A DNA stretch of 51,492 bases from Clostridia bacterium. Its GTDB lineage: Bacteria; Bacillota; Peptococcia; Peptococcales; BICA1-8. The position numbers and the translations under genes were made by a program. Below the pieces are notes generated by a model. That model was given only the letters and a program-made list of their open reading frames with translations. It searched no databases and was not told where the DNA came from. The stretch is taken from the NCBI GenBank assembly GCA_030154225.1, contig JASKKI010000009.1, forward strand, positions 1 through 51,492, in the 5' to 3' direction. This document shows positions 1 through 51,492 of this stretch, piece after piece (positions within the stretch are counted from its first letter, which is position 1; each line of letters opens with the position of its first letter).

Positions 1-1502
<1,502 letters not shown>

Positions 1503-1506
1503 TTAA

Positions 1507-1794
1507 TTAACCAATAATTGCTAAAATGTCTCTTTCTCCAAGGATAAGAACTTCTTCACCATCTAACTTAATTTCAGTACCGGCATATTTGGAGAAAATA
1601 ACTTTATCTCCTACTTTCACTTCCATAGCGGATTTTTGACCATTTTCTAAAGTTCTACCAGTACCTACTGCTAGTACCTCACCTTGTTGTGGTTTTTCTT
1701 TAGCAGTATCAGGTAATACAATACCGCTTTTTGTTTTTTCTTCTTGAGCAAGTGCTTTCACAACTACTCTGTCACCTAATGGTTTAATATTCAT
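1507..1794 (-). CDS. groES: Co-chaperonin GroES (10 kDa)
   Basis: This is the GroES lid of the chaperonin, 95 aa, the usual length. The sequence opens [12 protein letters not shown] and carries the mobile-loop region ([18 protein letters not shown]) and the typical [16 protein letters not shown] segment. The track starts it at a TTG at 1800. That TTG is only about 1 base from the AGGAGGG site, whereas ATG at 1794 is spaced about 7 bases, so I take 1794. It is the first gene of the groES-groEL operon behind the CIRCE element. Confidence 0.97.
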
Positions 1795-1833
1795 AAACAA
1801 ACCCTCCTTTATTAATTAGAGTGTTATTTATTG

Positions 1834-1860
1834 TTAGCACTCACTGGAGGTGAGTGCTAA
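1834..1860 (-). promoter_or_regulatory. CIRCE operator (HrcA binding site)
   Basis: This is a perfect inverted repeat, TTAGCACTC-N9-GAGTGCTAA, immediately upstream of groES. It is the classical CIRCE sequence bound by the heat-shock repressor HrcA. It overlaps the expected transcript start, so binding would block groESL transcription until heat stress inactivates HrcA. hrcA itself is not in the window. Confidence 0.97.
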
Positions 1861-1872
1861 CATCTACTAATA

Positions 1873-1901
1873 ATAATAGTCAACGTTAGCTTCTTAATCA
1901 A
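1873..1901 (-). promoter_or_regulatory. groESL sigma-A promoter
   Basis: On the minus strand TTGATT (1901-1896) is followed by a 17-bp spacer and TATTAT (1878-1873). This places the transcript start just ahead of CIRCE, the usual arrangement. A TTGACT at 1883-1878 also looks like a -35 but has no matching -10. Confidence 0.75.
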
Positions 1902-2054
1902 GACCTTTTTTTAAAAAAATTTTTGTTTTATTGTTTATTTAATGTAAAATATTATTTAATATCTCCTTTTTTCACCATTACATAAAAAATATTTCCCTTT
2001 AATAAAAGCTTTTATACACATTTCATAAAAAAGATACATTATGTGAGGTGTAAC

Positions 2055-2642
2055 ATGAAAAATGAAATAAGAAAACATTTTAAAAACTTAAGAAACAGTC
2101 TTACTGAAAAGGAAGTTAAAGAAAAAAGCCTTGCTATTTTACAAACATTAACATCATACCCTTTCTGGCAGAATGCTAAACATATAATGTGTTATTTATC
2201 CTTTGGTAAGGAAGTTTATACTAAACCCATAATCGAAGAAGCTTGGAAAGCAAATAAACAGGTAGTAATACCTGTTTGTAAACGGGAGACATGTGATATT
2301 GAGCCCAGTCAACTTTTTTCATTTGCTGATCTTGAACCACGCACTATGGGAATCTTAGAACCTAAAGAAGGAAAACTAATGGAAGTTGACCCTAAAGTAA
2401 TTGATCTTTGCCTGATACCGGGATTAGCTTTTGACCTGATGGGTCATCGCATAGGCTTTGGAGCTGGCTATTATGATCGCTTTTTACCTTTATTGAGATC
2501 TGACACCCCCAAAGTAGCCCTGGCTTATGAATTACAAATTAGCCAGGAACCCCTCCCTTCTGAAAATTTTGACGTATTAATGGATTATATTTGCACAGAA
2601 AAGGGTCTTTACCAATCTACAACATTACTACAGGAGATTTAA
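2055..2642 (+). CDS. 5-formyltetrahydrofolate cyclo-ligase (MTHFS family)
   Basis: The product converts 5-formyl-THF to 5,10-methenyl-THF using ATP, feeding the cytoplasmic one-carbon pool. The protein is 195 aa, normal for the family. It shows the N-terminal basic helix (IRKHFKNLRNSL), the LCLIPGLAFD strand and the nucleotide/folate motif GFGAGYYDRFL near residues 133-143. The track begins at an upstream GTG (2043). I prefer ATG 2055, which follows GAGGTG. Its 3' end overlaps the end of the convergent radical SAM gene by 26 bp, with no terminator between them. Confidence 0.93.
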   Translation: MKNEIRKHFKNLRNSLTEKEVKEKSLAILQTLTSYPFWQNAKHIMCYLSFGKEVYTKPIIEEAWKANKQVVIPVCKRETCDIEPSQLFSFADLEPRTMGILEPKEGKLMEVDPKVIDLCLIPGLAFDLMGHRIGFGAGYYDRFLPLLRSDTPKVALAYELQISQEPLPSENFDVLMDYICTEKGLYQSTTLLQEI

Positions 2643-3942
2643 CAAATTGTTCTAATTTCCAGAATCCTGCACCTGTTAGATCCCTTTCCCCCATGTCAAA
2701 GGCTAGGGAAGGGACTAAAATTAAGTCTGGTGCAGGATTTTCTCTAACATAATTCTGATAGCTTTCTTTAAAATCTTCAATAGTTAACAAACCGGCACAC
2801 TGGATATTTCCACCAAAGTAATTGTTTTTAACAGGTACAATGTGCAAATTATTAATTTTAGCCAGACTTGTTTTTAAAAGATGATAACCTAATTGTGAAG
2901 CTAAAAGCAAAGGCCTTAACGGTTTCAATTTTGTCAATATACTTTTTATTTGCTCCACTTTACTTTTAGAGATATCATAATCAAAAACAAGACCACTTTT
3001 ATTATTTGTTATGTCTATGTTTAATACAATTACTTGTTTATCCCTTTCTATTTCCAGCATGTATTTTCCATTTTCCTGTAAAGTTAAAAATGCTTCCACC
3101 CTGGAAAAAGGCTTTTGGCCATTTATAGCAGTAATTATGTCTCCTGACCTTAGCCCTGCACGAAAAGCCGGACTCCCCTTTATTACCCCTATAATTTCTG
3201 CCTTTAAATCACTCAAATATGGGGGTTCTAATGTTATAGGGCAAAAATCTTTTCGCCATTTTATTATTTTTTCTTCCAGATGTTCCAACATTTTCTTATC
3301 TATCTGTAAATGAGAGGGTGCGAATTTAGTAAACCCCGGTTTAAATACCCTAATTGTCAGGGCATTATTACAACTTAAAGTTTTAATTGTATCATATAAA
3401 ACTGACCACCCCGTAATATGGGGCATAGCTACAATACTGCCATGATATTTAATATCCCATTTTTTTAATAATTCAGGTGCTTTATAAGCAATCATTGCCT
3501 TTTTATCATTCATTAATTTTTGCCGTAAATTTACATCATAGATGTTTAGTGATAGATTTAATTCTATGGGTTCAAATTTTTTTAGTATGTTTATGGTTTC
3601 TTCATTTAGATAAGAACCATTTGTTGTAATTTGAATTAGTGTCTGGGGAAACCTTTTTCTTAGTAATTCCAAAGATTCAAAAAAATACGGATGAGTAAAG
3701 GGCTCACCCTCCATAATTAAACTGGCTGACTCACCAATCACTATTTTCCTATTTTCATCAAGATAAGTAATAAGATCTTTTATAATATCCATTGCCAAGG
3801 GCGGTACATTTATAGCTTTAACACCAGGTGGATTTTGCCGATGACTACAAAAAAGACATCTAACATTACAAAATGAAGTAATAGGTAATATATTATAGTT
3901 TTGGACTGTATGGTATAGAACCTGCATTAACCTAGTATCCAT
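2617..3942 (-). CDS. Radical SAM protein with internal PDZ and DUF512-like C-terminus
   Basis: This is a 441-aa radical SAM enzyme of unknown reaction. The iron-sulfur motif is C-NVR-C-LF-C (Cys25, 29, 32), the CX3CX2C pattern that binds [4Fe-4S] and SAM, followed by GESASLIMEGEPFTHP. A PDZ-like segment (GSPAFRAGLRSGDIITAING) sits near residues 255-300. The C-terminus (NNYFGGNIQCAGLLTIEDF) resembles the DUF512 domain. Known DUF512 proteins have the order PDZ, radical SAM, DUF512; here the PDZ is in the middle. ATG 3942 follows GGAG at good spacing, while the track's TTG 3957 overlaps that site. It lies downstream of fixX across a repeat block. Confidence 0.8.
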   Translation of the reverse strand: MDTRLMQVLYHTVQNYNILPITSFCNVRCLFCSHRQNPPGVKAINVPPLAMDIIKDLITYLDENRKIVIGESASLIMEGEPFTHPYFFESLELLRKRFPQTLIQITTNGSYLNEETINILKKFEPIELNLSLNIYDVNLRQKLMNDKKAMIAYKAPELLKKWDIKYHGSIVAMPHITGWSVLYDTIKTLSCNNALTIRVFKPGFTKFAPSHLQIDKKMLEHLEEKIIKWRKDFCPITLEPPYLSDLKAEIIGVIKGSPAFRAGLRSGDIITAINGQKPFSRVEAFLTLQENGKYMLEIERDKQVIVLNIDITNNKSGLVFDYDISKSKVEQIKSILTKLKPLRPLLLASQLGYHLLKTSLAKINNLHIVPVKNNYFGGNIQCAGLLTIEDFKESYQNYVRENPAPDLILVPSLAFDMGERDLTGAGFWKLEQFVKSPVVML

Positions 3943-3960
3943 TATTTCACTCTCCAACGA

Positions 3961-4160
3961 TTATCTTCTGAGTTAATGTTTTTGGTCAGACATACTTTTG
4001 GGCTAGACTTTTGCGTCTGACAATGGCTTATAAGTTAGCTTTCAGGTCTGACATTTCCCACGAAGTTAATTTACTAGGTCTGACGTACCAGGCTAGTAGT
4101 CTTTTGCATCTGACACAAGCTTACTGGACACTGGGCACGGGGCACGGGTTTTTCAGGAGG
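3961..4160. repeat. GTCTGAC modular repeat block A
   Basis: This spacer between fixX and the radical SAM gene holds about five degenerate units bearing TCTGAC/GTCAGA ends, one with exact GCGTCTGAC (about 4011). It ends towards fixX with the GC-rich module CACTGGGCACGGGGCACGG. Only the centre and one arm of the full block are present. No ORF is supported here. Confidence 0.85.
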
Positions 4161-4165
4161 CAATT

Positions 4166-4444
4166 CTATCCAAATTTATACTGAATCCCAAATCCCCCCC
4201 GGGGGTTACGCCAGTCAATAACATGAGGGGGACAGGCATACCTGCAAGTACCACATTCCACACACCCTTCATAGGCTGTTAAGATACGATTTTCTTCTTC
4301 ACTCCAGGCATAAACTTTAGCTGGGCAAACATAAGTACAGGGTTTATAGTCACATTTTAGACATTGATCCCTATCAACAATACGAATATGGCTGTGTTTA
4401 TCTGACTGATACCTATTTAAAAATAATTTATCTTCCAGTCTCAT
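4166..4444 (-). CDS. fixX: Ferredoxin-like protein FixX
   Basis: This small iron-sulfur protein (92 aa) of the FixABCX complex passes electrons from the FixAB flavins through FixC towards the quinone pool. Two cysteine groups are visible: CLKCDYKPCTYVCP and CVECGTCRYACP. The C-terminal NPRGGFGIQYKFG is typical of FixX. The track begins at 4459. ATG 4444 overlaps the fixC stop as ATGA and has GGAGGG seven bases upstream, so I use it; translation is probably coupled to fixC. It is the last gene of the fix operon. Confidence 0.92.
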   Translation of the reverse strand: MRLEDKLFLNRYQSDKHSHIRIVDRDQCLKCDYKPCTYVCPAKVYAWSEEENRILTAYEGCVECGTCRYACPPHVIDWRNPRGGFGIQYKFG

Positions 4445-5745
4445 CCTAAAACCCTCCATAACTTATAGAGATCTTTAACTAAATCCCACTTTGACCGTTG
4501 TTCAAATATCTTCCTCATGATGATCCTTTGTTTTTCTTTCTTAGGTATGTTATCTACAGTAAAAAATTCTTTACCTGCAATACTAGCCAGACGGGGATAC
4601 AAATAAAATAATTCTGGATGTTCTTCAAAGTACCCGGATGCATGCTGGTATTTTTGCAAGTCTTTGATTACAAAAGTTTCAGATAAACGCTGCTGGTATT
4701 CCGCTAAAGAGTTAATGGTGAAATCTCCTTTTTCAAAAGCTTTAGTTATTACCTCCCCCGCTACTTTCCCAGAAATTAGAGCCAGATTGGAACCCTCTCT
4801 ATGAAGTCCATTAACAAATTGGGCAGCATCCCCAACTATTACCACACCATTACCATACAGTTTAGGAATAGCTTTATAACCCCCTTCGGGAATCATATGG
4901 CCCAAATATTCCTTGATTTCTCCACCTTCTATTAGTGGCTTAACAGCTGGATGAGCTTTTAAATTTTCTAATAAATCATTAGGATTTAACTTTCTGTTAA
5001 TAAGATGGGACATTAAGGCCCCCACACCAATAGAAATACTTTCGTAATTGGTATAAATAAAGGCTGTACCCACCATTCCTTTAGTAGCTTCCCCGATAAT
5101 CTCAATAGTTGCACCCTGACCGTCTTCTAAACCAAACCGATCCTCAATTTTTTCCTTGGGTAAAGCTATTACTTCTTTGACTGCTACCGCCAGATAATCC
5201 CAGGCCAAGTAACCTTTCTGCATACCTAAAGCTTCTTGGGTCAACATGCTGTTTACACCTTCAGCGATTACTACAACATCTGCATAAACTTCCCCATTTG
5301 GACGTCCCGTTTTAACTCCAATTACTTTACCATCTTCCTTGATAATATCTTCTACCACTGTTTCACAAATGAGTAGTGCTCCGGCCTGTTCCACCTGCCG
5401 GCCCATCCAACGATCAAATTTAGCTCTTAACACAGTAAAAGCATTATAAGGTTCTATACCAAACTCCTGGGTCCGAAAGCCAATTTTAGAAACAGCCCCA
5501 TCGGTAGTAAACCAATAATTGGATTCTACCACTGGTCTTTCTAAAGGAGCTTCCTCCCAAAATTCAGGGAAAACATCTTCTGTTGCCCGGCGATAGAGCA
5601 CTCCACCCATTACATTTTTTGCTCCAGGGTATTCACCCCGTTCAAAAACAATAACCTTTAAACCATTATTAGCCATGGTATAGGCTGCAGACAGCCCAGC
5701 CGGACCTGCTCCCACAACAATAGCATCAAATTTTTCTTGAACCAT
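4441..5745 (-). CDS. fixC: FixC, flavoprotein-quinone oxidoreductase subunit
   Basis: This 434-aa FAD protein is homologous to electron-transfer-flavoprotein:quinone oxidoreductase. The dinucleotide-binding motif VVGAGPAGLSAAY is near residue 11, ERGEYPGAKNVMGG follows, and the second FAD motif GVVIVGDAAQFVNGLHREGSN lies near residue 300. In bifurcating FixABCX systems FixC carries electrons to menaquinone with FixX. ATG 5745 follows an AAGGGGGGATT site; the track start at 5787 would extend into fixB. fixB ends 13 bp upstream and fixX overlaps by 4 bp. Confidence 0.93.
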   Translation of the reverse strand: MVQEKFDAIVVGAGPAGLSAAYTMANNGLKVIVFERGEYPGAKNVMGGVLYRRATEDVFPEFWEEAPLERPVVESNYWFTTDGAVSKIGFRTQEFGIEPYNAFTVLRAKFDRWMGRQVEQAGALLICETVVEDIIKEDGKVIGVKTGRPNGEVYADVVVIAEGVNSMLTQEALGMQKGYLAWDYLAVAVKEVIALPKEKIEDRFGLEDGQGATIEIIGEATKGMVGTAFIYTNYESISIGVGALMSHLINRKLNPNDLLENLKAHPAVKPLIEGGEIKEYLGHMIPEGGYKAIPKLYGNGVVIVGDAAQFVNGLHREGSNLALISGKVAGEVITKAFEKGDFTINSLAEYQQRLSETFVIKDLQKYQHASGYFEEHPELFYLYPRLASIAGKEFFTVDNIPKKEKQRIIMRKIFEQRSKWDLVKDLYKLWRVLG

Positions 5746-5758
5746 AATAATCCCCCCC

Positions 5759-7006
5759 TTAAGACCCCAATTTCTGGCGGAAAACATCCGTCAGGAGGGG
5801 TAAAATTTTTTGATAATCTCCAACTATACCATAAGTAGCTATTTTAAAAATAGGTGCTTCTGGATCTTTATTAATGGCTACAATGACATCAGCTGTTTGC
5901 ATACCTACCAAATGTTGAATGGCTCCAGATATGCCTACCGCTATGTAAACTTTGGGCCTTACAGTAGCCCCAGTTTGCCCTACTTGATGGGCTACATCAA
6001 TCCACCCAGCTTCCACGGCAGCCCGGGATGCTCCAACAGTACCGCCTAAAACTTCTGCCAAGTCAAATATGTATTTAAAATTTTCTTTTGTTCCTATTCC
6101 CCTACCCCCGGCAACTATGATATCAGCCCGGTCTAAATAAACAGCACTACCACCTTGAGGTATAAATTCCAATATTTTAGTTAAAACATTTTCTTCTTTA
6201 ATATTAATTGTTTCTTCAATTAGAGTACCGCTACGCCCTTCTTCTTTATTAGGCATAGGCATAACTCTAGGTCGCACACTGGCCATTTGGGGCCGGTGGT
6301 TCCGGCAAACAATAGTTGCCATTACATTACCACCAAAAGCCGGTCTGGTCTGTAAAAGCAATCTGGACTCCTTTTCTATTTTCAATTCAGTACAATCAGC
6401 TGTTAATCCAGTACCAACTTTGGTAGCTACATGTCCGGCCAGATCCCGCCCTTGAGTAGTTGCTCCCATTAAAACAATTTCCGGTTTGTATTTTTCTATT
6501 AATATGGCCAGGGATTGGGAATAAGGTTCAGTACGATAATCTTTTAAAACAGGGTCATCGATTAAATAGACTTTATCAGCCCCATATTCAAATACAAGTT
6601 TGGCTTTATCCTTTATGTTGTGTCCTAATAATACACCACAAAGATCTACTCCCAACTCATCTGCTAACTTCCTTCCTGCACCTAAAAGCTCCCACGACAC
6701 ATCAGCTATTTCTCCATAGCTTTGTTCAATTAACACCCATACTCCGAAAAAAGCATTCACTTTTTCATCTTTGGGCTTGAATTCTTTTATTTTTTCTTCA
6801 GCTTTTTTTGGGGTTTCATCGGGTTTTCTTCTATCTTCCAGTGTTAGGGCCATTGTTGGACATACTCCTACACACGCGCCACAATCAGTACATTTCTCAG
6901 GATTGACTACAGCTATTCCATCTACTAAATCTAACGCATCAAATGGGCACGTTTGCACACACGCCCCACAACCTATACAATTCTTCTTGATTACTTCAAC
7001 GGTCAA
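5759..7006 (-). CDS. fixB: FixB / ETF alpha subunit with N-terminal 2x[4Fe-4S] ferredoxin
   Basis: This is the alpha subunit of an electron-transfer flavoprotein, 415 aa. Residues 1-60 form a ferredoxin domain with two CxxCxxCxxxCP motifs (CIGCGACVQTCP and CTDCGACVGVCP). ETF-alpha domain follows, with the C-terminal FAD-binding region QVGQTGATVRPKVYIAVGIS. The extra ferredoxin is known in some anaerobic ETFs and suggests an added electron wire. The start is TTG at 7006, eight bases after a strong AGGAGGT; there is no better ATG. It is separated from fixA by a 496-bp repeat-filled gap. Confidence 0.93.
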   Translation of the reverse strand: MTVEVIKKNCIGCGACVQTCPFDALDLVDGIAVVNPEKCTDCGACVGVCPTMALTLEDRRKPDETPKKAEEKIKEFKPKDEKVNAFFGVWVLIEQSYGEIADVSWELLGAGRKLADELGVDLCGVLLGHNIKDKAKLVFEYGADKVYLIDDPVLKDYRTEPYSQSLAILIEKYKPEIVLMGATTQGRDLAGHVATKVGTGLTADCTELKIEKESRLLLQTRPAFGGNVMATIVCRNHRPQMASVRPRVMPMPNKEEGRSGTLIEETINIKEENVLTKILEFIPQGGSAVYLDRADIIVAGGRGIGTKENFKYIFDLAEVLGGTVGASRAAVEAGWIDVAHQVGQTGATVRPKVYIAVGISGAIQHLVGMQTADVIVAINKDPEAPIFKIATYGIVGDYQKILPLLTDVFRQKLGS

Positions 7007-7027
7007 CCTATTTGACCTCCTTTCTTT

Positions 7028-7497
7028 GCCTCTGGGTGAATATTCATAGACTGACAGTTGCTACTGGGCTAACATTTTGCGTCCGATTTACTTCTTAGTT
7101 AACATTACACGTCTGACATACTTCAAGGACAGCTTTTCTGTCTGACATTACTTTTGGGTGAACATATTACGTCTGACATATTTCGGAGTAAGATTACGCG
7201 TCTGATATACTTTAATGTGAACATAGTGCGTCTGATATACTTCAGAGTTAGTATTACGCGTCTGAAAAATGTGTGCAGGTGAATATTTTGTGTCAGACGT
7301 AAATGCTAGACTTGTGAGTAGTTGTCAGACGCAAAATGTTAGCTACCTGTTTTATCTGACCAACAAACTAAACCCTTAAGAAATTGTCTGACACAAAATT
7401 TTACGAAGAAGTATATCTGACCTTAAGCTAAACCCTTGAGTAGTTGTCAGACGCAAAAACTTGACCCTTAAGTATTTCTGACCAATTAGCTTATCCC
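7028..7497. repeat. GTCTGAC modular repeat block B (between fixA and fixB)
   Basis: This is the longest block. Positions 7050-7270 hold seven or eight tandem units of about 29-31 bp with consensus ATACTTC-GGGTTAACAT followed by TACGCGTCTGAC. From 7290 the units run inverted (GTCAGACGC, twice exact), alternating with AAACCCTTGAGTAGTT spacers. In the direction of fix transcription the inverted arm comes first, so this block is flipped relative to most others. It fills the whole gap and has no coding signal. Confidence 0.9.
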
Positions 7498-7502
7498 GCT
7501 AG

Positions 7503-8318
7503 CTAATTTGGTATTACATCTAAAGGAATAAGTTTATCAACCAATGTTTTAACAGCTTCTTCAGGTTTATCTTCACCACCGGGAATTATTTGGCCACCAC
7601 CTCTTCCGGGAGGTGCAAAAATATTCCGAACCATTGTTGGCGAACCTTTTAGCCCTAGTTTATCCGTCTCAAAATCCATCTGATTTTTATCCCAGATTTT
7701 ACACTCATAACGGGCAGCTCTAATCAAATTATCCAAACTGGCATATCTTAACTCATTTATATCTTTTACCACTGTTAATAATGCTGGGAAACGGGTTTCT
7801 GCTAATTCTTTACCGTTTTTAACTTTACGATATACTTGTATTTTTTTATTCGTTATATCTAAATTAACTATTTCCATAACATAGGTTAATTGAGGAATAT
7901 TCATTCTCGCTGCTATTCCTGGTCCTACCTGGGCAGTATCACCATCAATGGCTTGTTTTCCACATAACACTAAATCTACACCTTCTTGTACATTTAATTT
8001 TTCTATAGCCTTTGTTAAGACATAACTTGTAGCTAAGGTATCCGCCCCGGCAAAAGCTCTATCACTTAAAAGAATGGCTTCATCAACTCCAAAGCCAATA
8101 GCTTTTTTTAAGGCTTCCAAAGCCATAGAAGGGCCCATAGTTATTACAGTAACTTTTCCACCATATTTATCTTTTAATTGTAAAGCGGCCTCTATAGCAT
8201 GAATATCATAAGGATTAATAATTGCAGGAACACCTTCTCTAACCAAAGTATTTGTTTCGGGATCAATTTTAACTTCTGTTGTATCCGGAACTTGCTTCAT
8301 ACAAACTACATAATGCAT
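7503..8318 (-). CDS. fixA: FixA / ETF beta subunit
   Basis: This is the beta subunit of the electron-transfer flavoprotein, 271 aa, a normal length. The opening MHYVVCMKQVPDTTEVKID is the classical ETF-beta N-terminus. The AMP/FAD-binding strand DLVLCGKQAIDGDTAQVGP follows near residue 120. With FixB it would oxidise NADH or another donor; the full FixABCX set can bifurcate electrons to ferredoxin and quinone. ATG 8318 has GGAGGG upstream. It is first in the fix operon; an 18-bp palindrome and the DnaA-box cluster lie in its upstream region. Confidence 0.94.
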   Translation of the reverse strand: MHYVVCMKQVPDTTEVKIDPETNTLVREGVPAIINPYDIHAIEAALQLKDKYGGKVTVITMGPSMALEALKKAIGFGVDEAILLSDRAFAGADTLATSYVLTKAIEKLNVQEGVDLVLCGKQAIDGDTAQVGPGIAARMNIPQLTYVMEIVNLDITNKKIQVYRKVKNGKELAETRFPALLTVVKDINELRYASLDNLIRAARYECKIWDKNQMDFETDKLGLKGSPTMVRNIFAPPGRGGGQIIPGGEDKPEEAVKTLVDKLIPLDVIPN

Positions 8319-8378
8319 ATACTTCCCTCCTATATATATAATTTTTCTTCAATTTTGATAGTTTTATGTAGTAAAAAA

Positions 8379-8396
8379 GGTATATTTATTTATACC
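8379..8396. promoter_or_regulatory. Palindrome upstream of fixA
   Basis: GGTATA-TTTATT-TATACC is a perfect 6-bp inverted repeat about 60 bp ahead of the fixA start codon. Its size and place fit an operator for fixABCX, but the regulator is unknown and AT-rich palindromes can arise by chance. Confidence 0.35.
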
Positions 8397-8437
8397 CAGC
8401 ATATATTTTTATAAAACAACTGTTCCCAAATTTCCTG

Positions 8438-8607
8438 CTATCCACAGTATCCACAAATTTATCCACAGAAAAAACTTGAAAATTTCTCTAATCCCCCAGT
8501 TTTTCCACATTATCCACAAGGAAATGTGGCTTTTCCTGTGTAAAGAATTCCACATCCAAAAAACCCAATCTCATGGGTTATACACAGATTTATCCACATT
8601 ATCCACA
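8438..8607 (+). promoter_or_regulatory. DnaA-box cluster (5 perfect, 3 near-perfect boxes)
   Basis: Perfect TTATNCACA boxes start at 8459, 8510, 8578, 8590 and 8599. One-mismatch boxes start at 8438, 8447 and 8501, and a weaker one at 8613. All face the same way, and two pairs abut directly (8438/8447 and 8590/8599). The track ORF 8476-8673 is made of these boxes and is not a gene. The cluster lies between the 3' end of the xre gene and the upstream region of fixA. It may be a DnaA-titrating cluster, a DnaA-controlled promoter region or, less likely, an origin. Confidence 0.85.
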
Positions 8608-8697
8608 GAAAAAAATCCACAAAACACTTGTTCTTTTATTTTGTTAACTACTTTACTCCAAAACAAAATGTGACAATATTAGAACTTGACAAAAAAA

Positions 8698-8758
8698 ATC
8701 CAGGTTAATTAGTCCTGAATTTTTTTGCTAAAAAAGGCCTATATCTGTTTAGGTTTTT
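8698..8758. terminator. Tandem terminators after the xre gene
   Basis: The first hairpin (ATCCAGG, nine-base loop, CCTGAAT, 8698-8720) has T-rich tails on both strands. A second, weaker hairpin with CCTA/TAGG core and T tails lies at 8731-8758. Together they isolate xre from the DnaA-box/fixA region. Confidence 0.6.
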
Positions 8759-8766
8759 AGTCCTAT

Positions 8767-9153
8767 TTATTTGTTTTTATAAAGTATATTAATTAAAGCT
8801 TTCATATCATCTTCTGAAATATTCTTATCTTTTATTTCTTTAGCCAATTTTAAATAACCTATGTTTTCTTCCCTTAGAAGAAATGACTTTAAATCTTCAT
8901 CAAGTATATGGTAAAGAAAGATAGGAGTATCATTCCATCTGTTATCATCTATTAAAATACTTGGAGTAGATTCTAAAGCACTGGCTATTTTGTACAGGCT
9001 TTTTAAGGATGGAGTAGTTTTGTTATTTTCAACCAGGCTTATGTATTGCTGGCTTAAACCCGTCAATTCAGCCAAGTATGATGCTGATAAACCCTTTTGC
9101 ATCCGAACTTTTTTAATCCTTTCCCCAATTTTTATTTCTTTCAAGTTATCCAC
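8767..9153 (-). CDS. XRE-family (SinR-like) transcriptional regulator
   Basis: This 128-aa protein has an N-terminal helix-turn-helix of the Cro/CI type at about residues 8-65 (RIKKVRMQKGLSASYLAEL and GLSQQYISLVENNKTTPSL). The short C-terminal tail (about 60 residues) may dimerise, in the manner of SinR-type regulators. The track start is GTG 9153 with a poor site; TTG 9144, after GGGGTGG, is an alternative. It is divergent from a Spo0E-like gene, and the shared intergenic region holds an inverted repeat, so autoregulation and control of the Spo0E-like gene are likely. The target is inferred. Confidence 0.85.
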   Translation of the reverse strand: MDNLKEIKIGERIKKVRMQKGLSASYLAELTGLSQQYISLVENNKTTPSLKSLYKIASALESTPSILIDDNRWNDTPIFLYHILDEDLKSFLLREENIGYLKLAKEIKDKNISEDDMKALINILYKNK

Positions 9154-9158
9154 CCCAA

Positions 9159-9210
9159 ATTCTACAAGTATTACTAAAATAAATATTGCTATTCTACAAG
9201 TATTTCTTGT
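9159..9210. promoter_or_regulatory. Probable XRE operator: direct and inverted repeats
   Basis: ACAAG-TATTT-CTTGT (9196-9210) is a 15-bp inverted repeat. The 14-mer ATTCTACAAGTATT occurs at 9159-9172 and again at 9191-9204, 32 bp apart (three helical turns). This spacing and the position between divergent xre and spo0E-like genes suit cooperative repressor binding. Confidence 0.55.
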
Positions 9211-9215
9211 ATAAT
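9186..9215 (+). promoter_or_regulatory. Candidate promoter of the spo0E-like gene
   Basis: TTGCTA (9186-9191), an 18-bp spacer and a perfect TATAAT (9210-9215) precede the spo0E-like gene. The inverted repeat occupies the spacer, where a bound repressor would block RNA polymerase. Confidence 0.5.
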
Positions 9216-9299
9216 ATTACATATCTTTTAAATATTAACATTAATATTTACTTCAAATTGCAAAACCTATTGTCTGGTTATTTATAAGGAGCTAAAAAT

Positions 9300-9482
9300 A
9301 TGAAAAAAAGTATCCAGTTATTAAAAGAAATTGAGCTTTTACGAAGTCAATTACACAAGGTTATTGAACTGGTAGACGGTAATTTAATTTCAGAAGATGT
9401 CATACAAATAAGCCAAAAACTTGACCAACTATTAGTAGAATACTTAAAGACTATCAAGGAAGAGAAAGAAAAACCTTTTTAA
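9300..9482 (+). CDS. Spo0E-like aspartyl-phosphate phosphatase
   Basis: This is a 60-aa protein of the Spo0E family, which dephosphorylates Spo0A~P and so delays sporulation. The length fits, and the family signature SQKLDQLLVEY (Ser38 to Tyr48) is clear, preceded by a helix of the type IELLRSQLHKVIEL. It has a good AAGGAG site eight bases before ATG. It is divergent from an XRE regulator and stands alone on the plus strand. A Spo0F-like protein is encoded 4.5 kb away. No Spo0A is seen in this window. Confidence 0.88.
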   Translation: MKKSIQLLKEIELLRSQLHKVIELVDGNLISEDVIQISQKLDQLLVEYLKTIKEEKEKPF

Positions 9483-9581
9483 TTATATCAAAATATTATT
9501 ATTCAACTAATAATTAGTAAATTTATTTACAATTATAACACATGGTTTCACTATTATATTTCAAGTGTTTTATTTAAACAA

Positions 9582-9605
9582 AAATAGGACTCAATTGTCC
9601 TATTT
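9582..9605 (-). terminator. Terminator of the histidinol-phosphatase gene
   Basis: AAATAGGAC - 6-base loop - GTCCTATTT, followed on the minus strand by TTTTTGTTT. The stop codon of the PHP gene lies inside the stem. Confidence 0.75.
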
Positions 9606-10397
9606 AAAACTAATTAGTTGAGGTTTTCCTTTTTCAAAAGTCCAGATACCCCTAAACCCTAATTCCCTAGCAATTTGTATTCCTTTATCTAAATCCTGAC
9701 CTAATTGCTGTAAGTGATGGGCATCTGAACCTATGGTAATAATCTCTCCACCTAATTCCCGGTACCATTTTAAAATATCTATTGTCGGTAGTGGTTCACC
9801 TAGACCCTGTCTATATCCTGAAGTATTTATTTCTATACCTTTGGAATTGTTAATTACATTTTTTAAAATTTCTCTAATTATTTCTTCATAATCTCTTGCC
9901 GTAAACTTTTGAAAATGTCTCGGTACATATCTTTTTAAAACATCTAAATGACCCAAGACATGAAAATCACCATTTTTAGCTGTTTCTAATACTTCATTAA
10001 AATACTTAAAATATACATCTCTATCTTCTTCATCATTGTAAGTACGATGTAAAACCTGGTTACCTACATAATGAATCGAACCGAGAAAAAAGTCAAAATC
10101 TTTATCTTTTAAAAAATCAGAATGTTGTTTTTGATAGAGATGCGGTTCTCCCAATTCCAAACCTTTTTTTATAGATAACTTCTTCCTAAATTTTTCTCTA
10201 CATTCCTCTATTTCTTGGGAGTATTTACTAAAGTTAAAATGACCTAATCCTTGATCAAAGGGATTAAGATCAAAATGTTCAGTAAAAACAACCTCTTTTA
10301 AACCAAGTTCTACCGCCCTCTGGCAATAATCAATCATTTTTACTTTACTATCAAAAGAATTATTAGTATGTATATGATAATCAACTAAGTAGTTCAT
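9600..10397 (-). CDS. hisJ: Histidinol-phosphatase, PHP family (HisJ type)
   Basis: This 265-aa metal-dependent phosphatase probably removes phosphate from L-histidinol phosphate in histidine synthesis. PHP motifs are visible: VDYHIHTNNSFD near residue 4, FTEHFD near 39, GSIHYV, HLDVLKRY and GSDAHH near 230. No other his gene is next to it, so another phosphoester substrate cannot be excluded. ATG 10397 follows GGAGGT; the track's GTG 10409 precedes that site. A repeat block separates it from tsaD. Confidence 0.82.
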   Translation of the reverse strand: MNYLVDYHIHTNNSFDSKVKMIDYCQRAVELGLKEVVFTEHFDLNPFDQGLGHFNFSKYSQEIEECREKFRKKLSIKKGLELGEPHLYQKQHSDFLKDKDFDFFLGSIHYVGNQVLHRTYNDEEDRDVYFKYFNEVLETAKNGDFHVLGHLDVLKRYVPRHFQKFTARDYEEIIREILKNVINNSKGIEINTSGYRQGLGEPLPTIDILKWYRELGGEIITIGSDAHHLQQLGQDLDKGIQIARELGFRGIWTFEKGKPQLISFK

Positions 10398-10439
10398 TGT
10401 GACCTCCACATCGCTTTTAGGGTAATTTTATTGTTAGAC

Positions 10440-10681
10440 AATGGCTTACAAGCCCAGACTATTTGGTTAGATATACCAAGTAGTTAACTTATTGTGTCAG
10501 ACAAAGCTAAAGTGCTAGGCTTTTTGGTTAGTCGTACCAAGTAGCTAACATTTTTCGTCTAACACAAGCTTAAAGCTAGATTTCTAGGTTTTTTCCGGGC
10601 ACTGAGCACTGGGCACTGGGCACGTTCTTTTGTCAGACGCAGAATGTTAGCCCAGAAATATTGTCGGACGGAATATATTCA
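10440..10681. repeat. GTCTGAC modular repeat block C (tsaD 3' end)
   Basis: Reading with transcription, the block has two units of ACTTC-GGGTGAACAT...GCGTCTGAC, then the centre CGTGCCCAGTGCCCAGTG, then about four inverted units with GTTAGACG or TCTGACAC variants. It begins inside the last codons of tsaD, and that gene's TGA is part of the first unit. Confidence 0.87.
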
Positions 10682-11713
10682 CCCGGAAGTATAATCACTA
10701 AACTTCAGGTTGGGAACTGCATTTAAATTCAACCCGGCAAATTCTCCTCTTAGCACCTTATAGTGGGCGGCGGCACCAATCATAGCAGCATTATCAGTAC
10801 AATACTTCATTGGTGGATAAACTAATCTGAAACCCTTTTCCTCTGCTCTTAAGGATAATCTTGTCCGTAATACACTATTAGCTGCTACTCCACCTGCCAG
10901 TAAAATTGTTTTTACTTTTTCTTTCACTGCCGCTCCTACAGTTTTTTCTACTAAAACTTCTACAACAGCTTCCTGAAAACTGGCCGCTATATCAGCCTTA
11001 TTAATGGGTATATTTTTCATTTCGCATTGATTAAGATAATTTAAAACAGCAGATTTAAGACCGCTAAAACTAAAATCATAACTTCCTTCCTCAAGCCAAG
11101 CCCGGGGTAAATTAACAGCTTTAGGGTTACCTTCTTTGGCTTTTAATTCAATCTTAGGACCTCCCGGATAACCCAAACCTAGAGCCCGGGAAATTTTATC
11201 AAAAGCCTCCCCGGCAGCATCATCTCTAGTTTGTCCCAAAAATTCATATTTACCGTGTTCCAATATTTTTATCAGAGTAGTATGTCCACCCGATACTATT
11301 AAGCAGACCACTGGAAATTCAATATCACTATGGGTAAGGAAGTTTGCATAAACATGTCCCTCAATATGATGAACACCAATCAGCGGTTTTTCGGCGGCAA
11401 AGGACATAGCTTTAGTAGTAGCAACTCCCACTAGTAAAGCCCCTACCAATCCCGGACCATAAGTAACTGCAAAATGAGTTAAATCGGGAATTTTTAAATT
11501 AGCTTTATTTAAGGCTTCCTCTATAATTATATTAATAAGTTCTAAATGCTTACGGGATGCCACCTCTGGTACAACCCCACCAAATTTTTGGTGGGTAGAG
11601 ATTTGTGAAGCGACAACATCAGCTAAAACCTCTTTCCCGTCTTTAACTATGGCGACAGCAGTTTCATCACAGCTGGTCTCAACTGCTAGTATAATTGTTT
11701 TATCCAAATACAT
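10679..11713 (-). CDS. tsaD: tRNA N6-threonylcarbamoyladenosine transferase TsaD
   Basis: This is the catalytic subunit of t6A modification at A37 of ANN-decoding tRNAs. It moves the threonylcarbamoyl group from TC-AMP to tRNA together with TsaB and TsaE. Family features include ILAVETSCDETA, GGVVPEVASRKH, the metal motif HHIEGHVYANF, VSGGHTTL and LLAGGVAANSVLR. From ATG 11713 it is 344 aa. The track's ATG 11734 lacks a good site, and a TTG at 11707 with GGGGGTG upstream is also possible. The C-terminal YTSG plus stop appears to come from the adjoining repeat. Confidence 0.95.
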   Translation of the reverse strand: MYLDKTIILAVETSCDETAVAIVKDGKEVLADVVASQISTHQKFGGVVPEVASRKHLELINIIIEEALNKANLKIPDLTHFAVTYGPGLVGALLVGVATTKAMSFAAEKPLIGVHHIEGHVYANFLTHSDIEFPVVCLIVSGGHTTLIKILEHGKYEFLGQTRDDAAGEAFDKISRALGLGYPGGPKIELKAKEGNPKAVNLPRAWLEEGSYDFSFSGLKSAVLNYLNQCEMKNIPINKADIAASFQEAVVEVLVEKTVGAAVKEKVKTILLAGGVAANSVLRTRLSLRAEEKGFRLVYPPMKYCTDNAAMIGAAAHYKVLRGEFAGLNLNAVPNLKFSDYTSG

Positions 11714-11739
11714 CACCCCCACATAAGAACTCATTGACC

Positions 11740-11949
11740 AGAATTACAAGCTTTTAAGCTAGACCAATGGGTCAGACGTACCAGGCAACTAACATATTGC
11801 GTCTGACACAAGCTTACTGGGCACGGATTTTGTCAGACGGGATATCTTCGCCTTTTAGCAATTGTCAGGCGCAAGATGTTCACCCTGAAGTATGTCGGAC
11901 GCTCAATGTTCACCTGTTAGCATATTAAACACATAATGTTCATCCAGAA
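11740..11949. repeat. GTCTGAC modular repeat block D (rimI 3' end)
   Basis: With transcription the order is four GGGTGAACAT-type units, the centre CCGTGCCCAGTAAGCTTGTG, then inverted units with GTCAGACGC. It starts within the last codons of rimI (GCTTCTGGATGAACAT holds the TGA) and ends just before tsaD. Confidence 0.87.
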
Positions 11950-12425
11950 GCCTTTTCCCGCAAGTCTTTCCACATAATAACTGCATCTTCATTAGCATCT
12001 ACGTAATAACCTTTGCGGAGCCCTGCTGCTTTAAATCCTAAACGTTCATAGAGCTTTCGGGCACTGGTATTAGAAACCCTTACTTCCAGGGTTATCCTTT
12101 CTGCACCTTTTTTCAAGGCCATTTCCATCAGATTTTGTAAAAGTATTTCACCCAATCGCTTCCCCCGGTGTTCAGGAGCAATTGCAATATTAGTAATATG
12201 GGCTTCGTCTAAAATAACCCACATTCCCCCATAGCCTATTATTTTATCCTGGTCATCTTTGGGAATTACTACTAAATAGTAGGCAAAATTATTATCTAGA
12301 ATTTCACAACTAAAAGCATAGGGTGACCAGGGAGTAGGAAAAGATAGTTTTTCAATTTCGACAACTTGAGGGACATCTCCTAACTCCATTTTTCTTAAAA
12401 GAACTTTGGAGCTTATCTCTGACAT
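11940..12425 (-). CDS. rimI: Ribosomal-protein S18 N-acetyltransferase RimI (GNAT)
   Basis: This GNAT acetyltransferase (161 aa) probably acetylates the N-terminus of ribosomal protein S18 or another target. The acetyl-CoA motif is visible in ITNIAIAPEHRGKRLGEILLQ, followed by LEVRVSNTSARKLYERLGF. It sits in the usual tsaE-tsaB-rimI-tsaD order. ATG 12425 has GGGAGG eight bases upstream and overlaps the end of tsaB by 13 bp; the track start 12440 lies before that site. The final Ser-Gly-stop looks repeat-derived. Confidence 0.9.
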   Translation of the reverse strand: MSEISSKVLLRKMELGDVPQVVEIEKLSFPTPWSPYAFSCEILDNNFAYYLVVIPKDDQDKIIGYGGMWVILDEAHITNIAIAPEHRGKRLGEILLQNLMEMALKKGAERITLEVRVSNTSARKLYERLGFKAAGLRKGYYVDANEDAVIMWKDLREKASG

Positions 12426-13120
12426 CTTGCTGCCTCCCATTTTATTTCCGCTTCTGATTTTCTTAAATAAAATGGTTCCAGTGCAAATAGATCATTTTCC
12501 TGCCCTTTTTCTAATTGTTTAAGGCCTAACACTGCTACAGAAGCTGCCCTGGGTAAAAGATTATTTAAAGGAGCCCAGAGAGCTTTATTTAAAAGTTTAG
12601 AATTGATTACTTCTTTATATTCAAAAACCCCGTCACCAAGAAAGGTAACAGGTTTTTCTTGAATACTTAATTCTTCCGCAAGTTTTTCTGGACTTATGGC
12701 AAGATAGTCACTGATGCGAATCAGATCATTATCATGCATTTCATAAAGAGCTGTATAAACTTCTTGCTTTCTAGCATTAAGAATGGGGCAAATAATTCCG
12801 GGAATACCAAAAAGATTTTGAGCCAAAGCGTCTAAAGTTGGAATTCCAATTAATTTAATTCCAGTTACTTGAGCTAAACTTTTAGCTGTGGCTAAGCCAA
12901 TTCTCAATCCTGTAAATGACCCCGGACCCTTAGTAACAGCAATTCCCGTTACATCCTTAAGCCTTAATCTGGCTAAATCTAATGTTTGTTTTATTAAAGG
13001 CAGTAACTGCTCCGAGTGGGTGTAACCGGTATTTAAAAAATTTTCCACCCAGATTTTTTCCTTATCAACAATAGCTACTCCCGCTACCGGCGTAGAACTA
13101 TCTATGCTTAGTATAATCAT
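12413..13120 (-). CDS. tsaB: t6A complex scaffold protein TsaB
   Basis: TsaB (235 aa) is an ASKHA-fold paralogue of TsaD that forms its scaffold in t6A synthesis. The sequence shows IILSIDSSTPVAGVAIVD at the start and the family signature VTKGPGSFTGLRIGLATAKS near residue 63. It overlaps tsaE by 23 bp and rimI by 13 bp, so translation is probably coupled. Confidence 0.94.
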   Translation of the reverse strand: MIILSIDSSTPVAGVAIVDKEKIWVENFLNTGYTHSEQLLPLIKQTLDLARLRLKDVTGIAVTKGPGSFTGLRIGLATAKSLAQVTGIKLIGIPTLDALAQNLFGIPGIICPILNARKQEVYTALYEMHDNDLIRISDYLAISPEKLAEELSIQEKPVTFLGDGVFEYKEVINSKLLNKALWAPLNNLLPRAASVAVLGLKQLEKGQENDLFALEPFYLRKSEAEIKWEAARCQR

Positions 13121-13574
13121 AACCGGTCAACTCCTCTACTAACCTTTCATAATGCTCTCCCCGGGGATAAAAACAAATTTCTCTTCCTTCAGGATTTTGT
13201 TTAAATTCCAAAACTAGAAATTCAGAAGGAAAAATATCGACAATTAAATTCCCCCATTCCACAAGGGTAATACCTTTTCCGTAGAAATACTCTTCATAAC
13301 CTAATTCTTCCATTTCATTTATAGAATTAAGTCTATATACATCCAGATGATAAATAGGTAATCTCCCGTCATGATATTCATGAATAATTGTAAAGGTAGG
13401 ACTAGTTATATTTTCTTCTACTCCCATTCCTTTGGCAACTCCCTTAACAAAGACCGTTTTCCCAGCACCTAACTCTCCATTCAGGGAAATAAAGTCACCA
13501 GGTCTAAGAAATTTTGCCATTCTTTGGCCGATATATTCTGTTTCTTCCGGATTTTTTGTTATTAGACAAACCAA
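13098..13574 (-). CDS. tsaE: t6A ATPase TsaE
   Basis: This is the small ATPase (158 aa) that powers cycling of the TsaBD complex. The Walker A motif GELGAGKT is at residues 34-41, and TSPTFTIIHEY and LVEWGN are typical. The start is TTG 13574, placed nine bases after AAGGAGG; no ATG is available near the site. It is the first gene of tsaE-tsaB-rimI-tsaD. Confidence 0.93.
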   Translation of the reverse strand: MVCLITKNPEETEYIGQRMAKFLRPGDFISLNGELGAGKTVFVKGVAKGMGVEENITSPTFTIIHEYHDGRLPIYHLDVYRLNSINEMEELGYEEYFYGKGITLVEWGNLIVDIFPSEFLVLEFKQNPEGREICFYPRGEHYERLVEELTGYDYTKHR

Positions 13575-13651
13575 TTTATAAATCCTCCTTGTATTTTCCT
13601 AACCTAGTCTGTAGTATATCCTAATATAAGTTAGGAAAAACAGCAATAAAA

Positions 13652-13676
13652 AAAACTGAGCAAGCTCAGTTTTTTC
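13652..13676. terminator. Bidirectional terminator between spo0F-like gene and tsaE
   Basis: ACTGAG-CAAG-CTCAGT flanked by A/T runs on both sides (TTTTTT on plus, TTTTTTTT on minus). On the minus strand it ends the transcript of the spo0F-like gene after that transcript has passed through repeat block E. Confidence 0.8.
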
Positions 13677-13699
13677 CGCTTCACTAGATTAAGATTTCT

Positions 13700-13866
13700 C
13701 TCCAATTCCTTCGTTAGGTAGATATTCCAGGCAGCCAGCATTTTGCCTCTGACAACTACTCAAGGGTTAGATTAAAAGATTAAAGTTAGATTTCTAGGTT
13801 TTTTCCGGGCACTGGGCACTGGACACCGGGTACGGTTTTTTTCAGACGCCCAATCTTCACCTGTAA
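13700..13866. repeat. GTCTGAC modular repeat block E (3' of spo0F-like gene)
   Basis: With transcription it opens TACTTACAGGTGAAGATTGG then GCGTCTGA right behind the TAA stop. It continues with the centre CCCGGTGTCCAGTGCCCAGT and one degenerate inverted unit. It lies between the stop codon and the terminator, so it should be transcribed as 3' UTR. Confidence 0.8.
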
Positions 13867-13869
13867 GTA

Positions 13870-14262
13870 TTATGCATACGCTTTTTCTTGTTTTCCTCTT
13901 ATTAGGTTGTTCACATACTTAATAAAAGATTCTATATCAAAGGGTTTTAAAAGAAACCCAACAGCCCCACCTTTTTTAATTTGTTCAATAGTTTCAACTT
14001 CACCATAAGCAGTCATCATTACTACCATAATATCAGGAAACTGATCTTTAATTTCATAAAGAGCAGTAATCCCATCCTTAACAGGCATTTTTATATCCAT
14101 TATTATTAATTTTGGTCTTAATTCTTTAGCTAACAGCACACCTTCGTCACCATTGGATGCAGTAACTACCTTGTAGCCAATATCTCCTAAAACAGTGGTT
14201 AATAATGACCTTACCCCCAATTGGTCATCAACAACAAGTATGTCAATTTCAGTCTTGTCCAT
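13870..14262 (-). CDS. spo0F: Single-domain response regulator, Spo0F-like
   Basis: This is a 130-aa lone receiver domain with no output domain. The acidic pair Asp12-Asp13, the phospho-acceptor Asp56 (KLIIMDIKMP), Thr84 and Lys106 match the Spo0F positions with a two-residue shift. VDDQLGVRSLL, MTAYGE and LKPFDI are close to Spo0F itself. It probably carries phosphate in the sporulation phosphorelay. ATG 14262 with GGAGGT seven bases upstream is preferred over the track's 14289. Another CheY-like role is possible because no Spo0B or kinase is adjacent. Confidence 0.82.
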   Translation of the reverse strand: MDKTEIDILVVDDQLGVRSLLTTVLGDIGYKVVTASNGDEGVLLAKELRPKLIIMDIKMPVKDGITALYEIKDQFPDIMVVMMTAYGEVETIEQIKKGGAVGFLLKPFDIESFIKYVNNLIRGKQEKAYA

Positions 14263-14318
14263 CAATTGTACCTCCGAAAATAATGTCATAAAATAGCTAT
14301 TATTTTTATTCTAGGAAC

Positions 14319-15497
14319 TTATTTTTTATCCTTTGAAGAATTATGACTAATTTTGACAATGTTTGTCGTTTGGTTATAAACTTCAATTCCATTGATGAAA
14401 ATTCTAAGAGGTTTACTTCTTATATCTAGGGGATGTCCATCCCATACTACTAAATCTGCATCTTTCCCCTTTTTAATACTTCCAATACGATCACCTAATT
14501 GCAAAATTTTCGCTGGAACTATTGTTAGAGCTTTTAAGGCATCTAGTTCCTCCATCCCTTCTTTAACAGCTAATGAGGCACATAAAGGTAAATATTGAAC
14601 GGGGATAACGGGGTGATCTGTCGTCAAAGCCACCGGAATCCCGGAAGCGGCTAAAACAGCCGGAGTTCTAAAAGATCTTTCACCTAATTCAACTTTTGCT
14701 CTACTGGTTAAGGAAGGCCCTACTACAGCACTAATCCCGGCATTTAGTAACTCATCAACTATTTTGTGCCCTTCAGTACAGTGTTCAATAATTATTTTCA
14801 CGCCAAATTCCTTGGCAATTCTTATAGCTGTTAAAATGTCATCAGCCCGATGGGCATGAGCCCTGAAAGGTATTTCACCATTTAATACTTTTACTAAATT
14901 TTCTTTTTTTAAATCCCTGTCTTTCTCTTTTTTATTACGGTATGTTTCTGCTTCAATTAAGGCTTGTCTTAACATTGCTGCAGTAGCCATGCGAGTATGG
15001 GGCATCTTTTTTCGTTCACCATATACCCGCTTAGGATTTTCACCAAAAGCAATCTTCAAACCTGCCTCCGGATTAATAACCATGTCAGAAAAGGTTTTCC
15101 CCCATACTTTTAATACACTAACTAAACCTCCTATAACATTGGCACTTCCAGGGGCTATCATTACCGTAGTTACTCCACCTAGTAACGCATCCTTAAAACC
15201 CAGATCATTAGGATTTATAGCATCTAGGGCACGTAACTGGGGAGTAACGGGGTCTGTTATTTCGTTAGTATCATCACCTTCAATTTGGTAGATTTCTTCA
15301 GCTATACCAACATGGGTATGGGCATCAATAAAACCTGGCAAAATATAATTACCCTGTACATTAACAACTTGAGCATCATCAGGGATACTTACCATTTCCC
15401 CTACTTCTAAGATTTTTCCATCGGCAACTAGAACTGTTCCCTGCTCATAATCCTGTTCTTCCATAGTTAAAATTTTACCATTAGTTAAAGCTAGCAT
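14319..15497 (-). CDS. Amidohydrolase family protein (imidazolonepropionase-like)
   Basis: This is a 392-aa metal-dependent hydrolase of the amidohydrolase superfamily. The metal motif DAHTHVG is near residue 60, IIEHCTEGH and LTTDHPVIP supply further ligands, and GKDADLVVWDGHPL closes the composite domain. The substrate is not evident; GGVTTVMIAPGSANVIGG is shared with a widespread uncharacterised branch. It overlaps the NIF3 gene by 7 bp and so belongs to the same transcript. Confidence 0.82.
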   Translation of the reverse strand: MLALTNGKILTMEEQDYEQGTVLVADGKILEVGEMVSIPDDAQVVNVQGNYILPGFIDAHTHVGIAEEIYQIEGDDTNEITDPVTPQLRALDAINPNDLGFKDALLGGVTTVMIAPGSANVIGGLVSVLKVWGKTFSDMVINPEAGLKIAFGENPKRVYGERKKMPHTRMATAAMLRQALIEAETYRNKKEKDRDLKKENLVKVLNGEIPFRAHAHRADDILTAIRIAKEFGVKIIIEHCTEGHKIVDELLNAGISAVVGPSLTSRAKVELGERSFRTPAVLAASGIPVALTTDHPVIPVQYLPLCASLAVKEGMEELDALKALTIVPAKILQLGDRIGSIKKGKDADLVVWDGHPLDIRSKPLRIFINGIEVYNQTTNIVKISHNSSKDKK

Positions 15498-16315
15498 GGC
15501 TCAATTACTCCCGATAACCTGACAACTTCCAGGCCTTTTTCTTCAAAGGCTTTAATCACTAAATTAACACCTATAGAATCACTAGCCATATGTCCAGCCA
15601 CAATGATATTACCGATATTTTGTTTCTTAACAGCTTCTACAACATCATCGGGAACATGCATGACAACCAGGGTACCTATACCTGCTTCGAAATATGCTTT
15701 TATAACATCTTTACCGCCACTAGTGCCTCCAGCCATAGTTACAAATACTTTACCGGCATAGCTTTTTTCCGAACCTACCCTAACTTTCGGCTGAGCACAG
15801 GTATTTTGATATTCAGGAATTTCTAAAAGTACATCTAAAACATCCTTGATTAAAGCCATGGGTTTATCCCTCAATCTGTCGTCTAAATACTGTTGTAAGT
15901 AATCCTCAACTAGTAAGTCAGCAGGAGAGTGAATGGCAATAAAAGGCATATTCAATAATTTTGCGGCATTAGCAGCCTTATCATAATTTGTGACATGCAT
16001 ATTTCGGTCAACCTGTTCTTTTCTTTCAGCCAGTGCTTTCTGAGCCTTATTTACAGGTACTCCTGCCTCTACCATCCTTTCTATTTGATTATCCATGACT
16101 TTATATAAATCTACTTTATGTACAGAATGGGGATGATGGGTTATAACACAGTCAAATCCTAATTGTTTGGCTAGCATTATCTCTGCTGTATCAATATCTA
16201 TCCCAAAGGCAATCTTCTTAATATTATCACCGGGAACAATAACTCCACTATCAGCAGGAGCTTCAGATAAACCGGCGGCTTTTAAAGCTAAATCAAAAAT
16301 TTGTTCCGTATTCAT
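15491..16315 (-). CDS. NIF3/DUF34 family protein
   Basis: This 274-aa protein belongs to the NIF3-like (DUF34) dinuclear-metal family, often called GTP cyclohydrolase I type 2 homologues. Typical segments are KKIAFGIDID, FDCVITHHPHS near residue 54 (His metal ligands), FIAIHSPADLLVEDYLQ, and GHMASDSIGVNLVI near the end. The true reaction of the family is uncertain. GGGAGGT precedes ATG 16315. Confidence 0.82.
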   Translation of the reverse strand: MNTEQIFDLALKAAGLSEAPADSGVIVPGDNIKKIAFGIDIDTAEIMLAKQLGFDCVITHHPHSVHKVDLYKVMDNQIERMVEAGVPVNKAQKALAERKEQVDRNMHVTNYDKAANAAKLLNMPFIAIHSPADLLVEDYLQQYLDDRLRDKPMALIKDVLDVLLEIPEYQNTCAQPKVRVGSEKSYAGKVFVTMAGGTSGGKDVIKAYFEAGIGTLVVMHVPDDVVEAVKKQNIGNIIVAGHMASDSIGVNLVIKAFEEKGLEVVRLSGVIEPC

Positions 16316-16409
16316 TGTAGTACCTCCCTCAGTTTTTATTAATGTGTTGGTGTGTTATAAGTAATTTATTGGGTTGCCACACGGACCGAAAATGCAACCG
16401 GGAAGCAGA

Positions 16410-18557
16410 TTAGAGGCGCATTGTCAACGAAATCCGCCCTCTATGCACATCCACTTCTAAAACTTTAACCTTAACTATATCTCCAACAGCCACAACCTCC
16501 ATGGGATGTTTAATATATTTTTCCCCTAGTTGAGATATATGCACTAAACCATCCTGCTTAACACCGATATCTACAAAAGCACCAAAGTCAACTACATTTC
16601 GTACTGTACCCTGTAATTCCATGCCCGGTTTCAAATCTTCCATGGTTAAGACATCGGTACGGAATAATGGAGGTGGTAATTCCTCCCTGGGGTCTCTACC
16701 CGGTTTTTGCAAGGCTTCTACAATGTCCTTTAAAGTCGGTTCACCAACATTCAATTTTTCCGCCATTAATTTAATTTCTACTTGGGCTAATGCTTTGCGA
16801 ATTTGTGATATCTTTTGGGTGTATAAGTCATTTAAATCAAAACCTATTAAAGCTAACAATCTTTCTGCGACTGCATAGGATTCAGGATGAACGGGTGTAT
16901 TTTCCAGGGGATTTATGCCATCGGTAATACGAATAAAGCCCGCACACTGTACAAAAGCTTTTTGTCCTAACCGGGGTACCTCTAATAACTGTTCCCTTTT
17001 AGTAAATTTTCCATTTTTTTCTCGATATTTTACTATCCCATCAGCTGTAGATTTAGTTAACCCCGCAACGTATTGTAATAATGCACTAGATGCTGTATTT
17101 ATCTCTACCCCCACCGAGTTAACACAAGATTCTACTATACCTTTTAAAGCTTCATCCAGACGTTTGGTCGTAACATCATGCTGGTACTGTCCTACCCCTA
17201 CTGCTTTAGGTTCAATCTTGACCAATTCCGCTAAAGGGTCCTGTAAACGGCGGGCAATAGAAATTGCACTTCTTAAAGATAAATCATATTCGGGAAATTC
17301 TTCTTTAGCCAGCTTTGAAGCAGAATACACAGAGGCACCTGCTTCTGAAACAATAATATATTGGACAGAAACATCTAAATCCTTTAATAGATCGGCCACC
17401 ATTAATTCTGTTTCCCGGGAAGCAGTGCCATTACCAATAGCAATTATATCTACTGACCATTTACTTAGCAAACCGGCGACCAAGGATTTGGCCTCTTCCA
17501 CTTTATTCTGAGGTGAATGGGGATAGATAACACCTATATCTAAAACCTTTCCTGTCTCATCAACAACAGCAAGTTTACAGCCTGTTCGGTATCCGGGGTC
17601 AATACCTAAAACCACCTTATCTTTTACCGGGGGCTGTAATAATAAATTATGTAAATTCTTGGCAAAAACTCTAATAGCTTGCTCCTCAGCTAGTGAAGTC
17701 AATTCATTTCTGATTTCCCTTTCGATAGCTGGAGCAACCAATCTTTTATATCCATCTTTTATGGCCTCTGCTACCAAAGCATGATAGGCTAAAGCCGTCT
17801 GAGGCAGATACTTTTCTTCGATCTTTGGTAATATCTTTTCCTCCGGTTGTATTACTTTTACCTGTAATGCTTTTTCTTTTTCCCCTCTATTTACAGCTAG
17901 TACTCTATGGGGTGGTATCTTTCTAATTGGTTCTTGATAATCATAATACATCTCATAAGGAGTAACTGCTTCACTATCCACAGCTCTAGAGTAAATAATC
18001 CCCTCCTGCCAGACCAGATTGCGAACTACCTTTCTTGTCTCAGCATCATCAGCAACAACCTCTGCTATAATATCCTGAGCTCCCATGAGGGCTTGGTCAA
18101 TATTTTCAACACCCAATTCCGAATTTACAAATTCCTTAGCCAGTATTCCCGGTTCTCCTTTGGTTTTTATATCCAGGAACATTAAAGCCAATGGTTCCAA
18201 TCCTTTCTCCTTAGCAACACTGGCCCGGGTTTTCCTCTTGGGCCTATATGGTAAGTAAAGGTCTTCTACCTCCTGAAGGACCTGAGCTTCATTGATGGCT
18301 TTTTCCAGTTCCGGAGTAAGTTTGCCTTGTTCCTTTATAGATTTAATAACTTCTTCTTTTCTTTTCGCAAGGTTTCTTAAATAACCTAAACGGTCCACCA
18401 GCTGGCGTAAAATAGTCTCATCCATTTCACCCGTTACCTCTTTACGGTAACGGGCAATAAAGGGTATGGTATTACCTTCATCCAATAATTCGATAGTTTT
18501 TGCTATTTTACTATGCGGCCAATTTAACTCTTGGGCCAACTGTTCAACATGTGTCAT
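16410..18557 (-). CDS. tex: Transcription accessory protein Tex (S1 RNA-binding)
   Basis: This is a 715-aa Tex/YqfO-type nucleic-acid-binding protein. It has the N-terminal helical region with NTIPFIARYRKEVTGEMDE, a YqgF-like RNase H fold (VLGIDPGYRTGCKLAVVD near 320) and helix-hairpin-helix segments (VNSVGVEINTASSALLQYV). A C-terminal S1 domain follows (ELQGTVRNVVDFGAFVDIG, near 645). The length is normal and the gene is complete. It lies between repeat block F and the NIF3 gene. Confidence 0.95.
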   Translation of the reverse strand: MTHVEQLAQELNWPHSKIAKTIELLDEGNTIPFIARYRKEVTGEMDETILRQLVDRLGYLRNLAKRKEEVIKSIKEQGKLTPELEKAINEAQVLQEVEDLYLPYRPKRKTRASVAKEKGLEPLALMFLDIKTKGEPGILAKEFVNSELGVENIDQALMGAQDIIAEVVADDAETRKVVRNLVWQEGIIYSRAVDSEAVTPYEMYYDYQEPIRKIPPHRVLAVNRGEKEKALQVKVIQPEEKILPKIEEKYLPQTALAYHALVAEAIKDGYKRLVAPAIEREIRNELTSLAEEQAIRVFAKNLHNLLLQPPVKDKVVLGIDPGYRTGCKLAVVDETGKVLDIGVIYPHSPQNKVEEAKSLVAGLLSKWSVDIIAIGNGTASRETELMVADLLKDLDVSVQYIIVSEAGASVYSASKLAKEEFPEYDLSLRSAISIARRLQDPLAELVKIEPKAVGVGQYQHDVTTKRLDEALKGIVESCVNSVGVEINTASSALLQYVAGLTKSTADGIVKYREKNGKFTKREQLLEVPRLGQKAFVQCAGFIRITDGINPLENTPVHPESYAVAERLLALIGFDLNDLYTQKISQIRKALAQVEIKLMAEKLNVGEPTLKDIVEALQKPGRDPREELPPPLFRTDVLTMEDLKPGMELQGTVRNVVDFGAFVDIGVKQDGLVHISQLGEKYIKHPMEVVAVGDIVKVKVLEVDVHRGRISLTMRL

Positions 18558-18584
18558 AATATCCTTTCACAACTCCTTCTCTAC

Positions 18585-18895
18585 TGACTTTTGGGTGAAC
18601 ATCTTGCGTCTGACAATTGCTTAAGGGCAAAGATATCCCGTCTGACAATACTCCCGGGTGGACATTACACGTCTGACAAAAGAATGTGCCCAGTATTTTA
18701 GTGTCAGACGCAAAAGCTTAACTACCTGGTATATCTGACCAAAAAGCTAAACCCTAAAGAAATTGTCTGACACAAAATTTTACTAAGAAGTATATCTGAC
18801 CCTTAAGCTAAACCCTTGAGTAGTTGTCAGACGCAAAATATTAGCTACCTGGTACGCCTGACCAAAAAGCCTAGCTCTCTAGTTTTGTCAGAGCT
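18585..18895. repeat. GTCTGAC modular repeat block F
   Basis: This full block has three arm-1 units near tex, a short centre (AATGTGCCCAGTATTTTAGT) and five or six arm-2 units with GTCAGACGC (exact at about 18703 and 18827). Relative to transcription it is inverted: arm 2 follows the upstream stop codon and arm 1 reaches the tex start. Block B is the only other one in this orientation. Confidence 0.9.
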
Positions 18896-18896
18896 T

Positions 18897-19607
18897 TTAC
18901 TCCTTTCGTTCTCTGGCCATATATATCAAAAATTCAAAAAGGGACTTGGATGTATTATCCCTATCCCAGGAGCATTCAGGATGCCACTGGACACCGAGAA
19001 TTAATTTCTCAGGGTTAGTACTTTCAATAGCCTCAATCAACCCATCTTCGGTCCAGGCAACCTTTTTTAACCCCAACCCTACATCTTTTACTGACTGGTG
19101 ATGAAAACTATTTACTTTTACTTTAGTCTTACCTATTATATTAAAAAGTAATGAATTATTTTCGATTTGAATTTCATGATAGGGAACCCACTTAGGTGCT
19201 TTTTGATCGTGTTCCAACCTAGTAACCTCCCCAATATCCTGATAGATGTTTCCACCTGCTGAAATATTTAAAACTTGCATACCCCGACAGATACCTAAAA
19301 CGGGTTTTTTTCCATTTAAGGCCTTTTTGGCTAAGTATAACTCAAATCTATCTCTAAGAGGTGTGATTTCCTTTATTCCTTTCAAAGGGCTCTGCCCGAA
19401 ATAACCTGGATCAACATCACCGCCACCGGAAAAAATAAGTCCATCCACTTGCTCATAAAGACTTTCCACGAGGCTAATTCCTACAGAAGGTAAAATTACA
19501 GGAATACCCCCTAAAGTTTCAATAGCCTGCACATAATAATCAGTCAAATAATGTTTCTCATTAGAATTACTAAAACCAGCGGTAATACCAATAACGGGCT
19601 GAATCAT
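18897..19607 (-). CDS. Gamma-glutamyl-GABA hydrolase-like (peptidase C26) protein
   Basis: This is a 236-aa class I glutamine amidotransferase-like hydrolase. The nucleophile elbow is GICRGMQVLNISAGG (catalytic Cys near residue 105), with FSGGGDVDPGYFGQ before it and GVQWHPECS supplying the catalytic His-x-Glu. It resembles PuuD, which cleaves gamma-glutamyl-GABA, but no polyamine genes are near, so the substrate is open. It stands alone between tex and the ABC exporter. Confidence 0.85.
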   Translation of the reverse strand: MIQPVIGITAGFSNSNEKHYLTDYYVQAIETLGGIPVILPSVGISLVESLYEQVDGLIFSGGGDVDPGYFGQSPLKGIKEITPLRDRFELYLAKKALNGKKPVLGICRGMQVLNISAGGNIYQDIGEVTRLEHDQKAPKWVPYHEIQIENNSLLFNIIGKTKVKVNSFHHQSVKDVGLGLKKVAWTEDGLIEAIESTNPEKLILGVQWHPECSWDRDNTSKSLFEFLIYMARERKE

Positions 19608-19690
19608 CTAGTCATCTCCCCCTAAATTAAACATTCTATATTTTTAATTATCCTTTTTTATACTATATTTACTTTATTATTTTTACAATA

Positions 19691-19720
19691 AAAAAGCTGC
19701 AAAGTTATTGCAGCATTTTT
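19691..19720. terminator. Terminator of the ABC exporter operon
   Basis: GCTGCAA-AGTTA-TTGCAGC (19696-19714) with TTTTTTATT on the minus strand and ATTTTTACC on plus. It overlaps the last codons of the adaptor gene. Confidence 0.8.
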
Positions 19721-20940
19721 ACCTTTACTCTCTGACCGGGTTTTAGCTCATCCGCAGGGTCACTTACCACAACATCTCCTTCTATTAACCCTTCTTTAAC
19801 TTCAATAATATCCTTCCCTTTAAGTCCTGTAACAACCTTTTGTAAATGAATCCTGCCTTTGTTTACGATAAAAACAAAATCCTCTCCGTTTAAGGTAAAT
19901 AATGAATTCTTGTTTATAGTTATTACATCATCTTTTTTCTCTTTAACTATTCTAATATCCATCTCACTTCCAGGTATTAATCTTCTATCCTGTCGATCAA
20001 TAGAAACAGTAAGCGGCACCCTGAACTCCTCCGCCCCCAAAAGGGAATGACTTAATACAGCAACAGGTGCAATTTCAGTAATTTTTCCCTTAATAATTTC
20101 ATTTTTCTCCAAAAGATCACCATAGATTTCTACCTCTAATCCCGGTTGAGCATCCATTATTTTATCTGCTAAAATATTTGCTTTCAATTCCTTTGTTGTT
20201 AAATCGCCAATTTCTAATACCACACTACCAGGTGGAGCTACCTGATTTTCCTTAAAATAGATTTGAGTTACAGTCCCTTCCATATTTGTAATTAGTTCGG
20301 CATCTACGAGTTTCTCAGTTATCATTAAAAGGTTGGCTTGAGCATTAGCCAATTGAAACAATACATCCTTTTCTTGACTACCCAACTCTAAGCTGTTTAC
20401 CTGACTTTTTACCGCTGCCAGGTTTTTTTCCTGATAGAAATAAGTGTCTTCTAAATCATAGAATTCTTCTTTACTTATGGCTCCCATTTCATAAAGTACC
20501 TTACCCCGCTCATAAGACCTTTTAGCTTTTTCATAGCTGGTTTGGGCTTGAAGCAAATTAGCTTTTAGCAATTTATATTCGGGTTTTTCGGTAATTACAA
20601 TTTCTGCTTGTGCCTTTGCAGCTTCCAAGGCATATTGAGCTGCTTCTTTTTGCTTCAAAAGAGTATTTCTTTGGCTTAACCAACCTAACAATTGGCCTGG
20701 TTCAACCCGGTCGCCAACCTCAACATTTAATTTCTGTATTTTGCCTCCCTGGTTTGTAGATATTAAATGTTTTTCCCTGAGCTCAATTCTACCTGTATCT
20801 TCAATTACTGATTTTACTGTATCCCTTTTTACTTTATAGACCTTTACTTCTTCCCTCTTTAAAAAATAATAATTAAATACCATAAAACTTATAGTAAAAA
20901 TGATACCCGTAAATATTAATAATTTTCGCCATTTAAACAT
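19705..20940 (-). CDS. HlyD/MacA-type efflux adaptor (membrane fusion protein)
   Basis: This 411-aa periplasmic-adaptor-type protein has one N-terminal membrane segment (LLIFTGIIFTISFMVFNYYF). A biotinyl-lipoyl hairpin follows (GQLLGWLSQRNTLLKQKEAA, EMGAISKEEFYDLEDTYF) with a long coiled coil in between. Beta-barrel regions follow. In Gram-positive exporters it links or gates a MacB-type transporter. It lies 13 bp after the permease gene in a three-gene operon; the substrate is unknown. Confidence 0.88.
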   Translation of the reverse strand: MFKWRKLLIFTGIIFTISFMVFNYYFLKREEVKVYKVKRDTVKSVIEDTGRIELREKHLISTNQGGKIQKLNVEVGDRVEPGQLLGWLSQRNTLLKQKEAAQYALEAAKAQAEIVITEKPEYKLLKANLLQAQTSYEKAKRSYERGKVLYEMGAISKEEFYDLEDTYFYQEKNLAAVKSQVNSLELGSQEKDVLFQLANAQANLLMITEKLVDAELITNMEGTVTQIYFKENQVAPPGSVVLEIGDLTTKELKANILADKIMDAQPGLEVEIYGDLLEKNEIIKGKITEIAPVAVLSHSLLGAEEFRVPLTVSIDRQDRRLIPGSEMDIRIVKEKKDDVITINKNSLFTLNGEDFVFIVNKGRIHLQKVVTGLKGKDIIEVKEGLIEGDVVVSDPADELKPGQRVKVKMLQ

Positions 20941-20953
20941 AGGCTTCCTCCTA

Positions 20954-23320
20954 TCATTCCCTGTCTTTTAATACCTCTACCAGATTTAATTTTTTAATAA
21001 ACCTAATATTTGGTAAACGTAGTAAAAACATGAAAATAATAATTACAAGTCCAGCAAATAAATAGGTCCTGGGGTAAATAATTACGGGTATAACCATTAT
21101 CTCCTCAGGTATGCTTTGGACAATACCTTCGGCCAGAAGTCTCCCCAGGGGAAAACCAAAAACTATACCCAATAAATTAACAATGGTATTTTCTTTAAAA
21201 ACCATATCGGCTAGTTGATTATTACTATAACCCACTGTACGTAATAATGCCAGTTCTGAGCGTCTTTCCAATAAAGAAATACTATTGGTAACATAAACAA
21301 TACTGACAGCTATTGCTCCTCCAAAAGAAACAATTATACCCAGGAATAAATACGTCAATCCAAGGTACTCTTCAAATTTTTCTCTTAACGTGTTCCCTGT
21401 TTCAACAAAAGAAACATTAGGTAATCTCATTAATGTCTTTCTAACATCATCTTTTTTTTGGTACTCAACCTTTAATAAAACATTATTAATAATCTCCTCT
21501 TCCCCTATTAATTCATTAAGCTTTGACAAGAGCATAAACCCGTTAAATTCCATATATTGTTTGGTAAACCCTTGAACCCTAACTTCCTTCTCCTTAAAAT
21601 CACCTGCATATGGCTTGACTTTTATAATGTCCCCCTTACTAATACCTAATTTTTTCTGCCATATCTGTGATAATATGATACCTTCATCAGACAGAGGAAT
21701 GACATTTCCCTGATTATCATATATATTGTAAAGCTTACTATCTCTTTTAATTCCTACCAAGACCAGATTTTCTTCCTGCCAGCCATGAATTGCTTTTACT
21801 GGAACTTCCAAATATGGTTCAGCAATTTGAATATTCCCATTATTTTCAAGTTCTTTAAGAACAGTGCTTTCCTTTAAATGTTTATCCAGTATTACTCGTA
21901 GCTCGTAATCCTGGGTTTCTTTAAAATGTTTGTTTAAAAGGAAATCCAGAGCATCTAGAAAAAAGACTGTAGAAATCATCAGGGCTACAGAAATGGTAAT
22001 TCCGGAAATAGTAATAAATGTTCGAGAATTGTTTCTTAGCAAATTTCTTAAAGCATAATGCCAGCTAAGACTCAACTTTTCCCAAACCGGTGTTATTTTT
22101 TCCAACCACAACCTCTTTTTAAAATCAACAGGTACTGCTGGTCTTAAGGCTTGAGCAGGGGTCAATAAGTTAATTCTTTTAACCGCCTGCCATCCACCTA
22201 ATAGGGCAAATATCAGGGATAAAAAAATACCTGACAAAAAAATTGACCAATATATTTTAAATTTTAAAAAAGGAATATTAAAAAACCGGGTGTACATTTC
22301 AGTGATTTGTACCCCTAGGTATTGTCCAATAGTCCCTCCTAAAATACCCCCTGTAATACAAACCAGGATTCCATAAGATAAATAATGGGTTACAGTCTTA
22401 AATTTAGAAAAGCCAAGGGCTTTCAGAAGTCCTATTTGACTACGCTGGTTTTCAATTATCCTTTTTAAGACAATATAAATTATGATTGCTGATACTCCCA
22501 AAAAAATCAGCGGAAAAATAATAGCCATATTTTCTAACTGTTTCAGTTCATTATTTAACATCAAATTAGAAGGCTGGTTTTTTCTTTTTATCGTACTGAA
22601 TAAACGGTAGTTTTGCAGCTTATTCTCAATATTTTTTATTACTTCATCCTCATCAGCATTCTTTTTCAAGACCACAAGTACTTCATTGATACCTTCTCCT
22701 TTGCCCCAGATACTCTTGACCAAGGAAGGGGAAGCAAACATTATTGCAAAATTAGCGGGATTAGGTATAAGATCTTTTCCGCTCCGCATAGGATAAATAT
22801 ATTCGGGACTAGCAATTAAGCCTGAAACTATAAATGTATGTCTCTCCCCATTATAAACCGCCGATATTTTATCTCCAATCTTAATCCCTCTCAATTCCGC
22901 GAACTGTTTTTCTAAAAGTATTTCGGAATAAACATCCTTGGGAAAATAGCCTTTTAAAATGTGAACCTTGTTAATTTTCTGCTTTTCCATGTCATAAGAA
23001 TGGATCCTCCCATATACACGGTCTTGACTCTGGGAAAGATTTATGGAAACATCCAGGCTAATTCTCCCGGCAGCCGTTTCTACCCCTTTTATTTCAGCAA
23101 CACTATTGATAACATTAGGGGAAGCCTTTTCTAAATAAAACCACAAATCAGCAAAACCTTGTTTTGCATAATAGAAGTCTTTAGAATTATTTAAGTTCTG
23201 AAAAGATACATATGAACTGTTAAAAGCAATAAGACCTATGGCCACTATTACAATAACTGCTATCCACTGCCCTTTGGCCATAACAATTTCCCGTCTCAGC
23301 TTTTTGCCCAGTATACCCAT
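20954..23320 (-). CDS. ABC transporter permease, FtsX/MacB type
   Basis: This 788-aa permease has two FtsX-like units. Transmembrane helices fall at about residues 15-35, then three around 260-385, one near 435 and three at about 670-780. Large extracytoplasmic MacB_PCD-like domains lie between them. SQIGLLKALGFSKFKTVTHY and RSELALLRTVGYSNNQLADMV are the paired cytoplasmic coupling loops typical of FtsX proteins. Its ATG follows the ATPase stop directly (TAAATG). Such systems are mechanotransmitters or exporters of lipids, peptides or drugs. Confidence 0.88.
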   Translation of the reverse strand: MGILGKKLRREIVMAKGQWIAVIVIVAIGLIAFNSSYVSFQNLNNSKDFYYAKQGFADLWFYLEKASPNVINSVAEIKGVETAAGRISLDVSINLSQSQDRVYGRIHSYDMEKQKINKVHILKGYFPKDVYSEILLEKQFAELRGIKIGDKISAVYNGERHTFIVSGLIASPEYIYPMRSGKDLIPNPANFAIMFASPSLVKSIWGKGEGINEVLVVLKKNADEDEVIKNIENKLQNYRLFSTIKRKNQPSNLMLNNELKQLENMAIIFPLIFLGVSAIIIYIVLKRIIENQRSQIGLLKALGFSKFKTVTHYLSYGILVCITGGILGGTIGQYLGVQITEMYTRFFNIPFLKFKIYWSIFLSGIFLSLIFALLGGWQAVKRINLLTPAQALRPAVPVDFKKRLWLEKITPVWEKLSLSWHYALRNLLRNNSRTFITISGITISVALMISTVFFLDALDFLLNKHFKETQDYELRVILDKHLKESTVLKELENNGNIQIAEPYLEVPVKAIHGWQEENLVLVGIKRDSKLYNIYDNQGNVIPLSDEGIILSQIWQKKLGISKGDIIKVKPYAGDFKEKEVRVQGFTKQYMEFNGFMLLSKLNELIGEEEIINNVLLKVEYQKKDDVRKTLMRLPNVSFVETGNTLREKFEEYLGLTYLFLGIIVSFGGAIAVSIVYVTNSISLLERRSELALLRTVGYSNNQLADMVFKENTIVNLLGIVFGFPLGRLLAEGIVQSIPEEIMVIPVIIYPRTYLFAGLVIIIFMFLLRLPNIRFIKKLNLVEVLKDRE

Positions 23321-24049
23321 TTACCATTCAACCCTTTCTACAGGTAGCGGCTCTGGATTTATTTTATCTTCAACAATTTTGCCGTCAGCCATTCTGATTA
23401 CCCTTTTGGCCATTTTAGCAATATCTATATTATGGGTAATAATTATCACTGTTTTATCCCAATTTTTATTAATATCGTGTAATACTTTCAGTACTTTTTT
23501 ACCTGTGGTGCTATCCAGAGCACCAGTTGGTTCGTCACACAATAACATTTCAGGATTTTTCACTATTGACCGGGCAATGGCTACCCTTTGTTGTTCGCCT
23601 CCGCTCATTTGAGAAGGAAAAGAATCAGCCTTTTCTTTAAGTCCCACTAGGGCTAAAGTTTCATTTGCAGAAAGGGGCTTTTCTACTAATTCTCCGGCAA
23701 TTGCCACATTTTCCTCTGCAGTTAGACTTGGAATTAAATTATAAAATTGAAATATAAATCCAATACTATCTTTTCGGTAATTAGTCAGCTCTTTTTCATT
23801 GAAAAGAGAGATATCTTTTCCTTTAAAAAAGACATGTCCCTGGGTAGGAGTATCAATTCCACCTATAATATTCATTAATGTACTTTTCCCTGAACCACTA
23901 GGGCCTAAGATAACAATTAACTCCCCTTTTCTTACAATAAGGTCTATACCATCCAGAGCCTTAACTTTTACATCTCCCATTACATATTCTTTAGTTACAC
24001 CCTTAATTTCAATTAAAGTACTTCCTGTTTTATTTTGGGTATTTACCAT
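23321..24049 (-). CDS. ABC transporter ATP-binding protein, MacB/LolD type
   Basis: This is a 242-aa ATPase. Walker A GPSGSGKST is near residue 50, the Q-loop is FQFYNLIPSLTAEEN, the signature is MSGGEQQRVAIAR and Walker B is MLLCDEPTGALD, followed by the switch histidine in IIITHN. The D-loop variant GALD and the short length match the LolD/MacB class that pairs with FtsX-type permeases. It is first in its operon. Confidence 0.93.
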   Translation of the reverse strand: MVNTQNKTGSTLIEIKGVTKEYVMGDVKVKALDGIDLIVRKGELIVILGPSGSGKSTLMNIIGGIDTPTQGHVFFKGKDISLFNEKELTNYRKDSIGFIFQFYNLIPSLTAEENVAIAGELVEKPLSANETLALVGLKEKADSFPSQMSGGEQQRVAIARSIVKNPEMLLCDEPTGALDSTTGKKVLKVLHDINKNWDKTVIIITHNIDIAKMAKRVIRMADGKIVEDKINPEPLPVERVEW

Positions 24050-24083
24050 CTCTTTTCACTCCACAATTCGACGAAAATGACTC

Positions 24084-24109
24084 AAAAAGCAGGCCAATGC
24101 CTGCTTTTT
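24084..24109. terminator. Bidirectional terminator after mazF
   Basis: AAAAAGCAGGC-CAAT-GCCTGCTTTTT is a strong symmetrical hairpin with runs on both strands. It ends the acpS-to-mazF transcript on the minus strand. Confidence 0.85.
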
Positions 24110-24150
24110 CTATGAATAATAATAGCAACTATGTACTAAGATTTAAGTAC

Positions 24151-24504
24151 TTATATATCAATTAATCCTAAACTTATTTCTAAAGCATGGTTAACTTTTC
24201 CCATTAACTTTTCATCAACACTACTAACTTTTTCTTTTAAACGTTTTTTATCAATGGTTCTGACCTGTTCTGTCAGCACTACAGAATCTTTAACTAAACC
24301 ACTTTCCTGGGCAGATATCTCAACATGGGTAGGAAGTTTAGCTTTACTAATTTGACTGGTGATAGCAGCAACAATTGTAGTTGGGCTGTATTGATTTCCT
24401 ATATCATTCTGAACTATTAAGACAGGTCGGATCCCACCCTGCTCCGACCCAATAACAGGACTAAGTTCTGCAAAAAAAATATCCCCACGCTTTACTGTAA
24501 CCAT
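24151..24504 (-). CDS. ndoA: MazF/EndoA toxin (mRNA interferase)
   Basis: This 117-aa toxin of the MazF/PemK/EndoA family cleaves single-stranded mRNA at short sequences. [20 protein letters not shown] and [20 protein letters not shown] are close to B. subtilis EndoA. The Arg and Thr catalytic positions appear kept ([15 protein letters not shown]). It follows its antitoxin by 5 bp, in the conserved alr-ndoAI-ndoA order, so it is probably a chromosomal regulator rather than a recent plasmid import. Confidence 0.92.
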
Positions 24505-24509
24505 ATCAT

Positions 24510-24779
24510 CTACACTCCAAGAGCTTTATCAAATAAAACTTGTACTTCTTCTTCACTATTTAATCCTTCCTGGGCAAGTGCTAAATTTATTGAAGCCATT
24601 TCCTGATAGCCAATACGCATTTGTTCTCTCAAGTATCTTCTTTTCCTTTCTTCTATATATAATTTCATAGCCTCTCTAATAAATTCACTGCGATTTTTTT
24701 TCTCCAAGGCTACGATGCCATCAACTTCTTCTAATAAATTATCCGGTAATGAAATCATAATTCGTTTCAATTCCGACAC
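24510..24779 (-). CDS. ndoAI: EndoAI-type antitoxin (ribbon-helix-helix)
   Basis: This is the antitoxin partner of the MazF-like toxin, 89 aa from GTG 24779. The ribbon-helix-helix DNA-binding part is [19 protein letters not shown] and [18 protein letters not shown]. The C-terminal tail would thread into the toxin. The track starts 32 residues earlier, but GGGAGGGG lies just before the GTG and the upstream stretch is hydrophobic and unlike the family. Adjacent alr and ndoA confirm the call. Confidence 0.9.
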
Positions 24780-24923
24780 TAGTACCCCTCCCAAGCAATT
24801 AAGAAACAGTACTCCTATTATAACGTACATACTTAATGCTATATCATTATATATATTATTTACTCCACATGTCAATGAAATACCTGCAATACTTTAGACT
24901 GTCAACTATGGTATTTTATGACA

Positions 24924-26048
24924 TCAGTTTATATATATTCTAGGTACCCTACTTGATATCATACAAACTACTTCATAATTTATAGTACCCAGCTTATGGG
25001 CTATTTCATCCACACTTATATTATATTTTTGCCCGTTTCCTATCAAAATAAATTCATCTCCCGGTTTAATTTCAGGCCCGAAAGTTACATCAACCATGCA
25101 TTGGTCCATACAAATCTTACCTATTACAGGAAACCTCTGATTTTTATATAAAACTTCTGCTTTCCCCGTTAATAATCTAGTATAACCATCAGCATAACCG
25201 ATGGGTAAAGAGGCTACAATTGTTTCCCTTTCCGCAGTAAAAATTCCACCATAACTTACTTGTGTACCTTTTGGAAACTTTTCTACACGGGAAACTCTAG
25301 CTTTTAGTGCTAAAGCCGGCCATAAATCAACTTTAGATAAATTAACCTCAAAAGAAGGTTTTAAGCCATAAAGCATTATCCCGGGTCTTACTAAGTCTAA
25401 ATGGGCCTCAGGCAAATCAATAATAGCAGCACTATTTGCTACATGTTTTAAAGGTATTTTATAATTTGCTGCTCGTTCCAGTTTATTAACAAATTCCAAA
25501 AATCGTTCTAGCTGCCAGTACGAATATGACTTATCCAGTTCATCAGCTTTAGCTAAATGAGTAAATATTCCCTCTACAATAAGATTGGAAAGATTAATAA
25601 TTTCTTGGGCTTTATTGACGTTTTCTCCATTAGCAACCAATCCTATTCTGGTCATTCCCGTATCAACCTTTAAATGAATTTTAATTTTTTTCCTTAAAGC
25701 ACGGGCAGTTTCATTTAACTTTTTGGCTTCTTCCAGGTTAAAAATGGTCAAAATAATATTATTTTCTATAGCCCGGGGATAATCTTCTACAGGTGTCCAT
25801 CCTAAAACCATAATAGAACTAGCTATACCTTTACTCCTTAATTCAACTGCTTCATTTAAAATAGCTACAGCTAATCTTTCTGCACCGGCCTCTAAACAGG
25901 CTCTGCTTACTTCAAATGCACCATGCCCATAAGCATTGGCTTTAACCACAGCCATAATTTTTTTTTCGCCAACAAGCCTGCGAACTTCAAGCAGGTTATG
26001 TTTAATAGCTTTAAGGTTTATTTCTGCCCAAACCGGTCTACTTTTCAT
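24924..26048 (-). CDS. alr: Alanine racemase
   Basis: This PLP enzyme (374 aa) makes D-alanine for peptidoglycan. The PLP lysine is Lys36 in AVVKANAYGHGA, the catalytic tyrosine is in VSYGGIFTAE, and the conserved CMDQCMVDV segment is present. Its ATG overlaps the nnrDE stop as ATGA. Length and motifs are complete. Confidence 0.96.
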   Translation of the reverse strand: MKSRPVWAEINLKAIKHNLLEVRRLVGEKKIMAVVKANAYGHGAFEVSRACLEAGAERLAVAILNEAVELRSKGIASSIMVLGWTPVEDYPRAIENNIILTIFNLEEAKKLNETARALRKKIKIHLKVDTGMTRIGLVANGENVNKAQEIINLSNLIVEGIFTHLAKADELDKSYSYWQLERFLEFVNKLERAANYKIPLKHVANSAAIIDLPEAHLDLVRPGIMLYGLKPSFEVNLSKVDLWPALALKARVSRVEKFPKGTQVSYGGIFTAERETIVASLPIGYADGYTRLLTGKAEVLYKNQRFPVIGKICMDQCMVDVTFGPEIKPGDEFILIGNGQKYNISVDEIAHKLGTINYEVVCMISSRVPRIYIN

Positions 26049-27595
26049 AGACTAAACTCCTTTTTCAAAATTTTAGGTACAGCTTCTACTACATGACTAG
26101 CTTTACTACTTATCTCACCAATTTCCCGGGATACAAACTGACCTGCTAAGCCGTGTAAGTATACCGAAGCACAAATAGCCCTGGTAATATCACCAATTTG
26201 GCCTATCATAGCTCCTATCATACCGGTTAAAACATCTCCCGTACCTGCAGTAGCTAAAGCGGGACTTCCACTGGTATTAATAAATAAATTTCCCTTAGGA
26301 GTTGCAATTACAGTCTTATACCCTTTTAATACCACCCAAACTCTATATTTTACAGCTAGACTTCTTGTTGCTTCCAACCGGGCATCCTGTATTTCCTTAG
26401 GAGACATGTTTAAGAGTCTAGACATTTCACCGGGATGAGGTGTTAGTATTACCGGAGCTTTGGCGGCACTCAAAATACCCAGGTCCTCAGCAAGGACATT
26501 TAAACCATCGGCATCAATAACTACCGGTATTTCCAACTGGTCTATAAGCCATTTTAATAAAGGCTGTAGCTCGTTATGTTTACCAACCCCGGGACCAAAG
26601 ACAAGAGCAGTTTTTCTCGGTAAGTATTTTATTATTTCCGGCCCTGAAATAAAACCAAAGGTACCTTGGGGTGTTTCTGATACAGGCTGGGTGATTAATT
26701 CGGGAAAGGAACTTGCTAAACTAGGTTGTATTGAGCGAGGCACAACGGCTGTAACTAAACCTGCACCTAGTGCAAAGCCTCCACTTGCAGCTAAATGAAC
26801 AGCTCCCATCATACCTAAAGAACCACCTACTATCAAAAGATGACCATAGCTACCTTTATGGCTATCCTCTTTACGCCGGGGTAAACTTTTTTCTACCTCG
26901 TTTTTGGTAATTAAGTTTTTATCTATATCTAACTTATTAATTAAGTCAGATGGAATACTGATATCAACAATTTTTAATTGACCTGCAAAATTACAACCAG
27001 GCTGAATAACCAAACCTAGTTTAGGTAAAGCAAAGGTAACAGTAGTATCTGCTTTAATACAAGGACCAAATACTTTACCTGTATCTGCATCCAGTCCTGA
27101 TGGAATATCTACTGAAAGGATAAAGGAATTACTTTCATTAATAATTTCAATAACTTTTGCCGCTAATCCTTGTACAATCCCTTTAAAACCTGTACCGAAT
27201 AAAGCATCAACAACAATGTCTGTATAATGTAAAGATAATTTCAAAAGGTGTAAACTATTTTCATTTTCAAGTAATTGCCATTTTATTGGTAACTTTTGGG
27301 CAATTTTATAGTTTACTAAAGCCGCACCTTTATACTCTTTTGTCCCCAGCATAAATACCTTTACATCTGCACCAAGATTAGAAAGATGACGGGCAATAAC
27401 CAGTCCATCTCCACCGTTATTACCCCTACCGGCAACCACTATCACTTTTTTACCGATTAGTTGTTGAAAACGTTCCTTGATTTCTTCAACAACTTTCAAA
27501 CCTGCATTTTCCATGAGAATTAATTCTGGGATACCCCATTCATTAATGGCCATTTTATCAATCAGTGCCATTTCTGTTCCGGTAACCACAAACAT
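26045..27595 (-). CDS. nnr: Bifunctional NAD(P)HX epimerase/dehydratase
   Basis: This 516-aa metabolite-repair enzyme combines an N-terminal YjeF epimerase domain (GRGNNGGDGLVIARHL, near residue 55) with a C-terminal ADP-dependent dehydratase. The dehydratase part shows GSYGHLLIVGGS, ILTPHPGEMSRLL and GTGDVLTGMIGA. Together they restore hydrated NADH and NADPH. It starts 4 bp after acpS ends, in the standard acpS-nnr-alr order. Confidence 0.94.
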   Translation of the reverse strand: MFVVTGTEMALIDKMAINEWGIPELILMENAGLKVVEEIKERFQQLIGKKVIVVAGRGNNGGDGLVIARHLSNLGADVKVFMLGTKEYKGAALVNYKIAQKLPIKWQLLENENSLHLLKLSLHYTDIVVDALFGTGFKGIVQGLAAKVIEIINESNSFILSVDIPSGLDADTGKVFGPCIKADTTVTFALPKLGLVIQPGCNFAGQLKIVDISIPSDLINKLDIDKNLITKNEVEKSLPRRKEDSHKGSYGHLLIVGGSLGMMGAVHLAASGGFALGAGLVTAVVPRSIQPSLASSFPELITQPVSETPQGTFGFISGPEIIKYLPRKTALVFGPGVGKHNELQPLLKWLIDQLEIPVVIDADGLNVLAEDLGILSAAKAPVILTPHPGEMSRLLNMSPKEIQDARLEATRSLAVKYRVWVVLKGYKTVIATPKGNLFINTSGSPALATAGTGDVLTGMIGAMIGQIGDITRAICASVYLHGLAGQFVSREIGEISSKASHVVEAVPKILKKEFSL

Positions 27596-27599
27596 ATCC

Positions 27600-27974
27600 T
27601 TACCCCCTTTCTAAAATCACCATAGCAACAGCATATTCCCGACAATGACTTATACTAATATGGATGTTAGCCACCCTTAGTTCTTGAGCTTTTTCCCGGG
27701 CTTTGCCATGCATCTCCACAGAGGGTTTTCCCAAGTGATTATTAATTATCTCTATATCCTGCCATTTATAATCTCTAAAACCAGTCCCCAAAGCCTTAAC
27801 CACTGCTTCTTTGGCCGCAAATCTAGCCGCTAAAGAAGCAAACAAATTTCCTGTTCCCTGGCAATAATCCAATTCTGCACGGGTGAAAATTCTTTCCACC
27901 ATTTTCGGCCTGGTTTGAATGGCTTTCTTTATTCTACCAATTTCAATAATATCTGTACCGATACCAATAATCAT
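27600..27974 (-). CDS. acpS: Holo-[acyl-carrier-protein] synthase
   Basis: This 124-aa phosphopantetheinyl transferase activates acyl carrier protein. GTDIIEIGRI (Asp8) and ARFAAKEAVVKALGTGF carry the Mg/CoA ligands, and HISISHCREYAVAMVI ends the fold. It is the first gene of acpS-nnr-alr-ndoAI-ndoA, and lies downstream of glmM across repeat block G. Confidence 0.95.
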   Translation of the reverse strand: MIIGIGTDIIEIGRIKKAIQTRPKMVERIFTRAELDYCQGTGNLFASLAARFAAKEAVVKALGTGFRDYKWQDIEIINNHLGKPSVEMHGKAREKAQELRVANIHISISHCREYAVAMVILERG

Positions 27975-27989
27975 ATCATCACTCTCTCG

Positions 27990-28366
27990 TTAACTTAGGG
28001 GTCTGACATACTTCTACGTCGAGCTTTTGCGTCTGATAACTGCTCAAGGATTTAGCTTAAGGGTCAGATATACTTCTCCGTGACATTTTGTGTCTGACAA
28101 AGCTAAAAAGCCAAACTTTTTGGTCAGATATACCAAGCAATTAACATTTGGCGTCTGACAATGCCCAAGAAGTTAATTTGTTAGGTCTGACATACCAGCC
28201 TGTCAATCTTTTGCGTCTGACACAAGCATTGCATGCTAAATAATTATCAGACGGAAAATGTTACCCGGAAGAGTTGTCAGACGCTCAATATTTGCCCTAA
28301 AGTACATCAGACGGAATATATTAACCCTTGAGTAATTGTCAGACGCGTAATGTCCACCCAGAAGCT
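27990..28366. repeat. GTCTGAC modular repeat block G
   Basis: This is one of the most complete blocks. With transcription it has about four arm-1 units (CTTCTGGGTGGACATTACG then GCGTCTGAC, and variants), then AATGCTTGTGTCAGACGCAA, then four to five arm-2 units ending at the acpS start. Four exact 9-mer cores occur. The first unit begins within 20 bp of the glmM stop. Confidence 0.9.
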
Positions 28367-28376
28367 AATTAAGAAG

Positions 28377-29717
28377 CTAATTGAGTTCTTCTGTAATTAC
28401 CTTTGCTATATCCCGTGTAATTTTATCAAGCTCTTTCAGGTCATTACCCTCAGCCATAACCCGGATTAAAGGTTCTGTGCCAGAGGCCCTTACTAAGATC
28501 CTGCCTCTTTTTCCCAACTCTTCTTGATATCTGGTAATTATATTTTTTATGTTCCCATTATTTTCCCAGGAACCTTTATCTTCTACCTTTACATTCACTA
28601 GTATTTGCGGGAGCTTTTCCATTTGATTGGCCAGTTCACCTAGAGATATACCGTTTTTTTTAATAACTTCCAGTAATTTGAGGACAGTTATAACCCCATC
28701 TCCAGTTGTATTATAATCTAAAAAGATAATATGGCCCGACTGTTCTCCACCCAAAACAGCACCTGTTTCTTGCATTCTTTCTAATACATACCTGTCCCCA
28801 ACCTTGGTTTCTTCCACCTGAATCCCGTGTTTTTCAAAAGCCTGTTTTAGTCCTAAATTACTCATTACTGTGACAACTACTTTATCACCTTTAAGCTTTC
28901 CTTGTTTTTGTAATTCTAGACCACAAATAACAAGTATCTGGTCTCCATCAATAACATTACCTTCCTGGTCAACTGCTAGCATCCGGTCGGCATCTCCATC
29001 GTGGGCAACACCTAAATGGGCACCATATTTTAAAACTGCCTCCTGAAGAGCTCCTAAATGGGTTGAACCACAATTAACATTAATATTTAGACCATTAGGT
29101 TTATCAAAAATACTAATAACTTCCGCACCTAAATCTCTTAATAAGGGTGGTGTAATCTGGTAGGCAGAACCGTTAGCACAATCAACTACAACCCTCAGTC
29201 CTTTTAAATCAACATCAATTACTTTTTTTAGAAACTCTATATACATTTCCTTACCATTTTGGATATACTCTACCTTACCAATACCAGCACCAGTAGGATA
29301 AGGTATTTCCTCCAATCTATTTAGCATTGTGAATTCAATGTCTTCTTCAATTTCATCAGGAAGTTTAAATCCTTGATGATTAAAAAACTTAATGCCATTA
29401 TCACTAGCAGGGTTATGGGATGCCGAGATAACAATTCCTGCCATGGCTTGTAATTTTCTAGTAAGAAAAGCAATTCCGGGAGTAGGCATTACCCCTACTT
29501 TATATACATTAACTCCAGTTGAACAAATCCCTGCAATCAATGCACTTTCTAACATATCACCGGAAATACGGGTATCTTTTCCAATTACAAAAGCTTTTTG
29601 TCTAGTCTGTGGTTTTAAGACAAATGCTGAAGCTCTTCCTAATTTATATGCTAACTCTGGTGTTAGCTCTGAATTAGCTTGACCTCTAATACCATCAGTA
29701 CCAAAAATTTTTACCAC
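28377..29717 (-). CDS. glmM: Phosphoglucosamine mutase
   Basis: The enzyme converts glucosamine-6-P to glucosamine-1-P for UDP-GlcNAc and the cell wall (446 aa). The phosphoserine is Ser100 in VISASHNPASDNGIK, the metal loop is DGDADRM, and the sugar loop is GGEQSGHII. It follows cdaR, matching the conserved cdaA-cdaR-glmM operon in which GlmM can bind and inhibit CdaA. A 287-bp gap filled by block H separates it from cdaR. Confidence 0.96.
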   Translation of the reverse strand: MVKIFGTDGIRGQANSELTPELAYKLGRASAFVLKPQTRQKAFVIGKDTRISGDMLESALIAGICSTGVNVYKVGVMPTPGIAFLTRKLQAMAGIVISASHNPASDNGIKFFNHQGFKLPDEIEEDIEFTMLNRLEEIPYPTGAGIGKVEYIQNGKEMYIEFLKKVIDVDLKGLRVVVDCANGSAYQITPPLLRDLGAEVISIFDKPNGLNINVNCGSTHLGALQEAVLKYGAHLGVAHDGDADRMLAVDQEGNVIDGDQILVICGLELQKQGKLKGDKVVVTVMSNLGLKQAFEKHGIQVEETKVGDRYVLERMQETGAVLGGEQSGHIIFLDYNTTGDGVITVLKLLEVIKKNGISLGELANQMEKLPQILVNVKVEDKGSWENNGNIKNIITRYQEELGKRGRILVRASGTEPLIRVMAEGNDLKELDKITRDIAKVITEELN

Positions 29718-29744
29718 ATTTATCTCTCCTATCTTTTAATCTTT

Positions 29745-30010
29745 AGGGTTTAGTTTGTTGGTCAGGTAAACCAGGTAGTTAAGCTTTTGCGTCTGACAAC
29801 TACTCAAGGGTTTAGCTTAAGGGTCAGATATACTTCTTCGTAAAATTTTGTGTCAGACAATTTCTTAAGGGTTTAGTTTGCTGGTCAGATATACCAGGTA
29901 GTTAAGCTTTTGCGTCTGATACAAAAATACTGGGTACTGGGCACGTTCTTTTGTCAGACGCGTAATGTTTACCTGTAAGGATATTAAACGCATAATGTTC
30001 ACCCTTAAGT
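29745..30010. repeat. GTCTGAC modular repeat block H (cdaR 3' end)
   Basis: With transcription it opens AATACTTAAGGGTGAACATT, and this supplies the cdaR stop codon (TAA). A second arm-1 unit, the centre ACGTGCCCAGTACCCAGTAT and about four arm-2 units follow up to glmM. Arm 2 contains a ~140-bp stretch almost identical to arms in blocks F and I. Confidence 0.9.
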
Positions 30011-31240
30011 ATTCTTCCCTACTGATTGAGTTTCTGGTTTTTCTTCTAAATGTTTAATCTCTACTTTTAGTTTAACCGGTTCTATTTTTAATACCTGAAT
30101 ATCACTAGGTGCATCAACCTGTACTTCTAGTTCATGTGTCCCTAACTCTAAACCGGAAACATCTACAAAAGCTTGAAAATCTTTAGGTAACAACTTTTCA
30201 ACTATTTCTTTTTTCCCTTCAATTTTAATTTTTACAGTTTCTGAAGCTAATACTACTTTTTGAGTGCTTTTATTGTTATGAATATTTACCGGCAAATCAA
30301 AGTTCATCTGCACTGCCCCTTCTTCTATTTGGATCATTACCTTAACTTTAGTTCCATATAACAAAGTAACACCTGAGGGAACACTTAAATCGACTTCTTT
30401 AATAATATCTTCTTTAGCATCGGTTAAAGATATAGGTAAAGTTTGTACACGATCGATAGTATCTAATTTATTAAAATGACCTAAAATTTTCACAGTTTCA
30501 GGTTCTACCAGTATTCTAGTAATTTGATAACCTTGAGCCGGTGTTCCTTCAAAAATAGGCTTAACCGGGACAGTCTTACTGGGGGTATCTTGTATTATGG
30601 GAATAAAAACTTCAACTGTATTGGGTATAATATTCAAAGAGTCGGGGCCATACCAATTTCCCCAGCGGTCTTGGATTTTAATAGGTAGGTTTAAAACTAA
30701 GTTTGATTGAGCATTATTTAGATTCACATCAGCCCTTGCTTCAACTAGATTCTCTAGAATATTCCTGGGACCCCTGATAACAACTTGAGAAGGTTTTACT
30801 GAAGCTTTAAAGCTGGAATAACCATGTGCCGTTTGCCCTAGTAAGGCAACTTTTACAGGAACCTGTTTTTCGGAAATTTTATCTACATTAACCTTTACCT
30901 CTTTAGGAGATATTTCTACAATTTCAACACCTAAAGGATTTACTATTTTTACAGGTAGAGACTGCTCACCCATCTTTACTTGGGATAAATCAACACTTGC
31001 TTTGAAATCTTTTAAACCCAAGCTGTTAATTATTTTTTGGTCTCCGCGAATTTTAACGTTAACGGAATTCCCTTTAGAAGTAAGAGTCAAATCATCCCTC
31101 AAATTATCGTAATTTACAGTTAAATTCAGTGTCTTTTCTATAGGAGGATTTTGATCCGCTGAAACATAGAGCCACAGTAATATAGCAAGTAAAATTGCAA
31201 TCATTTTATAAATCAAATTATCTTTCCATGTTTCTCCCAT
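30005..31240 (-). CDS. cdaR: CdaA regulator CdaR (YbbR-domain protein)
   Basis: This 411-aa membrane-anchored protein controls the diadenylate cyclase CdaA. One N-terminal membrane helix (IYKMIAILLAILLWLYVSA) is followed by about four YbbR repeats with motifs such as VNVKIRGDQKIINSL and QVVIRGPRNILENL, on the outer face. It begins 3 bp after cdaA. The last codons (AAT ACT TAA) fit the repeat consensus, so the C-terminus was probably trimmed or extended by block H. Confidence 0.92.
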   Translation of the reverse strand: MGETWKDNLIYKMIAILLAILLWLYVSADQNPPIEKTLNLTVNYDNLRDDLTLTSKGNSVNVKIRGDQKIINSLGLKDFKASVDLSQVKMGEQSLPVKIVNPLGVEIVEISPKEVKVNVDKISEKQVPVKVALLGQTAHGYSSFKASVKPSQVVIRGPRNILENLVEARADVNLNNAQSNLVLNLPIKIQDRWGNWYGPDSLNIIPNTVEVFIPIIQDTPSKTVPVKPIFEGTPAQGYQITRILVEPETVKILGHFNKLDTIDRVQTLPISLTDAKEDIIKEVDLSVPSGVTLLYGTKVKVMIQIEEGAVQMNFDLPVNIHNNKSTQKVVLASETVKIKIEGKKEIVEKLLPKDFQAFVDVSGLELGTHELEVQVDAPSDIQVLKIEPVKLKVEIKHLEEKPETQSVGKNT

Positions 31241-31243
31241 TAG

Positions 31244-32044
31244 TTAAGACCTCCAGTTCCAGAAATGGGTAGATTTTTGCTGTGGCTCAATTCTATTTAG
31301 CAATAACTCTTTTAAAGTAATCTCATCTAAATAACGGGTAAGCTTTCCATCTTCTGCAACGGAAATAACGCCGGTTTCTTCAGAAACCATCACAACAAGA
31401 GCATCGGAAACTTCAGTTACACCCACAGCAGCCCGGTGCCTTGTTCCCAGTTCTTTACTAAGATTAGGGTTTTCTGATAATGGTAAAAAGCAACTTGCTG
31501 CAAGCAAACGATCTCCTCTAATGATTACGGCTCCATCATGTAAAGGAGTTTTAGGAACAAAGGTATTAATTAATAGTTCACTGGTAACAAATCCATCTAT
31601 TTTTATACCGGTTTCAACAAAATCGGCTAACCCTGTTTGTCTTTCAATAACTACCAGAGCACCTATTTTTTTCTTGGCCATTACTTTAATAGCCCTAACA
31701 ATTTCATTGACTAACTTGTCTACATCTTCTTGGGCTAAATAGCCTGACCGGACGAATAGTTTACCCCTTCCTAACTGTTCTAAAGCTCTGCGCAATTCCG
31801 GCTGAAAAACGATAGGAATAGCAATAAAAAATACGGTTTGTGCTTTTTCTAAAAGCCAATTAATGGATTTAAGTCCTAAAATTTCACTAGCTACAGTAGC
31901 AATTAAAAGGACAACTAAACCTTTTATTAACTGGACCGCCCGTGTTCCTTTTAAAATCATCATTAATTTATAAATAACGAAAGCTACTATGGCTATATCC
32001 AATAAGTTTATGGGATTCAGTATTTTTAAAAACTGGTCAAACAA
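31244..32044 (-). CDS. cdaA: Diadenylate cyclase CdaA
   Basis: The enzyme makes the second messenger c-di-AMP from two ATP. It is 266 aa, with about three N-terminal membrane helices (residues 13-80) and a DAC domain. The catalytic DGA is at residues 170-172 (LHDGAVII) and RHR at 202-204 (LGTRHRAAVG). The start is TTG 32044, seven bases after AAAGGTGG. It leads the cdaA-cdaR-glmM operon, linking c-di-AMP with wall precursors. Confidence 0.95.
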   Translation of the reverse strand: MFDQFLKILNPINLLDIAIVAFVIYKLMMILKGTRAVQLIKGLVVLLIATVASEILGLKSINWLLEKAQTVFFIAIPIVFQPELRRALEQLGRGKLFVRSGYLAQEDVDKLVNEIVRAIKVMAKKKIGALVVIERQTGLADFVETGIKIDGFVTSELLINTFVPKTPLHDGAVIIRGDRLLAASCFLPLSENPNLSKELGTRHRAAVGVTEVSDALVVMVSEETGVISVAEDGKLTRYLDEITLKELLLNRIEPQQKSTHFWNWRS

Positions 32045-32384
32045 GGCGGCACCACCTTTCTGTTATTTAAATTCAATATATTTTTCGATAATTTAGATAA
32101 AAAACCCTGTTTTTCCTTGGTAAGAACCAAAAAAAATTTACTTATGTAAGATTGATTACTTAAACAAAAAATTATCTGCTAAACATTTTTCCTTTGTAAT
32201 AGTAATAGTTACATTTATTCAATTTTAGTTTCCAATAAATGTACTATCAACTATTTTACCATTTACCATCGTTTCTCTTTGTTATTATTTTGACAGCATC
32301 TTATATCTTTTAATTATATCAGTCTATGCTATAATATAGTGAAGGATTGGTATAGATTAATTCATGTAAAAGGGGTAGCTAACA
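32045..32384. promoter_or_regulatory. Divergent intergenic region cdaA / DUF881
   Basis: This 340-bp AT-rich spacer must hold the promoters of both divergent operons. A perfect TATAAT at 32330-32335 serves the plus-strand DUF881 gene, though no good -35 stands at the right distance; a TTGACA at 32291 is too far. I see no repeat units, riboswitch or ORF. Confidence 0.45.
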
Positions 32385-33101
32385 GTGAGAAAATGGGTAT
32401 TACCAATTACTATAGTATGTATTATATCCGGTTTATTATTATCTTTACAATTTAAAGCACAGGCTTCACTGTCTTCTAACCCGATAGGTCAAAGAAATAA
32501 AGCTTTAGTTGAGCTCATCCAAAACTTAGAACAAGAAATTGTTAAATATCAAAATGAGTTAACATCTTTACGGGAAGAACTAGAAAATATAGAAAATAAT
32601 AAAGCCAGCGGGCAAGAAGATATCCAAAAACTACAACAAAAAGTCCAAAAAGCAAAGCTTAAAGCCGGTTTATTGTCTGTAAAAGGCAGGGGTATTAAAA
32701 TTATTTTAGATGATAATAAAGCAGGACTTAATGCTAACCCCAATGATGATCCTAACCGTTATATCATTCATTATGAAAATATCCTTAATATTATTACCGA
32801 ATTAAAATTAGGTAGAGCTGAAGCGATCAGTATTAATGGTCAAAGAATTGTTACTCCATCAGAGATTAGGTGTGTAGGAAATGTTATTTTAGTTAATACT
32901 ACCCGGCTAGCACCTCCTTTTGAAATATCTGCTATTGGAAATCCTGATTTTCTGGAGGAGGTCTTAATATCGGGCGAATATGACCTATTAAAAGGCGCCG
33001 GTTTTCCAGTGAGTTATACCAAGTATACAAAGGAAAATCCCTTAGAAATTCCTGCATATACAGGAACCTTTCAATTTAATTATGTGAAAATAAATGAGTA
33101 G
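32385..33101 (+). CDS. DUF881 family membrane-anchored protein (first copy)
   Basis: This 238-aa protein has an N-terminal signal-anchor (LPITIVCIISGLLLSLQF) and a coiled coil (about residues 45-95, QEIVKYQNELTSLREELENI). The DUF881 domain follows, with VKGRGIKIILDD and AEAISINGQRIV. Family members (YlxW/YlxX type) usually lie near division genes of Firmicutes; their role is not established. The start is GTG 32385 after AAAGGGG. sbp and a second DUF881 gene follow. Confidence 0.85.
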   Translation: MRKWVLPITIVCIISGLLLSLQFKAQASLSSNPIGQRNKALVELIQNLEQEIVKYQNELTSLREELENIENNKASGQEDIQKLQQKVQKAKLKAGLLSVKGRGIKIILDDNKAGLNANPNDDPNRYIIHYENILNIITELKLGRAEAISINGQRIVTPSEIRCVGNVILVNTTRLAPPFEISAIGNPDFLEEVLISGEYDLLKGAGFPVSYTKYTKENPLEIPAYTGTFQFNYVKINE

Positions 33102-33109
33102 GTGATATT

Positions 33110-33472
33110 ATGTGGCTTCCACTATTAGGATTACTTTTTGGCGCCATTATCGGTTCGGCAATATCATTTCAAATCCCACTTATCTATGCTAAATATATGT
33201 CAGTTGCTGTACTTGCCTCTTTAGACTCCGTATTTGGTGGTGTAAAGAGTGTCTTGGAAGAAACATTTGATGGAACTATCTTGTTAACGGGATTTTTTAC
33301 CAATACTTTGCTTGCTGCACTACTGGCTTATTTAGGAGATAGATTAGGTGTTGACCTTTATCTGGCTGCCGTATTTGCCTTTGGAGTAAGGTTATTCCAA
33401 AATTTAGCTACTATCAGGCATTATTTATTATGTAGAAGCTTGAAAAATTACAAAGGCTGCCCTAGGAAATAA
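33110..33472 (+). CDS. sbp: Small basic protein (DUF1290, Sbp family)
   Basis: This is a 120-aa membrane protein with three predicted helices (LPLLGLLFGAIIGSAISFQI, TGFFTNTLLAALLAYL, LYLAAVFAFGVRLF). FQIPLIYAKYMSVAVLASLDSVFGG is the family signature. The family lies beside DUF881 genes in many Firmicutes, often next to ftsA/ftsZ. It begins 8 bp after the first DUF881 gene. The C-terminal tail (LKNYKGCPRK) is basic. Confidence 0.88.
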   Translation: MWLPLLGLLFGAIIGSAISFQIPLIYAKYMSVAVLASLDSVFGGVKSVLEETFDGTILLTGFFTNTLLAALLAYLGDRLGVDLYLAAVFAFGVRLFQNLATIRHYLLCRSLKNYKGCPRK

Positions 33473-33499
33473 CCTGCTGGGTAAATTTATTGGGTTAGA

Positions 33500-33790
33500 A
33501 AATACTTCTGGGTGGACATAATGCATCCGACAAACCCGTGCCCAGTATTCTTGTCTCAGACGCAAAAATTAAACTACTTGGTACGTCAGACCAGGAAGCT
33601 AAACCCTTAAGAAATTGTCTGACAAAAAATTTTACGAAGAAGTATATCTGACCCTTAAGCTAACCCTTGAGTAGTTGTCAGACGCAAAAGATTGGCTGCC
33701 TGGTATGTCTGACCCACTAGTCTAGCTTTGCAGCCGTGTCAGACGCAAAAATTTTTACTACTTGGTACATCAGAGCCCAGAAGTTATCTT
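33500..33790. repeat. GTCTGAC modular repeat block I (plus-strand operon)
   Basis: This is the only block in a plus-strand operon, and its sequence is flipped with it: AATACTTCTGGGTGGACATA comes first, then the centre ACCCGTGCCCAGTATTCTTG, then about five arm-2 units with GTCAGACGC at about 33677 and 33737. Its orientation therefore follows the transcript rather than the chromosome. Confidence 0.9.
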
Positions 33791-33817
33791 CTTGGATATT
33801 GAAAGTTGGTGATACAA

Positions 33818-34510
33818 ATGCAAAAAAAGAGCTGGCAACTTCCCATTACTATAGTATTAGTTTTTCTAGGCATTTTATTGTCCGCCCAACTCCAAACTCA
33901 AACCCGGGTCCTTTCTGACCTCTCCATGCAAAAAACCGAAGATTTAATAACTATGGTTAGAAATCTTACTGAAAAAAGATTTCAGTTGGAAAAAGAATTA
34001 GAAGATATTGAAGGTAAACTCATTGCTCTTAAAAATTCTAATTCAGATGAACTTAATATTATAAATAATCTTAGAGCAGAATTAAATAAATTGGAAATTA
34101 TTAATGGTACAAAAGAAGTAAAAGGTCCAGGACTAAAGGTTATAATCAGTAAAGATTCGCCCATACTTTATATTGATATTGTTAGCATTATAAATGAGCT
34201 CTGGGCTGCAGGAGCAGAAGCAATTTCTGTTAATGACACTAGAATTGATTACAGTACTGTTTTCTTTTACACAGAAACTGAAAATTCTATGTTTATAACT
34301 TTAAACCATAAACCTTTAACTTTCCCCATAATTATTAAAGCAATTGGTAACCCCAATACTTTAGAAAAAGGTCTAACTTTACCGGGAGGTATTATTGATA
34401 ATTTAGCTTTATTCCGTGCTTATCCCTATTTAGAACAGGAAGAAGAAATAATCATCCCACCAATAGAAAATGAACTTGTCTTATTAGAAGCAGAATTAGT
34501 TAGAAAATAA
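33818..34510 (+). CDS. DUF881 family membrane-anchored protein (second copy)
   Basis: This 230-aa paralogue of the first DUF881 protein starts with an almost identical anchor (QLPITIVLVFLGILLSAQL). It has a coiled coil (about 40-95), VKGPGLKVIISKD and GAEAISVNDTRIDYST. The DUF881 part is shorter and diverged. ATG 33818 is preferred over the track's TTG 33806. The usual tandem with sbp is kept, but repeat block I now divides it. Confidence 0.85.
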   Translation: MQKKSWQLPITIVLVFLGILLSAQLQTQTRVLSDLSMQKTEDLITMVRNLTEKRFQLEKELEDIEGKLIALKNSNSDELNIINNLRAELNKLEIINGTKEVKGPGLKVIISKDSPILYIDIVSIINELWAAGAEAISVNDTRIDYSTVFFYTETENSMFITLNHKPLTFPIIIKAIGNPNTLEKGLTLPGGIIDNLALFRAYPYLEQEEEIIIPPIENELVLLEAELVRK

Positions 34511-34534
34511 AGCTTCACCACTGGGTGAAGCTTC
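34511..34534. terminator. Terminator between convergent genes
   Basis: AAGCTTCACC-ACTG-GGTGAAGCTT. On the minus strand it is followed by TTATTTTCT, suiting the 602-aa gene. On the plus strand the tail is poor. Confidence 0.7.
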
Positions 34535-34542
34535 TCAAGATT

Positions 34543-36351
34543 CTACACTATTAAACCCAATCTACGGGCAATTTCCTTTTTGGAACAACCTGGAACATAA
34601 ACACTAGTTACAGGTTCCTGCTTTAAATTATTAATTAACTTTAAATAATTCCATTTATTAACACCATAGGTTACATCCAACATATTAGTAATAGTTAATA
34701 TTTCCGTTTGAGGAATATCTAAATACTTCTTAACATCTTCTAATGATGTATTAAAGGAACAGATAAAGGCATGGTCTTTATGAAAAATTACTTCCAAGAT
34801 TTTGTTATCATTTCTAATTTGAAATGCTCTAATATTTTTATCTAGAACATAAACTTCATTATGATAATCTTTACAGTATTTATACCACTTTTGATACCCT
34901 GAAGGGGGTATATAATAAATATAATTTTTCTTCAGGGATTCCGAAAGTAATAGTTGAGAATTTTCCACCACCTGGTAAACTTCCCGGACTGTACATAGAT
35001 TTCTCATTGTTAGCTCAAGATTTATCCCTTTTATATCCTTAATATTTTTTACAAGGTAATACCCTATTTCTGTTACATTTTTTAAACTGCCCCCGAAAAT
35101 TATCAGTTCATGATTAGTTAAAATGAACTCACCATAAACTTCTTTACTTATATCTATGCCTTCTTCTATGGGGTCACTGGTTTTAAACCATTTATAACAT
35201 ACCCCTCCTTCTAATTCCCCGGTCAAATGTACTAACTCCCAGTTGTCAAAAAAATTCCTTAGAGTACTCAAAGAATTTATCTTATAAATATTGGTATATA
35301 CTTTATAGTTTAGAGGATTTAAAGGGTCTGTATTATCCAGTGTACTAAAACCGCTAACTATTACATTAGAAATGAACCAGTTATCTTCTATTTTAAGAAG
35401 TTCAAAATCCAAATCAATTTTTTTTAATTCGTCATTTTCATTACATGCTACAAGTTGCATTTGGCTGGTAATTTTATTACCATTTTTTTGCCATTTTTTC
35501 GGAATTGATTTAATAAAAGTATATTTATCAAAGGGATGAACCCAATTCTTTAGAAATTCATTTCTTTTACCAAATTTCATCTGTAAAACCGGTGCTGATA
35601 TATCATAAATTAGTGTTGCATCCATATTTTTTAAGGCCAATAAATAAGCATTAATTAATCTCCAGGGTGAAAGTTTATTCCTGGATAGCTTAGTTAAACA
35701 GTCATAATAGCATTTTGAGGTAGAGTCAAAGTTTTTATTTAATAAATGCTGATACTGAGAAAATCCATTAGCTACTTTTGTACCAAATTTTCGATTTTGC
35801 TGGTAAGCATCTAGTAGAAGCTGTTGGGCTTCAAAAAAATTTAGAGTAACCAAATTGTGCTTTTCAATACCATTTAATATTTCTGATTTAGAAACACTCC
35901 TGTGTTGGAAATATTCCTTAATTCCTAAATGATTAAAAGCTAAAACAAAATAGTGGGCCTGAAATTCATTTTTACCTTCTATTAAAAAAAGTAGAACACA
36001 GGTACCCTCAAGCCTTGATTGAGAGGCAAAAGCCAGTAGATTTTTCATAGGTAATTGTTCAGTATCTAATGGTTTTATCTCATAACCCAAGTATTCATAT
36101 TTTTTTAAAACTCTACACGCAGCTTTCTTTATTTCTCCCTCCATTTCTTTAGCAACCAATTGAAAAAAAGGTATCAATTTGGGGTTATTAGCTCTGGCTA
36201 AATCTATAATTATCTTATGCTGAATGTCAAAAGGTAAATTTCCAATAATATTTAAACATGTTGCCTGAGCTCCATCAAGTTCTGCTAAGAATATTAATTC
36301 CTTAGCCAATTCACTATAAACACCCTTTTTAGAAAAACTTCTCTTAAGCAC
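34543..36351 (-). CDS. Uncharacterised 602-aa protein, HEAT-like N-terminus
   Basis: I do not recognise a family. There is no signal peptide or membrane helix. Residues 10-90 read as alternating amphipathic helices with a repeated pattern (LAELDGAQATCLNIIGNL, KLIPFFQLVAKEMEGEIKKA), like HEAT repeats. The middle (about 220-340) looks like an NTF2-type alpha-beta fold (NAYLLALKNMDATLIYDIS then DNWFISNVIVSGF). The end has KKEIARRLGLIV. Codon use and AT content match the neighbours. It is a single-gene unit with its own terminator. Confidence 0.75.
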   Translation of the reverse strand: MLKRSFSKKGVYSELAKELIFLAELDGAQATCLNIIGNLPFDIQHKIIIDLARANNPKLIPFFQLVAKEMEGEIKKAACRVLKKYEYLGYEIKPLDTEQLPMKNLLAFASQSRLEGTCVLLFLIEGKNEFQAHYFVLAFNHLGIKEYFQHRSVSKSEILNGIEKHNLVTLNFFEAQQLLLDAYQQNRKFGTKVANGFSQYQHLLNKNFDSTSKCYYDCLTKLSRNKLSPWRLINAYLLALKNMDATLIYDISAPVLQMKFGKRNEFLKNWVHPFDKYTFIKSIPKKWQKNGNKITSQMQLVACNENDELKKIDLDFELLKIEDNWFISNVIVSGFSTLDNTDPLNPLNYKVYTNIYKINSLSTLRNFFDNWELVHLTGELEGGVCYKWFKTSDPIEEGIDISKEVYGEFILTNHELIIFGGSLKNVTEIGYYLVKNIKDIKGINLELTMRNLCTVREVYQVVENSQLLLSESLKKNYIYYIPPSGYQKWYKYCKDYHNEVYVLDKNIRAFQIRNDNKILEVIFHKDHAFICSFNTSLEDVKKYLDIPQTEILTITNMLDVTYGVNKWNYLKLINNLKQEPVTSVYVPGCSKKEIARRLGLIV

Positions 36352-36610
36352 TTAATGACTCCCTTTCTAAAAAATTTGTTTCTCTATACCGTTTTCGATT
36401 TATATATTAAATTTCCTCTAGTTTTTTTCCGTATTTTTCCATCATGTTTCGCCATTAAACAACAGTTTTTACACAAGATGTAGTATTTAATCAGTATATG
36501 TTGACTATATCTAGTAATAATTAGTATATTAAATTCCTTTCTCATTAGACTAGATAAGAACAAGGACGACTTGTAGTGATTAGTGAATTTAATGTTTCCT
36601 ATAGGGTAAG

Positions 36611-36630
36611 AAAAACCGACTTCGTCGGTC
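36611..36630 (-). terminator. Second terminator, short GC stem
   Basis: On the minus strand ACCGAC-GAA-GTCGGT is followed by TTTTTCTTAC. It backs up the terminator at 36725. Confidence 0.6.
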
Positions 36631-36724
36631 TTTCAGAACCTGCAGTAGCTACAGTGCTATCGTGCTACAGGAATTAAAAAATTAAGATTGAAGGTTAGCC
36701 CAAAAGTTATACTTTCTTTACGCT

Positions 36725-36761
36725 AAAAAAAAGACTTAGTTCTATTGAAACCAAGTCTTTT
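36725..36761 (-). terminator. Terminator of the D-aminoacylase-like gene
   Basis: AAAAGACTTGG-loop-CTAAGTCTTTT followed by TTTTTTAGCG on the minus strand, 40-75 bp past the stop codon. Confidence 0.75.
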
Positions 36762-36800
36762 ACACCACTAGCCACAACCAAGTGGCGCTATTATGAACTA

Positions 36801-38162
36801 TTAACTTCTAAGTACGGGCTCCCCTGCCATTAAACCAGTATATTGACCATTTTTAATAACCCATTTTCCATTAAGCCATACTTCTGAAATACCTTCCGAA
36901 AGAAGGTTAGGATTTTCAAAAGTGGCTAGGTCTTTAACTTTTTCAGGATAAAAAGCAATTATATCAGCTTTCATTTTGGGTTTTAACAAACCCCTATTTG
37001 CTATTTTAAATCTTTGGGCGGGATATCCTGTCATTTTATAAATAGCTTTTTCTAAAGGCATTATTTTCTGACCAGTTATACCTTTAATAATCCGGGGGTA
37101 GTTTCCATAGGCTCTGGGATGAGTAGCTCTCCCCCCTGACTTTAGCCCGGAATCACTACCGAAAAAGACCAGATCGTGAATTATCGCTAGTTCAATATTC
37201 TCCTCTGAAATAGAGTGTCGTAAAGGTTGAGTACCGATATCCCAACCAGAAAAAGTATAGTAATATGTATCTGCCGTAATATCGACACCAGAGCTTTTAG
37301 CCTGGGAAAGCATGTCCAAAACCCGGGGGTATTTTTCCCAATTTCTAACAAAAGATGCCTTAGTATGGCTGTATTGTACTTGTACCGAAGTTTTTTGCCC
37401 AATAGTAACCGCTTCTTCAAAAGCCTCTAACAAGTCATCGGATTCACTTCTTAAATGGGTTGCATATAAACCATTATAATCTTTGACAACTTTACATAGT
37501 TCAATGAGTTCGTCAGTAGTTGCAAAATTCTGAGGATAATACTCTAGCCCTACTGAAAGACCAAAAGCTCCAGCAGAAAGTTCTTCAGCCAGTTTTTTTT
37601 GCATTTGACTAACCTGTCTGGGCGAAGCTATCCCGGAGCGTTGTCCACCCATTACTAAGTAACGTATTGACTTATAACCGGATAATAAACCTATGTTTAC
37701 ACCAATATCTCCCAGGGAAGCAAAATACTCCTTAGTTGAAAAAGGTGATGTGCCGCAATTACCACCTATCTGTGTTGTAACACCCTGTGCCAAAATCATT
37801 ACAGGATTACCACCACTATGTATATAATTTTCCGTATGAGTATGAATATCAATAAAACCGGGACAAACTACCATACCCTTTGCGTCAAATTTTTCGGCAA
37901 ATCTACTTTTGGGAAAGCTACCAACTGCTACAATTTCATCTCCTTTTATAGCTAAAGAGCCTATAAATCCCGAATTACCAGATCCATCAATAATATAAGC
38001 ATTTTCAATAATCAAATCACAATCAATAGGTTTTAGTAATTGGGAGTCTGGTTTTTCTAAAATAGGATAAGCTAAATTTTTAGCATCACTTAATATGTAT
38101 ATACCTGTTATAGCTAGGGAAGCTGCCCCCAACAAAAAATGACGTCTTGTTATATTTTTCAT
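36801..38162 (-). CDS. Tat-exported N-acyl-D-amino-acid deacylase-like amidohydrolase
   Basis: This 453-aa zinc hydrolase resembles D-aminoacylases. It opens with a twin-arginine signal (TRRHFLLGAASLAITGIYIL), pointing to export as a folded metalloprotein. The metal motif DIHTHTEN is near residue 105. GGNCGTSPFS is the family's Cys-ligand signature and VQYSHTKAS gives another His. The C-terminal GLLKPKMKADIIAFYPEKV closes the composite domain. The substrate is inferred from homology; peptidoglycan-derived D-amino acids are one option. Confidence 0.85.
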   Translation of the reverse strand: MKNITRRHFLLGAASLAITGIYILSDAKNLAYPILEKPDSQLLKPIDCDLIIENAYIIDGSGNSGFIGSLAIKGDEIVAVGSFPKSRFAEKFDAKGMVVCPGFIDIHTHTENYIHSGGNPVMILAQGVTTQIGGNCGTSPFSTKEYFASLGDIGVNIGLLSGYKSIRYLVMGGQRSGIASPRQVSQMQKKLAEELSAGAFGLSVGLEYYPQNFATTDELIELCKVVKDYNGLYATHLRSESDDLLEAFEEAVTIGQKTSVQVQYSHTKASFVRNWEKYPRVLDMLSQAKSSGVDITADTYYYTFSGWDIGTQPLRHSISEENIELAIIHDLVFFGSDSGLKSGGRATHPRAYGNYPRIIKGITGQKIMPLEKAIYKMTGYPAQRFKIANRGLLKPKMKADIIAFYPEKVKDLATFENPNLLSEGISEVWLNGKWVIKNGQYTGLMAGEPVLRS

Positions 38163-38360
38163 GACAAATCCCTCTTATTATGACATTATTTTTTTAGCTA
38201 CGAGAGATTTCGTCATTAACGGTCTGAATTCCTGTTTAAATTATCCTTTAAATTTTAAAGGACAATATTAATAATTTAATATATTCTATAAATTAAGAAG
38301 GAGGATTTAATAATTTAAGGAAATTATTATTTGAAAATGGTAAATAAAGGAGGACGGAAA

Positions 38361-38807
38361 ATGAAAAAATTAAACTTAAATTATGAACCGGCTTTTCCCC
38401 GTACTGAAGAAGAAATCATAGAAATATTTAAAGATAGTGAAAAACCTTTAATAAGAAAGGGATTATTACAGGCAATATTAGATAATCTGCCCTTCAATAT
38501 TCTAGTTTTAAATGATAAATCTACTTTAGCCTATGTTAATTCTCATTTTTGTGATTTAATCGGCTATTCCAGAGATGACCTCCTGGACCTTACCTTAAAT
38601 GAATTTGCTGATCTTTTAGTTGTTAATGATCCCTATGATTATACCCGTTATCCCAGAATACTTGCTGGCGAAACAATTAACAATTATACCTATACCTTTA
38701 GACATAAAAAAGGGTATGAATTTAAAGTAAGATATAATTCTTACCCTTTACGTGTGGACTCGGAATCTAAACCTATTGGGTGCCTTTGTATTATTGAATC
38801 TTTATAA
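38361..38807 (+). CDS. Lone PAS-domain protein
   Basis: This 148-aa protein has an N-terminal PRTEEEIIEIFKDSEKPLIR helix and one PAS domain (about 38-146: ILDNLPFNILVLNDKSTLAY, LIGYSRDDLLDLTLNEF, RHKKGYEFKVRYNSYPL). No kinase, cyclase or DNA-binding output is present, so it may sense a ligand and act through a partner. ATG 38361 with AAGGAGG seven bases upstream is preferred to the track's TTG 38331. A second AAGGAGG at 38298 has no start codon behind it. Confidence 0.8.
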   Translation: MKKLNLNYEPAFPRTEEEIIEIFKDSEKPLIRKGLLQAILDNLPFNILVLNDKSTLAYVNSHFCDLIGYSRDDLLDLTLNEFADLLVVNDPYDYTRYPRILAGETINNYTYTFRHKKGYEFKVRYNSYPLRVDSESKPIGCLCIIESL

Positions 38808-38931
38808 CTTTTTAAGTATACCTGGATTTCTTACTTACATATAAATATATTAATGATAAGGTTTTTACTAAGTAGTTTATGGTTAAATTACTATTAATTT
38901 TATTTCTTGCCACTACCAGAGGTGAACAGTG

Positions 38932-39078
38932 GTGAAAGATTATTTAGTTTTGTTTTTATTAACATTGGGATTGATAATCTGGTTAAAATTAACTTCAATA
39001 ATAAAAAGGTTTTTATTGAAAATTAGTAATCTTCTTGTGAAAAGAAGGTATGGCGAAAAGCCGTTTTCCTCCAAATAG
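38932..39078 (+). CDS. Small membrane protein, 48 aa (not in ORF track)
   Basis: A GTG-initiated ORF with AGAGGTGA six bases upstream encodes KDYLVLFLLTLGLIIWLKL, a clear membrane helix, followed by a basic tail (IIKRFLLKISNLLVKRR). It ends TAG just before a strong terminator. The good ribosome site, the single-span topology with a positive inner tail and the terminator support it as real. Function is unknown. It lies 120 bp after the PAS gene and may share its transcript. Confidence 0.6.
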   Translation: MKDYLVLFLLTLGLIIWLKLTSIIKRFLLKISNLLVKRRYGEKPFSSK

Positions 39079-39080
39079 AT

Positions 39081-39122
39081 AAAAAATTAAAGCACAACTT
39101 TAAAGCTGTGCTTTAATTTTTT
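39081..39122. terminator. Bidirectional terminator between small ORF and fmdB-like gene
   Basis: AATTAAAGCACA - ten-base loop - TGTGCTTTAATT with A/T runs on both strands; it serves both convergent genes. Confidence 0.8.
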
Positions 39123-39133
39123 ATCTAATTTCA

Positions 39134-39346
39134 TCAACAACCCGAACAAGTGCTACAACTTCCACTACTGCAAGCAGAAGATCCGGCATTACCACCTGAA
39201 ATACCACCTAGATTTACTCGAGTAAATCTCTGTTGTATTTCCTTGGAACCACATTTAGGACAATTTACATTTGATTTATCCTTTATACTAACTTGAACTG
39301 TAAAATTCTCGTTACATTTTTTGCAGTTAAAATCATAGGTTGGCAT
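39134..39346 (-). CDS. FmdB-family zinc-ribbon protein
   Basis: This is a 70-aa putative regulatory zinc ribbon. It opens PTYDFNCKKCNENFTVQV and has a second CPKCGS pair, so four cysteines can bind zinc. The tail is unusually rich in Cys, Ser and Gly (SSACSSGSCSTCSGC). ATG 39346 follows GGAGGTGA; the track's extension to 39394 is hydrophobic and unsupported. It is a single gene. Confidence 0.85.
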   Translation of the reverse strand: MPTYDFNCKKCNENFTVQVSIKDKSNVNCPKCGSKEIQQRFTRVNLGGISGGNAGSSACSSGSCSTCSGC

Positions 39347-39676
39347 ACCATTCACCTCCAAAAAAAGTATAACTCTGAAATTAAAATTAATCAATATTAC
39401 AGGTTTTATTTTAATTAATCCAGACCATTTAAATTTTGGTATTCAAACACCTACAGGTCAATGGATTAATCCCTTTAACTTTTAAGTCTACTGGGCGAAA
39501 TATACCACAAATTAGGTATGCAGGAAAAACTCACCGTTCTATAGAAATATACATAAGTAAAACTGGCTTGGCCAGTGGCTAGTTGACTAACAATTATCTT
39601 GTTACACCAGCTAGGCATTATTATACCAGTACCTAGTCAATAATAACCAGTAACTAACTAGAGGTAGGTGTCAGTA

Positions 39677-40762
39677 TTGCTTAAAGTAAATCAAACTATA
39701 AAGCTTGAACCCCAGTCCCTAATATACAACAGGTCTTATGAGAGTACTATTTTTAATATAGCTGATACTACCTTTACCATTAAGATGCCTTATGACAACG
39801 GTAAATTGGTTTTATTAAGTGTAGGAACCATGCTTAAAGTTACTATAGAGGAAAATCAAACTTCCTTTATTTCTGAAGTACTTGGCCGGACTTTTAGTCC
39901 CGAACCTTCCTTAACCCTGGCATTACCGGTAAATCTCCTTGATAAAAAAACCCAGAAAAGCACTAAATTCATTTCTATAACAAGTGGTAAAGGTGGTGTT
40001 GGAAAAACCAGCTTTACTATTAATTTAGGTATAACTTTAAGCCAAATGGGTTACCGTACTTTTATCATTGATGCAGATTTAGGAACTGCTAATGTAGATG
40101 TTCTTCTTAATTTACAGCCTAAATATAATTTGAAACATATTCTTAATAGGGAAAAGGATATACTAGATATAATAATAGATGGCCCTGGAGGAATTCATTT
40201 AATTCCTGGTGGCTCCGGACTGCAAAACCTGGCTGACCTGGATGAGTGGCAGTTTAACAGATTAATTAATAGTTTTCAGGTTCTGGAAAAATATGCTGAT
40301 GTTATATTAATAGATACCGGCGCAGGACTTTCCAAAAATGTTATTAATTTTATTTTAGCCAGTGATGAGGTTATAGTAGTTACAACCCCCGAACCACACG
40401 CCATTACTGATGCTTACGCCATAATTAAAGTCATGGATGAACGGGATACTACTCTTAATCCCAAACTAATACTCAATAGAGTGGAAAGTCCGGAAGAAGC
40501 TAAAAAAATTTCCGAGAAAATGATAAAAGTAACAGATCATTTTCTAAGTCTAAAACTGGAAAGTCTTGGCTATATTTTAGAAGATAGCAATGTTTTAAGA
40601 GCAATTAAAAAATTACGCCCCTTTGTTTTGACAGATCCCTTATGTCCAGCAGCCCAATGTGTTAAAAATATTAGTCAGAGGCTGATAAAACCAGATGCAA
40701 ACTATGAGTTTGAAGTTCGGAAAAACTTCTTTCACCGGGTGAAGGAGCTGTTTAATAGATGA
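39677..40762 (+). CDS. MinD/FlhG-type ATPase fused to PilZN (YcgR-like) domain
   Basis: The N-terminal ~85 residues follow the pattern of the YcgR flagellar-brake N-domain (NQTIKLEPQSLIYNRSYEST then GTMLKVTIEENQTSFISEVL). A MinD/ParA ATPase follows: deviant Walker A SGKGGVGKT near residue 105, IIDADLGTANVD, and IDTGAGLSKNVINFIL. It is closest to FlhG/YlxH in the ATPase part. The track's GTG 39668 sits too close to GAGGTA; TTG 39677 is better spaced. No flagellar genes are nearby, so the fusion is an orphan. Confidence 0.78.
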   Translation: MLKVNQTIKLEPQSLIYNRSYESTIFNIADTTFTIKMPYDNGKLVLLSVGTMLKVTIEENQTSFISEVLGRTFSPEPSLTLALPVNLLDKKTQKSTKFISITSGKGGVGKTSFTINLGITLSQMGYRTFIIDADLGTANVDVLLNLQPKYNLKHILNREKDILDIIIDGPGGIHLIPGGSGLQNLADLDEWQFNRLINSFQVLEKYADVILIDTGAGLSKNVINFILASDEVIVVTTPEPHAITDAYAIIKVMDERDTTLNPKLILNRVESPEEAKKISEKMIKVTDHFLSLKLESLGYILEDSNVLRAIKKLRPFVLTDPLCPAAQCVKNISQRLIKPDANYEFEVRKNFFHRVKELFNR

Positions 40763-40905
40763 TCTCTATTGACCATTACCGGGATAAAAGCCGGGAAAAG
40801 CAAGTTCTTCATAATTCCAAAATAGATAACATCTGTCCCGAATGCCAAATTGAACAGGATCTTCCTGCAAGGAATACCAGTCAAATCAGAAATTTCTTGA
40901 GTTGA
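40759..40905 (+). CDS. Small CxxC protein, 48 aa, coupled to the MinD fusion
   Basis: ATG overlaps the upstream stop as ATGA, and GAAGGAG lies 11 bases before it. The product ISIDHYRDKSREKQVLHN then DNICPECQIEQDL is polar with one CPEC pair, which might bind metal as a dimer. It is too short for the ORF track. Translational coupling and lack of overlap with other genes support it, but no family is recognised. Confidence 0.45.
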   Translation: MISIDHYRDKSREKQVLHNSKIDNICPECQIEQDLPARNTSQIRNFLS

Positions 40906-40950
40906 TATTCTTAAATCAACAAATCCCCAAGGTTTATTTGTAATTTTTTA

Positions 40951-40976
40951 AAAGCACCAACAAATGTTGATGCTTT
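40951..40976 (-). terminator. Probable terminator after leuB
   Basis: AAAGCATCAACA-TT-TGTTGGTGCTTT on the minus strand followed by a short TTTT. The stem is long but the tail is modest. Confidence 0.5.
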
Positions 40977-41036
40977 AGACTCTTTACAAAATATTAATAT
41001 AAAAACACGAAACCGAGGCGGATACGGTAACAATCA

Positions 41037-42089
41037 CTATTTTATAATATTAGCTATCAGCTCTGCCATCTCTTTGGTTCCTACAACTTTCTTTCCTGGA
41101 CCAGCAATATCAATTGTGGCATAACCTTGGGCCAGTACTTGGTCTACGGCTACTTCAACAGCTTGGGCTGCTTCTTCATGCTGACAGGTAAAACGTAGCA
41201 TTAAGGCTACGGAAAGAATGGTAGCAATAGGGTTAGCTTTATTTTGTCCGGCAATGTCAGGGGCAGAACCGTGGGCCGGTTCATACAAATTAACCTTTCC
41301 ACCCAGGCTGGCCGATGGTAGCATTCCCAAAGAGCCGGCAATGCTGGCCGCCTGGTCGCTTAAAATGTCACCAAACATGTTTTCTGTCACTATTACATCA
41401 AACTGCCTAGGATTAATAACCAATTGTAGAGCTGCATTATCTACATAAAGGTGTTCCACCTTTACTTCGGGGTATTTCTGGTTTATTTCATTTACTACCT
41501 CCCGCCATAAGCGGGAAGTTTCTAAAACATTAGCTTTATCTATTGAATGAAGAATCTTCTTCCGCTTTTGAGCCAGCTCAAAACCTCGCTCTGCCAGTCT
41601 ATATACTTCTTCTCGGGAGTAACTGATAGTATCATAAGCCTCCTGTTCAGTTCTACCTTTAGTTCCGAAATAAGCTCCTCCTGTTAATTCCCTGAAAACT
41701 ACTACATCTACACCCTCTAAATAACCCGGTTTCCAAACAACTTTATTTTCCAAAGCATTATAGTATTTAACAGGTCTAAGGTTACAGTAGAGTCCCAGCC
41801 TTTTTCTCAATTCCAGAAGAGCAGATTCCGGCCTTAATCCTCTTTCCAGATTATCCCATTTAGGACCGCCTACCGCACCTAAGAGTACCGCATCACTTTC
41901 TTCAACTAACTTCTTGGTATCTGTAGGAAAAGGTGTACCTGTGGCATCATAGGCTGAACCACCAAAAAGTCCCTTTTGAAAACTGAAATCTATTTCAAAT
42001 ACTTCTTTTACCTTGTTGACAACGAGCATAGAGCTCTCTATTATTTCCGGTCCTATACCATCACCTGGCAGTACTGCTACTTTAACCAT
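41037..42089 (-). CDS. leuB: 3-isopropylmalate dehydrogenase
   Basis: This enzyme oxidises and decarboxylates 3-isopropylmalate in leucine synthesis (350 aa, normal). VAVLPGDGIGPEI starts it, the arginine cluster GGPKWDNLERGLRPESALLELRK binds substrate, and FGDILSDQAASIAGSLGMLP carries the metal-binding Asp residues. It overlaps leuD by 8 bp and is last in the leuA-C-D-B order. Confidence 0.96.
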   Translation of the reverse strand: MVKVAVLPGDGIGPEIIESSMLVVNKVKEVFEIDFSFQKGLFGGSAYDATGTPFPTDTKKLVEESDAVLLGAVGGPKWDNLERGLRPESALLELRKRLGLYCNLRPVKYYNALENKVVWKPGYLEGVDVVVFRELTGGAYFGTKGRTEQEAYDTISYSREEVYRLAERGFELAQKRKKILHSIDKANVLETSRLWREVVNEINQKYPEVKVEHLYVDNAALQLVINPRQFDVIVTENMFGDILSDQAASIAGSLGMLPSASLGGKVNLYEPAHGSAPDIAGQNKANPIATILSVALMLRFTCQHEEAAQAVEVAVDQVLAQGYATIDIAGPGKKVVGTKEMAELIANIIK

Positions 42090-42585
42090 TAAATTTCACC
42101 CTATTCTTGACATAATTTAAGAGGTTTCCCGCTTTAATGATTTCCTGAATAAAAGGAGGAAAGGTTTCTGTTTCATATTCCTCACCGGTTTCCATATTAA
42201 AAATATAACCTTGATTAACATCTACTTCAATCCGGTCACCTGTTGAAATACCCCAAACCGCTTCTTCGGAAGTAATAATGGGTAACCCGATATTAATGGC
42301 ATTACGGTAAAAAATTCTGGCAAAGCTCTGGGCAACAACACAGCTTATACCAGCAGCTTTAATGGCTAAAGGTGCATGTTCCCGGGAACTACCACAACCA
42401 AAGTTTTTACCAGCTACTAATATATCCCCCTTTTGTATTTTTCCAATAAAATCTGGAATAACATCTTCTAAACAATGTTTTTTCAAATTTTCCTCACTGG
42501 CATCATTTAAATAGCGGGCAGCAATTATTAAATCTGTATCAATATCATCGCCAACTCGCCAAACTTTACCGATATACTTAGTCAT
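42082..42585 (-). CDS. leuD: 3-isopropylmalate dehydratase small subunit
   Basis: This 167-aa swivel domain of isopropylmalate isomerase has the short form found in archaea and Clostridia. [16 protein letters not shown] and [20 protein letters not shown] are the signature segments. It overlaps leuC and leuB by 8 bp each, so translation is tightly coupled. Confidence 0.95.
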
Positions 42586-43852
42586 TTTCCATTACCTCCT
42601 CAGGAGAACATATTTTTCCTTTAATGGCCGACGCTGCTGCTACTGCTGGATTGGAAAGATAAACTTCACTTTCTGGGTCTCCCATCCGTCCTACAAAATT
42701 GCGGTTTGTTGTGGCTAAAGCTTTCTCTCCTTTAGCCAGAATGCCCATGTAGCCTCCTAAGCAGGGGCCACAGGTAGGTGTACTGAAAACTCCTCCTGCT
42801 TCAATAATAATATCAACTATTCCTTCATTAATACATTGTTGGTAAATTGCCTGGGTACCTGGTATCACAATTAACCGTAAGTATGGATGGACCTTTTTTC
42901 CTTTAAGCACCTGGGCAGCAATCCGCATATCTTCCAATCTGCCGTTGGTACAAGAGCCAATTACAACCTGGTCAATAAGAACAGTTCCTACCTGGTCAAT
43001 ATTTCTAGTATTTGATGGTAGATGGGGAAAAGCCACTTGTGGTTTAAGTTGGCTTAAATCCATTTCAATCTCATTAGCATAATGGGCATCGGGATCACTG
43101 TGATAAAATACAAATGGTTTGTTGACCCTACCCTTTACATAATCCCTGGTTTTTTCATCAAAGGCCATAATACCGTTTTTAGCCCCGGCTTCAATTGCCA
43201 TATTAGCCATACTGAACCGACTATCCATGGATAAGTGTTCTAACCCTTCCCCGACAAATTCTAAAGCCTGGTACCGGGCACCATCCACTCCTATTTTACC
43301 GATTAGAGCTAAAATTACGTCTTTACCAACTACCCATGGTTGGGTAGGTTTACCCTTTAACACTACTTTTATTGTTTCGGGAACCCTTAACCAAACTTCC
43401 CCGGTGGCCATAGCCGCTGCCACATCTGTACTACCTACTCCGGTAGCAAAGGCCCCTAACGCTCCATAAGTACAGGTATGGGAGTCTGCCCCTATTACCA
43501 AATCACCTGGTGCTACAATGCCTAATTCAGGTAATAGACAGTGTTCAATCCCCATTTGTCCTACTTCATAATAGTGAGTAAGTTCCTGCTCCCGGGCAAA
43601 ATCCCGGATTGCTTTACACTGTTCAGCTGATTTTATGTCTTTGGCAGGGGAAAAGTGATCAGGAATCATTACGACTTTACTTTTATCAAAAACCTTTTTT
43701 GCACCCAGTTTATTAAATTCATTAATTGCTACCGGCCCCGTAATATCGTTACTTAAAACAACATCAACTTTAGCGTTGATTAACTCTCCTGAGCGAACTC
43801 TTTCTATTCCGGCATGGGCCGCCAAGATTTTTTCTGTAATTGTCATTCCCAC
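42578..43852 (-). CDS. leuC: 3-isopropylmalate dehydratase large subunit
   Basis: This is the aconitase-like [4Fe-4S] subunit (424 aa, the short clostridial/archaeal form). [32 protein letters not shown] and [10 protein letters not shown] contain the cluster cysteines. The best start is GTG 43852, giving the family start [15 protein letters not shown], with AAGGGAT nine bases before it. The track's GTG 43861 sits too close to that site. leuA ends 5 bp upstream. Confidence 0.95.
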
Positions 43853-43857
43853 TATAA

Positions 43858-45396
43858 TCACATCCCTTCAACTTTTGCTTTTTCAATGATTTTTGTCATA
43901 TTTAAAGCTTTATTAATAGCATTTAAATAGGCTCTAGCACTGGATTCAATTACATCAACACTAATACCCCTACCTGTAAATGATTTCCCCTGGTATAACA
44001 CCTTAACAACCACTTCTCCCTGGGCGTCCCGACCTGAAGTAACAGAGTTTATAGCATAATTTTCTAAAATAAATTCTTGTTCTACAATATTATTAATGGC
44101 TGCATAGGTTGCCTCTACAGGACCTTTACCAATAGCCGCTTGTTCATGTAGTTGGCCGTTTACCAGCACTCCTACTGTAGCAGTAGAAACTATATTGGTC
44201 CCAGATGAGACGTGGATATAAGAAAATTGATAAGTTTCCGGACCTTTTAAAATTTCCGTATCAACTAAAGCAATTAAATCTTCATCCAAAACATTTTTCT
44301 TGCGGTCACATAGCTCCTTAAATCTTTTAAAGGCTTTGTCCAGTGCTTCACCATCCAGTTCATAACCTAGTCCTTTTAAATGAAGTTTAAAGGCATGCCG
44401 TCCAGAATGTTTTCCTAAGTACAGGTTGTTTCCAGGTACACCAATCATAGCCGGATTCATAATTTCATAAGTTTCCCGTTCTTTTATTACACCATCTTGG
44501 TGAATTCCAGATTCATGCACAAAGGCATTTTTACCTACTATAGCTTTATTAGGTTGAATTACCATACCGGTCAAAGTACTTACCATTTTACTGGTTCGAT
44601 AAATTTCTTCTTTATTTATCTTAGTATCTGCATTTAAATAATTACGGCGGGTATAAAGAGCCATAACCAATTCTTCTAAAGAGGCATTACCGGCCCGTTC
44701 ACCTATACCATTAATAGTAACTTCCACCTGAGTTGCCCCGTTTTTAATTGCTGCCAAAGAATTGGCCACAGCCAGGCCAAGGTCATTATGGCAGTGAACA
44801 CTGATTGCTGCCTGGTGAATATTAGGTACCCTTTCTTTAATGGCATAAATAAACTCACCAAACTCCCAGGGAGTTGCATAACCTACAGTGTCGGGGATAT
44901 TTACAGTTTTAGCACCGGCCTTAATTACCGCTTCAAATAGTTCACACAAAAAGCTTAATTCACTGCGAAATGCATCTTCTGCCGAAAATTCAACATCATC
45001 AGTATAGCTTTTAGCCAATTCTACTGCTCGAACGGCACTTTTTAGAACCTCATCAGGTGTTTTCTTTAATTTGTGTTTCATATGAATATTTGAAGTAGCA
45101 ATAAAAGTATGAATTCTTGGTTTCTGTGCATCTTTCAGGGCTTCCCACGCTCTTTTAATATCTGCCTCATCGGTTCGGGCCAATCCGGCAATTATCGGCC
45201 CTTCTACTGATTGGGCAACTGCCTTAACAGCTTCAAAATCACCGGTAGAAGCGATAGGAAATCCCGCTTCAATGCAGTCCACACCTAACTTAGCCAGTTG
45301 TTTAGCAACTGCAATTTTTTCCTTAACATTCAAACTCACCCCAGGAGATTGCTCTCCGTCTCGCAAAGTTGTATCAAAGATAAATATATTTTGCAT
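43858..45396 (-). CDS. leuA: 2-isopropylmalate synthase
   Basis: This first committed enzyme of leucine synthesis condenses acetyl-CoA and 2-oxoisovalerate (512 aa). [14 protein letters not shown] is near residue 6, [19 protein letters not shown] carries metal-binding His residues, and [10 protein letters not shown] precedes the C-terminal regulatory LeuA dimer domain (from about 390), the usual site of leucine feedback. It is preceded by a Leu T-box and has AGGAGG upstream. Confidence 0.96.
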
Positions 45397-45488
45397 CTTT
45401 TTTTCCTCCTTTTAATTATTTTCTAGGACTTATTCTTCGGGTTTAACATGACTTTTGAAATCTTACTGCCTCTTACTTCCGGAAAATT

Positions 45489-45806
45489 AAAAAACCTTTC
45501 ATCTCTTAAATAGAGACGAAAGGTTTAGCTTCCGCGGTACCACTCTAATTGATGCAAAAAATTACAATTTTGCATCCACTTTTTCGGGTACAATCATACC
45601 CTATCCCTGATTACGGTGGGCTTCCGGCCAAATCTACTTTTCATAAGAATTTCGGTTGGCAACTCCAGGGTGAGTTTCAGCTTTTATATTTACCGCCTTG
45701 CACCAACCGGCGGCTCTCTGCAAAATACTCCAGCTTACTGATCCCTATCACAGTTTTTAAACAATATTATCTCTTACTAATAATTATATAACACTAGTGT
45801 ATTTTT
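45489..45806 (-). ncRNA. T-box leader, leucine specifier, upstream of leuA
   Basis: The T-box sequence AGAGTGGTACCGCGGAAGC is at 45547-45529, followed by a terminator (AACCTTTC/GAAAGGTT, 45526-45493, then TTTTTT). Stem I carries AGAGAGCCGCCGGTTGGTGC and the loop GAAACTCACC, in which CTC (45674-45672) reads as a leucine specifier. Uncharged tRNA-Leu would stabilise the antiterminator and let leuACDB be transcribed. The place before leuA agrees with the codon. Confidence 0.93.
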
Positions 45807-45813
45807 AATGCGT

Positions 45814-45842
45814 ATTATATACTACCAAGATCCTCCTGTCAA
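45814..45842 (-). promoter_or_regulatory. Consensus promoter of the T-box/leu transcript
   Basis: TTGACA (45842-45837), 17 bp, TATAAT (45819-45814): both hexamers match the sigma-A consensus exactly. It begins 9 bp after the ilvB2 stop codon, giving leuACDB a transcript separate from the ilv part. Confidence 0.88.
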
Positions 45843-45850
45843 CAAAAATT

Positions 45851-47491
45851 TTAAACCATTTCTTCCAGGCCATTACCTGCTAAAACAATAGGATTGACCA
45901 GATCCCGGCTATTAATTGGACACTCCACTATAGTAAATTTTCTGTTGGCAAATGTTTCCTTGAAAACATCTGTGACATCTGCCTCTTTTTCTATCCGTAA
46001 TCCTTCTGCACCATAAGCTTTGGCTAACATCATGAAATCTAAAGTCTTTTTAAAATCAACAAATGAATAACGCTGTCCACAATAATAATGCTGCAACTGG
46101 CGAACCATACCCAAAGTATTATTATTAAAAATCACTATTTTTATGGGGAGTTCTAGTTCGGCAATAGTTCCCAGTTCCGGCATTCCCATCTGAAAACTGC
46201 CATCACCGGTAATAGCCACAACTGTACTTTCGGGCATTGCCAACTGAGCCCCTAGAGCTGCAGGGATGCCGTAACCCATCGTACCCAGGCCACCTGAAGA
46301 AATAAAGGTTCTGGGCTGGTTGAATATATAATGCTGAGCTGTCCACATTTGATGTTGACCAACATCGGTAGTAACTATAGTATTTGAGGGGGCAACCCTT
46401 TGCAGGTTACGTAAGACCCAGGGTGCATTTAAACCTTCGTTAATTTGAATGTTCCTATTGGGAAAATTAATAGTTTTTCGAACTTTATGATCTTTCTTAA
46501 GCAGTTTAATTATATCTTGTAATACATTTTTAAGGTCACCAACTATAGGTACATCTACAGGAATATTTTTACCAATTTCCGCTGGATCTATATCAATATG
46601 AATTATTTGAGCTTCGGGAGCAAATTTTTCTGGATTTCCTACAACCCGATCATCAAACCTCATCCCCAAAGCTAGAAAACAGTCACAACTTTGAACAGCC
46701 AGGTTGGCAGCTTTATTCCCATAAGTACCGAGCATTCCTTGAAAAGTTTGAGAATTACCCGGATATGCTCCCAACCCCATTAAGGTGGACACTACCTTAG
46801 CACCGGTTAGTTCTACAACCTCCTGTACTTCAGCAGAACATCCGGAATTAATTACTCCTCCACCGATACAAATAACTGGGCTACTAGCTTCCCCTAATAT
46901 TTTAACTGCTTTCTTGATCATGGTGGGGTGTCCTTTAAGAGTAGGTTTATAACTTCTTATGTCCACATTCCTATATGGATTATACTGACATTTAGCCATG
47001 GATACATCCCGGGGGATATCTATTAAAACAGGTCCCGGCCTTCCGCTTTTTGCAATGTAAAAAGCCTCAGCAATAATTTTGGGTAAATCCTGTACATTTT
47101 GTACTAAATAATTATTCTTGGTTATAGGTGAGGTTATTCCGGTAATATCTACCTCCTGAAAAGCATCAGTGCCCACCATTGCTTTGGCAACCTGACCGGT
47201 AATAAATACGAGAGGCACAGAATCCATATAAGCTGTAGCAATTCCCGTAACCAAATTAGTAGCACCAGGTCCGGAAGTAGCAACACATACCCCCACTTTT
47301 CCCAAAGCCCGGGCATAACCGCTGGCTGCATGGGCACCACCCTGTTCATGTCTTACTAAAATTTGCCTTATTGAACTTTCCCGTAGAGCATCAAAAATTT
47401 CTAATACTGCTCCCCCGGGGTAGCCAAATATAGTATCAACACCTTGCTCTTCTAAAGCCTTTACTAAGATCTGTGCCCCATTTAATTCCAT
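45851..47491 (-). CDS. ilvB: Acetolactate synthase large subunit, second copy
   Basis: This 546-aa ThDP enzyme makes acetolactate or acetohydroxybutyrate. It has RHEQGGAHAASGYARA (ThDP glutamate), GITSPITKNNYLV and the ThDP-Mg motif ITGDGSFQMGMPELGTIAEL with IVIFNNNTLG. It is a biosynthetic AHAS paralogue of the gene at 49040, not followed by its own small subunit. It lies 12 bp after ilvC. It might pair with the IlvH encoded upstream or work alone. Confidence 0.92.
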   Translation of the reverse strand: MELNGAQILVKALEEQGVDTIFGYPGGAVLEIFDALRESSIRQILVRHEQGGAHAASGYARALGKVGVCVATSGPGATNLVTGIATAYMDSVPLVFITGQVAKAMVGTDAFQEVDITGITSPITKNNYLVQNVQDLPKIIAEAFYIAKSGRPGPVLIDIPRDVSMAKCQYNPYRNVDIRSYKPTLKGHPTMIKKAVKILGEASSPVICIGGGVINSGCSAEVQEVVELTGAKVVSTLMGLGAYPGNSQTFQGMLGTYGNKAANLAVQSCDCFLALGMRFDDRVVGNPEKFAPEAQIIHIDIDPAEIGKNIPVDVPIVGDLKNVLQDIIKLLKKDHKVRKTINFPNRNIQINEGLNAPWVLRNLQRVAPSNTIVTTDVGQHQMWTAQHYIFNQPRTFISSGGLGTMGYGIPAALGAQLAMPESTVVAITGDGSFQMGMPELGTIAELELPIKIVIFNNNTLGMVRQLQHYYCGQRYSFVDFKKTLDFMMLAKAYGAEGLRIEKEADVTDVFKETFANRKFTIVECPINSRDLVNPIVLAGNGLEEMV

Positions 47492-47503
47492 AAGATCAAC
47501 CCC

Positions 47504-48496
47504 TTATTTCTTCAACCAGGGCATATGTGCCCGTAATTCCTTGCCAACTTTCTCGATCAAATGATTTTCGTCCCTTCTCTTTAAGGCATTATATCTAGGA
47601 CGTCCTACCTGGTTCTCCAGTAACCATTCTTTAGCAAACTGTCCATTTTGAACTTCCTCTAACATCTTCTTCATTTCTTTTCGCACATCTTCATTAATAA
47701 CTCTGCGACCGGATATCAGGTCTCCAAATTCGGCGGTATCACTAATGGAATGCCTCATCCAAGTGATTCCACCTTCATACATCAAGTCTACTATTAGCTT
47801 CAGTTCATTAAGACACTCAAAATAGGCAATTTCCGGCTGATATCCGGCTTCTACCAAGGTATCAAAACCTGCTCTAACTAATTCGGTTACTCCTCCACAA
47901 AGTACAGCCTGTTCTCCAAAAAGATCAGTTTCTGTTTCCTCTTGGAATGTAGTTTCCAGTACTCCTGCTCTAGTACAGCCAATAGCTTTGGCATATGCTA
48001 AAGCTTTATCCCAGCACTGACCAGTAGCATCCTGGTAAACTGCTGCCAATCCGGGTACACCTTTTCCTTCTACATAAAGCCTGCGTAACAAATGTCCCGG
48101 AGTCTTAGGAGCAATCATAAATACATCAATATCTGCTGGTGGAACTATTAATCCATAGTGAATGCTAAAACCGTGGGAAACTACTAAAGTTTTACCTGCT
48201 TTTAGATTTGGCTTGATATATTTTTCATAAACATTTTGATGATGTTCATCTGGTAACAGAATTTGAAAAACATCAGCCTGCTCACAAGCTTCTTCTATAG
48301 TTAGGGCCTTTAAACCATCTGCTTCTACCTGGGCAAATGATTTACTACCCTGTCTAAGACCTACAATAACATCTAAACCACTATCCTGTAAATTTTGAGC
48401 CTGGGCATGACCCTGACTACCATAACCGATAACTGCAATCTTTTTGCCTTTCAGAACTTCTAAATTTGCATCTTTGTCATAATACATCTTTGCCAT
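47504..48496 (-). CDS. ilvC: Ketol-acid reductoisomerase
   Basis: The enzyme rearranges and reduces acetolactate in valine, leucine and isoleucine synthesis (330 aa, class I). The Rossmann loop is [17 protein letters not shown] near 24, with GLRQGSKSF suggesting NADPH use. The metal acids are in [14 protein letters not shown], and [18 protein letters not shown] lies in the C-terminal knot. Confidence 0.96.
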
Positions 48497-48588
48497 TTAT
48501 ATAAACCTCCTTTTAGTTACTTAGGTTGCTGGACACTAGGCACTGGAAACTGGGTGCAAGACCCTAAAATCAACCATAAAGCATAAAA
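48497..48588 (-). other. 92-bp ilvH-ilvC spacer with a CACTGG module
   Basis: The short spacer contains GGACACTAGGCACTGGAAAC, a degenerate relative of the GGGCACTGGGCAC centre of the repeat blocks, but no GTCTGAC units. It may be a remnant or a minimal form of the same element. Confidence 0.45.
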
Positions 48589-49068
48589 TCATTTGGCTCC
48601 CCTAACCATGGAAATAGTACCTGTTTTAACTATCTCCAAAATACCAAAAGGCTGTAGGGATTTAATTATTGCATCTATTTTCTCTTCACTACCAGTGGCT
48701 TCCACAATGAGGGACTTTTTACCTATGTCAATAATCCTAGCTCGAAAGATATCCATTAATTGAGCAATTTCACCTTTAGCAGAATTATCTGCATTTACCT
48801 TAACCAAAAGTAATTGTCGATCTACAGTTTCATCATGGGTTACATCACTTACTTTAATAACATCAATTAATTTATTAAGTTGTTTAGTTACTTGTTCAAT
48901 TATTTTTTCGTCTCCATCCACTACTATAGTCATCCGGGAAACAGAACTATCTTCTGTTTCACTAACAACCAGGCTGCTAATATTATAGCCCCTTCTCGAG
49001 AAAAGACCTGAAACTCTGGAAAGAACACCGGGATGGTTTTCAACCAAGACTGCTAACGTGTGCTTCAT
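48589..49068 (-). CDS. ilvH: Acetolactate synthase regulatory subunit
   Basis: This 159-aa small subunit confers valine feedback on AHAS and boosts its activity. The N-terminal ACT domain LAVLVENHPGVLSRVSGLFS is clear, with NISSLVVSETEDSSVSRMTI after it; the second ACT-like half follows. It overlaps the first ilvB by 29 bp. It is the only regulatory subunit gene for the two ilvB copies here. Confidence 0.95.
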   Translation of the reverse strand: MKHTLAVLVENHPGVLSRVSGLFSRRGYNISSLVVSETEDSSVSRMTIVVDGDEKIIEQVTKQLNKLIDVIKVSDVTHDETVDRQLLLVKVNADNSAKGEIAQLMDIFRARIIDIGKKSLIVEATGSEEKIDAIIKSLQPFGILEIVKTGTISMVRGAK

Positions 49069-50734
49069 TTTTCCAACTCCCCCATATTTGGTCTAAACTA
49101 CATCCCGCTGGTACCATAGGAAATACATTAGCACCAGGGTCAACTTTAATATCCATTAACCAAGGTTCCCTAGAGGATATGGCTGTATTTAAACTTTCCT
49201 TGCACTCATAGGGAGTCCTAAGGGTCTTACCCTTAATACCATAAGCTTGAGCTAGTTTTTCCCAATCGGGCCCAGCTTCCAAACTGGTCTCTGCGTAATT
49301 CTCATTAAAGAATAGCTCTTGCCACTGGCGTACCATTCCTAAATAACCGTTATTTATTAAAAAAATCTTTATAGGTAAATTCCACTGTTTTATTAAGGCC
49401 AGTTCCTGGATATTCATTTGTAAGCTACCATCCCCGGTGATAAGTACAACTTTTTTTTCTGGGTTGGCCATTTGCACCCCAATTGCTGCCGGTAAGCCAA
49501 AACCCATTGTCCCCAATCCACCTGAGGTAATAAAACCTCTGGGGTAATGAGGATGAACAAATAACGCAGCCCACATTTGATGCTGGCCAACATCTGTAAC
49601 AACAATCGTTTTTTCATCCACAAGACTATTTATGGTTGCCATTACCTCCTGGGGATCCAGGTGGCTATGGGAAACTTTTTGAATTGATTTATTAAGCTCA
49701 ATTTGTTTGAGCCAGTCCTTATTTATTTTGATTCCCCTTAATTTTTGACTTAACATTTTCAGAAAATCATAACTATCAGCACAAATTGGCACATCAACAG
49801 CACAGTTTTTACCTATTTCGGCAGCATCAATATCAACATGAATTTTTTTAGCTTTAGAAGCAAATTCTTCTAATTTACCTGTTACTCTATCGTCAAAACG
49901 AATACCGATTGCTAACAAACAATCACAATTTTGGATTGCCCAATTAGCTTCTGTAGTTCCATGCATTCCTACCATACCTAAGAACAAGGGATTATCGGCC
50001 GGGAATACACCTTTACCCATCAGTGTTACAGCAACAGGTATTTCATTATTCATTGCAACCTGTCTTAAAAATTCATAACTGCCCTCTGCCTGGGTAACTC
50101 CACCCCCTGCTAAAATCAAAGGTCGTTTAGAATGCTTTAACAATTCTAGAGCTTTACCCAACTGAATTTCATTGAGTACAGGTTTCTCGAGTTTGGTTAT
50201 GATATGTTTACGTATTTTAGGTTCTCTAATTTCTGAAACTTCCTGGGTAAAAACATCTTTAGGAATATCAATTAAAACAGGTCCAGGTCTGCCATGGGTA
50301 GCAATATAAAAAGCTTCAGCTACAATATCAGGAATTTCATTAGCATCCCTAACTAAGTAGTTATGCTTAGTAACAGGTTGACTTAAACCTACAGTATCTG
50401 CCTCCTGAAAGCTATCTTTACCTAAAAAGGCCTTTGCAACCTGGCCGGTTATAGCTACTACCGGTGAGGAATCCATATAGGCCGTAGCAAGCCCGGTCAA
50501 CAAATTAGTAGCACCAGGTCCAGAAGTTGCAAAACATACTCCTACCTTTCCAGTAGATCTTGCATATCCATCGGCAGCATGGGCTGCTCCTTGTTCATGG
50601 CGGGTAAGAATGTGTTTGATATTGCTTTTTTTAAGTACATCATATAGAGGGATCACAACTCCGCCAGGTATACCAAAAACAAGTTTCACTTGCTTTTCTT
50701 CTAAACATTTTAATAAGAGCTCAGAACCTAACAT
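49040..50734 (-). CDS. ilvB: Acetolactate synthase large subunit, first copy
   Basis: This 564-aa ThDP- and FAD-binding catalytic subunit has RHEQGAAHAADGYARS, AITGQVAKAFLGKDSFQE, the ThDP motif ITGDGSLQMNIQELALIKQW and FLINNGYLGMVRQWQ. It overlaps ilvH, as true AHAS pairs often do. GGAGGT precedes ATG 50734. It opens the ilv-leu locus behind the ykkC-family riboswitch. Confidence 0.95.
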   Translation of the reverse strand: MLGSELLLKCLEEKQVKLVFGIPGGVVIPLYDVLKKSNIKHILTRHEQGAAHAADGYARSTGKVGVCFATSGPGATNLLTGLATAYMDSSPVVAITGQVAKAFLGKDSFQEADTVGLSQPVTKHNYLVRDANEIPDIVAEAFYIATHGRPGPVLIDIPKDVFTQEVSEIREPKIRKHIITKLEKPVLNEIQLGKALELLKHSKRPLILAGGGVTQAEGSYEFLRQVAMNNEIPVAVTLMGKGVFPADNPLFLGMVGMHGTTEANWAIQNCDCLLAIGIRFDDRVTGKLEEFASKAKKIHVDIDAAEIGKNCAVDVPICADSYDFLKMLSQKLRGIKINKDWLKQIELNKSIQKVSHSHLDPQEVMATINSLVDEKTIVVTDVGQHQMWAALFVHPHYPRGFITSGGLGTMGFGLPAAIGVQMANPEKKVVLITGDGSLQMNIQELALIKQWNLPIKIFLINNGYLGMVRQWQELFFNENYAETSLEAGPDWEKLAQAYGIKGKTLRTPYECKESLNTAISSREPWLMDIKVDPGANVFPMVPAGCSLDQIWGSWKNEAHVSSLG

Positions 50735-50759
50735 AAAGCACCTCCAAAATTTTGCTTTT

Positions 50760-50905
50760 AGAATGTTAGAATAACTGGCTCTACAATGCTACCCAGAAAT
50801 TGGTATCCCACTACCTGATTTCTGGGAGCTATCACCCCCACTAAGGGGTGGGACTTTTCTGTAGCACCCACACCTATCACCCCATTATTTAGTTCGTTAA
50901 ATGCT
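50760..50905 (-). other. Structured leader segment between riboswitch and ilvB
   Basis: After the riboswitch terminator the transcript can fold CCCAGAAAT/ATTTCTGGG (50822-50832 with 50791-50801) and a CCCAC...GTGGG hairpin, possibly enclosed by a CTACA/TGTAG pairing. GGGGTGATAG occurs twice. It is too GC-rich for the surroundings. I cannot match it to a known family; no ORF fits. Confidence 0.45.
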
Positions 50906-50911
50906 AATATC

Positions 50912-51118
50912 AAAACCCGACGCAAGTTTCCCAATTTTCTTTGGAACTTGCCGCCGGGTCTTTTATTCCCACGGTGTACCAGAAGCCAGTAACCATAGTC
51001 ACTGAAGGCTGAGGTTCTGGTTGTACCGCTCGGTCACAGACCTACAAGGGTTTAGAAAAGATGTTAATAAAAATTGATTTGAATGTTTTATAACTTCAAG
51101 TAGCGGAACCCTAGGTAC
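50912..51118 (-). ncRNA. ykkC-family riboswitch (probable ppGpp class, 2a) with terminator
   Basis: On the minus strand the hallmarks occur in order: CTAGGGTTCCG (51114-51104), GTGACCGAGCGGTAC, and ACACCGTGGGAATAAAAG leading into ACCCGGCGGC (to 50951). These fit the ykkC aptamer class. A terminator (CCCGGCGGCAAGTTCC with GGAAACTTGCGTCGGG then TTTTG) uses the 3' end of the aptamer, so ligand binding should favour read-through. Within this class ppGpp sensors sit before branched-chain amino acid genes, hence the sub-class call. Confidence 0.82.
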
Positions 51119-51333
51119 ACTTCCATTATTTTATATAACAGTTTATATGTAATTTTTTTATTATGCAACAGGTTTGGATTAAGTATACAAAATTCATTTC
51201 TTTTAGTCAATACGTAAATTCAATTTTCTTGGTAAATATTTTGTAAATTGTTGTTATATAATTAAAAAATCAAAAAAAAATTTATTAATTAAGCAGGAAT
51301 TTCATTTACCATAAAGAATATAAATCTATAGAA
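51119..51333. other. AT-rich divergent region
   Basis: These 215 bp must carry the ilv promoter (minus) and that of the plus-strand gene. I find only loose TATAAT-like sequences (for example at about 51257) without confident -35 partners, and no repeat unit. Confidence 0.35.
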
Positions 51334-51372
51334 GTGGTCATACCACCGACCTCTTACCTGAGCTTAAGAGGT
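51334..51372 (+). promoter_or_regulatory. Two palindromes before the last gene
   Basis: GTGGT-CAT-ACCAC (51334-51346) is a 13-bp palindrome with the TGGT-N-ACCA shape of GntR/FCD-type operators. ACCTCTTA-N8-TAAGAGGT (51349-51372) is a second inverted repeat. They lie 40-75 bp before the start codon, where a repressor or a 5' hairpin would act. Confidence 0.5.
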
Positions 51373-51409
51373 TGGTGTATATTATTTAAAATTAAGGAGG
51401 TAAAGAACA

Positions 51410-51492
51410 ATGGCAGTAAGAGTTGCCTATGTCGTTGATGAGGTAAAAGATAATGTGGCAACAATCCTCTCCAATGACATCAAAAAAGGGAT
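51410..51492 (+). CDS. N-terminus of a possible UxaA-like (SAF domain) hydrolase, cut by window edge
   Basis: ATG 51410 follows AAGGAGGT. The 27 visible residues (AVRVAYVVDEVKDNVATILS, then NDIKKG) resemble the SAF domain that begins UxaA/altronate-dehydratase-type small subunits, where DNVAT...DIxKG is common. The GntR-like operator upstream would suit sugar-acid genes. Too little is present for a firm call. Confidence 0.4.
   Translation, partial: MAVRVAYVVDEVKDNVATILSNDIKKG

Follow-up and report, generated by a model that had tools for sequence, protein, structure and literature searches.

The stretch of DNA analysed here (the window, 51,492 nucleotides) is contig C103 of the genome of a Clostridia bacterium, which spans 2.68 Mb in 126 contigs. 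An array of DnaA boxes lies in it between the fixABCX genes and the tsaE-tsaB-rimI-tsaD operon (Table 1). Five perfect TTATNCACA boxes on the plus strand (8459, 8510, 8578, 8590 and 8599) are accompanied on the same strand by three boxes with one mismatch (CTATCCACA at 8438, GTATCCACA at 8447 and TTTTCCACA at 8501), as a first-pass annotation of the sequence had reported; it had counted two abutting pairs, and there are in fact three (8438/8447, 8501/8510 and 8590/8599). The last of these is the single abutting pair of perfect boxes in the whole genome (8590-8607). The minus strand of the array shows two weak DnaA boxes, at 8537 and 8539. The density is beyond chance, as had been claimed: five perfect same-strand boxes fall in 170 bp, and among 400 copies of the window simulated with a first-order Markov model, none had a 170-bp stretch with more than two. 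A search of positions 7400-9700 for RNA elements returned one Rfam match at chance level, and none beyond it.

Table 1. Features at and around the DnaA-box array (window coordinates)
Feature	Position	Strand	Remarks
Radical-SAM/PDZ/DUF512 protein	2617..3957	-	directly after the array in genome G004
fixB, fixC, fixX	4166..7006	-	
fixA/etfB	7503..8318	-	first gene of fixABCX; incidental neighbour
DnaA-box array	8438..8607	+	5 perfect and 3 one-mismatch boxes, unidirectional, opposite to tsaD
Sub-array 1	8438..8467	+	boxes 8438, 8447, 8459; spacing 9 then 12
Sub-array 2	8501..8518	+	boxes 8501 and 8510, abutting
Terminator-like hairpin and T run	8562..8579	- (tsaD/fixA strand)	within the array
Sub-array 3	8578..8607	+	30-bp conserved module TTATACACA-GAT-TTATCCACA-TTATCCACA; spacing 12 then 9
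Weak box AAATCCACA	8613..8621	+	two mismatches
XRE-type HTH regulator	8767..9153	-	between array and PHP-domain gene, on the tsaD side
PHP-domain protein	9600..10409	-	between tsaD and array
tsaD (gcp)	10679..11734	-	anchor gene; array begins ~2.07 kb past its stop
rimI-like acetyltransferase, tsaB, tsaE	11940..13574	-	remainder of the conserved operon

A search for the module of sub-array 3, as TTATNCACA-N3-TTATNCACATTATNCACA, gave a single match in each of 14 genomes among the 46 of the class, none of them on the contig that carries dnaA, and no match with the reversed control. In eight of these 14 genomes, tsaD is followed by the module at a distance of 0.1-2.2 kb; fixA adjoins the array in only three of those class members (G000, G001 and G002), and also at locus L006, and is absent from its side in the other five (G004, G005, G026, G031 and G034). 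The constant neighbour of the array is tsaD, not fixA. The order in G004 is tsaD, array, DUF512 radical-SAM gene and 5-FTHF cyclo-ligase gene, and the same last two genes stand in the window beyond fixABCX, so that fixABCX looks like an insertion that came to adjoin the array in close relatives only. The XRE-type regulator was not found at this position between array and tsaD among the class relatives examined. In genomes of families f3 and f11 the module lies away from tsaD; in f3 (L040-L042) it sits between thioredoxin and UPF0029/YigZ genes, as if relocated. A further element, AATGTGGTTTT, noticed by eye in members of the class, was discarded as a general feature because only two of 55 arrays contain it.

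The same association extends over the phylum, which we call Bacillota from the named members of the group. With TsaD mapped in 300 Bacillota genomes, 80 loci were taken blind to the presence of boxes, and 46 of them show a strong cluster downstream of tsaD. When eight module-bearing loci, the window included, are added (88 loci), clusters scoring at least 3 occur between -150 and +2800 of the tsaD stop at 54 loci from 40 families, and nowhere else within 6 kb of tsaD. In this set, the first 500 bp after the tsaD stop hold 148 perfect boxes on the opposite strand, whereas no 500-bp bin beyond the 0 to +3 kb zone holds more than 8 in total. Abutting perfect pairs, searched for across whole genomes, occur in 142 of the 300, against a single match for the pattern read backward; of the 105 pairs listed for genomes whose tsaD was also listed, 53 lie at most 3 kb downstream of this gene, all 53 on the opposite strand. 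The array stands as close as +4 of tsaD in Carboxydothermus islandicus, was not found at the tsaD locus of a Pelosinus MAG, and is missing from a substantial minority of Bacillota tsaD loci, as well as from all 37 non-Bacillota tsaD loci sampled. On a TsaD tree, one clade of 58 rows comprises 48 with a strong array, 8 with a weak one and 2 with none, and the array label changes 18 times over the tree against a mean of 31.8 after shuffling, hence far more clustered; as this tree is built on one gene and several of its deep branches are weak, we claim no exact point of origin for the array. The array is ancient, and the majority of sampled Bacillota lineages carry it just downstream of tsaD.

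The genes that follow the array vary among dozens of families. They include radical-SAM DUF512-like, lgt-like, 5-FTHF cyclo-ligase-like, murC-like, nuoE-like and RidA-like genes and fixA, with names mostly taken from reading the sequences; by the same kind of judgement, the radical-SAM/DUF512 gene seems to come next in several families besides that of G004. In some genomes the array lies between convergent genes. Elsewhere in the genomes, comFC-like, fliS or hpf-like genes adjoin 24 of the 44 non-tsaD loci with an abutting pair. This second recurrent locus (among L190-L227, e.g. L198, L199, L201, L206 and L213) has two to four perfect boxes and lies between those genes and hpf/secA or an amino-acid ABC transporter; it was not found as a perfect pair in the genome of the window. 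Two more loci (L214 and L210, in G187 and G297) carry dense, mostly one-way arrays of six perfect boxes in other contexts.

The tsaD arrays share a strict geometry. Their boxes are nearly always oriented against tsaD, and distances between same-strand boxes peak at 9, 12, 21, 32, 42-44 and 52-54 bp, whereas the classes of 16, 18-19, 27-29, 39, 41 and 49-50 bp are empty. These peaks correspond to a helical repeat of ~10.5 bp, which is what DnaA assembly along a single face of the DNA would give. A second motif shared by 55 arrays was not found: A/T tracts alone were enriched, and the idea of an additional conserved motif or an IHF-like partner site was abandoned for this reason. On the tsaD strand, 31 of the 55 arrays carry terminator-like hairpins, compared with 26% of the control segments; such hairpins would perhaps shield the array from transcription. 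Most arrays in complete genomes are found 0.15-0.55 of a replichore away from dnaA (one is at 0.70). In all 14 complete genomes that have an array, tsaD runs in the same direction as the replication fork, which means that the boxes point against the fork.

Densely packed DnaA boxes between genes, in AT-rich DNA, could be taken for a replication origin. The first-pass annotation had argued against the main origin, and with reason, because the GC skew is negative on both sides of the array (from position 1 to ~31 kb, with no reversal at 8.4 kb), and dnaA and oriC are on another contig. (Farther on, at 31000-41000, the skew weakens and several plus-strand open reading frames appear, unlike in the remaining window.) The only other concentration of boxes in this genome surrounds dnaA on contig C6, where dnaA is preceded by six perfect boxes, on both strands, and followed by further ones before the next gene begins; this is the true bipartite oriC of the B. 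subtilis type, with boxes of mixed orientation. Of the usual marks of an oriC, namely a GC-skew switch, adjacent dnaA/dnaN genes and a DnaA-trio element, none is found at the array. With a simple scan, in which several oriC regions also scored low, no more than two consecutive DnaA-trios follow the boxes in any of the 55 tsaD arrays, against up to six at oriC. The array and oriC share the box consensus and coexist in one genome, but their geometry differs: across 19 oriC regions neighbouring boxes are on the same or the opposite strand in 32 and 35 cases and abut in only 4 pairs, whereas the tsaD arrays give 128 and 17 cases and 84 abutting pairs. At oriC, boxes of mixed orientation seldom abut and often precede DnaA-trios; those of the tsaD array are one-way, abutting and trio-free. 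Skew, trio scan and geometry thus reject the array as a main or secondary origin, and that it might be a secondary, dormant or former one is very improbable.

A closer parallel is found in B. subtilis, where gcp is the older name of tsaD, and where the cluster at gcp was reportedly among the six deleted by Okumura in 2012. Like the array of the window, the gcp/ydiF cluster lies downstream of tsaD/gcp, away from oriC, with about ten sites, a likeness that rests on gene order and on the published description. Its layout, with tsaD and an ABC-F (ydiF-like) gene convergent on an array between them, recurs at L110, L111, L092 and L127, and at L221 the order is ydiF-like gene, array, one gene and tsaD. 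The window differs in that its array is separated from tsaD by 2 kb carrying the XRE and PHP genes and has fixA instead of ydiF on its far side. Moreover, DnaA binding has been measured in B. subtilis, whereas the window array is known from its sequence. In B. subtilis, DnaA binds in vitro to ten sites downstream of gcp and ydiF (region 4), with a Kd of 0.15 uM for ATP-DnaA and 0.33 uM for ADP-DnaA, and at 55 nM the recovery of this DNA was 16-fold higher with ATP-DnaA than with ADP-DnaA (PMC4447404). Removal of six clusters outside oriC leads to early initiation, according to two reviews (PMC5295017, PMC13220808), and the effect is described in the first of them as a combined one, strong only when all six are removed (PMC5295017).

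The first-pass annotation had offered two functions, a DnaA-titrating cluster or a DnaA-controlled promoter of fixA; the former is the best supported, with a close positional match to gcp/ydiF, and the latter is disfavoured. The boxes of the window are clustered in non-coding DNA, outside oriC and downstream of tsaD/gcp, as in a DnaA-box cluster (DBC). The array is probably a DnaA-titrating DBC anchored to tsaD across the phylum, the counterpart by position of gcp/ydiF in B. subtilis, which much of Bacillota has inherited together with the tsaE-tsaB-rimI-tsaD operon. We infer that ATP-DnaA would bind the array cooperatively along one face of the DNA, and that DnaA held in this way, away from oriC, would make initiation wait until enough of the protein has been made. 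Since the array lies part-way down the replichore in complete genomes, the fork reaches and copies it a while after initiation, and its second copy would offer fresh binding capacity and delay re-initiation. None of this would involve fixA, and a single array may contribute little.

The promoter reading holds that DnaA bound to the array controls the adjoining gene, here fixA, and so couples electron-transfer metabolism to the replication status. DnaA is indeed a known transcription factor, with some B. subtilis clusters at promoters such as that of sda (PMC4447404), the window array ends ~120 bp before fixA, and in 45 of the 55 arrays the next gene is oriented with the boxes upstream of it. 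However, the five class members with an array and no adjoining fixA, together with the wide variety of downstream genes, make a fixA promoter fail as a general function, and we reject any other gene-specific promoter on the same grounds. The convergent ABC-F gene of four loci and the terminator-like hairpin inside the array also speak against it, as does, with the little weight of a consensus scan, the lack of a promoter-like match on the fixA strand at 8319-8437. We therefore consider this reading unlikely, and an effect on the transcription of the gene after the array, fixA included, may exist as a side effect.

A more active role, in which the array would stimulate ATP hydrolysis by bound DnaA, like E. 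coli datA, or reactivate DnaA, like DARS, instead of simply titrating it, agrees with conserved, directional and phased boxes and with the strong preference of the B. subtilis counterpart for ATP-DnaA. Like the array, datA is a non-coding cluster of DnaA boxes outside oriC, and it lowers the availability of DnaA. Yet datA acts mainly by ATP hydrolysis and needs an IHF site between its boxes, together with boxes 2, 7 and 3, whereas the 55 arrays share no motif other than the boxes and no conserved IHF-type site was seen in them (IHF sites being degenerate); their gene context is also different, and B. subtilis lacks IHF, as well as Hda and SeqA, according to a 2026 review (PMC13220808). A datA- or DARS-like site seems an improbable alternative to titration. 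As for a short, functionless sequence that was duplicated locally in tandem, boxes do abut in places as duplicates would, but position, orientation and helical spacing remain constant over dozens of families with differing spacers, which leaves this explanation a nearly negligible probability.

DnaA-box clusters as such are already known, and it is the conservation of this one beside tsaD across the phylum that appears to be undescribed. In the literature searched, which leaves subscription papers outside, there is no description of a phylum-wide fixation beside tsaD, of a common orientation or of phasing; DnaA boxes and tsaD never occur together in it, and gcp, ydiF and DnaA do so only in PMC4447404. 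A more speculative proposal, which we hold tentatively and at somewhat below even chances, is that the tsaD-linked array could be an ancestral replication-timing element of Bacillota. On this view, a DnaA platform of phased boxes in a single direction would have stayed beside one gene through most of the phylum's history; it would face the oncoming fork, moderately far from oriC in relative terms, and its crossing by the replisome would form part of the initiation clock. With the second array at comFC/fliD-fliS, it might form a conserved set with a role like that of datA plus DARS in E. coli.

The reviews consulted treat the B. subtilis clusters as a minor detail, and one of 2017 even states that clusters with significant regulatory roles had not been identified in this species (PMC5295017). 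If a cluster is fixed beside tsaD across dozens of families, with its orientation and helical phase unchanged, titration of the initiator would be a general and ancient form of control in Bacillota. The tsaD array would also give experimenters one site that can be deleted or moved in many tractable species.
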